Assembly: GCA_015956445.1 (NCBI GenBank)
Contig: WIUZ02000010.1
Location: forward strand, 1,302,001 to 1,366,000
Source: Thelephora terrestris
Taxonomy: Eukaryota; Basidiomycota; Agaricomycetes; Thelephorales; Thelephoraceae
Direction: 5' to 3'
DNA: 64,000 nt
A model generated the notes under the pieces. The model did no database searches. It worked only from the letters and a program-made list of their open reading frames with translations, and was not told the DNA's origin. A program made the translations under genes and the position numbers. Position 1 is the stretch's first letter, and each line of letters begins with the position of its first letter. Below are positions 1 through 64,000 of the stretch, piece after piece.

Positions 1-46
1 ACTATTTAGGGCAGGCGTGGCCGGCGTGGGGATGACCGCCGGGGAT

Positions 47-470
47 TGGCCCCTTGGGGGTCGTTTTGTCCGCTTGTCTGAGGAGACATCAGCTCAGGCC
101 TTGCCTGTTGGAACCCAGCTTACCGGTAACGTGAGACTCCGAAGCCCTCCTCAATGCAATAAGGACATCAAGGCGTTCCATTGCCTCCCCGATAGCCCTA
201 GAGAGACGATCGATGAGCGTCACCCAGTGTGGACGAAGCAATTTCCCCACCGTGCCTCCTTATCGGCATTACTTTTTACCTCCTGAAGCCCGGATAGCAG
301 CTTCTTGTATACGGGTTTTACACCGTCAAAACCCTCCGCTGGTAGTGTATCGTTAGAAGGCCAGTTGGATATGAGTCGGTTAACACGGCCGATAGTCTCC
401 ATCGTGCCGGGATTGGAGTATATCCCATTCAAAGTGTTTATAGAAGACCGAGCACGCGACCAGTAATCGA
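47..470 (-). CDS. hypothetical gene fragment at left edge
   Basis: I do not recognise this. On the minus strand two adjacent stretches in different frames look protein-like: 432-220 (contains ETIGRVNRLISNWPSN and KPVYKKLLSGLQEV) and about 210-60 (contains AIGEAMERLDVLIALRRASE). A small intron or a frameshift near 215-250 would join them. The composition is amphipathic and helical, with regularly spaced Leu, Ile and Ala. The start and the 3' end are not defined, and the gene could run off the left edge. It lies downstream of translin on the same strand. It could also be a decayed gene. Confidence 0.3.
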
Positions 471-901
471 CCTCTGGTCATAATCGACGGCATTAGACCG
501 GAGTTATTATCGCTCGTTGTTGCATATCATACCTTCTGTGCTGGCTGGGCGTGTGGAAATTCCACGGCGCCTCTCCATGAAGCTACAGAACGCAATTGTT
601 CTCGAGTGGACCAGGTCAAAAATCTCGTGCGATCAACCAGCGAAAGCGCAAAGACGATACGACGAAGATATGACCCTACTTAGACAAGATTTCGCACGAG
701 TTAGGTCGCGTCCCGGGTCCACGAGATGGGTGTTCGGAAGCAAGGAGGGGGTGACACGGACCATATTAGGAAACTGGTCACCGCTAATTTCTAAGTCCGC
801 GATCAGGAATGTAAACTCTGGGATACGATTACAAATGCGATTTTCCACCTGATAAGTTAAGTAATAACAGGCTGTGGAGTGTAAAGCACCATTCGTTAGT
901 A

Positions 902-1892
902 TTACTCTGACGACTTGGTCGGATCGGGAGTCACTTCCTGTGCTTTAGCTCCGTGAAGATTTCGCAGAGATATGTCATACACCACTGGAGCTCGGTCAGC
1001 AAGAATGCACCAGAGACGGAAGAGCTTGTGGTTACCTTCTTCGATCTTCTTTAAGTCGTATTTAAGGCTGTCGTAACGCCGTCGTAGCGTGTCATTCTTC
1101 AAATTGAGCTAGACGACCGTCATCGAATGCAAGTTTCGCCAGATAGAGGGGATCTACCATTGAAAAGCCCGCAAATACGTCCTTTACGAACGTTGAGATT
1201 TTGAGGGGTTCATCAAAATCACCCATGGTGACTGAATTGACAGCAAGCCTTGACTGGTAGACTCAAAATCGTTGTAAAATGCGACTCGTGAAGCCAGGCC
1301 TACCAATTCGTTCACGAGCGTGATCAGGGCGTGAAGATAATCCTCAGCGGTGAGCGCGAACTTGTCCTTCCACGCATCGTCAACTGTACTTCATGGCGTG
1401 AGTAAAGTCACTTTCACCGCTGCAAAACTACTCACTCCCCAGCGTAGCACTGACTTGCTCTAGGCTGATTAGAGTTCTCGAGGTCATGTACTCGACTAAC
1501 GCAGCAGAAAATATGGCGTTTCGTAGGGAAAACGACCACATGTCCTTCCATCTCCAAAACTGGTTTGGGGGGATGATTTCGGCGAGCGCAGATGAATTCT
1601 TTTGGCAGCTCTGGATGATTGGCCGCACGCTATCAAGTAAAGGGGCGACTGTCCGAGGTTCATATGTAGGGCTTCAAAGCGACAGAAACACACACCTTTA
1701 TCTGGGGGAGTGGAATGGAGTTTATTGAGAATACCTGCCATCACGCGTGTTTTCTTATCCAGGTCGTGGACTTCGTCCCTGATTTTCTACACTTCGGTAA
1801 GAAAAGTCATCTAGAGGAAGCTGGCCACAGACATCCCGCAGTTCCGAGTCTTTTTCCAGCAAATCATTTATGTAGTCGAGCTGGGTGTTCAT
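902..1892 (-). CDS. tsn1: translin (single-strand DNA/RNA-binding subunit of the translin-TRAX complex)
   Basis: Translin forms an octameric ring and, with TRAX, the C3PO RNase that processes small RNAs and tRNA fragments. Seven exons splice cleanly on minus. Family landmarks in order: PPNQFWRWKDMWSFSLRNA, then ALTAEDYLHALITLVNEL, then SRLAVNSVTMGDFDEPLKIS, then LKNDTLRRRYDSLKYDLKKI, then VVYDISLRNL. These match the translin core in the right order, and LKND.LRRRYD.LKYD is its most conserved block. The start chosen is the Met beginning MNTQLDYINDLLEKD, the only Met before the first coding exon. The C-terminal tail ends PTKSSE. The gene is transcribed away from SEN1 across a 204-bp gap. No catalytic residues are expected, since nuclease activity belongs to TRAX. 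Confidence 0.93.
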
Positions 1893-2096
1893 GTCGTCAG
1901 AGGTGAACGTAAGCAGTAGAGTCTTAGAGTCTTAGACTCAAATCCAGCCACACTTTTAGGCGTGGTCGCTCGGGCCGGCGAACTCCGCGCTTTCACTTTC
2001 CAAACAACATCACTCACCCTCCCGTGCCGTCCACCGCGTCGAGTTCGCTTCCTGTTTACGCTGCTGAGCGCACGCTGCGTGAGCGACGCGTAGGAC
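1893..2096. promoter_or_regulatory. divergent intergenic promoter, translin / SEN1
   Basis: These 204 bp separate the translin ATG (minus) from the SEN1 ATG (plus) and must hold both promoters and both 5' leaders. I see no clear TATA box. A short direct repeat (gtcttagagtcttagactc) lies at 1921-1939. The arrangement suggests shared control of two RNA-metabolism genes; this is inference from layout only. Confidence 0.55.
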
Positions 2097-5000
2097 ATGC
2101 CAGACGTTCAAGCCGTCAGGAAAACAATCAAACAACTACGAGACGTCCCCGCCAACACGACAGGCGCCGGACAAGATGTGCTCGAGCTCGTCAGCGATTA
2201 TCTCTTTGGAGTCAGTCCGAAGGAGGGCCCTGTACACTGGTTTTGCTCCAAGGCTGACCAGCTGACGATCGACTGTGCAACATTCCTCCTCCGCCTTCAT
2301 GCATACGATTCTACCTCAATCCAGACCTGGCGGAATCTACTCACGAGATGCTTACGGGGGTGTTGTGACTGTGTACATGGGTTAGCGGAGGCAAAGATCA
2401 CTTCGAGACATACGTGTGTCTAATTATTCATGATACCGTTGTTTGTAGGATCTGACAGTACACCAGATTCTTCGGCGCATTCCCAGAAGATACCCTGAGC
2501 AACTTCTGGGCTAATTTTACGACCTGGGAAGAGACCATCATACTCGCCTGCATGAGGGACAAGCGACTCATGTCTTCGTCTAAATCTTCTTCCAATCTCA
2601 ACGATATCCCCTCTGCAGTCCTCTGTCATGTCTTTACCAACATCGATGTATTCCTGAATCCCGAGATCCTAAGGGTGATACGTTCAACGATCCCCGCCTC
2701 GTCGTCGATAATGCTTCCCGTGGACCCCTACCCTCCTGGCCTTCTACTACTTGCCTTCGACGAAGAACAGCACTCGCGGACTTGGGCCCGGTCGCATCTT
2801 CGAGCGGCTTCACAACTCACGAAGGATCAGCTCGGTGGTCACTACCTCAGGGTGCTCGAGAGTGTCGCAACGGTTCTCTCGAACCAACCTCCCCCTCTTT
2901 CGTTCCCGTTTTCGAAGGACCTGGGTGTTCTCTGGTCTGGCTTTGGTCTGATGCTACGAAGCATCCCTTCCGAATATTACACAACTACTCACGGACGCCG
3001 GCTCGAGTTCAACCGGATCGTGCTGGGGCGTGTACACGACAACGGTCCGCGTTAGTGCACATTCTCCTCCTTTATCTGTTACATTTTTCATACCTTCGCG
3101 AAACCCAGATTTTATTGATATCCTTAGACCGTTCATTGTACTATTGAAGAGGATGGGCGGTGAGATATGGTCCGTGAAAGGAAACTCGCCCGAGTATCCA
3201 CAAGTGATATTCGACGCAATCAAAGATAACAAGAGGTTCATCGGGGAACTTGAGAAACCGGAGCCACCCTCGTGGCTGTTGGGCTGGTTTATGGATTATC
3301 TTTCTACCATCTGGACACTCCCTATTCTAGGTAGTGTCGTGGCTAAAATGATCGATTTTCTGTGCGACGAGCTACAACATGAAAGATTTGCGGCGATACA
3401 CCCACTCGGAATCCTTACCGCTGCAAGGGTGCGTGCCTCTCCGCGGCTTTTTTTTGCTTAACTCACCATATCGTAGCTCTTGACAAATTCCGACAAGCGT
3501 GCACGATCGGAGAGTTCAAAAGAACGAATCGGCGTCTTCACACACGTTCTGGATATCCACAGCAGCACATTCGTCTCCGTAGCATTCGACCGACGTTATT
3601 CCAAAGATTCGTGGTCCGAAGCGCGAAAGGCCTCTCGCGCCCTCATCCGTACCGCGCTCACCAATGACACCCGGGACACCGCCGAGGCGATAACGAGGCT
3701 CTCCAAGCGCCTGACGGACTCCGAACAGGAGATTGTTGTGCCTTCAATTCGAAAGCAGATGTGGAAGGAGTCTCACAACAAACTAGGCGGGAGCGATGTG
3801 GACGGGCTCGCTGTCATCCTTTCCGTACAAAGCGGCGCCGCCCATATGGATAGTCTCGCACAGAAGCCCTTCCGTGACTTAGGGAAGAAGGTCGGAGGAA
3901 GGGCTGTCGAGAACGCTGTGACCGGGATCAACAGCTCACTGACCACCTTCCGCTCTGGATTCTTGGATGCCGTTTCCAAGTTCGCCAACTACACAACTTC
4001 TTCCGTCGTCCTTGATTTTCTCCAGACTCCTGGAACCATTCACGATATAATGGCGCTTATGATTTCACCGGTCGAGGACAACCAAACGGCTGCCCAGGCG
4101 CTTGTTGGCCAAGCATTTGACGTCGACGATCGGCAGGATTGTTTTAGGGCTCTCCTGGAGAACATGCCTTACGCCTCGCTCAACGGGATTTTTGACGTCC
4201 TTGAACAATTCATTCGTTATGCCGCGCTCGTTCCGGAAGCCTGTAGCCTCTCGAAGTCCGTCGTCCGTTGCATGACAGACGTCATCGAAGTCCTCTGCTC
4301 TAGCGAAAACGGCCTTCTTAGGCGTTCTTCGTACCTCAAGAAAGGAGCTGAGGGACACAACATCGCGGAGGATTTGCCGAAGTGGTGGAAGTTGATGGCT
4401 CGCTCGATCTCCGTTATCTTTCGAAGAACTCAAGGATGGTCTCTCTTTTTTGGCACGACGGAAATGATTGAGTGGATGCGAGATGCTTTGATTTTTTGTC
4501 GAGACATGCTTGCTCAATGGAGAGTCATCGAAAGCGCGGCTCTCGTCGTGTCTCCAGAAGCTGCCACTCTCAAGCCGGGTCGGATGTCGAGCCTAGGTCG
4601 GAGGATGGTGGAGGACTTGAAGGAGGTTTTGATGGAGTTGGGGAGGTGGCTCAGATTGACGGATGAAGAACTGTTGTATCAGTCCTTCGCGTTGTTGGAG
4701 ACGTTGCTGGGTTGTTTCAAGGATACTGGGATCCCACCTCCGGAGGAAGCGATCATGAAGTTCACAAAGACCATCAGCGACTCAAGGAGAAAGGACCCTA
4801 ATCGCCCCCAGACGAGACTCGATACTTCGAGGATCCTGAGGTTGGAAAATGCTCTCACGGCGTTCAAGATCGATGACGATGAAGTCGAGATCGTTTCTGG
4901 GCCGGTGAAGGAGGAGGTCGATTCGGATGTGGAGATAATCGATGTACCACCCCCACGGAAAACGGTCAACCAGGAGCTGATGAAGTCCGGAAAATCCGCA

Positions 5001-8000
5001 GGCAAGGCAAAGGCGAACGGACAGAGGTTCAATTTCAGCGCCGGGTTCACGTCTGCGTCTGCGGCAATGGAAGATCAATCGATCTCGAAATTCTTTTCCA
5101 AGGACTCCAAGGAGCAGGGCACGAAGATCAAGAAGGAGAAGGAAAAGGAGAAAGATAAGGATATGAGAGGCGCCATCCCAAGTCGTCCCGCGGTTCCGGT
5201 TCCCAAGCCGTCGATCCTGCCTCCAAAACCTCAACCTCCCCCAAGCGACGATTCGAGCGACGAAAGCGCGGAAGAGACCGGATTCGCGGCGCTGAATGAT
5301 ATACAACGGAAGCCGAGTCCAAAGAAGAAACCCATCGCAATCGAAAGGAAGCCAGTAGAACGTAGAGGCATCCAGCTTCTGGACCTCCCGGGTGGTAACG
5401 CCGCCTTCAGGAGTCGCCTCAATCGACGAGACGAATCCCGCAGAACTCAACTACGTTTGAAGCCGGATATATCTGGGTTTCACCGGATTCTGCTGTCGTG
5501 GAACTACGACTACGAAGGGCAGGAGCCGCCGTTCGTCGGGCAAAAACCTCGGTACATGCACGTCGTCGACAGGTTCTCGGGATTCGACCAGTACGGAAAG
5601 GTCTTTGAACCGCTTTTAATGATGGAATGTTGGGCACAGATCGTCAAGTCCAAAGACGAATCGCAAGGTTTCTACCCTTGCACTGTTTCCGGAAAACAGT
5701 ACGTCAACGACTGGGTCGACGTGGACCTCGCTATCACAGATCAGCCGAAAGAATGGACTCTGGCGGAGACCGATGTGGTGCTGCTTCGGGAATTGGGAGG
5801 GAAGAAGTCAGTCCTGTGCAAGGCACAGGTTTATAAGGCTTCGCAGTTTGGGGGGTGCACTGCGACCGTTCGATGTGTCTCCCGTTGTGACCCAGGTCTG
5901 GGTAACATGACCAAATGGAGCATCAGCAAAGTTTTCAGGTACGGAAATTCCTGAACGTTAATGGATACACGAACTCACCCAGACCGTAGTTTGAGCACAC
6001 TTCACAGAGAGTATGCTGCACTCGTGGCTCTCCCGTACTACGACCTCGCGGATGTCATCCTCAACCCGAGGTTGGACAAGGCGGCGATTGACAAGCGAGA
6101 AGTCCGGGCCTCCATGGAGAAGTACGGCGTGAATGAACCTCAGGCGGGAGCAATTGTCGGAGCGATGAACACTGAGGGTTTCTCGTTGATTCAAGGGTGA
6201 GTTTCCGGCTTTCCTGTCTCAGCAACGTTCTGACCTACGCTGTCGCAGACCGCCTGGAACTGGAAAAACCTCCACCATCTGTGGTTTAGTTCAGGCGCAC
6301 CTGGCCAAACGTGCTCGACCCGCCACGAAGATCAACGTCGGCAGAGGACCTGGTACTGAGAAGACTTGCCCTCCTAAAATCCTACTTTGTGCACCGAGCA
6401 ACGCCGCCATCGACGAAGTCGCGCATCGACTGAAAGACGGTATCCTCGGCGGTGGGAAACGTGGCCTGATCCCAAAGGTGGTGCGAGTCGGCGCAGACAG
6501 CGCGATAAATGCCACTGTCAAGGATCTTTCCCTCGATTTCCTCGTGGATCAGAGGATTAACTCTGACCCCGATTCTGCCCCGTCTAAGGGATCCATGAAC
6601 GAGATTGCTACGGTACGGAGAGACCTAGACTCGGTCAAGAAAGAGAGACAAACGAAGTTGGAAGAGCTGTCACAAGTAGAGAACAATACCGCCAAGACTA
6701 CGCTCCTTGAAGATGAAATCAAGCGGCTGAACCAGAAGAGGATGGCTCTCACACAGCAGGTCGACAAGCTTCGGGACAAGAACAAGTCTGACTCTCGGGC
6801 ATTGGACGCCGCTCGTCGTAAGATCCGTTCGGAAATTCTACAAGAGGCCGACGTAATATGCGGCACGCTATCCGGTTCCGGTCACGACGGCTTGCAGCTG
6901 GAGCAGTTTGATTTCGAGATGGTCATTATCGATGAGGCAGCCCAGGCCATTGAACTCAGCACGCTGATTCCCTTGAAGTACAAGTGCAATAAGTGTATTC
7001 TTGTCGGAGGTATGTGATACTGCCTTTTGTCTATTTTCCCTCCGCCTAATGCTTCAATTAGATCCTCAGCAACTCCCGCCCACTGTTTTGTCGCTCGAAG
7101 TCGGCATTCACCTCGCCGTTCGTTCCACATCGGCTGACACTATTTTTACAGGCCTGCAAGTATCAGTACAATCAGTCGCTCTTCGTCAGATTCCAAAAGG
7201 ATAATCCCACTGCTGTTCACCTACTGAGGTGCGCGTTCTGCACAGTTCACCGTCGACAACGCTAAATTTCCTTCGATAGCATCCAGTACCGTATGCATCC
7301 CGAGATCAGCCTTCTCCCAAGTCGCGTCTTCTATCAAGGAAAACTATTGGATGGGTCTGATATGGACGTAAAGACTAAAAAACCTTGGCACTTGCAGGAG
7401 AAGTTCGGCCCTTACAAATTCTTCAACGTCGCTGGCCAAGAGGAAACTGGTCACAGTCACTCCCTAATCAATAGAGCTGAGTGTCAGATGGCAGTGGCAT
7501 TATTCGCTCGCCTCTGCAAGGAGTTCTCGAACTTCGATTTCGACTTCAGGGTTGGGGTGATTTCGATGTATCGCGCTCAAATCGGAGAGCTCAAGAGGGC
7601 TTTCACCCAAAGGTTTGGGCCGGACATCGTCGGAAAGATATTGTTCCACACTGTTGATGGATTCCAAGGTCAAGAGAAGGAGGTCATCATCTTGTCGTGT
7701 GTTCGGGCGGGTCCTGGGTTGCAGAACATTGGGTTCCTGGCAGGTGAGTAAGAGTGTATGACCACTCTTCAATTTGTTCACTACCTTCTAATCAGATACC
7801 CGACGAATGAACGTCGCCCTTACGCGTGCACGGTCCTCCTTATTTATTCTCGGGAATGTGTCAACTTTGGAAAGGAGCGATGAGAATTGGCGCCAGATTG
7901 TTCAGGATGCCCGTTCTCGCCAACGGTTGGTCGATGTAAGCCGGGAGAGTTGATATATTTGGCAGAAGTGGCTAACCTAAATGCAGGCTACCATCGCATA

Positions 8001-8490
8001 CTTTACGTCGCCATCCAACCGGATCCTCCCGACACCCGTTGCCAAGCCGAAAGCCAGACCAGTCTCCCCACTTCCTCTGAAGGTGACGGAACACCAAGTT
8101 CCCGAGCTGGTCAAGCCTAAAGACATAATGAAGCAGCCCATCAAACAGGCCGCAATCAGACAGGGCGCTTCTACCAGTTCGTTGTCGGAGCAAGGAGTGT
8201 TCGACGCCAATACATCAACATCACCAGCTAACGCAGAACATTCTATTCCTCCGCCGCAAGTGAACAGACAGCCGCCTCAAAAGCCAAATGGTTTGCCCGC
8301 ACAACCCCAGGATCCCCGTCCAAAGAAAAAACCCAGGCCTCCGCCACGGCCTAAGCCCGCAGCGTCTTTGTTCATACCTTCAAAAAAGGTCTGTCTCCCT
8401 TTCTCGTTGCTGCCAACATCCACTGACAACGTGACACAGAGGCCACCCCCAGACGCCGATCTAGCGGGACCGAGCAAAAGACGACATTAG
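2097..8490 (+). CDS. SEN1: SEN1-type superfamily 1B RNA/DNA helicase
   Basis: Sen1 (senataxin) unwinds RNA-DNA hybrids and terminates RNA polymerase II transcription in the nucleus. The long N-terminal helical domain covers 2097 to about 4800. An 824-codon exon (3477-5938) ends in a Ser-, Lys- and Glu-rich disordered linker (about 4870-5360, with a KEKEKEKDKD run) followed by the helicase prelude (SFHRILLSWNYDYEG-type residues near 5475). Helicase motifs then span several exons: Walker A GPPGTGKT at 6249-6271, a coiled stalk at 6600-6840, motif II DEAA at 6931-6942, DPQQLPPT after the intron at 7060, QYRMHPEIS near 7290, VDGFQGQEKEV near 7655, and TRRMNVALTRAR near 7800. The tail is Pro/Lys-rich and ends SKRRH. 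At least ten introns; the frame stays open after splicing. The start is the first Met of the Sen1 N-domain (MPDVQAVRK). Its 3' end is convergent with DHR1. Confidence 0.95.
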
Positions 8491-8623
8491 ACTACCGGTA
8501 TACCCTGATATTTCCCTGTCAATAGGTTTCACAGCTTCCCATCAGCATACGCAGGACACACTAATCCCCATAACCATTCACCTTGCATCATACCGCGCAT
8601 ACAATTTGTATCCATAGCATCCA

Positions 8624-11600
8624 CTAAATAGAATCGGCTCTCACGGGGGGAAGTTCCCAACCGGGGCCGTACCGAGGGATGACCATCATAACTCCATCCT
8701 TATTTCTGATGGGATTTGAGAAAGTGCATAGGGACTTCGCCAGGGGGAATATCCACGATGGGTTGATCTGAGTTAGACCTGCAGCGCGAGAGGTTAGTTC
8801 GGGGTCTTCTCCTATTACCAAAGGATAATTGTTGCCTTTTATCCATACTTGGCTTGACCGGACCATTTCGTGATAAACGAGGTACTCAGGTGGAGACGCG
8901 GAGAAAAGAACAGAGGAGGGGTGAATGAACACGTCTTCTTCGATCCCAATCGTTCTGTATGGGACCCCTTTTGAAGTCGAAAGTTTGTTGCCGGTCGCCT
9001 CTTCGAGTAGGTCTTTCCGGACGGCCACTTGATCGATGAAGGCAGCGGTCAATAATTGGCGGAGGACTTTAACCTGGAGGAAGAGAGCATAATCATCAAC
9101 GGGAACGGTGGGAGATTCCGGGACATGAACGGGCATACCTGGAATGCATCCGGGGGACTAATTTTGGGCATAAAACAAGCATCTGCGTCTGAGAAGTTCG
9201 CTTGGACGATGTTGCTTATTTGACCACGGAGCTTGTGGATCTCTTCCATAGCCTGGGTTCATACCAGTAAGAACGCCTATCCGCAACGGTAAATGAAGAG
9301 TTCTACCCACCTTCTGCCTCACAAAGTTCTCGGCGCAAAACTTTGCACCCCCACCAGCATATTCGTAAGCTCCAGCTGCGGATAGCAGTCGAAGTATGTC
9401 ACTAGAACCGTTCCCTAACGCAGATTGTGTCTGTAAATCCGTCCTCAGTGAACAGCTGGACCAAAGAGGGGTGTGTTTACGACTCGCCTGCTGGTTCTGG
9501 AAAAAGGAGCGCCGCCTTGCCTTCCCCTTCTCCTTGGTTTTGACCTTCTCGTTAGTGATGTACTGTAATTCGTCGTCCATGCCTCCGTTAGAGTGCTCGT
9601 CCTCATCGTCAGCATTGAGTGCTTCCTCGTGTAGGAAGGGTTCCCCAACCGAAAGCGCCGAGACGATGGCGATGACATACGGGAGGCATCCGTGCTGTTT
9701 CCCGCTGATCAACATCCTTGAGTACCGCGGTGACAACGGGAAGAGGGCCATCGACCGTCCCATATCCGTAATTTGAGCTTCACCTGTCCCAGTTTTCTGG
9801 AGAGCGCCCAGGTGCGTTAAGAGTTTCTCGGATTTGAGCAGCATATCGCGGGAGGGTGGGGTAGGGAAGGGGAAGTTGACCACGGCATCGATGTGCATAC
9901 TCTTCATCTGAAGGACCACTCCGTCTATAGGCATACGAAGGATTTCGGGTTTGCTGAATTCATCAAAGTAGTTCTCGAACACGGCAGAGGAGTAGAGCCT
10001 ATAGCAATGCCCAGGACCGGTCCGCCCGGCACGACCTGCCCGTTGAGTAGCGGAAGCTTTGGAGATCCAGCTCACTTGGAAAGCTTGAATACCGTTGTCC
10101 AAGTCGTACCGTCTCTACAAAAGTGGATGAGATTAACCTTACGCGCATCTTGATGTCGGTTTACCTCTTTCCCCCTTCCACAGTCCACCACATAACGGAT
10201 ATTCGGAATGGTGAGCGAGGTTTCTGCGATATTTGTAGCCACCACGACGAGTCGAGATCCCTCAGGAGGGGGTTCAAATACCCTTAGTTGTTTTTCTCCC
10301 GGTAGCAGAGAGTACAAGGGCACTATGTGCATCGGCGCTAGATTGCGGTACTGATGAGAACTACTGGAAGGGATGAGGAGCCGCATATACTCACTGCCGA
10401 CATCGTCCCAAATGTCCTCCATTCCGTTCTCTTCGTTCTCGCTGTCGCTGTCCAGCGCCCCCTCCTCGTTACCGCTTCCATCCATATCCATGCCGTCGTC
10501 GACATCCGTCGCCAATTCCTCCCGTCGAACCCCCAAGTCCATGTCCTCCGCCTCCAAATCCCCCTGACCGGCGGAAACAGTGGTTGAAAAGGCAAATTCA
10601 GAACCTCCCCACTCCCTCTGGCTATCCGAGATGGTGAGATGCTTCCTCTTCTTCTCCGATAGTGCCTTTGGGCCAAACCTCGCCTCCAACTTTCTGCAAA
10701 CACCCGTTATCTCGTTTTGCCCAGTAAGGAAAATGAGGATCCCCCCAGGAGGCAGCCGATTGTGGATCTTCGTTGTCTTGCGGACAGCTTCGGCGACGTA
10801 ATCCGGCTTGGTCCTCCTGCTGAAATGAACCGTAACGGGGTATTGACGACCTGGGACATTGATCGTGGGAGGCGGAGTCGCGAACAGCGTCTTGTTCTCC
10901 GCCATGTCGCTTATCCTGAGAGTCGCAGACATGATTACCAGACGAAGGGGCTATAGAAGCCAGTTAAAGAGAATAACAAAAGCAGGTTTACTTGCAACTT
11001 ACCTTGATATCGTCCCTTCCCTCTCTCCACATTTCTTCCCGAAGTTTCAGCACCCTGCTGAGCACACCGATCAATATATCCGTGTTCATACTCCGTTCGT
11101 GCGCTTCGTCGATGATTATGACAGAATACTTGCGAAGCAAGAAATCCGAGGAGAGTTCCCGGAGCAGAACGCCATCCGTCATAAACTTGATAGAGGTATT
11201 TGGGGAGGTGGTTGCGTCGTATCGGATCTGATATGAAACGCGAGAGGAGGATAGGGGTAGTTCTTGAGCAACTCTGTTGGCCATAGAAACTGCTGCCACC
11301 CTACGCGGTTGGGTGATCCCAATCATCCCCGGATTCCCTAGAACACGGACCAGCTTAATTAGGTCGATGGCTACGATAGGAATAAGAAACCCAAACCCCC
11401 GTCCGGGTGAGCGAATCCGGCTTCATACAAGAACTGTGGGACCTGAGTTGTCTTTCCGCTTCCGGTCTCGCCGTAGATTATCGTTACAGGGTTCAACAGA
11501 ATTGTCTCGACGATCTGTTGCTCCTCGGATATGATTGGAAGGAGAAGGCGAGCAGCCGCAACCTCCGGAGGTCGTTGAATGTCTACGATTGTCTTCTTTC

Positions 11601-13049
11601 CAAACTTTTGGGAATCCTGAACTGCCCGAGCGAAGGATGAAGACGGTACGGCATAATCCTCTCCGAGGGGACCACGCATAAGCCCACTGGTGTGCTCTAT
11701 TTTTCGCTTCTTGGACGGCGGTTGTTCGGGAAGCTCGACCATGATGGCCTCCTCTTCCGGAGCGGGGACGACGTAGGGTTTGGCGTTGCTGAGCTGCTCG
11801 AGAGCCCATCGTTTAAAGGCTCCACGACCACGTGTTCTCGTCCTGTCGGTTTCATTAAGTCTTGGGCGGTCTGATTCTTCCGCGTGATCCCCTCCGTCAT
11901 CACCTTCATAGTGTCGATCATTCATTTCCTCTTCGTCCTCGATATCTTTATCCTCCCCTTCGCCCTCACCTCTATCCTCAAACACTTCAGACTCCTCTTG
12001 ATCAGTATCCGAAGAATCGTAAGCAGAATCTGAGCTGTCGAAAGAATCCTCGGTTTCGGCTTGAGGGGGAGTCGATTCTTTAGCCTTTCGCTTCCAGCTT
12101 TGTAGCTGAAAATGACGTGAATGTTAGCCAATGATTAGGTGAGGTGTGATTTTGCCATACCTTCGAGCCCTTATTACGTTTAGCCAACACCTTGGGAGCC
12201 GAAACACTCCCATCCGTATTCTTACGCAAGGCACTGCCCACAGAAACAGGAGCGGCCGGAGGCTCGATGCGTTCGAATACGGAACGGACATCCGGTGTCC
12301 CTGACCGTCTCGTTTGCTCCTCTGGGGATGCGCGAGATGACTTCGTAGGTTCCGGGAGGTAAGAGTGGTCCTCGTCCCCGCTGTCTTCGTCGATCATGGG
12401 GTCAAGCTTCGTCTTCTTTGAAATTCTCCGAACTTCCTTATCCTCCTGGCGGCCCAATATCTCCTTGTGCGAGCTGATTCGCCCGGTACCGAGAGTCGCG
12501 GACGATTTCAGGTTGAGGCTAGATAGCTCTGCCTGACTCTTCCTTCATGTATCGTGAGACGTTGTGGAAGATATAAGCGGGTACCGGGGGAACGCACGAA
12601 AGTTTAGCGAGAATGGTAACTCGCTCCTCCTGTTTCAATTTCTTTTCCTGAAGCAAAGGTGAGGGACTTGGGAAGACGTGAAGGTTGTGGTACCCCGCAT
12701 ACAATGTATTTTTCTAATTTCTTTTTCTTCTTTCTTGAGTGGCTCGTACCCGCCTCTATCGCCATCTAATGAGTGACCGGAATGGATGTGAGACAACGGG
12801 GTCATCTCCGGAGTAAAGAAGAGTGCGAACCTGTTGCCTCACCCTCTCTCTCTTCTCCAGCTCCTTTTGTTCCAGTGGCTTCAAGTTGATAATCTCAGCA
12901 TTCGGATCGAGTATGACGGCAGTCGGCGTTCCCGCGGCGTCTCCTCTGACGGAACCGCCCGCATTCTTCCGCTTTCGCCTCTTGTGCGAAGCCCCACCAG
13001 CGGCAGATTGACGAGCCCGAGCGTTGTATCGTTCTCGTTGCCGGTCCAT
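8624..13049 (-). CDS. ECM16: DEAH-box ribosome-biogenesis helicase (Dhr1/DHX37 type)
   Basis: Dhr1/Ecm16 (DHX37) displaces U3 snoRNA from pre-18S rRNA in the nucleolar small-subunit processome. The N-terminus, [14 protein letters not shown] followed by a KRRKR basic run, is characteristic of this subfamily and sets the start at 13049. Acidic and basic disordered exons follow (12457-11800). Walker A GETGSGKT lies at about 11448-11472, ITQPRRVAA near 11300, DEAH at 11099-11110, the SAT motif (MSATL) near 10925, [11 protein letters not shown] near 10220 and QRAGRAGR near 10030. An acidic insert (about 10640-10400) sits between the two RecA lobes, as in this family. The C-terminal winged-helix and OB-fold region ends at 8624. 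Two in-frame stretches without stops (near 10380 and 8820) could be retained introns. Only 133 bp separate its stop from that of SEN1. Confidence 0.94.
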
Positions 13050-14861
13050 GCGCGTGGTGGGGAGAAAGGGACCGAGACGCTGGGAGGTCGGAATTGAGAC
13101 CGACAGGATGATCCCAAGAAAAAATCTGGATCCGAGCCGATTGAGGCTCCGCCCAGTACATTTTCTCACGTTTGCTCCACTTCCCAAAGACGTTTAGCAG
13201 GTATTCGTCACTAATTCATGCTGTACACAAATATCTCAATCTTTGCCACCAACGTCGGACGTACACTTCCCCTTCTCGATTTTAGCATCACGACTGCTCC
13301 ATATTGGACGAACTCATAATATGACCATGATGCGAAAACTTGGAATATTCAGGTTGGATGCGAAGCGCTTTTCCGGTAGCTTGACCAACGCGTCGAACTT
13401 GGGCCAGTCATATACCTTGTACGCTCTTATTTTTCTGACATATGCCGTACCTTGGGCAGTCGGCAGTACGTCGCAAGCGCTGTCTGCAAATATCTCGGCT
13501 CGGTGCAGGTCTGGGCTTTTCCTCGACGCACAGTAACGCTGAGCGTTGACGAGAGACATGATCTCCGGGACTGGGGTTATTGATTCTCTTCATGTCGGTC
13601 TCGAATTGAAGGGAAGGGACAACAGATGGTGGCGGGACCTTCTCGGTCGGTGACACGATGAGTTCTGCCGAGGCGGTGATAGTGAGCTTGCCTGCGTTGG
13701 GCCTGATGATGCTATTGGAAGGTTTTGTTGTGACAGGGCTGGAAGGGTTCTTGGCAACTTCGCACCACCCGCCGTTCCCGTATGCGTTCCCCATTGGCAT
13801 CTGGCTACCGAACCGGGGACCCGTCCGACCCGATTGTTGCTCGCAGTTGCAGAAAACCTCATGCCCTGTTCGCCTACAACTCTTGAGTAAGCAAACAGAC
13901 GCGCTCGCACCATTAAACGGACCGGCTAGAACCCCCCGGCTGGGCATGCGCCGCAAAGGGCGAACCTCCATCCCATGCGGTCACAACAGAATTTGCATAA
14001 GGGAAGGGAGATTACATGAGTCACTTACCCCGACCCCACTGAAGTACTGAAGCCTTCGAAGTGCACAATGCATGCCAGTAGCTTTATGGTGGACACGTTA
14101 CGAGACGTATAGTTGGCAACATTGGGTCCGTGGCATTAAACTGCTCGACACGCGTCCGATCGGTGACAACTTCGAACCATTCACGCTCAACATGCCTTGC
14201 GGCCGTCCTGGAGTCCTTTCCCTGGATGCACCCCGAGGTTCCCGCGGGGGAGGATTTGTATCGGAGTATACGACGTTACATCAGGTCGGTTCGTCAAGCT
14301 GCGGGCCGGAAAATACGCACTCTGACATTGTGGATCACTAGTACAGAATCATCTGATGACTTGACGAGAAACACACAAGATGAAGACGCCAGTCCTTCAG
14401 TAGACAGATCCGAGAACACGAGGGCCAAGAAACAGGTGAAGTTCCTCTCAACCGCAATTGCGGCGTTGGCATGTTCCTTCCCGGGAACCAGCTGGGATAT
14501 GGCCCCAGGTTTAGAGAGGAGTCCCGCTGGATTGTCTTACAGGCGATATATCGTGTTCTGAAAGGTAAGGCCCTGCTCGGACGCCGTGGTGAGGGCCCAC
14601 AGTCTCAAGGTATAGTGGCCATCAGAAATTTGGTTACCGGTTCGCCATACTGTGGGAACAGCTCCGACCGGTGTATTGCTATTGTGCCTGGAGCATGTCT
14701 CTGGTATTCAAATCCACCGCCATCATATCATGAGGTCCGGCCCAAGGTTAGAATTCATCTAAATTTATTTGAAAAATTGCGGGAGCGGATAATCGGTACA
14801 CTGTATAAAAACGCGGCTGCTGCAACAGTCCCGTCATTAACGACAATCCCAATTCGCCAGC
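13050..14861. other. 1.8-kb stretch between ECM16 and P450 copy 1, no gene assigned
   Basis: Several 80-190-codon open frames overlap on both strands, for example minus 13971-13408 with a Cys-containing segment (CNCEQQSG, GGWCEV) and plus 14130-14561 with LYRSIRRYIRSVRQAAGR. None matches a family I know and none can be extended convincingly by splicing. The last 200 bp resemble the upstream region of P450 copy 2, including ACCGGTTCGC. A TATA box (TATAAAA) lies at 14804-14810, 52 bp before the P450 ATG. Confidence 0.4.
14804..14810 (+). promoter_or_regulatory. TATA box of P450 copy 1
   Basis: TATAAAA lies 52 bp upstream of the ATG at 14862, at a plausible distance for a fungal core promoter with a short leader. 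Confidence 0.55.
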
Positions 14862-17047
14862 ATGTGGAATGGCTCAGGTTACATATCTCTCGTGCTTCCG
14901 CTGCTTGTCGCCTTCCCTGTTTGGTACTGGGTGCGGAAGCGGTCGAAGAACTCCCTACCGTATCCCCCGGGACCAAAGGCGTACCCGCTCATCGGAAGCT
15001 TACTGGATTTTCCGCACAAAGTCCCACTGTGGGAAGGGCTCACAAACTTGGCCAAACGACACGGTAGGGTATTGCCGTCTCGTGGGCTTTCCTAGGCTGT
15101 GACGCTGATTATTGACCTCCCCGAGCATACAGATACTGATGTCCTTCATCTCAAACTTCCTGGGACGGAGATGGTAGTCCTGAGCACCAGTGAAGCCATT
15201 TCCGATCTACTTGATCAGCGTTCGGCGATTTATTCGGACAAAGTAAGTGCTCACACATCCGACGCAGAGTTCAGTCATTCATTGGTCATTTGCCAGCCAT
15301 CTACCACAATGGTCGAGCTGTGAGCCTCTTCGAAACACTGCATTTATCGATCTGACTTGATTTTCGCATGATGCAGGATAGGATTCACGGAATCCGGTTT
15401 GCCGTTCATGCCTTATGGGCCGCGGTGGCGCATGCACCGAAAGCTGTTGAACGAGTTCGTCAGCCCTTCGACGTCCAAGGACCACGATGTAAATCAGGTC
15501 AAAGTGGTGTCAGACTTCATCATCAACCTACATCGAAAGCCAGAAAGTTTCAGGGAACATATTCATTTGTTTGTGATTTACCGCCTTGCGACGCTGACCA
15601 GGCCTGACTCAACGTCGCAATCAGGCTCACTAGTTCGCTGGCTCTCTCTATCGCGTATGGGATCCGCGCTGACTCTCTGGATAATGAGATCGTTCGTGCG
15701 TATGAAGAGATGTTGGGGGCGGCGCGAAAGGCATTGATTCCCGGATCGTTCTTCGTCGATGTTCTCCCAATCCGTAGGCCTGATATTTTGAGCTTGGATT
15801 GTGGGAGAGCACTCACTGACGATGACCTGTCACAGTCAAGTATTTACCTCCATGGTTTCCCGGTGTGCGATTCCACGCGTTCGCGGACAAAGTCAAGAAG
15901 GACTTGCACGCGGCTATGACCCGCCCCTTAGAACACGTCGCAGAACGACTCAAGGTTGGTAGGTCCCAAATGCTGCAGCGGTCTAATGACAAAGTCTGAT
16001 CTTTGTGCACAGTCAGGCGGTGACATCGACCCTTCGATAATGTCTACGTGTTTGGAGAATTTGGAAGATTTGGGTAAGAAAGGAGTCGACATGGAAGTCA
16101 TTCGCAATACGGCAGGCATCATTTATGGCGGTAGGTTATGTTTTACAATTGTCCGTTACCCTCCTGATTGCCTCCCACAGGAACGTCAGGCACCGTGGGT
16201 GTCGTAATCACTTCTGCGAGACGACGGTTCTCACTCCATTCCAGACAAAGACCTTACTGAGTAGTTTCTTCCTGGCAATGGCCCGAAGCACGGATATCAT
16301 GAGAACAGCCCAGTGCCAACTGGACAGTGTTCTGGACGGGGGAAGACTGCCAGATCATTCCGATATTGATGACCTCCCTTACATCGTAGCCATCGTCAAA
16401 GAGACTTTCCGATGGGCTCCTCCCCTTCCTATCGGGACGTTTCATCGCCTAATGGAAGACGACGTGTATCGCGGGATGTTTATTCCTGGTGGTGCAACGA
16501 TGGTGGAGAATATCTGGTAGGGTTACTGCTCGTGATCAATTGAACCGTCAACTGACGTGGAAAATTGCAGGGCCATATGTTATGACGAAGTTACGTATCC
16601 TGAGCCACACACATACAATCCGGCTCGGTTTCTCGACGAAAACGGGAGGATCGACCCGTCTGTCAAGGACCCGGAAGCCAGGGTATTTGGCTCGGGTCGA
16701 AGGTATGAGGCGTTGGGTGATGTGTTGGCCGACCGCTTAGACCGTTTTGCAACAGGATTTGTCCTGGACGCCACCTAGCGCTTCGAATGGTGTATCTCAC
16801 TGTAGCACGCATCCTTGCCACGTTCGACATTCTCCCTCCAGTCGATAAGGAAGGGTGTCCAAGGATCCCCGAAGCCAGGTTTAACCAGACCCTTGTTCGG
16901 TGAGTTTAATGCGTAGAAATCCAAACAGAATTGACGTTGATGGATCGTTACGTTCGCAGAGACCCAACGCCATTTGAATGCGTGGTGAAGCCCCGGTCTG
17001 AGAAAGCTATCAAGTTGATCTACGATACCGTTAGCATTCACCGATGA
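14862..17047 (+). CDS. cytochrome P450 monooxygenase, copy 1 of 3
   Basis: This is a microsomal class II P450, an ER-anchored haem-thiolate monooxygenase needing a P450 reductase. It broadly resembles the fungal O-methylsterigmatocystin-oxidoreductase-like group; the substrate is unknown. An N-terminal anchor (about residues 8-22, VLPLLVAFPVWYW) is followed by the hinge LPYPPGPKAYPLIG. Later motifs are FMPYGPRWRMHRK (C-helix), LKYLPPWFPG, the K-helix ETFR, PARF, and the haem loop FGSGRR plus ICPGRHLA. The haem loop is split by an intron (16703-16755) just before ICPG, so no single open frame shows it. About twelve short introns, all conserved in the two paralogues; the stop is at 17045-17047. 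Odd point: the I-helix reads GGTSGTT, with Gly where the other two copies have Asp. Splicing of that segment uses donor GTGGGT. Confidence 0.93.
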
Positions 17048-17698
17048 GGAGAGGATTTGGGCTTACGACGGTGTTCGCTCTGCTGTACGATAAAAGATGA
17101 TTTTAACGAAAAAGCGAGACTTGATCGGTGCAAAAATGAGATGAAAGATAAAAGAGCTACGACCTCTACGCGGGATCACGCTTTCCGCAAATGTTTGGGC
17201 CTGCCATGTGTAACGGTACTTCGTCGATGGTATTCTCAGTCTAGACATCACAGTTGTCAGTGGTTTTCTCGTTCCGGAATACAGCGATGACCTGTTGATA
17301 ACAGTGGTTAGATACGAGATTGCGGTGAAGTGTTGGCTAATCTTAGCGTAGCTCGCTCATGATTTTTCAGATAACCATCAGGAGGAGGCCGGGGTGTTTG
17401 AGGAGGTGAAGGTGAGGAGAAATCAAGGGTGTCAGCTCGGAGGGCGGCGGGAAAACGGATGATCGACTCCAAAACCGTGACAAAGGTGGTCACGGAGGTC
17501 AGCCTGAAGAACCGCAAACGATCGAAAGGTTTCTCGTCGCCACCGCCGTGTTTCTCGCGATGGGTCTGCAACTGGACGCATCTATGGCCATGAAGCTCGA
17601 GGGGGTTCTCAATGCACGTGATCTGGCCCCATCAATCATTAAATTAAGGCCCATAAACTTCGCCTTCGGCCTCGTCGCCACCTTGACTCCGGTCGACG
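17048..17698. other. intergenic, P450 copy 1 to RAD50
   Basis: The first 250 bp are the P450 3' flank and resemble the flanks after copies 2 and 3 (shared tgtacgat and cagtggt motifs), so the duplicated unit extends past the stop codon. The rest should carry the RAD50 promoter. I see no gene; the short open frames on both strands look like chance. Confidence 0.5.
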
Positions 17699-20600
17699 AT
17701 GGCTACACTGGACAAGCTTTCGATTCGGGGGATTCGGTCGTTTGACGACAAGGAACCCTCCGTCATCGAGTTCTTCTCCCCAGTGACCGTGATCGTTGGG
17801 CAAAACGGCAGCGGGAAGACCACCATCATCGAGTGTCTTAAGTATGCCACAACCGAAGCCCAACCTCCGTACGTTCGAGCCGGAGCGTTTGTTCATGACC
17901 CTAAGATAGCCAACGAAAGGGAGGTCAAGGCAGAGGTCAGACTAAGGTTCAATACGGGGAGTGGAAAGCGGATGCTCGCAGTGAGGAACCTGAGCGTCAA
18001 GGTCAAGAAGGGAGGTACTTTAACGATGGAGACCCTGGAGAGTACCCTGGAGAACCTGAACGATGGCGAGAATAGTGTCAAGGTTCGCCGGGTTTTCCAT
18101 GACTCTGCCTGGGCTTACTGAAGGGGTCGGCTTTAGCGGGGAGAATCTCTCGCAGAGCGCGCGGAGATAAGCACGGAAATCACGCATTTACTCGGGGTAT
18201 CCAAGGCTGTGCTAGAGAACGTGATACTCTGCCACCAAGAGGATTCGTATTGGCCTCTGGCCGAGCCTGCAGCTCTCAAGAATAAATTCGACGGCATCTT
18301 CGAGGCCATCAAGTGAGAATAGTGGTGTATCCTCAGTCATTAGTTTGCTGACAAGTCACAGATATACTAAAGCATTGGATGCCATCAAGACTCTTCGTAA
18401 AAACCGAGGTATCAAGCTCAAGGCCGAGCAGGAACGGCTCGAATTCCTCTCCCGCGAGAAGTCTCACTCTGACAAGCTCGTTAAACGCATTTCTGATCTC
18501 AACTCGATGATCGCTACCAAGGAGCTGGAGTATGAAGAGGTCAAACGCGAGTATGACGAACTCGTCCAAGGAAACAAAAGGTTCCACGAGCGGGACATAA
18601 ATTTCAGAGAGATGCGCTTGAAGGTCAAAAGCTTGCAAGAGATCAAGTTGAGGTATGAGAAAGACCTTGCGAGCGCGAAGGAGAATCTGCAGGTGGTCCC
18701 AGGTCTGGCGTGCATAGTCGGGCTTCCTTTCGCCCAGTTGACCATCTTTCGGTACAGGTACCGATGCAGAGATCGTTCAACGCCTGAATAACTCCGACAG
18801 ACACATCGCTGAAAGAAAGGAGAAGCGAAGGTCTGAAGCGAGTCACCTCGAAGATCTCGAGGTTGAATTAGTTGACGTCCGAAAATCCTACATGGAGGCG
18901 GTGAACGAACACGGTAGCCTCACCGCGGAAGAGAGGGTAATTCAATGGCTCATTTCTCCCCGCGTTCGTCCATTGGTATTCAGCTCTTGACATCCAGGCA
19001 CAATCTCATCGAATAGAAGAACGGGAAATTCTTATCCGTTCCATCGGTGCAAAACAACATTTGAAGGGTTATGACTACTCGCCTCTTGAAAGTGAGAGAG
19101 TTTTCGAGTTCATCTCCCGGCTTGGGGATTTGCAACGATCTCAGAATGCCGAAACCGAACGACTGCAGGTTAGGTTCAGCTTTGGGGCCTGAACGGCGCT
19201 GGACTAATGCTTTCATAGACAGAAAGCCGCACTAGGATGGAGCAATACAGTATCACGGCTATGAAGTTGAACTCAGAGTTGGAGGCGCTGAAACAACAGA
19301 AAGTGTCAATGGAGAGCCATATTGTAAGGACTCTGACCTCCCCTGAAGTATGCTGTTTACATTGACTCATGGTTCTCTAGGCGACCCTCCGCTCCAAAAT
19401 AACTTCCACAGAATCTTCCCTCGACCAGACATCAACTCTCACTACTGACATCCAGACACTACGAAGCGACCTCGAAGAGAAGCACCGCTGCCTCGACAGA
19501 GTTCGCCAGGAAATCAAAGACGCGAATTTTGACAAAATAATCAACGAGAAAAGCAGCCAGGCCAAGGCGTTGGAGGATCGGGGGGAAATTTTAAATGATG
19601 AGATCAAGACCTTGAGTTTGCAGTCGGGTTCGAGAGCCAGGTTGGATCTCAAGAGGGCGGAATTGAAGAGCAAGAAAAACGAAATACAGAATATGTGGGT
19701 TCCAGGAGGGCTGCTCATCTCTTCTATCTGACCGAATCTTGCTCAGCTTGGATGTAAACAACCAAAAATTCCGTCAACTCGTGGGTACAGATGCGAAGGC
19801 TGAAACAATGGAGGAGGAGCTGGAGCTTGTCTCTACGTAAGTCATGCCTTCGGAGGTGTGCCACTTCGCTCTTCTGATCTCGTTCGGGACACTTTGACAG
19901 AGAGAAAGAGCGGAAGCACGAAAATCTTGAAGCCGCCCACACCGAAGCCACCAAGGGCCTTCAACAGGTAGAGACCACGCTTGCGAACATGAAGACTCAG
20001 TTGAAGCTTAAGAAAGAGGAAGTCCAAGGTTTGCGTCGCTCACTACATTGCCCCACCGGAGTTGACCTGTCCATAGCCCTGGAAAATAAGATTAAACAGG
20101 GAATCAAGCAAGAGCTTTATGGGTCCAACTCTACCGTGGAAGCAGCGTGCCAATTGGCGAATGATAAAGTCAATCAGTGCGGAAGGTATACCTTCTACTC
20201 TCTGCAGCCTTATTCGCCCTCACTCCACGCCGTCACGTAGGGACTCTGGCGCCATCTTTGGTGCGAGCCAGATCTACGAGACTCTTCTACAAGCAGGCAA
20301 GGCCAAGAACACCTGCACGGCTTGCAATCGCCACCTGAACACTGAGGAGATGGCCGTCTTTGAGAATTACGCAAGTCTTTCTCGCTTACCAATGAAACCA
20401 ATGCTCACTGGCCTCGTTCCAACCAGCTCAGGGAGCAGATGAATCGGACATCTCCGGAGAGGATCAAACGTGATCAGGAGGAACTCAGGGAGTGGCAAAT
20501 GGAAGTCGCGGACGTACAGGAGCTTTTGCCTGTTGAAGCCATGCGGAACAAACTTGTGGCTCGTGAAATTCCGGAACTGGAGCAGTCTATCAGGGGGGAA

Positions 20601-22839
20601 CAGAAGGAGATCCCCTCGCTCACTGACACCGTCAACAACGTGCGTTTTGCTTTCGGACGAGGCACTCGCTCTGTTCACTGATACCTTCGGATGTCCTCTT
20701 GCAGACATTGGCGAAGCTCAATGAAGTCAGGAAGGAATTAAAAGTCCTGGCGTCGATGAAATACCATTCTGCTGATGTTTCCAAGGCCACCAAGGAAATC
20801 GAGAGACTCGGCCAAGAGGTGAAGAATCTCGAGACAGATCTTGAGGCAACTGGATCTTCGAGGACTGCCGAAGACGTCCAAAACCATTTGAACGAGGTGT
20901 CTGCTAACCTGTACGTTCCTCCTCGCTTCTTGAAACGCTATATTGTGGTGCTGATCGTAGGGTGTAGTCGGTCCAATAGACTTGAACGTCAGGTGCTCCG
21001 AACTGAGAAAGAAAGTGCTCACAATGCTCTGAGGACCCACGAGAAAGATTTTGGCGATTTGCAGCTCCGTCTGGTCAATCTTCAAAGCCAGCTCAACGGC
21101 CGAGTTATGCTCGAGAAGCAGGTCGAGGATATGAAGGTGGAAGTTGCTACCGCTTCTCGGACCCTTGAGGCAAGCACTTGGCTCGTCTCCGTTACTCACT
21201 CCCTCGCTGAACCTCACCTACCTTAGGATATCAATTCTAAGATTGAGGTCGCCCAAGCTCCGATTCAGAAACTGGATCAAGAGTATCTGCAAGCGGATGC
21301 AGAGTTTACAGGGAGGATTTCCGTAGCTCACCTCAAGTCACAGGAGCTGGACATGAGCGTTGACCGGCTGAATGGCGTCAATAAGCCGATCGATAGGTGT
21401 GTAAGGGATTCGTGACGTGTGCTTACTACAGTTTACTTCATGCCCTTTCGAAGGTACGTTCATGAGAGACGGAGTCTCCAGCTGGAAGAATGTGAACACA
21501 GTATCATGAAGCATGAAGTCAGGATCAGCGAGCTCAAGAAGGACATCGAATCCACCCGGGATACCGTTGCGATGATCGACAAGGAGGTCAACGAAAGCGG
21601 CGCTTTTATGATCAATCTCCGGGAGAACATTCGAGCAAGAAAGTTGGCCAAGGAGATTGGAATTACGCAAGCGGAGATTGATTCAATGGATATGGAGGAG
21701 GCAGCGGAGGCGAAGAGACAGTTCGACATTGAGTACAACTTGGAGAAACAAAGGGAGATGGAGACGCAATCCAAGGTACGCACGGTCAAATTTCTGGCAA
21801 TCTCATGCACATTTTAACCACTCACGGTTCCAGTACGCCCATATTGGGGGAGAACTGAGCTCGTTCAAAGGCCAGGCGCAGACGCTGGAAAATGATCTCG
21901 CGGAGTTTGAGGACGTCGATAAGCAGTATAGAAATCAGCTTATCAAAGTGAAGGTGGGTATTTCTGAGCTAGTTGGTGTAATTCCAGACCAACACTCGTC
22001 GCCCGTAGATGTCCGACATGGCGAATAATGACCTCGAGAAGTACGCCAAGGCCCTGGAAAAGTATGTGATGGGACTTTTCGTTTGGTTGCCAGGGCTCAC
22101 GGGACTGCGCTAGCGCGATCATGAAGTATCATTCGTTGAAAATGCAGGAGGTAAATGACACCATGAAACACCTCTGGAACAAAACGTACCAAGGCACAGG
22201 TATGTAACTCCGCACGTGATGGATGCACCCCTCAACACCTCGGTTCCAGATATTGATGGGATCCGGATCCGTTTTGACGTTGAGGGAGGAGCCAGCAACA
22301 GGTCCTACAATTATCGAGTCAGTACATCAGCATCACCGTTCGAAACCTCAGCTGATTGCTAGCAGGTGGTCATGACGAAGGACCAAGTCGAGATGGACAT
22401 GCGCGGGCGATGTTCGGCTGGTCAAAAGATGTTGGCTTCTATCATCATCCGCCTGGCCCTGGCGGATTCTTTCAGTCAGAATTGTGGTATCCTTGCGTTG
22501 GACGAGCCTACAAATGCTCTAGACACCGAGAATATTGACGCATTGGCAGCATGCCTCGTAGAGTGAGCCCCCCTCGTCACACACCAAACCCACTCTGCAT
22601 GGCTGACGGTCTTCCACAGCATCATAAACGAGCGGAAGAACCATGCCAACTTCCAGCTTATTATCATCACTCACGACGAGAGCTTCTTGCAGAAATTAGG
22701 CCAGAGTGATGTTATGGACTATTACTGGTACGCAGGTCGAGGTCCATAGCTAGCGCTGAACCTTAGATTTGTACCTTTTACAGGAGGGTTTCTCGAGATT
22801 CGCGACAAAAATCTGTCATCGAGAAGCGGAGATTTGGCT
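17699..22839 (+). CDS. RAD50: RAD50 double-strand-break repair ATPase (SMC-like)
   Basis: Rad50 is the ATPase of the MRN/MRX complex (Mre11-Rad50-Nbs1/Xrs2), which senses and tethers DNA double-strand breaks in the nucleus. The start [15 protein letters not shown] is the standard Rad50 N-terminus. Walker [10 protein letters not shown] is at residues 34-42. The Q-loop region reads [15 protein letters not shown] near 18210-18260. Two long coiled-coil arms flank the zinc hook, whose CxxC (CTAC) is encoded at 20314-20325. The ABC signature CSAGQK is at 22411-22428 and Walker B ILALDEP at 22489-22509, followed by the D-loop and ITHDE. The last exon ends EKRRFG. About twenty small introns; all joins I checked keep frame. 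One donor near 18706 (GTCTGG) is weak. It is wedged between P450 copies 1 and 2, which are unrelated in function. Confidence 0.95.
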
Positions 22840-23593
22840 GAGGTTGCTATTCATCAATACTCTTCCAGATGATATCTTCCCCACGCAATGTTTCGCATCC
22901 TGTGCATATCTCGCGGAATCGATATTTGGCAGAGTTGCTTGCCCCCAGGAGCACAGATCACGTGATGGGCTTTCCAACCTTGTGGCCTCTCGCTGCCGGG
23001 CGGTCCGGTGTCCACGATCCCGCTGGGAGTCTGTCCTGGACGAACTTCGTGTTGTGTGCGGGGGATAATCGATAACAGTGAAGCGGGCAATGCGTTCCTA
23101 CATCCAGGGCTGGGAAATAAACTCTCTGACATTGCATGATGCAGTCTACACGACGCCAGCCCACACCCCGAGAACGTGCGAAGCCAAAACTGAACGGGCA
23201 CCTTCATCACGTGTCTGGCGCTCATGGCGTGTACCTTTCCGAGGATCGGTAGAGATCGGGTCCCAGGAGTCCCGCTGAGTTGACTTGTGGACGAACGTCG
23301 TGAACTTACGATGATTCTCGAAACCTTGGTCCTGCTCGACCGCGGTGACCAGACCGACAGCATTGAACAAAGAAACAGCCATCAGATCACCGGTTCGCTT
23401 ATGTTCCCAGAGCAGCCCGGACTGGTGCGTTGCTCGTATCCTGTGCCCAGAGCAGCATTTTGATATTGAACCAAGACCCAAAATACCATCACTGTAATTT
23501 ATTTCAATGAATGGCCGAAGCGAAGTAAGGCACCATATATTAGGGATGCCTCCGCAACAACTCCGACCCTGTAATCTCTTTTGTTTCGCTGTC
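22840..23593. other. intergenic, RAD50 to P450 copy 2
   Basis: This holds the P450 copy 2 promoter; an AT-rich catatatta lies at 23534-23542. The last 200 bp are similar to the region before copy 1. Minus-strand frames 23595-23146 and 23363-22854 overlap each other in different frames and run into this promoter. I could not identify them and do not call them genes. Confidence 0.4.
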
Positions 23594-25794
23594 ATGTGGA
23601 ACCACTTGAGTTACATTTCCCTCGCGCTTCCGCTGTTCATTGCCTTCCCTGTGTGGTACTGGTCGAAAAAGCGGTCGAAGAACACCCTATCATATCCCCC
23701 GGGACCAAAGGCATACCCGCTCATTGGTAATTTACTCGATTTCCCGCTCAGTGTGCCATTCTGGGAAGGACTCGCAAGCTTGTCCAAACAGTACGGTGGG
23801 GTATTTGCCGTCTTGTAGACTTTCCGGGCGTGAACATCGGTTTTTGATTTCCCGAGCATACAGAAACCGATGTCCTTCGTCTAAAACTTCCTGGGATGGA
23901 GATGGTGGTCCTGAACACCAGCGAAACCATTAGCGAACTACTTGACCAGCGTTCGGCCATATATTCGGATAAAGTAAGAGAATTCCGATCCCACATCTCC
24001 GATGCTAGTTCAGTCATTGATCTCGCATTTACAAGCCATCTACCCCAATGGTTGAGTTGTGGGTATTTCTTTCGACAGACTGCCTCTCCTCGACTTGACA
24101 CGTTCCTTCGCACGACGCAGGGTAGGATTCAGTGAACGCGCTATGACCTTTATGCCCTATGGGCCGCGGTGGCGGATGCACCGGAAGTTGTTCAACGATT
24201 TCATTAGTGCTTCAACTGCCAAGGACCACGATGTAAATCAGGCCAAAGTAGTGTCAGACCTCCTCATAAACCTGCATCGAGAGCCAGAAACATTCAGGGA
24301 ACACATCAATCTGTCTGTGGTTCACCCCCCACGATGGTGACCCGCCTGACCTCTTTTAATGCCACATCCAGGCTGACCGGCTCACTGGCTCTCTCGATCG
24401 CGTATGGGATCCGAGCGGACACCCCGCATAACGAGTTTATCCTTATGTACGAGAAGATGTTAAAGACGGCGCAAGAGGGATTAGTTCCCGGGACGTTCCT
24501 TGTCGACATGTTTCCTTTCCGTACGCCCAATCTTTCAAGCATGGATTGTTGGGGAATATCAACTAACGATGAATTGTCACAGTCAGGCATCTACCTTCGT
24601 GGTTCCCCGGTGTGCAATTCCACGCGTTCGCAAACAAGGTCAAAACGGACCTGCACATAGCTATAACCCGTCCCGTAGAACATGTTGCAGAGAAACTCAA
24701 GGTTGGCAGGTCCCAGCTGTCACGGTCGCCTGAGGGCACAGACTGATCTGTGTGGGCAGTCAGGTGTTGACATCGACCCCTCGATGGCCTCAACGTGTCT
24801 GGAGAATTTAGATGATTTGGGCCAGAAAGGGATCGACATAGAGGTAATTCGCAATACTCTAGGTATCGTCTATGCCGGTAGGTTATGTTTTGTCATCGTC
24901 ATTTACTCTCCTAACCACTCCTTGCAGGAATGTCAGATACCGTGGGTGTCTTCACCATTTTCGCGACCCGGCGGCTCTCACACTCTTCTAGACAAACTCT
25001 ACACTGAGCAGTTTTTTCCTTGCGATGGCCCGAAGCACGGAGATTATGAGAACAGCCCAGTGTCAACTGGACAGCGTTCTGGGTGGGGCACGGCTGCCAG
25101 ATCATTCAGACATCGATGACCTCCCGTATATCGTGGCTATCGTCAAAGAGACTCTTCGATGGGCTCCTCCCGCCCCAATCGGAACGACACATCGCTTGAT
25201 GGAAGACGATGTATATCGTGGGATGTTTATTCCTGGCGGCGCTACGGTTATAGAGAATATTTGGTGGGGGTGTCTACTCATGGTTGATCGAACTGTCAGC
25301 TGATGTGAGAGGTTTCCAGGGCTGTATGCTATGATGAAACCGCATATCCAGAGCCACACAAATACAACCCAGCACGGTTTCTTGATGAGAATGGGAGGAT
25401 TGACTCGTCTGTCAAGGACCCAGAAGCCAGGGTTTTTGGCTCGGGTCGAAGGTACGAGTGGTCGAGTGATGTGTTGATCAGCCGCTCAAACTCCTCCCAC
25501 AACAGGATCTGTCCCGGACGTCATTTGGCACTTCGAATGTTGTACCTCACTATAGCGCGCATTCTTGCCACGTTCGACATCTTTCCCGCTGATAAGGATG
25601 GGCGTCCAAGTGTCCCCGAAGCCAGGTACAACAAGAGCCTTCTCCGGTGAGTGTACAGCGTTGAAGGCCAAAAAGAGTCGACTTTGATATCCCATTGCGC
25701 TCACAGAGAACCGATGCCGTTCGAATGTGTGGTGAACCCCAGGTCTGAGCAGGCTGTCAAATTGATATATGATGCCGTTGCCATTCATCAGTAA
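23594..25794 (+). CDS. cytochrome P450 monooxygenase, copy 2 of 3
   Basis: Paralogue of copy 1 with the same intron positions. N-terminal anchor ALPLFIAFPVWYW, hinge SYPPGPKAYPLIG, C-helix FMPYGPRWRMHRK, LRHLPSWFPG, I-helix AGMSDTTNS (acidic residue present), K-helix ETLR, PARF, and haem loop FGSGRR plus ICPGRHLA joined across the intron 25452-25505. The tail ends DAVAIHQ. All splices keep frame, so it reads as an intact, probably functional enzyme of the ER membrane. Its N-terminal exon and promoter are closest to copy 1, while the middle, the introns and the 3' flank are closest to copy 3, which suggests recombination or gene conversion. The substrate cannot be told from sequence. Confidence 0.94.
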
Positions 25795-26631
25795 GGAGAC
25801 GAGGTAGGTTTATGGTGAAGTTTGCTCCGCTGTACGATTAAATATAACTTCAATGATGAAAGTGAGAGAAACATTTCGTGCAAAAAGTTCAAGGAAGGGG
25901 CCACAGCTAAGACACGAGATCAGGCCTGTGAAGTTTTCGACCCGTCATGATGAGACTCTGCAGGTGGTTTTCTCGACCTTTGTGCCCCCTTGTCAGTGGT
26001 CTACATTCATCATCAGCAAATCATGGAAAGTCCAGCAATTGGATATATCGGTCTACGAAAGTGGTAGGGCGATATAGCTGATGACTGCATGCGATTACGA
26101 GGGTGGACAATGAGAGTGAACATGTAACGTCGGAGGTGAAACGGCGGTCGCAATGAAGTCTCTCTCATCCCCAAACCTTCAACGAGAAGCCCACCCTGAA
26201 TGATCGCGACCCCACTCTCCGAGGGGCGTCACTGGGGCGGGTAGGTGCAATAGACCCCAGTGGATGTGTTCGCAGTAAGGGAAGGACTGAGTTCTGACCA
26301 TCGGCCGCTTGCACATGCGGGACGCCAGAGTTGGAGGGAAAAGAAGAGGAACGCAATGACGCAGGAGTGTAGAAGGGAATCATCAAAACATTTGGAAAGG
26401 TAGACGGTATACAAGACGTGCGAAGAACAAGATGGACAAGGGGAATCAAGAACATGGGGGAGGATGATGTGCACAGATTGCGAATTGACAACACAAAAGA
26501 TCAACAGGCCGGATGAAGGGGTGCTTAGGGAAGGAGAAAAGGACACTGCGTTCAGGAACGTGATAAATTCCCAGATGCGTGGTCTGTGTCTAGTGTAATA
26601 TTGGCCGATGTAACGGGTTGTGTACCACGGG
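25795..26631. other. intergenic, P450 copy 2 to STAND gene (tail to tail)
   Basis: The first 250 bp match the 3' flank of P450 copy 3. The rest is the 3' side of the STAND gene. I see no coding region; the minus frames at 26165-26546 are low-complexity and unspliced. Confidence 0.5.
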
Positions 26632-29530
26632 CTAGGAGAGAGTTAACCGGCGAGGACACGACTCCGTTTGCAGAAGCTCACCAACGGATTCTGATTCACT
26701 GAAGGGGACTTTGGCTGTTTGATCAATATCCCGAAGGAGGGCCCTGCAGTTCTCTAGATCACTCGAAACCCTCAGCTTCTCGAAGATCTCGAGCGCACGC
26801 AACGCCTCGGGCGCCGCGTTTTCGATCCTGCCCTCTTGGAACCAAATCCTCGCCTGCAGGAGGGACACACGACCCAGGTGGTATACGGCATCGGCAGCGT
26901 GCGACTTGGCTTGTTCGGTATGGGAACGGGCTTCGCCGAACTCTTCTTCGCCGAGAAACAGTTCCGCCAGGGAAAAATGAGTCCAAAACAGGGAATGATG
27001 CCAGTTGAAGCGGGACGCGATTTCGAGGGCTGCCTTGAAATGGTAGATGGCCTTCTCTCTCTCGCCCTTGGAACAATAGATGTTACCAAGGACGAGATAA
27101 GATCGACAGACCTGGAATTCTTGTCCTTCACTGGGGAGGAGTGCGAGGGTGCAGACTGCCGCGTTTTCTGCGGCGTCGAGCTGTTTGTCGGAATGCAGCA
27201 ACCGAGCGAGGTGATTCAGACATCGTGCTTGTCTTTGCCTGTTACCAGACTTCTCGTATATTTCCAGGGCTTCCTTCGCTTGATCTATCCCTTCCTTGTA
27301 GAGGCCTAGAGCCCGATTTGCACCAGACAGCATAGTCAATGTGAGAGCAACACGGCTGAGAACCCCCCGCTCTTTCTGCAGCTCCAAGGTATGGCTGAGA
27401 AGCCGCTTTTGTTCCGCGTGATTTCCCGCAGATCCGGTCAACACCGCGAGCTCGAACAGGCATTCGGGCTTGGAGGGATGATCGTCCGGAAGCGCCTCGA
27501 CCTTTGGCCTCAGCACGGTGTATCGCGGTTTGTGCCAGTAGAGGTGTGTCATAAAGCGGACACAGGCACTCCATACCTCCATTGAGTTGGCATCAATGGA
27601 CGTGAACACGTCGAGCAAGTGCTCAACATTCGCATCCTCCGACGTTATCCATCGCGCCTTTTGGAACTCGCGCTTTCTCCCGGGAGTGAGATATACTGAA
27701 AGCCGGTCGAAATAACGATCCTTGGTCGCGCAAAGGAGTGGGCACGACTTCGGGTCAGTGGGACGGAGATGATCTCGGAGTGGGGCGAGCATTGTGACGA
27801 ATTCGTTGTTCCGATGCGTCAAGGAAAGGGCGCAGAGTTTATCAAAGATTTTCGATGCGTCGGGAACGGTAGGGAACAGCCAATGGAGATTCTTCTCGTT
27901 AACTCCCTGCGGGAAGAATGCAACGACTTCGAGAAGCGCCCTAGCATCAGGGCCAAGTTCTCTAAACGTTGGGGAGGCCAGAGAGAGTTCGATAGTGGCC
28001 GCGAGGCTCTTGTTGTGCTCCGTCTGAAGCACACCGGCTCGACGTTGCTGCCACTCCTTGGATAGTCGGTTATGATTCCATCTGTTTTGATGTGCGACGG
28101 TGGCTAGTAGGGTGACTGAAAGCGGATGGAAGTCGAGTTGCCTGAGGATTTTGTCGACTGAATCCGACCGTTCACCGTGTTTGTAGATCCGATAAAACGA
28201 GTCGCGCGCGGCTTCCATCGATAGCGTCGGAACTTCGAGGGCTTCGCAATCCGGAGGGATAGCGGTGATGCGGGATGTAATACAGAGACAGATGTTGCTG
28301 AATTGGCTCAATTGCTCCACCACATCGTAGATCCCTTGACCGTGGGTTCCGTGTGGGTCGAGAATAGACTCCGCGTTATCAAGAACTATGAAAATCTCCT
28401 TGGAAGATAGAAATGATCGGAGGGGAGCCAAATCTTCGGGGTTTTCGATATCGGCACCGACGACCTTCGAGAGTCGGTCGAGAAAATGGGCACGCGAAGC
28501 TGGAAACTGATCGCAACGAATGAGTCGACGGTTTTCGCCAAACCGCTCCTTGATGCGATCATGGTGGAGGACTGCCAGGGCGATAGATGTTTTCCCGACT
28601 CCGCCTGCGCCGACGAGAGCGATGGGAGTGAGGTCTTCAGCGAAGCCAACGATCTTCTCAATCAGATCACCGCGTCCGAAACACGCCCTGGGAGGCGATG
28701 GTGGCGATTCCCCGAGAGTTCTAGAATTGAATTTGAGCTACTGGACCAAATCGAGATCGGAGTCATTAACCTGGTTTGGGTCTAGACAATTGTAAGTATC
28801 CTTCCACTGGTCGACGAGATGACATAGCTGGCTCTCACCGAACGGAATTGGCTGCCAACCTCCTCCCAGATCCTCGACACATCATCGCGAATGCTGGAAA
28901 CAGCTACGTGGGTGTTTATGGCCAACTCTGTCTGAAAACGGCACAATTAGCGGCGACCAAGTGAAGACAACTGAACGGACATTGAACACGTTGAGTATCC
29001 TGTTGAGTTCAGACCTCCAACCGGCGATCTTGTCCTTATCGTTCCTCGCACGAATAAGGCGGAAAATGCGGTTGCGCCCACTCTGTAGGGCGACCGTTTT
29101 CTGAATCTCCGCAACGGTCCTGCGATCGAGTGCATCGTCCGTGAGCTATCAGTACAATGCACGACTAGTTCGACTCACATCGTCAACTGGTTTATCGCCT
29201 CACACAAGGATTGACTGAGGTCGCCCAGCCTCTTCCCACTCATTCCCCGGTCAAGTGCTTTGCAGATATCGGCGCAGTTTATCCCGAGCTCGACGTAATC
29301 CTGTTCGTTGACCATGGAGCCCTAGAGAAACGTAAGTCTGGAGCCCATCGCCGGTGGAATGGGAGCCGGCGTACCCTGATCATAGTCAACAGAACACCGA
29401 CGGAACCGAAAGCGGCTTGAGCTGGCGCGATAACAGAGAGGTTCTTCGCGAGATCCAGAGTATCGATGGCTACGTTCAGCGTCAATAGAGTGCCGTCCCG
29501 CGCCTTCGGCCGTTGGGACCCTGGAGCCAT
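26632..29530 (-). CDS. NB-ARC / TPR STAND NTPase (NLR-like)
   Basis: STAND ATPases act as ligand-triggered switches; fungal members are linked to non-self recognition and cell death, though this one's role is unknown. Five to six exons. The N-terminal helical domain starts MAPGSQRPKARDG (29530) and spans four small exons (to about 28880). NB-ARC begins CFGRGDLIEKIVGF, with Walker A GAGGVGKTS (about 28600) and Walker B IFIVLDNAES. The winged-helix part and then TPR-like helical repeats follow (KEGIDQAKEALEIYEKSG, LGNIYCSKGEREKAIYHFKAA, LAELFLGEEEFGEARSH) up to the C-terminus. About 880 residues. A micro-exon of 11 nt near 28785 is possible. I see no recognisable effector domain at the N-terminus. 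It lies between P450 copies 2 and 3 on the opposite strand. Confidence 0.9.
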
Positions 29531-30762
29531 TGAAGAAAGTCGTAGTCGCTGGGGAGAAACGATGCGGGGAACAGGGCGGATCGCCGGCCATATTGCTGTG
29601 GTGTGTATGCCTCGCGCAATCGGGGCCATCCTGATGACGAGAGCCCGGTACATCGTAGGGAGATGCTGAACGCTAAACGCGGCGGCGATTTAGTCCGGGG
29701 AAGTTTCGAACCGTATTAGTACTCGAACAGGTGGAGACACAAAGATAGTACACACCCCTCGGTTGAAGGATAGGGAGGAGTGGGAGATGGGTCGTAAGTA
29801 CAGGTCGGTGGCTCGTTTTTGATGAAGTATATGCGGAATTTTTGTTGACGTCTGGGCCCGGCATCTCTGCCGGGATGCTGTACAAGCGAAGCGCCCAATT
29901 TCTTCCGAAGTTTTGAGCGACTTGGTGGACTGGCAAAGTCTGCGGTCTTAAACCCAGGAATAAGGCGAAGACGAGGCGATATACAGATAAATGCGGTTCA
30001 AGGCGTCGCTATCTCGGAGAGCAGCCTGAGGTTGAGCACGCTGAAGATCGAGCGCCCACTGATGTCGACTTTGATTCAAAACCTCCACCGGACCGTGCTG
30101 GTGACGCCGAGCTCACAGCAACCCCTGTTCCTACCCTTTACAGAAACGAACTACCGACCTGCAAGCAGCCGCCAAACCGATGTCAGGAACGGGCTACATT
30201 TTTGGCATCGAAATTCTTTCTATGCTGGAGGGCTTGACTGAGTGAGCAACAGCGCTCTGAGAGTGCGAGTCCAAGTGTACCCATGAAGGCCAACCCTCAA
30301 CTGTTTAACAGGGCCTCAACGGCTCGCCTCTTCACAACCGCACGTCTCCTCCTGAGGACAATGTAATTCCTGCGTTGGGCTGGTCAGTGATCAGCTGCCA
30401 CAGATGCGGCTTCAAGGCGCCTCGACCATTTCGTTCGGGTAGCGATGCGAGATGCGGTATAGTTTTGCGGTGGTGCAAAGAAACCCCGCGAGCAAGGAAA
30501 ATAGGCAACCTCGTCGGGCAGACATCCAGTGGTCTTTGATCATGTCCGCGGCTCGAACAACGATTTGATCCTGTATCACATTCAATCCGTTACTAGCCAT
30601 CTGCCACCACCAAATCAAGAGTCTGGCTTCCTCCGTCGAGGTTGCTTACAGATCCGGGATTGCGGCGCTTTCAGACTCAGTTCGACATAGGAAACCAGCT
30701 GGTGATATATCAGATGAAGGTACCCATGGAGTTCTAATGGACCCTTCGCTCTTTCTCACCCC
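29531..30762. other. intergenic, STAND gene to P450 copy 3
   Basis: This holds the STAND promoter and the P450 copy 3 promoter. Unlike copies 1 and 2, the region before copy 3 shows no obvious similarity to theirs. A minus frame at 30618-30412 (contains VVRAADMIKDHWMSARRG) looks protein-like but has no clear start, partner exons or family, so I leave it uncalled. Confidence 0.4.
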
Positions 30763-32957
30763 ATGTTGACCGACACAGGCTACGCATCTCTTGTGATTCC
30801 CGTGCTCGTTGCCCTCCCGGTATGGTTTTGGTTGCGCAAAAGGTCGAAGCGCGCTCCACCGTATCCTCCAGGACCAAATGAATACCCGCTTATCGGAAAC
30901 GTGCTGGATTTTCCGTTTCGTGGCCCGCTGTGGGAGGGGCTCACGGACTTGGCCAAACGACATGGTAGCGTATTGCCGTCTCGTGGACTTTTTGGATTAA
31001 AACACTGATTCCCGACCCTGGGTAACAGAAACCGACGTCCTTCGTCTGAAACTTCCGGGTATGGAAATGGTAGTCCTAAGCACCAGCGAAGCCATTTCCG
31101 ATTTACTTGACCAACGCTCGGCCATATACTCGGACAAGGTGAGAGTTCCCCGACCCTACACATCCTCGGTAGAGGTCGCTCATTAATCGCATGTCTATCA
31201 GCCCCACACACCGATGATCGAATTGTGATTCTCTTCTAAAGACTGCATTTACTGATCTGACCTGTTCTTCCGTGTGACGCAGGTCGGGGTTCGCCGAATC
31301 CACGCTAGTTCTTATGCCTTACGGGCCGCGGTGGCGCATGCACCGAAAGTTGTTCAACAATTTCATCAGTGCTTCAACTGCCAAGGACCACGATGTAAAT
31401 CAGACCAAAGTAGTGTCAGACCTTCTCATCAACCTTCATCGAAATCCAAAATCATTCAGGGAACACATCAATCTGTCTGTGATTCACCGCTGCGATGGTG
31501 ACCCGCCTGACTTCTTTTAATGCCACATCCAGGCTCACCGGCTCACTGGCTCTCTCGATCGCATATGGGATCCGAGCGGACACCCCGCATAACGAGTTTG
31601 TCCTGATGTATGAGAAGATATTAAAGGTGGCGCAGGAGGGATTAGTTCCCGCAACGTTCTTTGTCGACATCTTTCCTTTCCGTATGCCCAATCTTTCCAG
31701 CATGGGTTGTTGGGGAATATCAACTGACGATGACTTATCACAGTCAGGTATCTACCTTCATGGTTCCCCGGTGTACAATTCCACGCGTACGCAAACAAGG
31801 TCAAAAAGGACCTGCACACGGCTATGACCCGTCCTGTAGAACATGTTGCAGAGAAACTCAAGGTTGGCAGATCCCAGCTGTCACAGTCGTCTAAGGGCAC
31901 AGACTGATCTGTGTGGGCAGTCAGGTGTTGACATCGACCCCTCGATGGCCTCAATGTGTCTGGAGAATTTGGATGATTGGGGCCAGAAAGGGATCGACAT
32001 AGAGGTAATTTGCAATACTCTAGGCATTCTTTATATCGGTAGGTTATGTTTGCCATCTTCATTTATTCTCCTAACCACCCCTTACAGGAATGTCAGACAC
32101 CGTGGGTGTCGTCACCATTGTTGCAACCCAACGGTTCTCACTCCCTTCTAGATAAAGGCTGCACTGAGCAGTTTTTTCCTTGCGATGGCCCGAAGCACGG
32201 AGATTATGAGAACAGCCCAGCGTCAACTGGACAGCGTTCTGGGTGGGGCACGGTTGCCAGATCATTCAGACATCGATGACCTCCCGTATATCGTGGCTAT
32301 CGTCAAAGAGACTCTTCGATGGGCTCCTCCCGCCCCAATCGGAACGACACATCGCTTGATGGAAGACGATGTATATCGCGGGATGCTTATCCCTGGCGGT
32401 GCAACGGTGATTGAAAATATCTGGTGGGGATTGCTACTCATGATATGCTGAACCGTCAGCTAATATGAAGTGTTTCAAGGGCCATATGTTATGATGAAGT
32501 CGTGTATCCGGAGCCACACACGTACAACCCGGCACGGTTTCTTGACAAGAACGGGAGGATTGACCCGTCCGTCAAGGACCCAGAAGCCAGGGTTTTTGGC
32601 TCGGGTCGAAGGTAGGAGTGGTCGAGTGATGTGTTGATCAGCCGCTCAAACTCCTCTCACAACAGGACTTGTCCCGGACGTCATTTGGCACTTCGAATGT
32701 TGTACCTCACTATAGCACGCATACTTGCCACGTTCGATATCCTCCCCGCTGATAAGGATGGGCGTCCGAGTATTCCCGAAGCCAGGTATAGCAAGAGCCT
32801 TCTCCGGTGAGCGCGCAGCGTTGAAACCCAAAAAGATTCGACTTTGACATGATACAATTATGTTTACAGAGAACCGATGCCATTTGAATGTGCGGTGAAG
32901 CCCCGGTCGGAGAAGGCTGTAGAATTGATATATCATGCCGTTGCCATTCATCAGTGA
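30763..32957 (+). CDS. cytochrome P450 monooxygenase, copy 3 of 3
   Basis: Third paralogue, same strand and intron plan. Anchor VIPVLVALPVWFW, hinge PPYPPGPNEYPLIG, C-helix LMPYGPRWRMHRK, LRYLPSWFPG, I-helix IGMSDTIKA, K-helix ETLR, PARF, haem loop FGSGRR plus TCPGRHLA across the intron 32612-32665. The tail ends DAVAIHQ-like (HAVAIHQ). All joins keep frame. The I-helix Thr that follows Asp-Thr in copy 2 is Ile here, which could alter oxygen activation; that is inference. Over the K-helix exon it differs from copy 2 at about one base in 140, while the first exon is much more diverged. Confidence 0.93.
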
Positions 32958-34039
32958 GGAGACGAGGTAGGTTTATGGTGGTGTTTGCCCCGCTGTACGA
33001 TTGAACGTGATTTCAATAATAAAAGTGAAAATACCTTGTGCAAAAAATGATAGGAAAGAGCTAGTACAACTACAACAAGGGTTCATGCTTTCTGTGATGC
33101 TTTCGAACCGTCACGATGAGACTCCGCAGGTGGCGTTCTCAACCTTGACACCACGCTTGCCAGTGGTCCAATCACTGAGATACAAGCGTGCCAGACAAGT
33201 CATCACTTTGGGGCCTGCTCTCATGCTCTTCTAAGATAATTTTCCACGGGGTGACACAGAACACAGAGATCCTGAGACAATTTTCTTTGTATTAGCACCT
33301 ATTATTGGTGTGCTACAGATACGGGGATGCCCCTTCATATACCAAGCTGAGCAGCTCTTCAGAGGTTATTGCCAGCAACGGCTTGTAACGTGTCCTCCCG
33401 CCACCCCATAGTCCTAAAGATCGTGACGACATTGACTGGCAGACATTTTGATGGTAACAAGCAACCTGCCCCTCGGTTCAACCTCACAATTGTCAATGTC
33501 GCCTGTGATCTAGGTAGCTCCCTTTTCAACTGGCCGCGAGTCACTATCAGCAAAATTGGTGTGAACCTATTTTCCCACCAGCCAAATGGTTGTGGGTCCC
33601 CCACTGTAAATGGCGTGCCAAATTATATAAAATTCTGACCTACATTATATAATGAGGTTATTTTGTCATTATTTACCGGATAAGCACAAATAATCACGAA
33701 ATAACTTGCCTGCCACCTTTTCTGATGGACAGACACTGTCAAATTTCTGCTCGGGACCCTGTATGTCGTGTGAGGAGGTTGAGCCCCTCTATCTTGCTAT
33801 GATGGGGTTCGTGACTGCAGAAAAATACATAACAAGCTGAAACTAGACAGAACTCTATCAAGAAGGGTTTATGTACTTCTCAATTTGAAGAAACCTTGAG
33901 ATAGTTCAATGAGAGCTACTGAAGAATACCCAGAAGTGGAGCAAACATGAGAAATGGAGGTGTGGCGTCAATCACCTCGGGTCTAGATTTGTTCCTGAGT
34001 CAATACCAACCTTTTTATATATAACAAACCATACATTTT
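32958..34039. other. AT-rich intergenic flank left of the element nest
   Basis: The first 250 bp are the P450 3' flank shared with the other copies. The remainder is AT-rich (tatataatgagg near 33645, tttttatatataac near 34010) with no open frame worth calling. Confidence 0.5.
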
Positions 34040-35320
34040 TGTCAGGAACATGGTATTTTTAAACTTTTTATAACTAGCTCTTTCTTCAAATTCTTCTTAC
34101 CGTTTCTTATTGTTTGAATGCTTCACACTCCCCTTCCGTCATTCCATCATTCAAATACACAAACACGTCATCCATTCCAAACAAACCGGAACCACAAGGC
34201 TATACTACGATGCTTATATATGTCCATTCAAAAGTCAACTGTGTCTTTGGTAGGCACCCAACGCATGAGCCGTCCATCCCGGTTGAACCACTGACCTCTC
34301 CGAGCGAGGATCTCTCTGTTGAGCAGGTAGGGTATAATACTATACTACTACATGGGTACTCTAAGTCTTACCTGAAGGGGAGAGGCTTTATAGTTGCTAG
34401 TGGGTGAAAGAGAGAGAGAAGCGATTGATTGATCTATCTACACATGAGGGGTATATATATCTATCTACTCTATTGGCGTCACAACTGTATAGCGTGACTG
34501 ATGCAGGGTCCGTGCGGTGGCTTAAGGCACACGCGCGTCATACCGATCGTTTGGATCACTGATGTGATACCGCCCCTTCGGGTCGCTTATTCAGCGCTCT
34601 CCGGCATCGGCTCTCACACGAAGCGGTGGAGCCGGTTGACCCGTTGCCGGGCACAGACCTCCGGTTCAACACTCTCCGAACATGGCATCCCCATCCTCTG
34701 CACTCAACTGAATGTCTAGTTCAAGTCAATACGAAGAGACTCCTTCATAGGGACCCACCAGCCGCCCAGATGTCACTAAACTTTGGAACACTTGGTTCCA
34801 CATCTCCATCACCGGGTGACTGCTCGGCAGCGCTGTTGACGTAGTCAAAGAGAGACCCTCTGTCTCCCTCATCGGAGGCCTGGGCAGGATCCTGTACTGC
34901 AAGTCAAGTGAGGTGCCTACACTGGACCTCCAACTCAACCTGTCAGTTGGAACGGTTGACCCGGTATCGGAACCGTCTGCCCTCATCTCAACCAGACTGG
35001 TCACCATCTGACTCAACTGGACGTTGAACTACCCAGTCTCGCTAAGTTGTGGGAACACATAGCAAGAAGAGGGAGCTGAAGGGTGTGGGTGACCGGTTGT
35101 GCAGACGTCAGTAGGGTAAAGCAGGTAGAGGTAGAGAGGAGTAGGGAGAAGTAGGGAGAAGTAGGGAGGGAATAGGAAGTGGTGGTGATAGAGTAGGGTC
35201 TCAATAGACAAGCGTCGCGACGAAGAGGGTCGCGGCGGGATAGGTGGCTAAGAAAGAAGCTATCAGCGCGAGACGAGAGAACGAGAGAATACCTGAGACG
35301 AGAAGAAACTAGTAGAAGTG

Positions 35321-35469
35321 GTGAACACTGCGTTTGCCACGAGGAGCTAAGAGCTGAGCACTGCGCTCAAGACTGGGGTAGAGCACTGCGCTCGCGAGAC
35401 GAGTAGAGAAGGTCGAGAAGTCGAGACGAGGAAAGAGAAAAGCTAGAGGGTTCTTCGAGCACTGCGCTC
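35321..35469. repeat. four copies of a near-palindromic GAGCACTGCGCTC motif
   Basis: Exact copies lie at 35356-35368, 35381-35393 and 35457-35469, with a diverged copy (gaacactgcgtt) at 35324-35335. The motif is close to its own reverse complement and so could bind a dimeric protein. All sit in the left part of element K. Confidence 0.7.
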
Positions 35470-35538
35470 AAAGAGAACTTGGTCGCGAGGAACGAAGAGT
35501 GTTGGAGGCTTTAGACAGTGCAAGGCTGAGTTGAACTT

Positions 35539-38471
35539 TGTCAGGGCCACTCTTCGCCCTTCAGGTACCAGTGCTGTTGGTGAGTCGCAACTCCAACCAA
35601 CAAGAAACAATGGGGCAAAGGGGGAACGACTTCCCTATATCCACCCAAAGTCTTCGTGGTCCAAAACGCGATGGACGAGCGTTCTCCGGTAGGTTGTCCG
35701 AATTCACAGCAGGAGTGCCGAGCCTCTATCAGGTAGATCCCTATCGTCTTCTGAGGGCAGATACAAGAGCCCGAGGATGGCGCCTCAAACTGATGACTTG
35801 ATCCAAAGAGCAGTGCGGAACTCGATGTCGTGTCCGAGCTCACTTCAAACACCGGTTAAGGATCAAGACTGAGTGAGAGAGGAGAGCGAACGGTTCAAGG
35901 AGTTACTCGATAAGCTCTTCAGTGGCCTACAGCAAATACACCGATGCTGCAAGGAGAAGAGGACTTCCCGAGATATCAAAGATGGGGAGTCCTCAGCTAC
36001 TCTACTGGTACTTATATAAGAGAGTGGCCGGGACATAGATAACCCTATCTAATAATAACTCGGAACAAAGAAGGGCCGAGAGTAAGCACGAACAGTAAGC
36101 GGCCCGGAGTATAGAATTGAAATGATAAAGGAATGACTAATGGGTCAGGGTTCGTGAGAAAATAAGAAAGGGGTCATGACGTCGTGTGGGAAAGGAATGA
36201 CAAAGGATAATATCACATGCAAGGGTGAACCAATGAGGGGACGACGCGTCAGCTCGTCCGATCGGGACAACAAAGGACCGAGTGGGGCGCGAATGTCGAA
36301 GGCGAATGTATGAGGAGTCTGGACCGGTGAAACGATGGGCCGAGCCAATGGCGAATAGGGCGCGGGCGCTGTCGAGGGTCGAATAAAGCGTAGTGCGAAC
36401 CGGCCATTGGATCCGTCAAACTCCCTTCTTCCCAAATCAACAATCCCACCAACCAACTACTCATCCATTATGCCCATGATCTCCGATCGTGTCTTCCGTG
36501 CTGAGAACAGCACCGCTACCATCGAGTCTGCGGATCCGCGTTCCGTACAGAACAAGGGTTACTTCCTTCCGAACGCCAACGTGGCGTATCCTAGTTATCG
36601 CGAGGTGCGACGTCACGTGTCGCCGTTTGCTGGCAACAACTGACATCACATCGTAGATCTTCGCGGTTGCCGCCAAAGTGGATGCTCGACAACTGGAGGC
36701 GACGATAGCCAAGCCTCCCAACTACTTGACCATAGACGACGAGCTGTGGTACCACAACTTGATCGACCACAAGTTGCAAGAGTCTATGCGCGGGGTCACG
36801 TTTGACACCGAGTTGCGTATGCCATGGGAGACTCCGGTGGCGTCATCTTTGTGGGGTCTTTTGAAGATGGGAATCTACGATCTCGGAAACGGCGAAGGAA
36901 GGTGGCCGGGGGCGACTCGTTCGCAACACTATACAGCAGCCGTTGGTCACCGTCTCTGGTTCCTTTTGAGGACCGAACAGAAAGCGGTGAGTCGGTCTGT
37001 GCATCCCGCTTGTGGGATAACACTGACAGGCTTGTAGAATGAGCGGCTGAAGCGTGAGGTGAAGGAAGCGAAAGATGATGCCCGTAGGATGTACTCGGAA
37101 GCGTTGGACATGAAGAAGACACTGCTCCTGATGAACGATACGCTTCGCGTCACGTTTGAGAGCGAGATGCTGGCGATGCGTGAAGAACACAATCGGTTGG
37201 TCGAGTCCTTGAAGGAACGGGATGACACCATTCAACGAGACCTGATCGAGGTCGACCGACGGCTCAATCGTCATAGAAGGGCTCTGAATGAGCTCGACAC
37301 CAAGGTTGGTGCGACTTCTCCTGGTCTTTGTCCAAGAGAGCTCATGCCATTCCTAGGTCGATACGTTGGACGACGCTTTGCCATTGTTGGGCGCTCGAGT
37401 CGAATCGATGAGCGAGCGGTTGTGTCACTGCCGTACTCGTTCGGTGGCTGCGGTCCGCGACGAGTCCGAGGACGAGTCGATACCTGATCGGATGGCTTCT
37501 CCCATAGGTGGGATGTCGGTTGACATATTTGGCTTGTCCACTGACATCTCTTCTTAGCTTCCGATGGGTCGTACCGCACACCTGCGCATACTGATGGCGG
37601 GGAGGAGGTCGTTCGCGAGACGTCTGAGGAGACGGCCGTGAATCCGGTTAGCAGTTCTCCCGAGTTGGAGTACGCGGGGGAGAACGAAGTGGCTGTTCCG
37701 ATTCCGCCTCCGTCGATCTCGCCGGTGCGTGGGCAACGTTCTATCCGTGCTCGTTGTTGGGTTCCTTATCGCGGGGCACTTCGTCCAGCGCACCGCATGC
37801 GTCCCAGTAATCCCAACGTTGTCCGCCAGGGTGGAGACATCGAATCCACCGTCCTATTCCGATGCGACAATGCTACAGTGTCGCGTGGATCGCGGCGAGC
37901 TGATTCCGATAGAGTCCGTCGACGTGAACGGCTTAACCGACCTTACGCTCTTGTCGGTCCAGCGTGCAGCGGAAGCCGTTCGCCTGGTGGCTCAACTGAC
38001 CGAGAGGGTGGAGGGTTGGTCAGTCCAGAGGACTCTGGATCAGACTATGGTCGATTCAGCGAGGAACCGCCTTCGCGCCGAGGTTCAGTTGGCCGTCGCT
38101 CATCGTCTGGAGGAAGCTCGGGTCGTCGAGATGGTCGACGAGGAAGTCGACGAGAATGCCTCGGAGGGGACGGAGGAGGAGGTTGCCAGTGCTGAGGAGT
38201 ACTGGCAGACCAGGTCTTGACGACCAGGGTTTGTACGCCTTAGTCCTCGCCCATAGAGTCCGGGCGGATTCAACTTCGTCGGTTTGATAGCCTCGTGTCT
38301 TCGCTGTGCGCCTTGTGTAATATCATCAGTGTCCTTGTCTGTGTTCCTTGATGACGTGTGAGTCGTGATAAGGGAAATGATAAGATAAGAAAGGGGTATA
38401 GGTAAGGAAAGTGGGCGCAAGTTGGGTGTAAAAAATGGTTCAAAAAGGGAATAAAATTCAGCGCGCTGACA
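35539..38471 (+). mobile_element. element G: 2,933-bp TG/CA element carrying a D-family gene
   Basis: Starts TGTCAGGGCCACTCT and ends CAGCGCGCTGACA. It is flanked by a perfect 5-bp duplication AACTT (35534-35538 and 38472-38476). The ends form the 5-bp inverted pair TGTCA...TGACA. The 5' 150 bp share blocks with the 5' end of element I (TGTCAGGGCCACTCT, ACCAGTGC, CCGGTAGGTTGTCCGA). It carries one spliced gene on plus and no reverse transcriptase, integrase or transposase that I can see. The ends and duplication fit insertion by a retroviral-type integrase. Confidence 0.85.
36470..38220 (+). CDS. D-family element protein (copy in element G)
   Basis: Unrecognised family. Five or six exons with good splice signals. 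N-terminal domain: PSYRE then VDARQLEATI, then TIDDELWYHNLIDHKLQES MRG-type residues, LWGLLKMGIYD; then a coiled coil (NERLKREVKEAKDD, EEHNRLVESLKERDDTI); then a Cys/His spot (CHCRTR) and an acidic, Pro-rich region with LEYAGEN. The paralogue in element I matches block by block, intron for intron. The last exon has a possible hydrophobic stretch in the alternative frame and ends in an acidic run (EYWQTRS, stop 38220); if the last intron is not spliced the stop is 38195. The start could also be an in-frame Met at 36407. It does not resemble gag, pol or a transposase. Confidence 0.7.
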
Positions 38472-39593
38472 AACTTCAGAGGGAAAGGGGGAACTGCACT
38501 TCATTATTCGAACCAGGACTGTCTGCTGACACTTATATAGTAGGTAGAGAGAGTGGTTGAAGGTAGAACACGAAGAGGGGAGAACAAAACATAACAAGGC
38601 AAATGTCGCGAGAGAGCGGGAATCGTGAAGTTTGTGAAGGGCGTAGGGAGGTCATACAAAAACGAAGAGCAGAACAGAGGGGAGAACAAGAATGCGCGAA
38701 GGACGAACAAGACGGCGGGAGGAGTGGGGGGGAGAAATGAAGGTATCGTGGGAAACTACGGGACAATGAAATGGAGGATCGAACCGAGAAGTCAAGGCGG
38801 GATCGGAGTGGAACAGGCGGGAGGCAGGGAACACGGCGAGACAGTCGAGACGGCGATGACATGCAACAAGAAGGCGGGGGGCACGTGTTCCAGAGTCGGG
38901 ACGGCGGACCGATGCGGGGGAATCCGAACAATGATGAACAAGGGGGGCGAGGCGAGTCAAGTCAGGTGGGAGAACGGAAGTGATCGGGTGGCACGTGGGA
39001 TCGGGGAGGCTGGACTCGGAGCGTGGACTTAGAGGATTTTGTCGAAGTCAAGAGGAGTGGGAGGTCGCGAGACTATCGGGAGACTGGCGATGGTCGACAA
39101 GGGGTCGTGTCGGAGGAGGGGGCTTCGCGCTACGTCACGACGTATGGGTGGATAGCTGGGGAGGGTGCTGGAGTTGCTAGGGGTATAGTACGAGTCGGAC
39201 GGCCAGCGAAACGGAGGCAGGTCAACGTGGGTAAGGATAAGCCAATGGTGCCATGCGATGATCGTTGCGGCATCGGGAGCGTTTACAATGCTGCCCCTTA
39301 ATCACCAGACGTACCTTGGCAGACCTCAGAGCATCTTTGGCCCGGAGCCCATTCAGCTACTTTTTCCCCATGACCCATGGACCGTACGGTGTGACAAAAT
39401 CCCATGACCTGTCAGGAACATGGTATTTTTAAACTTTTATAACACGCTCTTTCTTTGAACTCTTCTTACCCTTTCTTATGTTTGAATGCTTCACATTCCT
39501 TATCCTTCACACCAATCATTCAAAAACACACACACGCGCGTACTATTCCCAGCGAATCCACGACGAGCTATATACGGTGCTATCATCGTCCCA

Positions 39594-41332
39594 TCAGAAA
39601 TCGACTCTATCTACGGCAGGCCTAAAGGTCATCAACTGTCCATCCCGGAGATCGTAGTGCTGGCCCCTCCTCGCAAGGACCTCCCCGAACATGGCGTCAC
39701 CATCTTCGGCACTCAGCTGAACGACTAGTTCAAGCTGATAAGAAGAGATGCCTTTGAGCGGACCGATCAGCCTCCCAGATGTCACTGAACTGCTGAACAC
39801 CTGGTCCCACATCTCCATCACCGGGTGACTGCTCGACAGCACTATCGACGCAGTCGGCAAGCGACCCTCCGTCTCCCTCATCGGACCCCTGAGTGGGATC
39901 CTGTTTTGCGAGGCGAAGCTGGTGTCGGAGTTGGATCTCGGACTCGACCTGTCGGTAAGGACGGTGGACCCAATATCGGAATCCTCGCTCCTCACCTCGA
40001 CCAGACTGGTCACCATCCAACTCGACTGGTCGAGGGTAAGGATTAGCCGACGCGGTCATACGATGGGCGGGACGGCGTCAAGAGCGTTTGCAACGTTGCC
40101 CCTTAGTCACCGGACGTACCTTGGCGACCCTCGGAGCATCTTCAGCTTGGTCAACCGCCATGACCTCGTCCTCGATCTTCACCAACTGATGGATCGGCTG
40201 CAAGACGCAGCGCCCACAGTTCTCTTTGTCGGAGGCGGCCAGAGTGGAAGCCGGAGCCGGAGTCGGAACGGGAACCGCGTTCTCTATCGGAGGCGTCGCA
40301 TAGGACGACAGGTTAGGAGATGGGTGTACCACCTCGTCGGCGTACTCCAACTCGAACGGAACATCGGCTGTCCCCTGACCAACCAATTTGGGACCCTCCT
40401 TACAGTTGCAGGTCTTGTCCTGCAAGGACTCAACCTGCGCCGTCAACACCGCCACCACGTTCTCAAGTTCTTCCGTCTAGAAGAAGTGTCAGTTTCCCTC
40501 ATTTCGTTTTCGAGATGAGAAAAGCTACCTTTTCATCCCTCCTGACCAACGCCCCCTTAATGTTGTTGTCTCGAACCTTCAACCCGGCGATCAACTCCTG
40601 ATGGTTGGCGACCATTGCCTCCAACGCCTCGTTCATTCCCTGTTGGAAGGCTGCCAAGGTCTCTTTCATCTGAAGACCCTCCGCTGACAGACGAAGGACG
40701 TCTGCCTTTGCCTCTTTCACCTCCCGCTCCAATCGTTCAACCTAGGCAGTTTGATTAGTCGAGAGTCATACTCGAATATTCAAACAAGAGAACTTACCCA
40801 GCTCTCCCCCTCCCGAACGAGCGACCACAAGAGACTAGTGGAAGCGGTGGCATGGCGGACAGCCCGAGGAACGGTCGCTCCGTGCTCCAACAGGTCCTGA
40901 TCGTAGATTCCCCTCTGAAGGGTGTACCAAAGCTCCTTCTTGATCGGATGCTCCAGCTCCCCGAACCTACCCCTCATCTGGAAGGCCACCTTCTCAGCGA
41001 TTATCGTACGGACCCAGAGCTCATCGTCCCAGGTCAACCCCATCAAATGAGGGATTGTCTCCCTGAGACGTTCGGCGTCCACCTCCGTGACGACCTCTAA
41101 GATCTAGAAGCCGTTAGTTTGACATCAACGCCGAAAGAACGTGCCTCTACCTAGAGGAAGGCGTTAGTGCAAACACATAAGCTCTAGGTCTCCCCCATAC
41201 CTGGTCATCAGTGGTATAGGGAGTCCCTGCCGCACAGGCATAGGTCTTGCGAGCAGCGGCACAACGGTCAATACGGGAGATGGTGGAGATGCTGTTGGCG
41301 ACTTTGTAGGTGTGGTTTTTTGGGAAAGACAT
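39594..41332 (-). CDS. D-family element protein (copy in element I)
   Basis: Unrecognised family, paralogue of the gene in element G. Start MSFPKNHTYKVAN (41332). Exons: TPYTTDDQ then ILEVVTEVDAERLRETIPHL, TWDDELWVRTIIAEKVAFQ, GIYDQDLLEHG; then coiled coil VERLEREVKEAKADVLRL and IAGLKVRDNNIKG; then TEELENVVAVLTAQVESLQDK and a CNCKEG spot; then FELEYADE and a Pro/Ala-rich stretch; then, through a GTACGT..CGACCAG intron, the last exon SSWMVTSLVEVR to VDRVDF (stop 39594). About 470 residues. The promoter side has TATAAG (about 41401-41408, minus) and a CCAAT box, and resembles the G promoter. No catalytic motif seen. Confidence 0.7.
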
Positions 41333-42333
41333 GTTGTGGTAAGATGATGGGGAAGTTGCTGGTGTTGCTGATCAAGGATGGCTCCAAGAAGACGTCCTTC
41401 TTATAGCCTAGATCAGTGATCCTTCACGTGACCTACCTCGACGAACCTCATTGGTCCGGGTCACATCAACTTCCGCCCCTGTACCATTATCGTTGGCTTA
41501 CTACATCAAGCTGACACCTCGGCCCGCGGGACGGCCTTGGAAGAACTTCGTTCCGGAACGCCTAGAACGCGCGCGCACTAAAAATAGGTCTCAAGACCCT
41601 GATGACCCCTTTATGACATCACGAACCCCTTTTACGAACCCCCCCATGACTTTACGATTACGATCAACCCTGGACCCTGATCACACACGTGGACAGTCAC
41701 ATCACAGTCTCCTAACTGGAGGAAGTAATCGCCGTTATTCGGAAGGAGTGCCTTAGACTCCTTTTGTTTAGCTCAGCAAATGTGGAGTAGCCGTTAGCGT
41801 GAAACGCCGGTGAATCTGTAATCCCTCATGTCCCATGAGTCTAGGCCCGACCTCCTCATGTTCGGACGTACGTTGAGGTTGCCACTAGTCCGTAATGCTG
41901 TTACCGCCTACAGACAACAAGGGATGATGCATGGTCCCTTATCTCGGAGCCGCTCAAAAATTGCACGAAGCAATGAGAGGTTTCCACCTGACCCTTGGGT
42001 GTGATCCCCAGGTACGAACTTTCATGACCCCATGCCCCTTTTTCTTTCAGGACTAGTGTTATCTTTACCCCTATGTTTCATGCAGACATTTCTTATCTTT
42101 TATGCAATCCTTCACACGCTAGTAAGGCCCTTTGTCTTTTATTCTCCCACGCGACACCTTTGTTCGCTTCCCTTACTTAGCATTCTCACACTCCTTATCT
42201 CCCTTTGTTCTGGACTTGATAAGGGTATATTAGGGTATTGATGTCATGGCCACTCCTTTAGTATAAGTAGCAACTGTGGCTGTATTGTAGTACCTTAGTT
42301 TTGTTACCTCAGGAAATCCTCTGCCCTTCTCAG
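41333..42333. other. 5' part of element I
   Basis: This is the promoter and leader of the element I gene; it shares blocks with 36140-36480 of element G (read on the opposite strand), including aggggttcgtga-like and CCAATGAGG sequences. No separate gene seen. Confidence 0.5.
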
Positions 42334-42604
42334 TGTCACGAACGCGTGACATAGTAGCCAAGATCATACAAGTAATTCAAGACATTGGTCTTATTCATAG
42401 TAGTAATAATACAAAGGTGGCCAACAAAAACTACAAACTCAAACAAGAACAAACGGGTCCACGTCACAAGCGCAGTCCTGAGCAAACGGACAGCGATGAG
42501 CAAAGTGATGAGGGTTGTGAACGCTTTGAGGACAATATGAGTACACTTGCGTCACCGGATCCTGCCAGCACTCCCTGCACCCCAACACATCATGAAACAA
42601 ACTA

Positions 42605-43333
42605 TCATACATCTCCCGCTTCACGTCCGTCAACGCCGCGCTCACCAATGCGAACCCATAGCGGTCCTGGAGACCCGCTACCTCCACCTTCAACTTCATC
42701 CAAACCTGTTGTGACTTGTCGGAGGGACGACAACGTTGACCAGTACGAGTCATCGGACTTTTGCGACTCTTCTTCTGGGTCCTCTCCACCAACTGACGAC
42801 TCCGAACAGGACTCCAAGGAGGGGACTGAGGAAGAGGGACTCCCTGGTCCTGGAGACGGCGGAGGGACGACGGGGGAGTGAGAAGCTGCATCGGTGCAGT
42901 ATGCTCCGTGGCATCGATGGCCGAAGTACCGGAGGAGAGACTCCTGGAAAGGTTTCCAATGTTCCAAGGCGAAGTGAGAGAAGTCTTCATTAAGACTGTT
43001 AACAACAACATACATGACATCCATCCTCTTCTCCAACTTCAAGATCCTGTCCTCCCTCTCTTGTTCCATCGCATCCTGCATAGGGGTGACTCCAGGAGCC
43101 CACCTTTGAGTCCGGTTGGGGTCTTCATACCCAGCTTGTTCCCAGAACTCGGCAGGAGTGTTGTGAGCGGTCAAGAAGTCCACCACCACCTGATTGTCAC
43201 AAGCGATGTTGGCGGGGGAGTCGTACAAATGTTGCTCCACGTCAAGAGGAGTGTCCGTCTCAAAGGACGGGGAGAAGTCGTAGGGGGTGGCGGCGGCGTT
43301 GAGCAAGGCGTTGTTGGCAACGTAGGCAGACAT
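42605..43333 (-). CDS. element protein A, outer copy (intact)
   Basis: 242 residues, single exon, unrecognised. Start MSAYVANNALLNAAATP, downstream of a TATATAA (43428-43434 on minus). It has a conserved N-terminal region (SFETDTPLDVEQHLYDSP, VVVDFLTAHNTPAEFWEQAG), a short coiled segment (EREDRILKLEKRMDVMYVVV), FALEHWKPFQESLLRYFGH, a Cys/His cluster (HRCHGAYC) and a Ser/Pro/Glu-rich tail. The copy in the inner element aligns throughout but has a premature stop. No enzyme or DNA-binding fold is evident; a small Zn site is possible. Confidence 0.7.
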   Translation of the reverse strand: MSAYVANNALLNAAATPYDFSPSFETDTPLDVEQHLYDSPANIACDNQVVVDFLTAHNTPAEFWEQAGYEDPNRTQRWAPGVTPMQDAMEQEREDRILKLEKRMDVMYVVVNSLNEDFSHFALEHWKPFQESLLRYFGHRCHGAYCTDAASHSPVVPPPSPGPGSPSSSVPSLESCSESSVGGEDPEEESQKSDDSYWSTLSSLRQVTTGLDEVEGGGSGSPGPLWVRIGERGVDGREAGDV

Positions 43334-43540
43334 AGTAGTAAACGGTATGATTGAGGAGAGGGGAGTAGTGGTAATTGTGGGAGAGGAAAAGAGGCGATGG
43401 GAAGGAAAGACCAATAATCCCCCTGGATTATATACGACTGACTCAATAGGATGCCAAAAGAGGAAGACAAAGAATCATCATCCATTTAAACCCCGATTAG
43501 GATAAATGAACCCTCAGCCCCAATCGCGATCCCATCAAAT

Positions 43541-43680
43541 CCTGAGAAATCCCCATCAATCATGAGAAATCCCCATCTGTCTTCTATTGCTACCTTGAAA
43601 CGAGGGAAATCCCCACCGATCATGGGAAATCCCCATTCATCTTCTATTACCACCATGAAACGTGAGAAATCCCCATTGTA
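43541..43680. repeat. 60-bp tandem repeat with five GAAATCCCC motifs in the A/B promoter
   Basis: Repeat units begin at 43541, 43601 and 43661 (the third is partial). Each full unit carries two GAAATCCCC(A/C) motifs; cores are at 43546, 43566, 43606, 43626 and 43666. The equivalent promoter in the inner element has only two (ATGGGGATTTCTC at about 45185 and 45205, inverted orientation). Likely a protein-binding array upstream of gene B, gene A or both. Confidence 0.8.
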
Positions 43681-43840
43681 CTCCTAATGACTCATTCGCT
43701 ATTATCTCCTCATTTCATATTCATTCGTCGCTCTAGAAGTTCCACCTTTCTGACTCATCCACCCTACCCTAAACTACGCACGGACCATGTTGATCCCTGT
43801 TTGACTTGTTGTAAAATAATGACTCCTGTAGAGGATTGGG

Positions 43841-43849
43841 TATATAAGG
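43841..43849 (+). promoter_or_regulatory. TATA box of gene B, outer element
   Basis: TATATAAGG lies about 150 bp before the gene B ATG, followed by a pyrimidine-rich leader and a likely 5'-UTR intron (GTAAGC near 43924 to AG near 43977). The inner copy has the same arrangement on minus (TATATAAG at 45014-45021). Confidence 0.65.
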
Positions 43850-44243
43850 AAGAGCGTTCGCTCCTTCTTTCCCCCATTCTCAATCTCTTCTGTACCTCTC
43901 TACCCCAAACCTCAATAAACAAAGTAAGCTGAGGAATCCTCCTCGTGTCTTACTTCCTTCTGACTCTTTCAAGCAGGAATCCTCCTGCTAGTGTATGTTC
44001 AGAGCTCCTAACCCATTCCCCTCTACAAGTCCCGTTCAACATCCGGTCATACCCGACGCCAGAAGATCTGTCTGGGAGTATAAACTCATCAGAAGTCTTC
44101 AAGTAAACCGAACTGCCGGTTTACTCACTCACTTCCCCTACTATCGCCCCTTCGCCGCACTCGATTCAGGAGTCACCACTCCTCCTTTCTTATTAGGAGC
44201 AGATCACCAGTTCCTTTGGAACTTGTCAGGGTTGTGGGCCTGC

Positions 44244-44867
44244 TTACTGTTTGTGGGGCGCTAGAGGATTAGCGGATGGGTGTGGAGTATCGGGTCGGAC
44301 TCGGAAGGGAGTTCTGGGTGTAGAAACGAGAGGAGGAGGGATATCAAGGGAGAGTGGTGACTCTGTCTGATAAGGATGGACCGGCGAGTGGTAGTCTTGG
44401 CAGAATTGATTTAATTGCTGCACAAATGGTTCGAAGTCTTGGTCGCTAAGGCGTTCGAAATTGACAAGATATTCTATAACCGAATAAGGTAGTTCAGTTG
44501 GTATTTCCCACCAAAGAATGATGATAGCAGGGGAATGGGTGTGAACGTTAGTTGTGAGGTGGATGCGTGGAGTGGGAAAATAAAAGGCCGGACTTATACT
44601 GAAGTAGACTGTTGCTAGGACACTTTCAGTGAAGTCAGAGTTCCAAAGGAACTGATGATCGGCGCCCAATAGGAAGGGTGGAGTGATGACTCCGGCGTCG
44701 AGAGCTGCAAAGGGTCGATAGTAAGGGAAATGGGTGAGTAAACCGGCGGTTCGGTTTACTTGGAGACTTCTGATGAGTTTATACTCCCAGATAGACCTCC
44801 TGGCGTCGGGGATAGTGGGTCGCTGAACTGGACTTGTAGAAGGGAAAGGATCGGGGGCGCTGAACAT
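44244..44867 (-). CDS. element protein B, inner copy (intact)
   Basis: 207 residues, one coding exon with a probable 5'-UTR intron, unrecognised. Start MFSAPDPFPSTSPVQ. Conserved core: IPDARRSIWEYKLIRSLQVN, LLTHFPYYRPFAAL, FLLGADHQFLWN, then a region with Phe/Tyr-rich PAFYFPTPRIHLTTNV and IIILWWEIPTELPYSVIEYL, then FERLSDQDFEPFVQQLNQFC and a Pro/Ser/Thr-rich tail. No signal peptide or catalytic motif is clear. The outer copy is very similar with several conservative changes (for example DSGVTTPP versus DAGVITPP), which suggests past selection on protein sequence. Confidence 0.7.
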   Translation of the reverse strand: MFSAPDPFPSTSPVQRPTIPDARRSIWEYKLIRSLQVNRTAGLLTHFPYYRPFAALDAGVITPPFLLGADHQFLWNSDFTESVLATVYFSISPAFYFPTPRIHLTTNVHTHSPAIIILWWEIPTELPYSVIEYLVNFERLSDQDFEPFVQQLNQFCQDYHSPVHPYQTESPLSLDIPPPLVSTPRTPFRVRPDTPHPSANPLAPHKQ

Positions 44868-45427
44868 ACACTGGCAGGAGAATTCCTGCTAGAATGAGTC
44901 AGAAGGGGTAAGACGTGAGGAGGATTCCTCGGCTTACTTTGTTTATTCAGGTTGTGGGTAGAGGAGTACAGAAGAGATTGAGAATGGGGAAAAGGAAGGA
45001 GCGGACGCTCTCCCTTATATACCCAGTCCTCTACAGGAGTCATAATTCTACGTCGAACCAAACAGGGTCAACATGGTCTGTGCGTACTTTAGGGTAGGGT
45101 AGATGAGTCGGAACAGCAGGACTTAGGGTGATTGGTAAGGAGTATGAATTAGGGGAACAATAGCGAAAGAGTCATTAAAAGCCTGATGGGGATTTCTCTT
45201 GATCGATGGGGATTTCTCTGAATTTGATGGGATCGTGATTGGGGCTGAGGGTTCGTTTATCCTAATCGGGGTTTAAATGGATAGTGAGTCTTTGTCTTCC
45301 TCTTTTGGTATCTTATTGAGTCAGTCGTATATAACCCAGGAGATTATTGGTCTTTTTCTCTCATCGCCTCTTTTCCCCTTCCCACAATCACCACTACTAC
45401 TCTTCCCTCTCAAACATCCTTACCACT

Positions 45428-46171
45428 ATGTCTGCCTTCGTTGCCAACAACGCCATGCTCAACGCTGCCGCTACCCCTTTCGACTTTACCCCGTCTTTCG
45501 AGACGAATGCTCCCTACGACGTGGAGCAACACTTGTACGACTCCCCTGCCAACATCGCTCATGACAACCGGGTTGCCGTCGACTTCCTTACCGCCCACAA
45601 TGCTTCCGCCGAGTTCTGGGAACAAGCTGGATATGAAGACCCCAGGTCTTCTGGACCTCGTGTTGCACCTGCTCATCCTGGGGCTGTGCTTCTGTTGGAT
45701 GCGATGGAGAGGGAGCGGGAGGATCGAATTGCGAAGTTGGAGAAGCACGTGGATCTCATGTACGTCATCATGAACAGTTTAAATGATGACTTCTCTCACT
45801 TTGCTTTGGAACATTGGGGACCCTTCCAGGCATCTCTCTTCTGATATTTCGGACACCAATGTCATGGGGCTTATTGCACCGACCCCCCTTGCAAGTCCCC
45901 AGTCATCCCTTCGCCACCGCCAGGATCAGGGTGTTCCTCTCCCTCCATCCCCTCCCTGGAGTCCTGCCCCAGTTCGCCAGATGGTGGAGCAGACCCAGAA
46001 GAAGAAGACCCGCAAGAATCCGATGGCTCGTTCTGGTCAACGCTGTCGTCCCTCCGACAAGTCACGTCAGGTTCGGATGAAGTTGAAAGTGGAAGTGGCG
46101 GGTCTCCAAGACCGGTATGGGTTTGCATTAGTGAGCCAGGCCTTGTCAGACGTGAAGTGAGAGATGCATGA
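45428..46171 (+). pseudogene. element gene A, inner copy, with premature stop
   Basis: Start MSAFVANNAMLNAAATP; TATATAA at 45328-45334. It reads 138 codons to TGA at 45842-45844, where the outer copy has Arg. After the stop the same frame continues to align with the outer protein (YFGH, CHGAYC, WSTLSSLRQVT) up to a stop at 46171, giving 248 codons against 243. So a single nonsense change breaks an otherwise open gene. A functional truncated form is possible but less likely. Confidence 0.75.
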
Positions 46172-46867
46172 GAGTTTGTTCCATGATGTATTGGGGTGCA
46201 GGGAATGTTGGTTGGATCCAGTGACTCGGGTGTATTCGTACTGTCCTCAGAGTGTGCATAACCCTCACCATTTTGCTCATCGTTGTCCGTTTGCACAGGA
46301 CTGTGCTTGCGATGTAGATCCTTTCGTCTTGGTTTGAGTTTGTAATAATTACTAGCCCCTCTTGTACTTTTAATACTGCCAATAAGACCAATGTCTTGAA
46401 TTATTTGTGTGATCTTGGCTACTATGTCACGTGTTTGTGACAGAACTCAGACATTACTGAGAGTGTCCTAGCGACTGTCTACTTCAGTATAAGTCCCGCC
46501 TTCTACTTCCCCAACCCTCGTATTCACCTTACCACTAACGTCCACACCCACTCCCCTGCTATTATCGTCTTGTGGTGGGAAATCCCAACTGAACTACCTT
46601 ATTCCGTTTTAGAATACCTCGTGAACTTTGAACGCCTTAGCGATCACGACTTCGACCCATTTATTCAGCAATTAAGTCAGTTCTGCCAAGACTACCACTC
46701 GCCGTTCCATCCTTACCAATCCGAGTCACCACTCTCGCTTGATATCCCCCCTCCTCTCACTTCTACTCCTGGTACCCCTTTCAACGCTCAACCAGACACC
46801 CCCTACCCGTCCTCTAATCCTCTAGCGCCCCTTAAACAGTAAGCAGGCCCACAACCCTGACACTCAG

Positions 46868-47250
46868 CCCAGTTGCAGTTAAGGACAAGTCAGAGTTTCT
46901 TGTTTGATCCAAGACATCCCCATCTGCTCTCCCTCCCGCTCTGCACGTCAACTGCGCCTCATAACTATAGAACCTCAGCGTTCAACTTATAGAACACCTC
47001 GAGCGTCCAGTCGATCACCTGGTGGAGTCATCAACCCTGCTGTGGAGATAAACCCTTGCGTGTTAAACCGAACGAAGTACGGTTTAGGTTGGGTTTCTCT
47101 TTAGGGTTTCGACCTGACTTGTAGTGACCTCGGACAACCTACCGGAAGAATAGAGACGTGATCGTTCTCTCACAAGCTAGTTGGACTAGTGAGTACTCTG
47201 CGGAGTCAGCTCAGTGCACTGGTAGTTGTTGGGGTAGAGTGGCCCTGACA
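46868..47250. other. 5' terminal part of element I
   Basis: This non-coding stretch continues element I to its 5' terminus (CCCTGACA at 47250). Shared blocks with the start of element G identify it. It includes ttaaaccgaacgaagtacggttta, an inverted repeat near 47060-47085. Confidence 0.5.
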
Positions 47251-47259
47251 TGAATCACC

Positions 47260-47294
47260 TGTGATTTTAGCTACTATGTCACGCGTTTGTGACA
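47260..47294 (+). repeat. 35-bp relic of an AB-element 3' end
   Basis: TGTGATTTTAGCTACTATGT-CACGCGTTTGTGACA repeats the right end of the inner AB element (46408-46442) with few changes. It contains the inner hairpin TGTCAC-GCGTTT-GTGACA. Nothing else of an AB element is seen beside it. Confidence 0.75.
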
Positions 47295-48352
47295 CCAATG
47301 ATTCACACCCAATTTTGAGGTCCCTAATGAGTGCATGACCCTTTTCTTCAGTTCAACAACAACAGAGAGAGAGATGAGTGTCTTGTATGTGGTCTGGAAA
47401 GTAAGAAAGGCAAACGTGAATGGAGATAAGTCTCGTACCAATGTGTGTACCACGGGCGGATCATGACAATATGCCTGGTGCCTGGTGTGGAGAAGAGTTA
47501 GGTTTGGGCGCAACGCTAGCTGTAGCGCATGCGCCTAACCCGTGATATGTTTCAGGCCATGCCACAACCACGCTAGTGTGGAGACAGGATGGTCAGGCGA
47601 CCAACAAGACAGAGGGAATCTGGGAGTCAAGGGGAAAGAAGACGTGGAAGCTTGTTTGACCCCTGAGACCCGTTGGAAATAATATAATGGTTTAAAGGTA
47701 GTGCTAGGTAGTGCTCAGTGTACATTTGGGGTCCCAGATGAGGGGTTTGGAGACGATACTGAGGTCTCAACACAACGGTCGGGGTCCTGACAGTTTCCTT
47801 ATATGGGTTTGATATTCGTCTGGAATCGAGTGTACACCGTGTAGATCCCATGGACAGTCACCCAATAAAGCAGCATGTCTTTGCACCAGGAGCTGATTAC
47901 AAAGTTGATCTACCATGGTTCATAATGCTTGAGGTTAGATATACAGGTTTGATCCAGACTAATATAATCAGAGGTCACATTTATTGAAGCACTTCAACTG
48001 TAGGACCCAACTTCCAACAAGCACAAGGCAGGGAACAAGGTCCCTGAATTCCTATTGCACCAATCACCGCACAGTGGGAACGTAATGACAAGGCCCTCAC
48101 ACAGAGAAATGACATGTCAAAATTAAGTTGAGCGCAGTGTCACTGATGCTGTCGAACAGCCAGTCGCAGGCTCGAAGTGACCCTTCTTGAAGCGAACGTC
48201 AGAATGGTCGCAGCTCTGCTTTCCCTGCATGCTAGTACGTCCCGGAACTCACGTAGTTCATTCCCAGAAATCACAGATGCCTATTGATGCTCTGTTGCAC
48301 AGATCCATACAAACGTATTAACGAAATTAGCGAAATCCAGAAAGTGTCAAGC
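47295..48352. other. intergenic, element nest to HMX1
   Basis: No gene seen. An inverted repeat near 47497-47541 (ttaggtttgggcgc ... gcgcctaacc) could form a hairpin. The rest is the 3' side of the heme oxygenase gene. Confidence 0.45.
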
Positions 48353-49473
48353 TTAAGTAGAAAACACGGCGCTGGTCACCCAACCCTGCACGGCCTCGAG
48401 TTTTTCGTAGCCCCGAGAACCGCTCAACCCCCCGACGACGACAATGAGGTGCGCGAAACCCACCGCCAACATGAATGTCAGCACTGAATGTACCGAGAAC
48501 ATTTTAGAACTCTTCCGCTCCCGGTCCAACGGCATCGGACTGGAAGCACACACAACAGACTTCTGAATCTTGGAACCAGAGGCCTTGATCTCGTCGAAGA
48601 GGTCTTTGTGGAGTAAATAAGCCCGAGTCGTCTCATCCAGAAGTGCCCCTGTTGAAAAGGATCAATCCACCCATTCAACCCGACATGATTACGTGTGTTG
48701 AATCGACCGAATTGGAAACCCGAACCTTTCAGCTCGATGTCATTCCCGACGCCAGCGTCGATTCCATTCTTAAACCATTCTTTGATCCTCTTGACCTCCC
48801 CCATATTTGCAAGGGCAGGATCGCTCTGCCCTTCGCTGCCCATCACGCCGAAGTTGTAGAACCGCGTTCCTTGGTCGTTCGTGAGGCCGTATGCCTTGCG
48901 GATGTTCCCTTTCATTATTTGGCCACCGCTGAGATCACCCATGTACCGGATGTAGGAATGGGCTAAGAGTCTCCTAGGATCTTCTTTGATGATACGGGTC
49001 AGGCGGGAGATGTACGCTCGGAACGCGGGCGGGGGTGATAATAGCAAGGCTTGGTTGGCCTGGTGGGACTTCCATGACCTGTCGTCGTCTGGAACCCCCA
49101 ACAAGAAGGAAATATCAGATGAGAGGGCGGAGCCGCGAGCGAGCAGAGCAGGGTTGTACGTTGGAGACAGGACGCTGTCGTAGGCGTTCGCAGCTAGACC
49201 TGCTTCGAGCGCCCTAATCCACAGATGCCGAACGGTCAAAAACAAAAACGAAAAACATGCGCAAAGTGTTGACAAAAAACGGACGTACTTGTAAATGTGC
49301 CACAACATCATGAGGTACCAGATGTAATCCTCGCGGTCGAGTTCGCCCTTGGTGAGGTATGTGGCAGTCTCGCTCTTGCTGATCTCGTCGTGCATCTTGA
49401 TCGTTCCCGCCCTTAGTATCGAGCTAGCGGGTTGGGTCATGTCGACCTTGGGTTCGGTGTGGGTGGCGGGCAT
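48353..49473 (-). CDS. HMX1: heme oxygenase, ER tail-anchored
   Basis: Heme oxygenase cleaves haem to biliverdin, iron and CO; fungal Hmx1 recycles iron at the ER. The start is MPATHTEPKVDM at 49473. The proximal haem ligand is probably His28 in GTIKMHDEISKSE. The family signature SYIRYMGDLSGGQ, with the distal-helix Gly residues, is encoded near 48950. Two introns: GTACGT.. after LMMLWHIYK, and another (GTAATC..CAACAG) that shifts to the frame ALLDETTRAYLLHKDLFDE. The C-terminus has one membrane segment (SVLTFMLAVGFAHLIVVVGG) and ends SAVFST, as expected for a tail anchor. Reading only the longest open frame would miss this tail. Confidence 0.93.
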
Positions 49474-51137
49474 GGTGGGGCGGGTGAAGGAAGGGACGTC
49501 GGATAGCCTGACAGGCGAGAGATCGGCTCTTATAAGCAGGTGTCACTTACTCAGTGATGTACCAATCAAGGTAAGCGAGTCTCAGTCATTTCGTAATGGG
49601 AACAGAGGCACAGGCCGGAAGGGTATACCTCTCCTGGAAATCAGCGAAAACGGATCCAAATTCCCGCGAGAAAGTGGGTGGCTTTCATGCTATACCGTGT
49701 GCACCATGTGGGTGTAAACGGTTATCTGAGGAACCGCGGACGTTCGTGCGACGATCAGAGATAGAAATACGCCTTATAGGACACCCAGTCTTATGCGAGT
49801 CACCCAGTGAGCAGCATCCATTAGACAAAAAACCCAATTGCTACCAGGGTGCCAATAGTTGAGAGTTAAGCTTATTGGCGAAATTTCGGACATTTTTTAG
49901 CTTGTACATCATCTGAGTTACTATATACATCGTTACGGGCTCCTATATTCATCCTTACCACCAGCACGGATGAGATCATGTCGCCAGCACAATCCCTCTA
50001 TATACCCTTCGAGGAAGCTAGCATCCACTATGAATGCGCAGCTCTCGTGCGCGCGATTGCATACTATGACACAGCACACCTACTGCTTTTGATTTCCACG
50101 AGGTGTGTGCTGGGAGCATGCTAGCAGTCGAATAGGGAACATACAACAACGGTCCATCTGCCTCCCCAACGGAGAGGACCCCAGTCTGGGTCTGAGGATG
50201 TTCAATCTCTGAACCTTTGGCCCCTAAAACTGCAGATCCAGAAACGCCGACTTGAGGCCCAGATGACGGTTGGCTTCCTGACAAGTTTCATCTTTCATTC
50301 AGGGTATTCGACGTTTAGGCAGCTTCGAACGCCACTGACAGGTCACTCTATGACGATATCGCAGGTAAGAGATCATCGACGTAAGGTTTCGTTGACTGAC
50401 GAGAAATCGCACCCTGTAGGTCATTTGCTGATGATAATCACGCTTCTCAGAACACCAGGATGACCGTGAAACTGGTTGCACGACCAACTTCGACTCAATT
50501 TGGGTGGGCATGGGAGGTGGTGAACATGCGAGGGGCAATGAAGTTTGCACAACTTGCCATCGCGATAACGTATCAAGGTGGCCAAGATAACGGCGCAGAA
50601 GAATATCCCCAGGGAGGTTCGACGACTCAAAGTCAAAACAAATCAGATAATCAAGTATGACGGCGATAAGTTTTGGTCTTGAACTGCTGAGTTACTTACT
50701 TGCAAGTGAACAACACAACACGCCTGAACTGCCTTGGCGTTTCGGATCCCGGCGTTACTTATCCTGTTATCAGATGGACTCCGATTGGAAACAGGCTACA
50801 GAGCCACCAGGCCGGGGTAATCTCCGTCATCCACCCGCCAGGTCCAAGGCGCCTGTGGCGGTGGGGCTCTAATTATTACCAGCCGCGCGTTCAGCGTCCG
50901 TTCACTCATTTGTACAAGACCGACCGCCACGAGCTTCAGATCGAAGCACATGGGACGGATATATTCGAACACCTAACGATGGCTACAAACGAATGGGCAT
51001 GGATCCATGCAAGTGCACCGAGATCGAAGTAACGTCCGTAATGGTACAATGGCCCAACAAAGGATAGCTCAAGCAACCTCTGCGTAGGTAAAGAGCGTCT
51101 GTGTAATTCGCTTGAGCATCCCACTTTAAAACCGCGA
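49474..51137. other. intergenic, HMX1 promoter side, no gene assigned
   Basis: The first few hundred bases are the HMX1 promoter. Small frames on plus at 50657-51032 overlap in two frames and look like chance. A minus stretch at about 51080-50940 (LLELSFVGPLYHYGRYF) follows a possible splice acceptor and might be a further exon of the CCCH gene. Confidence 0.35.
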
Positions 51138-52442
51138 CTACAAACGGATCAGACTTACCGCGAGCGGGGAGGCCTTTCCGGTCGGGAGTGATGACTTGGG
51201 TCTCTCAACGATATCAGCCAATGGCGGCCGGTTGATGCTTAACTTGACGGAAGAAACAAGATTGACGAACTCAAGACTTTCATCGGTGGACAAACTTGAA
51301 TTCAAACTCTCGTCGTACGATCCAATTGAATGACCTTCTTCAACCACGCACGCGCACGACTGCAGTCGCTTTAATTTCCGCCGGGATGTCGCGCCTTCTG
51401 GATTTTAGGATCAGTGGTGGGGGACATGTAACGAACGCGCGTACTCGTTGGGGTGCCTAACATAACGCCACCGCCAATAACTCGCCAGTTTTCTTGTGGT
51501 GATTTCAAAGGTGCACCATCTGAATCGGAGGTGAAACTGGATTTACGGGGCTCCGCAGCTTGAAGAAGGCATGTCAGGGAAGATCCGGAACTTTCCTTTT
51601 GCCGGTGGGCGCTAGGACGAATCAGCCAGGCAATGGCAAAGGCCGAACAGAACTCTCACGGTTTCGTTCTCACCCTCCGGCGCCTGCCGTCACGGCCCCG
51701 AGCACGCTCCTCCCGATATCCGAACCCTCGCTGCACGTACGGGATTGGTGTCACGGGGGAGTGCGGCGAGATGGAATGGAACTCCGCAAGGTACACATCA
51801 TTAGCGGGAGACAAAAACTCGTCTCGCGTGACGTCCGAGCGGGTCGTGGAAAACTCATCGCAAGATGTATCCCCATTTGCGGTGGCGGAAGTCTGTGTTG
51901 GGGTCACCAAGGTCGAGTTTGCTTTCATGATGTCTGAGGCCACTGCTGATGGATTGGGCGACGAGCCGTCCGATGATTGGAACTTGAAAATGGGATAAAC
52001 CTCGTCTGGCGTGGCGACAGAGGAGCTGGATGGGGACGGAGGAGGGACTGGTATTAGTTGTGGTACCGATGAACGCCGGATCTCGGGATGGCGTCTCGCG
52101 TATTGTTGAGGCGAGAATGCTATTAAAATCGTTCACCCAGCCACACGAAGAAGAACCAGCTGCAACTCACCTGAGTAGTTGTTCCAAAACGGTACGATCG
52201 TGTGATGATTGCCCTGCAATCCTAATATACGATGAGAATTTTGGACCGTCGAACAAATCGATGCGATGACCTTGGGGCTGTGTCGGGTCATTGAAGGAGT
52301 GGGAGAACATGCAAGAGTCACCACGGCTGCAGTAGCCTCGAGCGAAATAACGACAAGGGATCAAATGGCGAGGGGTAGAACCAGCCTCATGACGAGGAGC
52401 CTTCACGGGTCGAATAGAGGGAACGAATATCCGGGAGTTCAT
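51138..52442 (-). CDS. CCCH-type zinc-finger protein
   Basis: Start MNSRIFVPSIRPVK at 52442. One CCCH finger, PCRYFARGYCSRGDSCMFSH, gives spacing C-x7-C-x5-C-x3-H, typical of RNA-binding CCCH proteins. Then LFDGPKFSSYIRIAG and TVLEQLL, an intron, SILASTIRETPSRDPAF, an intron, VASDIMKANSTLVTPTQ and a long Ser/Thr-rich disordered tail. The 3' end is uncertain: a stop exists at 51656, but a GTACGT donor near 51737 allows splicing into GAPLKSPQENWRVIGGGVML and then DESLNSSLSTDESLEFVNL, ending about 51138. The role in mRNA binding or decay is inferred from the finger only. Confidence 0.6.
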
Positions 52443-53537
52443 GCTGATAACCAAGCACCAGGCAGAGGTTATCGCTGGTCGGCGGGTGTACGAAGAGGAA
52501 GAGGGACTTAGGGTGAGCAATACAGCGCCGGAAAGTGCTTGCTTTTATCAAGTCCAAGTGGTTTTAAGGTTCATCGCTGTAGATCACTGAAAGCAGACTT
52601 CATCATCATAGAAGGCATGGTCAAGAAAAACAGGAGGGCGGCTCAATCGTGCCTGCCTGTCCGGTTGAAAAGTGGGTGTAACGACAAAAGCGACCGGATT
52701 AAGTTTCAGTTCGAGGAGGCTGACTTTTGTTCTGGACACTCCCTGTCGCTTGGATTAACAAAAGGCTTCCAGCCCTCCAAGCGCTGTCCCAAGATTGGAC
52801 GGGCCCCCAGAGCCACGAATTCGATAGGGAGAGTTTGGGCGAAACGGATCGCGGCAGCGAAATTGGTGCTCAGTTCATCGGCTCTGGGTATAAACCACAT
52901 TTCCAGATGGCATTGACACGGGGTGATTGTCGATGTTATACCCCGATGACGGTAGGAATTCGTATGTATGAGGTCCGAATAGTAGAGAGCAGGCTGAAAA
53001 CAATAGAACAGGCCGGGCGGCCGCTGGAGGGAACAATAAGGGAGAAGACAAAAGATCGGCAGAGCTGACACGATACTTAGAAAAGCGTAGACAGCGGCGA
53101 ATAATCTAGTACCCGCTCAGCAAACGTCCGGAGCTAGGTCAACGGACTGCGCCCCACTCCGTAAAACCACTATCTGGCGGCTTCTCGCCATGTCACCCCA
53201 GGTGGCGTGTTTTCCGGGAACACTCATTCCACCGCCCATGGAAAGCCTTAAGAGAGGTGCTCATCTAGGGCCGAGACACGTCGCTTTGCCTCTGCGGCGG
53301 ACGCATCCCGGAGGGTGGGGGCGTCGATACTGGTACGCTGTCCTCAGACGCGGAGCGAATCACGGGAATAAGGAAATGGGTGGGGATGACGCTTGGACCC
53401 ATTGTTTGATAACCCCTGAAAGCGAAGCAAAGGGCGGTCAATTACAAGGCGTGGTATATGCCATGTACGGCAACTCACCTTTCTTATGGACATCACCTCA
53501 CATGTCTCCCACCGCTTCCCCGGACTTTCTCCTGTCC
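52443..53537. other. intergenic upstream of the CCCH gene
   Basis: Only overlapping short frames on both strands (for example 52552-52916 plus, 53071-52706 minus). None shows a family motif or a coherent exon chain. Presumably the CCCH promoter. Confidence 0.4.
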
Positions 53538-54000
53538 TCAAACTCGACCCAACGGGTCTCCCCTGACATAACTGGGCCAACATTGCAAAGCGGCATGCTT
53601 CTGTCTTTCGTGGTAAGCAGAAGCCACGTCACAGTGCAACCGACGTGATGGCACCCTTTGGCACCGTAAGACGGAGAAAATGAGCTCTTCGACGGTACTC
53701 AACCACACCCAAGGATTACGTAGCAAAAGTCGTTCGCCGTCCAATAGCTCGTCCAAGCTCTGTGTAGCGTCCTGAAGGCTCGACTTGTAATACGATAGAC
53801 CAGGCTGGAGTTGCTTGAAGACCTCGTACTCGTATGCCGCAGAAGGTCCGCAGTTTTTGGGAGACGTTTACGCGAAGGCGAGAACCAGGCCTGTGACCCG
53901 GCGTCAATCATGAGGACGATTTGGACGAGAGGCAGGTTCGGTTTGTAAGGTGTAGTACATTGGACGGTTTTCGATAGATCTGGGTCGTATTCAGGTGATG
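53538..54000 (-). CDS. hypothetical protein fragment
   Basis: Unrecognised. A minus frame contains YEVFKQLQPGLSYYKSSLQD, then SLDELLDGERLLLRNP, then TVEELIFSVLRCQRVPSRR, with regular amphipathic spacing; an upstream frame reads EYDPDLSKTVQCTTPYKPNL to MIDAGSQAWF. A splice near 53870-53830 would be needed and I could not find a donor and acceptor in matching phase. It may be a real gene with missed exons or a decayed one. Confidence 0.3.
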
Positions 54001-55319
54001 TAGGGGGTTTGAATGTCGAAAGTTCCTTGTCCCCGGTGTCCGTGTCGGGTTGAGGGGGATGCGGGCCTGCTTGGTCAGGGCCTGGCTCGACAGTGTGACA
54101 TTGTTAGTAGGGGTGGGATGATGAGAATCGCAATGAGTCAGCCTCCAAGCCCTCCTCCTCCTATGAGACCGTGAAACCTTTACAGAGCTTCAGAGTGAAA
54201 CTCCGCGAGCTCTATGGTCGTCTCCGCTGACCCCATGGCTGCTGGTTGTGTGACAACTTTGTTGTAAATAGCCACACACCAGTCAATACTGATTTTACTC
54301 GACGAGCGCTTACATTCCTAGTGTTCTGTAAGGTGAACCTCTTGCTACTGGCTTCCATGATTTCTCAGCGTGGCGTGTTAGAGATAGACCGAGATATTAC
54401 TCCCCAAGCAGTTGTGGCTTGAACCGCCAGTGAGAAGCCTACAGAAATCGTTTTGGATGCTTGGTTTTTAGCCCCTTTGTCTAGAATGTTATCAGGAGTT
54501 GATTCCGGGTGTGTGTATATCAGATTCTCATTGTCCCATACAGTCATACAGGTCCTTCCTTCTTTTACTCCCGGACTTGTGAAATCTGATGGGGGATAAC
54601 ATCACCCAGATCCGAGCTACTGAGCATCTCACCTCCCGCTTCTCAAACAAAAACCCTCCCGCCATTAGCCTTTGCAAAAACCATGGAAGTTCCAAAAGAA
54701 CCCGCGAAATAGTCCCAATCGGATCGTACTTTGCTAATGAGAATGGTGATCCATACGCGGTTGAGTTAGCAGGAAAACCAAACGAGACTTTGCCGTTGTC
54801 AAGGCGGAGGGATACAAAGGATACAGTCGCTTGGGTGATTCCTTTTTGGAAACCTCGGTCTTGGGCAATCTAGCACTCCAACCCGTACTGGAGCTTGTCA
54901 AGGATTTCTAGCAGATTAAACGAGAGAAAGTGATGAAACGATCAGAGGTAAATCGTGAAATGATCCCGCGGTAGTGCTTGTTGCTCCGTCGGAGACGTTA
55001 ACCAATTCGTTCACGACCCATATGCAACGGTCATTCACAAAGGGAGGAACAAAATGCTGAAATGCGTTGCCATATAATCTTCACCGAGAAAGCCTAGGTA
55101 GTGCGCGTCCAAACAGGACCGCATTAATCGCCGAAACTACAAAGAAGTGTCAGGGGGGAGACGATGGGACAAATAGCGGCACATGAATGTTTGTAAATCA
55201 ACTACTGCAAACGCAAAATTTTGAGGACAGGAGCAGAGAACAAGCCGAACGGTATCCTGTACAATTTCCATGAGAATTAGCTTACCCTCTGAAAGGGTTT
55301 CACTCGGGAGACGCACGAG
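54001..55319. other. intergenic, no gene assigned
   Basis: A 94-codon plus frame at 54589-54873 has no motif. The rest is AT-rich. Includes the 3' side of the DUF6535 gene. Confidence 0.4.
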
Positions 55320-58300
55320 TTAGATTTTCATCGCCGCTTCCCTCTCAACCACCAGTACGGCTTCCTTCAGCCTTCTATACTGTTTCCTTGTCACTTGAAT
55401 CTCATCCTCAACGGAATACTGCTTAGTATGACGTGTGAAGTGCTCCAAACCCCGACCCAACTCCTCGATAACTTGATCCAACCGCTCCACGAGGTCTTCC
55501 CGGTGCTTCTCCATCCCGGTTCCGCAAAAGTCCTGTTGAATTGAGACCCCCATCTCGTCGAAGGCATCGTCAGAAAGAACCTCCCACTCCGACCAAACGA
55601 GAAGGAAATACGACTTGAGAATCTCGAGGTCTCCAAGGCTTCGGACATGATTAATAATGCCCGGATTGGTTCCCTGCGATCGTCCTAAGCACCGAGGCGG
55701 GAGATATGGTCGTTCCTTGAACCACGCCCAAACACCAATGGGAATGTGTGCTCGCCAGTGATCCGAAAGAGCAATCTGTAACGTTGCATCAACAACACTC
55801 CAGCCCACCTCCTCCGTATGTGGGACCGCCAGAACTGCCGTTGCCCACCTCGCGACCAGTGGAGCCCGCCTGATTACCACCAACCCCCGCATGACTTTCT
55901 GGTCAGTTCGAGGTAAGTCAAATGTTGGGAGTGATATGTGGGGTGATATCAGGACAATAACTCGATCCAGAGAGGGGGAGCTTGATCCTTCAAATAGCGC
56001 AGCGATGTATGATTTAGTTTGATGCCACATGGACTTTCGGGGGCAAGAGGTCCTGAGAGCACGTAAGGTTACATCAAACACCCCTTGTTGCCCGTCCCGC
56101 TCCAGAGAGACCGCGAAGGGAAGGATCGTGCTGATGGCCTTGCGCTTCAAGAAGATAGCATCAGGATCCGCAGCTTCAATCATGGTTTCGAGAGTCTGAG
56201 TTATGAGGCTTGAAACTGGCTCCATCTGTGCGCTGGAGTCTTGGTGAGATATGTGAATACTCATATAATGTCAACCCACCTTGCTTCCAAAGTTGTGATG
56301 TTCGAAACTTGACAACCCAGGTCAATAGCGGTGATCATCAGGCAGTTTGCAACAGCGGACCGCGGAGGCGGAGGATTCAGAGACAGGGAGTGGAGTGCAA
56401 AGCGAAGGATCCAACGAGGTACCTTCCGATACTTTGTCTGTTGGTGTTCTACCTGGGCAGCCTCGACCATGTGCTGCGCAAATGTGATGTACTCCTCAGC
56501 GGATGGTCTGTAGCCACCCCACCGGACGTTGCGGGGGTCCCAAGATTGGTTGGCCAGGCGGTGGATCTTGGTCATTGCATGATAGAATGGCAGACCCCTG
56601 AAATCGAAGTTGACGGGAAAGACCCTGTTGTAACGTCGGATGATATCTGCCAGTACACTCGGAGTTTGGTACTCGGCCGAGAGACGACGAAGGGAGTGGA
56701 GGAGACACCCGGCAGACACACCCGCGAGCCGCTCTTTCCCTCGTATGGTTGACATCTTTCCACCACCAATCTTGACACAACTAATCAGAACATTCAAACA
56801 GGGATCTGCAATGAGGGTGCAGTCGAAGGAGGTGAGCTCTGTCTTAGTCGCGAGATGTTCAACAGCCGACAGGCGGATGTCGTCTTCCAGAGATGTCTGA
56901 AGTGTCCATAAGATGCACCGTAAGTCCGATATAGCTATTTTTTTGTCGGACTCTTGCTCCGGAGCAGCAGGCGTCCCGTGTAGGTGGCGGTGCACCCTAC
57001 GAACAAGACGGTAGGCCCTCATGGTAAGAGTGAACAATTTTCTGACCGCAGCTCGTCCAAGATTGGAGATATCAAAGGCAAATGCGAAAGGGGCCCTGAA
57101 AACAAAGCTCCATAAGAAGTGTAAGACTCTGGACCACCAGGGGCGATAATTCCCTCTCCTCGTGATGACGGCCGTGATGTTTCCGAAGGAAGAGGGAATG
57201 GAATAAATTGTTGCCGAGACTTTGGGCCACAGGTAACGAAGGGCGAGAGAGCCAGGCGTCTGATATGGGCAGTTTTCAAATGCCGCTCCAGCGATGATTA
57301 TGGAAAGGTAGAAGAAGGCGCCAAACGATGTGGTACAAAGTACGACCGATGCGACAATGGTCGAGATTTCCCAAAGGTACCTGGAAATTGCACAACTGGA
57401 AAGCAACAGAGCAGCCTGCAGCATCAACGGCAACGACTCCATTACGTAGTTGAAATACCACGCGACGATGCCGTCGAGCTTCCGCTGTCGGTTCTGACCG
57501 CGTTCGGCGGCAGATCCTCGCATGTCAGACGAATCATAACGGTTCAGCCATTGCTTGCCAAGCATTGCGAGGAAGGCGGCGATGAGGGAGGTAGCAAGGC
57601 TTGCATATAAGATGGCTTGCACGTGGACCGTCACACTGGAAGGTCCATCCCATTGCGGGAGAGTAGGAACATCACTTCCGAAGGTGGTGTTGTCGATCTT
57701 GTAAATGAGGACACGGAGGAGGGCGGCGGTTTCGTCACCCGAGTCTGGTTGAAGTTGAGAGTTGACCTCTATGATGAACGCGGTGGTGACAGCCGAGAAC
57801 AGACCAGCCTGTCAAGGTCTGATCAGCACGCACTCGTCAAAATGTCACGAGGAACTCACGAAGATGAGAGTCGTGTCCAAATCCCCCGCGTGTTTCTTGA
57901 GGAAGTTCTTGTCGTACTCTTCAGCCACTTTGCGGTATTTATCGTAGAATCGAGTTTGATGATCCTCTTGAATTGACGGTGCGTCTTGTTTTTGGCTGCG
58001 CTACGTTATCAACAAGATTTCGAGCGAAAGTGTAAGAACCTTACCCGACCGCTTCTGGTTGGGTGCTACGTCTTAGTTCTATACCCTCATCCTGCTCTTG
58101 TCTTTCTTCGGGCCCTTGGCTGTGATTGAAGGTCAGGTATCAAAGCACGCCGATGACATGGAAAATACCCATACACCAATGGAGACCCCTGCATGGGGCT
58201 TTGTGGTCCGTCAGGGTTCCGGAAATTCTTTGACCTATAGATTGGGCGTCCAGTTACCCAGGATATACGGGTGCAGTGGAACCTACCTCTCTCGTTTTGT

Positions 58301-58472
58301 GCTGTTGCGACGGACCAAATCAGGGCCATCCCCCTGTCCCGAATCTTCGACGACGTGTGTTCTACTGGAGCCCCGTCGCCCGGAAAGGGACCAGTCAGTG
58401 CACGGTGTACGCTATGGATAGGATAGATCCAAAGACTCACCAACCCTCTACGATCTCATCTGGATCCTCCAT
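55320..58472 (-). CDS. DUF6535-containing multi-pass membrane protein
   Basis: DUF6535 proteins are an expanded agaricomycete family of unknown function. Start MEDPDEIVEG at 58472, joined by a perfect GTGAGT donor to CQGPEERQEQDEG and then VGQKQDAPSIQEDHQTR. The domain follows: YDKYRKVAEEYDKNFLKKHA, DLDTTLIF, AGLFSAVTTAFIIEVNSQL (membrane segment 1), WDGPSSVTVHVQAILYASL (2), FLAMLGKQWLNRYD, then ESLPLMLQAALLLSSCAI (3) and TIVASVVLCTTSFGAFFYL (4). The large C-terminal part has helical-repeat character and ends MKI at 55320. About five introns; the last (near 56262-56215) joins LEAS to AQMEPVSS. All joins hold frame. Confidence 0.88.
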
Positions 58473-59875
58473 AGGAGAGAGAGTGCCGACTCGGTTTACT
58501 GAGAGAGAAAAGTTTACCAGGGCAAGAGACGTCTTAAAATAACTTGGGGTGTGTCACCCTCGAGATTACTTACTTGTTGGCCATATGTATGACACCGGCA
58601 TGGGCCGGACCAATTACGCGTGGACCGCCCAACTTAACCGGGACAAGGAACATCGGTGGCTGCCTTCGCGTTCGCACCTTTCATCGGACATGAGCCTTCG
58701 AAAGCTTCGAGTTCAGTCAAGAGCGTAGCTGAAAACACGGAGGTTTTTTCCGTTGACTTGCCTTGAAGCTCTCCTTCGTTGCCTCGAAGCCCTGTACAGA
58801 CGTCGCCTCGTAGGGCCACTCTGATTCCGCAAATCGTACGACTCTGTCAGAATAAAGACGTTCCGTTCCCTGCCTCACCGTTTGTGTTCACCACAGGGGT
58901 ACTCTCTGCGTGGTCGATACCGCCATTCCCGGGTGGTGGACAAGGAATGTCACTCGATCACCACGCTACGTTTCTGAGCGCGATCGCCCACCACACCCTC
59001 ACGTTGCACCTTGTACATTGGCTCACCGGTAACCGCGCATACTATCACGTCATTCACAACCGAGTATGTTATCACTGGGAAATCGAGCAATTCCCATGCC
59101 GAGTTCAATTATTGGAATGAAGTCCAACCTTTTGTAAGTGTTCCGCATGCGCTGGGATGTTACCACCGGGAAGCGGATGACGAGACAAGACATCGAGGCT
59201 CGCGAGTAGCTCACTAACTCAGGAACAAAGTCTTCAGGTCAAGAGTCTCCAAATCCTGCGTGAGGGATTGATCTCGGCAGCATTCTTAATCGTGCGCAAA
59301 AGAAAACCTACTGGCTCGGATCTTGTCTAGCGTTTTGTCCCACGCCCTCGTCCGATGAAAGGTCAGAGGCAACGAGACTTATGCTGAGATGTTGTCTTGA
59401 TGCCAAGATCAAACCGAAAAATGCCTGCGATGCATGGAACAGAGAATGGATAGAGAACGTGAGACGGAGGCACAACAAGGAAAGGTGACCCCGGGGAGAT
59501 GGAACCCTGTCTCGATTTCAGAAGAGAGGAAAGTCTGCTGAGTGCATCGGTTCCAAAGATGCGGATATGTAAACACAACGCCTGCGTAGATAATTAATTG
59601 TCACTGAAGGAATGACAAATTCTAAGGGATGAGAAGGGAGATGAACGGAAGGCGGGAGAGCGAGTGCTTGGTAGGGAGCCATAAGGAGATCACAAAGAGA
59701 GACCTTCTGGTTAAAGCGCAGATACAACGTTTGAGCGAAACCAGAAACCAGGGGATGGGTATCTTATATTGAACCGTCGGAAACGCAAGTTTCCAGTGAC
59801 CAAACGGAAGGTATCGAGGAGAGAGCCTTGAGAATAATAAGAGCGTAACCTTGACCCGGGTTTCCCAAAACCACA
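58473..59875. other. intergenic between DUF6535 gene and LCB kinase
   Basis: Holds the DUF6535 promoter and the kinase 3' flank. A 113-codon plus frame at 58779-59120 has no recognisable motif or splice partners. Nothing else seen. Confidence 0.4.
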
Positions 59876-62025
59876 TTACTTTTTCGAACCGGGGGCAGGA
59901 TAGTCGAAATGGACCCCGAATCTTCCGGAAGGGCTCAAAAATGCACCCATCCCCTTATGAACCTCGACTTGGATATCATTGCACGGGTTATTTTCACCAT
60001 CGATCGCGAGAACGCCTGTCCCGGAGGCTTTGATACGATATGCATGAACTTTGAAGAAGTGTTGCTGGGAGGGAAGAAAAGAGAGGGTTAATTCGGTTGG
60101 TCCCCTCGATTTGGGGGAAACATTCATCGACTCACCGTGTTTGACCAATATTGGCCACCCTGAGGAGCTATCCCCATTCCGCCCAGCAAACTCATCACGG
60201 AAGCCGTTTCTTGGACCGCGATGTCTATCAAACCATCGCTGGGTAGGGCCAACGGCCACTGAAGCAGGTCTCTGATAGAACACGAGGCTCAGGGGACGAT
60301 TCGCTGCGAATAAACCAGAGAGAACACTTACCGGCCCACGTACGGTATCAACCCGCTGTAAAAGTACAAAGTCGGTACATCGAAATCTTCCCATCCGTCG
60401 GTTTCTGCCTCAGAATATCTCAACGGTGGGAGCTTCTCAGACGGGAGTAAGTCGTCCCAGCAGGTCTCCACGTCGTCATCCTGCTTATGCCAGGCGGCCT
60501 GATAAGTCTCATGCATCTCGTGCTTGTCCCGCTCCGAGACCTTGAGGGAGATTCTTATCGGGTATGGTCGCTGTCGAATGACTACGAAACGGAGGGGTAT
60601 GAGGCCGAGGTATTGTACTACGAGTGGGGTGGGTGGACTCACTTCCGCGCAGGAACCCGTAGATGAATCGCGTGTCGCCCATCCACCGCAGGTGCTCCGT
60701 GCCAATGTCTATATCTGCCATGAGGCCGATTGCCACAGACATGTATGAGATTGTCCGTCGACCGTCCTGAGTGACGGAACAAAGGTCCGAACGCATGTAC
60801 TTCCCCTTGAGCACGTTCAAGGTGGCCAAAGTTGGGTCAAAACCATCCTAGGGAGAACAGAGGATGTCGGAATGGATAACAAAACGTACGAAGCATAGGA
60901 CGTTACCTCGAGCCCCAACAAGCTGAGGCAACACCCGTTTCCCGAGCCTGTCGGCACGGGGGCGAGGGGGATGGCGAACGCTGCGCGGGGATTCTCGTGT
61001 TCCGCAAATCCGTTGAAAATCTCGTGGGAAAGACCATCGCCAGAGGCGACAACTATTGCATCGTAGTCCAAGGAGATCTCCCTTGCGACCTCCACCGCGT
61101 GTTTCCTGTGCGTGGTGACTGCGGGTGATGGGGATGAGCCAAAACATTTCTTTCCGCATTTTCTGAACATACTGACAGGTTATGTCCAGGAAGCATTTGC
61201 CGTGGTCTAGAATGGGCTTTACAATTTGATTGAACAACTCCACGCTCTTGCCCTACAAGTTTTCGATGGTGTGTCGTGGTCAGATGAGCATGCCGGACGA
61301 ATGGATCGCTAGTGCCTCACCTTTCCGGAGAAGGGGTTGACGAACACTTTCAGTTTTTTGTTCCGCTTGATGTCTGGTATACTCGAGGTTAAATTCCTGC
61401 ACTAAGGACCTTGTTGTCTCGAAAACCGCACCTTTGTACGCGGCATTCAGCAAGTCTTCCACCCATTCCGCAGCTTCCGCCTCCGTACTCCCATGTAACG
61501 TAGCCTTGATGCACACTGACCGCGCCTTCTCCTTCTTTTCAACGAACGACACTGTCAACGTAGCTCCCGATACTTCAGCCCAAATGATATGATAGAGGGT
61601 CGTGGCATGCTTCCGTTTGCCCGCTGTCCATGCGTCACCTCAGTTTCGGCGGAGAACCGAGGACTTTGAACATCCGACGAACCTTTTCCATCGGGTTTGG
61701 TAGATGTGACCGTGAAAGCAATTTCGGAAAAAGCGAGGGTGAGAACCTCGGAGCCTTGACGAACGGTTAGCTTGCGTTTGGTATTCGACTCCGCTTCCGG
61801 GGCAAGTGGAGCGTAGGAAGGACGAATGCTGAAGCAGTTGCATGTTGCGTCGTGCGTGCCGTCGGTCATCGGTATCGTAGGTTCGGATTTAGGCTCGGAA
61901 GGAGTGAAGAATGCGGCGAGCCGCGAGAGGCTCTCGGCGTCTGAGCGGGGCAACAAAGTGAAACGCCCAAGTCCGTCAACCTCCGCCGAATGAGCTCGAT
62001 TCACGCGAACTCCATCCGTTGGCAT
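59876..62025 (-). CDS. LCB4: sphingoid long-chain-base kinase (diacylglycerol-kinase fold)
   Basis: These enzymes phosphorylate sphingosine or phytosphingosine. Exons in order: KLTVRQGSEVLTLAFSEI, HIIWAEVSGATLTVSF, KLKVFVNPFSGK then GKSVELFNQIVKPIL, then the nucleotide-binding core DAIVVASGDGLSHEIFNGF (SGDGL.HE signature, about 61060) and PTGSGNG, then DGFDPTLATLNVLKG, DLCSVTQDG, SVAIGLMADIDIGTEHLRWMG, IIRQRPYPIRISLK, DLLQWPLALPSDGLIDIA, and the conserved C-terminus VEVHKGMGAFLSPSGRFG (stop 59876). The start is uncertain: Met at 62025 or at 61869. About seven introns. The symbol follows the yeast gene; LCB4 and LCB5 cannot be separated here. Confidence 0.9.
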
Positions 62026-62402
62026 CTGGTTTGCGGACGTTGAATACGTCCCATCCCACTTCGACGAGGATGGGGACCAAGCGAAGAAGCAGATCGAAAT
62101 CAATTCTTTTGCTACCTAGGGCTGAGAACGCGTAGCTAGAGGTAGCCATGCCAAGGGAACTCTGTGCTACTCCATGATGCTTCTGGATGATTATTATCGG
62201 AAGCGCGAGTACATTCGAGCTGTGAAAAGTGGCCCAATGGACACTTTCAACGTATATACAATCAGCCATAGGAGTAGAAACACGGAACTTCGCCGTTTTC
62301 AAACATTAGTGGAAGTAACTCCGGGGATGTGTTGAGTGGTGACCGGTGACGGAGGATACGCTTCGGAGGAAGGGGGTGTTGTAACTTGTGGCTAGGTGAC
62401 CA

Positions 62403-63250
62403 TTAGGGGCACCCCACAAACATTGGTTTCCTGGTCTGGGTGGCAGCTTTGATCTTATCGAGGTACTCTTCGAAGCAATGGGGCTCATCCAACCGATGTA
62501 CGTCTATCAACACCGCCCATTCAGGTTGTGGGTTTGAGCCGAGCCTCCAAGTGTGACGAGTTTCAATTTCAATCCTGTAATTTTCCAGGGGGTCGACCAG
62601 GATACGTGGGTGCATTTGAGCCCGAGGCGTAGACGTCGGGGGTATCACTTGACCGACGCGGGTGCGTTTGTAAACCAATGAGTATGGCTGGCTTTGGCCG
62701 ACTGCTTCGTGACGCTATATCAGCCTTTCGCGGCAACATTCAACGTCCCACAGCGTTCTGCCCAGTAATTGTTATGGTTCCGAGACTCGCACCTGACCTC
62801 CGTCCAGCCGCCATCTCTCCACATCGTTTTGGTCACGAAAACCGTTTGTCTCGTTCTGTGTTTTCGCTTGCTCTTTCGGACTACCTTCTAAGTACCAGTT
62901 GACACGCTGAACATCTCCAAACCTTGGGCCGAGTCGGCGGCAACGATCCGAACGCGACGGTATTGAATACCGGAGGCAGTGGATTCGATGACAGAGAGGC
63001 ATCCGAGGTCCGAGTTGTAGTGTTCGATGTACGTGCCTCAATTGCTTTGCGAAACGCGGTTCCACCCTGGGATAGTTACAGGGACCCACTCCATCCCCCT
63101 TGAAACCTTCGGGTTACTGACCCGAATTACTCGACACACTGCTTGACAACGCGAAGTACGAGCGTCGGGCCTTTTGAGGCCACGACGCGCCTGTGCCTGT
63201 GGTTTGGGCTTCTCTCTTTTGGCAAAAATTACCTGGACGGTCAAGTAGCT
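62403..63250 (-). CDS. hypothetical multi-exon protein
   Basis: Unrecognised. One exon-like stretch (about 63030-62895) reads YIEHYNSDLGCLSVIESTASG and RRVRIVAADSAQGLEMFSV, ending at a GTACTT donor. Another (62640-62403) reads PRILVDPLENYRIEIETRHT, WAVLIDVHRLDEP and ends MFVGCP. Codon-like composition and regular hydrophobic spacing suggest coding, but the exons between and the start are not resolved. It lies upstream of the LCB kinase on the same strand. Confidence 0.35.
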
Positions 63251-64000
63251 CAGCCGTGTAGAGGCACGCACGGGGGGTGTATTTCAATAAATGTGCGAAG
63301 TCTGCAAACGGGTGAGAACATCAGCGGTGTGAAAATCTCACACACCAAGACTCAGTTTTTCGGAGGATTGGTGGTCCGTGAGAAACTCAGGCGAGTTTAT
63401 GTCCAACTGCTATCCTCACGACCATAAGGTCCGGGAGGGGGGTCTTGCTCTTTTGTTCGATCAAAAGTTGGTTGTAGGGCCCGTCGATATTTGAAATCGG
63501 TTTTACCCACGGTCCTTTTCCGGCTTGGTACTTTGTGGCCCGAAATGAATGCCGGCCGTCTACCGTGCTGTGTGTCGGTGTGTGGGCGATCTTTCTTCTG
63601 TTACAACTGCTTGGGTCTCTGGTGCGGTTCACCCTTGTGTGATAGATTTCTGCTGCCATACAGCGCGCCGGACGAATGAGATACACCATCGTCTCAAATT
63701 CTTTCTTGTTCTTCCTCGGCAATACCCGAGTTCGCGAATGGCAGAGGCAATTTGATACAGTTATTCGGTTCTCCCGGTTGTAGCGCTACCGAGGTGCCAC
63801 AAACGTCGGCACCTCCGATGAGGATTCGCATCGCGCCCGCCCCCGTTGACTCTCTCGAGCTTTTCTCTCCCCTTATATCTTTCTTTCGTGTCACGAGTGT
63901 GCCACCTATCGCCATTTCAGATCCTGCAGGTACGTCGCTCTGCCCACTCCGATTTTAGGGCTAAGTTTCCCCATTAGCCAATTTCACGGATCTTCCCAAG
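63251..64000. other. right edge, no gene assigned
   Basis: Short frames overlap on both strands (63915-63694 minus, 63752-63958 plus). A gene may continue beyond the window, but nothing here can be supported. Confidence 0.35.

Follow-up and report, generated by a model that had tools for sequence, protein, structure and literature searches.

The window, the whole stretch of 64,000 nucleotides of Thelephora terrestris DNA that was analysed, holds several mobile units inserted into one another. The innermost, as read from the sequence and from the alignment of its family, is a complete insertion of 2,219 bp with TG..CA ends on the plus strand at 44224..46442 (hereafter E22). Its first bases are TGTCAGGG and its last bases GTGACA, and its termini (TGTCAGGGTTGTGGG...ACGTGTTTGTGACA) are bordered directly by two copies of GAACT, at 44219..44223 on the left and 46443..46447 on the right. 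The initial annotation had described a complete 2.2-kb insertion with a perfect GAACT duplication, and both are confirmed at these positions. It had also pointed to an empty site for the same insertion elsewhere in the window; this sequence is real, but it belongs to an outer, minus-strand copy of E22 (42334..46862, duplication CTCAG on both sides), which the inner one splits. The outer copy in turn splits a giant protein-coding LTR of 3.3 kb on the minus strand (E33, 39410..47250), whose flanks, TGACC and TGAAT, lack a clean duplication. A further giant protein-coding LTR (F3), 2,933 bp long with the duplication AACTT, occupies 35539..38471 on the plus strand, and the exons of its gene extend from about 36470 to 38217. 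A scan for TGTCA...TGACA pairs spaced by 300–12000 bp, by which F3 was also found, returned five pairs with equal flanking 5-mers in the window, whereas shifted controls averaged 1.15; three of the five correspond to elements described here, and chance probably accounts for the other two. When ten ORFs of the window were scanned against Pfam, seven had host-type domains, three matched nothing, and none contained an integrase.

E22 carries two genes on opposite strands. Gene A (44247..44867, minus strand), recognized as an open reading frame and by its dN/dS, is open in the window copy and encodes 207 amino acids, with its stop codon (44244–44246) 20 bp inside the 5′ end of the unit. Gene B, on the plus strand, comprises two overlapping frames: B1 (45428..45841), which stops early in the window copy and is about 245 amino acids long in most of the other 23 copies studied, and B2 (45783..46334), which has a basic stretch and a Cys/His cluster, is interrupted in the window copy, and is 184 amino acids long in most of the other 23. 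Gene B therefore carries stop codons here, yet it is open in most of the 24. Two TATATAA boxes facing opposite ways, which had been noted before, are indeed visible in the sequence at 45015..45021 (minus strand, A side) and 45328..45334 (plus strand, B side), and transcription on the A side is predicted to start at 44985. An array of GGGGATTTC with a phase of about 20 bp, two copies in this case, lies between A and B at 45188..45216 (plus strand).

Copies of E22 and selection on its genes

The genome of T. terrestris (40.6 Mb, 60 contigs) contains at least 24 full-length copies of E22, found among the best 40 of 400 candidates scored, and one of them matches positions 1–2217 of 2219. The 5′ end has 320 matches in the genome (up to three mismatches) and the 3′ end 280 (up to two mismatches), with positions listed for 100 of each, while reversed-pattern controls gave none. 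Perfect 5-bp duplications flank 22 of the 24 full-length copies, including L017, in which the mutated last two bases were read as part of the element; of the other two, L019 has four of five bases equal and L010 has no duplication. The initial annotation had reckoned with the possibility that other copies might be lacking or have different boundaries, but there are many, with constant ends and distinct 5-bp duplications. At several loci E22 is nested together with E33 and F3. Among the eight closest pairs of copies, which are 93–97% identical, pN is only 0.013–0.018 (pN/pS 0.04–0.13), so there has been little decay or drift since insertion, and the insertions look young.

Selection was measured on long open frames only, that is, on A in 23, B1 in 21, and B2 in 23 of the 24 copies. 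Gene A has a dN/dS of 0.09, and when it is read out of frame by one or two bases the values are 1.9 and 2.7. For gene B, dN/dS is 0.12 in B1 ahead of the overlap and 0.09 in B2 past it, and inside the overlap it is 0.45 and 0.35, respectively, with parts reaching 0.78 and 0.83. Synonymous change in both frames falls from roughly 0.3–0.5 to less than 0.1 over much of the overlap, and for this reason dN/dS would be expected to rise there. A, and B outside the overlap, are thus under strong purifying selection, with dN/dS of about 0.1, and the pattern across the overlapping sequences suggests that both B frames are used, e.g., by alternative splicing.

A and B, which the initial annotation had not recognized as known families, indeed match none: neither has a Pfam family above the cut-off, neither contains an integrase or any recognized transposase motif, and a search of the PDB returned nothing convincing for either, the best match being B with chain 8pjy_A (E 0.001), in which no stretch passes on its own. 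The AlphaFold model of A was useless (mean pLDDT 36.8). Database searches returned nine relatives of A, including six from the source “jgi” and one from T. terrestris, and 16 of B, including eight from “jgi” and six from T. terrestris; some of the relatives are annotated as host hypothetical proteins. A distant homologue of B has at least 240 matches in the genome (150 of 382 candidates scored), and among the matches listed 60 span 188 or more of the 208 residues; a count by hand finds 53 of these free of stops, a tally biased to intact copies because the matches rank by score.

On the A side, TATATAA is kept in all 24 copies, and in 23 of them it is followed 35–36 nt further by CCCCA, as in F3. 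The GGGGATTTC array, in two to five copies, is present in every one of the 24, and it is absent from the seven E33 copies and one F3 copy examined.

Giant coding LTRs in F3 and E33

F3 is present in at least 36 full-length copies, including that of the window, to which they are 91–100% identical (best 40 of 302 candidates scored). At C5, two copies in the same orientation enclose 5.87 kb of internal sequence, with AACTG on both outer sides. In this pair, the only one for which full-length LTR sequences were compared, the two repeats differ by one mismatch in 2,932, and each differs from the window copy by 82–83. The internal region encodes, above the Pfam cut-off, a zinc knuckle, protease, reverse transcriptase (RT), RNase H, an integrase zinc domain, a Tf2-type SH3 domain, and a chromodomain, with gag and the integrase core just below the cut-off, and these gag-pol domains are on the strand opposite to the gene of F3, which is spliced. 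Since there is a direct pair around gag-pol within a single outer duplication, as for a Ty3/Gypsy LTR, F3 is an LTR with a gene in its U3 region antisense to gag-pol. Two further elements, at C23 and C12, have the outer duplications ATGTC and GTTTT, and their pols are 99–100% identical; the primer junction recurs in both (0 and 1 mismatch). Altogether, at least three of the 36 copies listed belong to pol elements, and the list of 36 includes a single direct pair.

The bases just after the 5′ LTR of F3 are complementary over 11 nt to the LTR sequence 35 nt past its TATA box. A primer site complementary to the 5′ end of the RNA itself is the mechanism given for Tj1 and Tf1 in an excerpt of PMC4600332. 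Judged from its domains and this complementarity, the internal region of F3 belongs to a Ty3/Gypsy chromovirus that primes itself and whose reading direction is opposite to that of the LTR gene.

Eight further pols, 62–63% identical, form a second group. In the two of these eight elements that were checked, a purine tract comes after the pol stop and E33 comes next, and therefore E33 is the LTR of this second group. On the other side, one 5′ junction has a primer site, in which 12 nt are complementary to LTR sequence 35–36 nt past the TATA box; the likely transcription start of E33 was deduced from F3, and the complement falls at that place. The LTR genes of E33 and F3 are homologous (37% over 239 columns, probability 99.4%). 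Like that of F3, the E33 gene is spliced, and two exons, with dN/dS of 0.10 and 0.06 in seven copies, are under purifying selection. The first of the end frames has a dN/dS of 0.22 (six of the seven copies) and the second 0.69 (five of seven), so that selection on the latter is weak, or masked by overlap; two such overlapping frames are joined in the annotated proteins P0033 and P0041. Neither the E33 LTR proteins nor the pieces of F3 matched any Pfam family above the cut-off. The AlphaFold model of the annotated E33 LTR protein has a mean pLDDT of 46.9, with a long, coiled-coil-like helix at 126–242 and a weak beta-alpha domain at 396–472. In these two relatives of E22, therefore, LTRs of 2.9–3.3 kb carry a gene in U3 antisense to gag-pol.

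Is E22 an LTR?

E22, E33, and F3 all start with TGTCAGGG, end with TGACA, and make 5-bp duplications, which in E22 are of constant length as in an LTR. The sequence common to E22 and the other two is confined to the terminal 8 bases of one end and TGACA at the other, gene A is absent from E33 and F3, and homology between the E22 genes and the LTR gene of E33 and F3 is not significant (best E 0.006, probability 6%). TG..CA ends with 5-bp duplications are common to many integrases. The initial annotation had suggested a giant protein-coding solo LTR, or cargo moved in trans, with direct repeats around gag-pol as the sign of the former; giant protein-coding LTRs do occur in the relatives, with the direct pair of F3 at C5, but for E22 we found no two-LTR form, and instead many lone copies with distinct duplications.

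The searches for such a form approached both ends of the unit. No shared flank abuts E22 in register among 54 left flanks (from 51 distinct copies) and 24 right flanks, and motifs common to the internal regions of F3 and E33 are found in none of these 54 and 24 flanks, the motifs having been drawn from F3 and E33 controls, which thus match by construction. The predicted primer junction of E22, built on a predicted rather than mapped start site, had no hit when no mismatch was allowed; a comparison pattern taken from the established junction of F3, with three mismatches allowed, was found at three places. A pyrimidine tract follows the 3′ end of E22 in 12 rows representing nine distinct places, compared to about 2.7 expected by our own estimate, and two of the nine share one flank, which is an E22 site. 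As candidate polypurine junctions, those at C6, C12:2831119, and C4 are nested in E22, that at C12:2535180 is nested in E33, and that at C11 has an ordinary duplication; with these five of the nine places accounted for, and the remaining four being C59 and three on C60, no repeated polypurine junction was seen beside E22. Purines upstream of the 5′ end (two places with nine purines) were rejected as a sign of solo LTRs, as F3 and E33 show gag-pol running the other way and the tract is therefore on the wrong side. Among the E22 positions listed, no pol of the F3 or E33 type is flanked by E22 as LTR, with 37 of 165 pol candidates scored. At C59, an E22 has a diverged pol (31% identical, one stop) ending about 480 bp upstream of it; this pol and the E22 share one orientation, which is opposite to the layout of F3 and E33. 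The spacing of E22 ends by 5.55–5.68 kb, considered as a trace of an autonomous parent, reflects, in all three of the cases examined out of four, an E22 with E33 inserted, each at a different position of E22.

Taken together, we consider it likely, with a probability of roughly 0.7, that E22 belongs to the self-priming Ty3/Gypsy chromovirus clan in T. terrestris, either as a giant protein-coding LTR or as a unit of LTR origin. We hypothesize that a chromovirus integrase inserts E22 with its TG..CA ends and 5-bp duplication, that the promoter at 45021 would give rise to an RNA containing gene A, which by analogy with F3 and E33 would be in gag-pol sense, and that gene B would be divergent in U3. 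The LTR genes might encode accessory proteins, although we would assign this role with low certainty. At the level of a guess, the GGGGATTTC array between the promoters may be a binding site for the basic, Cys/His-rich part of B, which in this way might protect the element from silencing, like VANC in the VANDAL elements of Arabidopsis; VANC is described in a passage of PMC5735166 as a TE-encoded protein with tandem-repeat targets, and the parallel is drawn from the array and the composition of B.

With no two-LTR E22 found and insertions that look young, the copies may be solo LTRs that have no parent element left here, or else an LTR-like unit that is mobilized in trans. The former, in which E22 copies are ordinary solo LTRs and the two-LTR form of their chromovirus was lost from the strain or the assembly, is a serious possibility to which we would give somewhat less than even odds. 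E22 has the ends and duplication of an LTR, with a promoter layout that may be that of one, and F3, with few of its listed copies seen in pol elements, would be in line with this. However, if complete elements were as frequent as in F3, some would be expected for E22, and the copies are young, intact, and under selection, which implies a recent source. Since every lone LTR would be a complete transcription unit, the gene would not have to fall silent when solo LTRs form.

The latter possibility, which we entertain more tentatively, is that E22 is a lone LTR-like unit with two genes, which either has always lacked a two-LTR form or can now do without one, and which relies on the machinery of E33 and F3 for its movement in trans. 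At about one chance in three, E22 would thus be something newer, a retrotransposon LTR that has conceivably turned into a free-living mobile gene unit, with LTR ends and a promoter, without an internal region, at hundreds of sites. The 320 5′ ends without a two-LTR form in the tests made, the youth of the insertions, and a C11 copy with the clean duplication CCTCC would all be in line with such a unit. However, we know of no way in which a single LTR is copied through RNA without a second LTR, and the absence of two-LTR forms has to be read with the scope of the searches described above, in particular the exact match to a predicted start, the share of pols scored, and the 100 positions listed for each end.

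It appears improbable that E22 is instead an undescribed type of autonomous DNA transposon whose transposase is A and/or B. Two selected genes outside known families, together with 5-bp duplications, could be explained in this way, and mobility at the DNA level requires no LTR pair. However, the terminal inverted match is no longer than 5 bp, A and B contain no recognized transposase motif, the ends match those of proven LTRs, as the promoter layout also appears to do, and no internal-deletion derivatives were noticed among the end positions listed. Among known DNA transposons, Plavaka and KDZ elements were rejected as movers of E22; they are abundant in the genome, but their target duplications differ from the 5 bp of E22 (Plavaka 2–3 bp, Kyakuja 7 bp, and Zisupton 8 bp, according to part of PMC12730594). 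In the sections of PMC2836005 on Ginger2/TDD, ends are given as TGTNR, like those of Gypsy, TDD-4/5 make 5-bp duplications, and Ginger2 elements have inverted repeats of about 50–180 bp and an integrase gene; by these characters E22, with its 5-bp inverted match only and no integrase in A or B, is not a Ginger element. Finally, a non-mobile origin, as a host gene family scattered through the genome or as a segmental duplication, would account for intact, selected genes that are in part annotated as host hypothetical proteins, but is hardly credible: 22 of the 24 sites have 5-bp duplications of their own, which contradicts it, and constant ends and self-nesting also speak against it.

Known systems and the meaning of gene-bearing LTRs

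F3 resembles the chromoviruses Tf1 and Tj1 in having protease, RT, RNase H, integrase, a chromodomain, and a primer site complementary to the 5′ end of the RNA. Unlike Tf1 and Tj1, whose LTRs are not known to carry a gene, F3 and E33 have LTRs of 2.9–3.3 kb with a gene antisense to gag-pol. Mouse mammary tumour virus, a retrovirus, has the superantigen gene sag inside its LTR in gag-pol sense, and it thus shares a protein-coding LTR gene with F3 and E33, in which the gene is antisense, spliced, and part of a fungal chromovirus. The Cassandra TRIM elements of plants, which are non-autonomous, carry 5S RNA in the LTR, whereas the LTRs of F3 and E33 encode protein rather than RNA. Plant retrozymes are likewise non-autonomous, and their LTRs carry ribozymes, that is, RNA and not protein. 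The LTR retrotransposons of bdelloid rotifers, in the portion of PMC5408684 devoted to them, have an additional ORF3 beside gag and pol, and LTRs of 159–551 bp; both they and F3/E33 have genes beyond gag-pol, with that of F3 and E33 sitting in the LTR.

Chromoviruses and self-priming are thus already known. The literature surveyed gave no sign of protein-coding giant LTRs in fungi, or of giant LTRs whose genes run antisense to gag-pol; the excerpts of PMC9674265, PMC8290104, and PMC3601003 contain nothing on protein-coding giant LTRs.

LTRs are usually regarded as regulatory sequence, and solo LTRs as inactive relics. In E22 and E33, LTRs or LTR-like units of 2.2–3.3 kb carry genes under selection, so that an LTR on its own can still function as a gene, and this raises the question of whether an LTR can become an independent mobile unit. 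Such genes far outnumber gag-pol, with 320 ends of E22 and at least 36 copies of F3 compared to at least three pols of the F3 type and eight of the E33 type. Gene counts are also affected, since T. terrestris has 71 protein clusters related to the LTR protein of E33, with 257 member sequences, all of which pass under the name of hypothetical proteins.

Coding sequences of E22 and E33

Gene B of E22, the 2,219-bp gene-carrying unit with TG..CA ends (window 44224-46442), comprises two overlapping reading frames, B1 and B2, and in the two-frame overlap (window 45783-46168) synonymous change is depressed in B1 and B2 alike. Therefore, this overlap is likely to be dual coding. For P0033, the annotated protein of the E33 LTR (a 3.3-kb gene-carrying LTR of Ty3/Gypsy chromoviruses), a weak predicted model suggests a long, coiled-coil-like helix at residues 126-242 and, within the spliced end frame, a putative beta-alpha-beta-beta-alpha domain at residues 396-472.

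Nesting and neighbors of E22 copies

Two E22 copies, L074 (C6:158919) and L075 (C12:2831128), each harbor a second E22 in identical orientation at approximately position 623, and this common insertion point reflects either a hot spot for insertion or one shared event. In five of the 54 E22 left flanks (those of L009, L035, L053, L054, and L060), the unit is preceded by an E33 in the same orientation, whose 3' end falls just 12-133 bp before E22 begins. On contig C59, a diverged Gypsy pol (C59:690674-693439) with one stop and 31% identity to the pol of F3, a 2,933-bp gene-carrying chromovirus LTR, terminates roughly 480 bp short of the upstream edge of an E22 that begins near C59:693916, both being in the same orientation.

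E33-type array and older remnants

At C23:1034843-1047953, two E33-type pols in the same orientation lie 9.31 kb apart, and an E33 junction falls between them, suggesting a tandem LTR-internal-LTR-internal array. The F3 insertion in the window lies between pieces of an older E33-like copy (window 34040-35023 and 39225-39345; 76-80%).

Other transposases and window genes

Transposase domains are abundant across the whole genome, with 132 matches for Plavaka and 125 for KDZ, both transposon families. Other features in the window include SEN1-like helicase pieces (3477-7014), a TPR protein with a below-cut-off NB-ARC/STAND-like match (26635-28737, minus strand), a heme oxygenase domain (48481-49542), and a DUF6535 protein (56264-57811).
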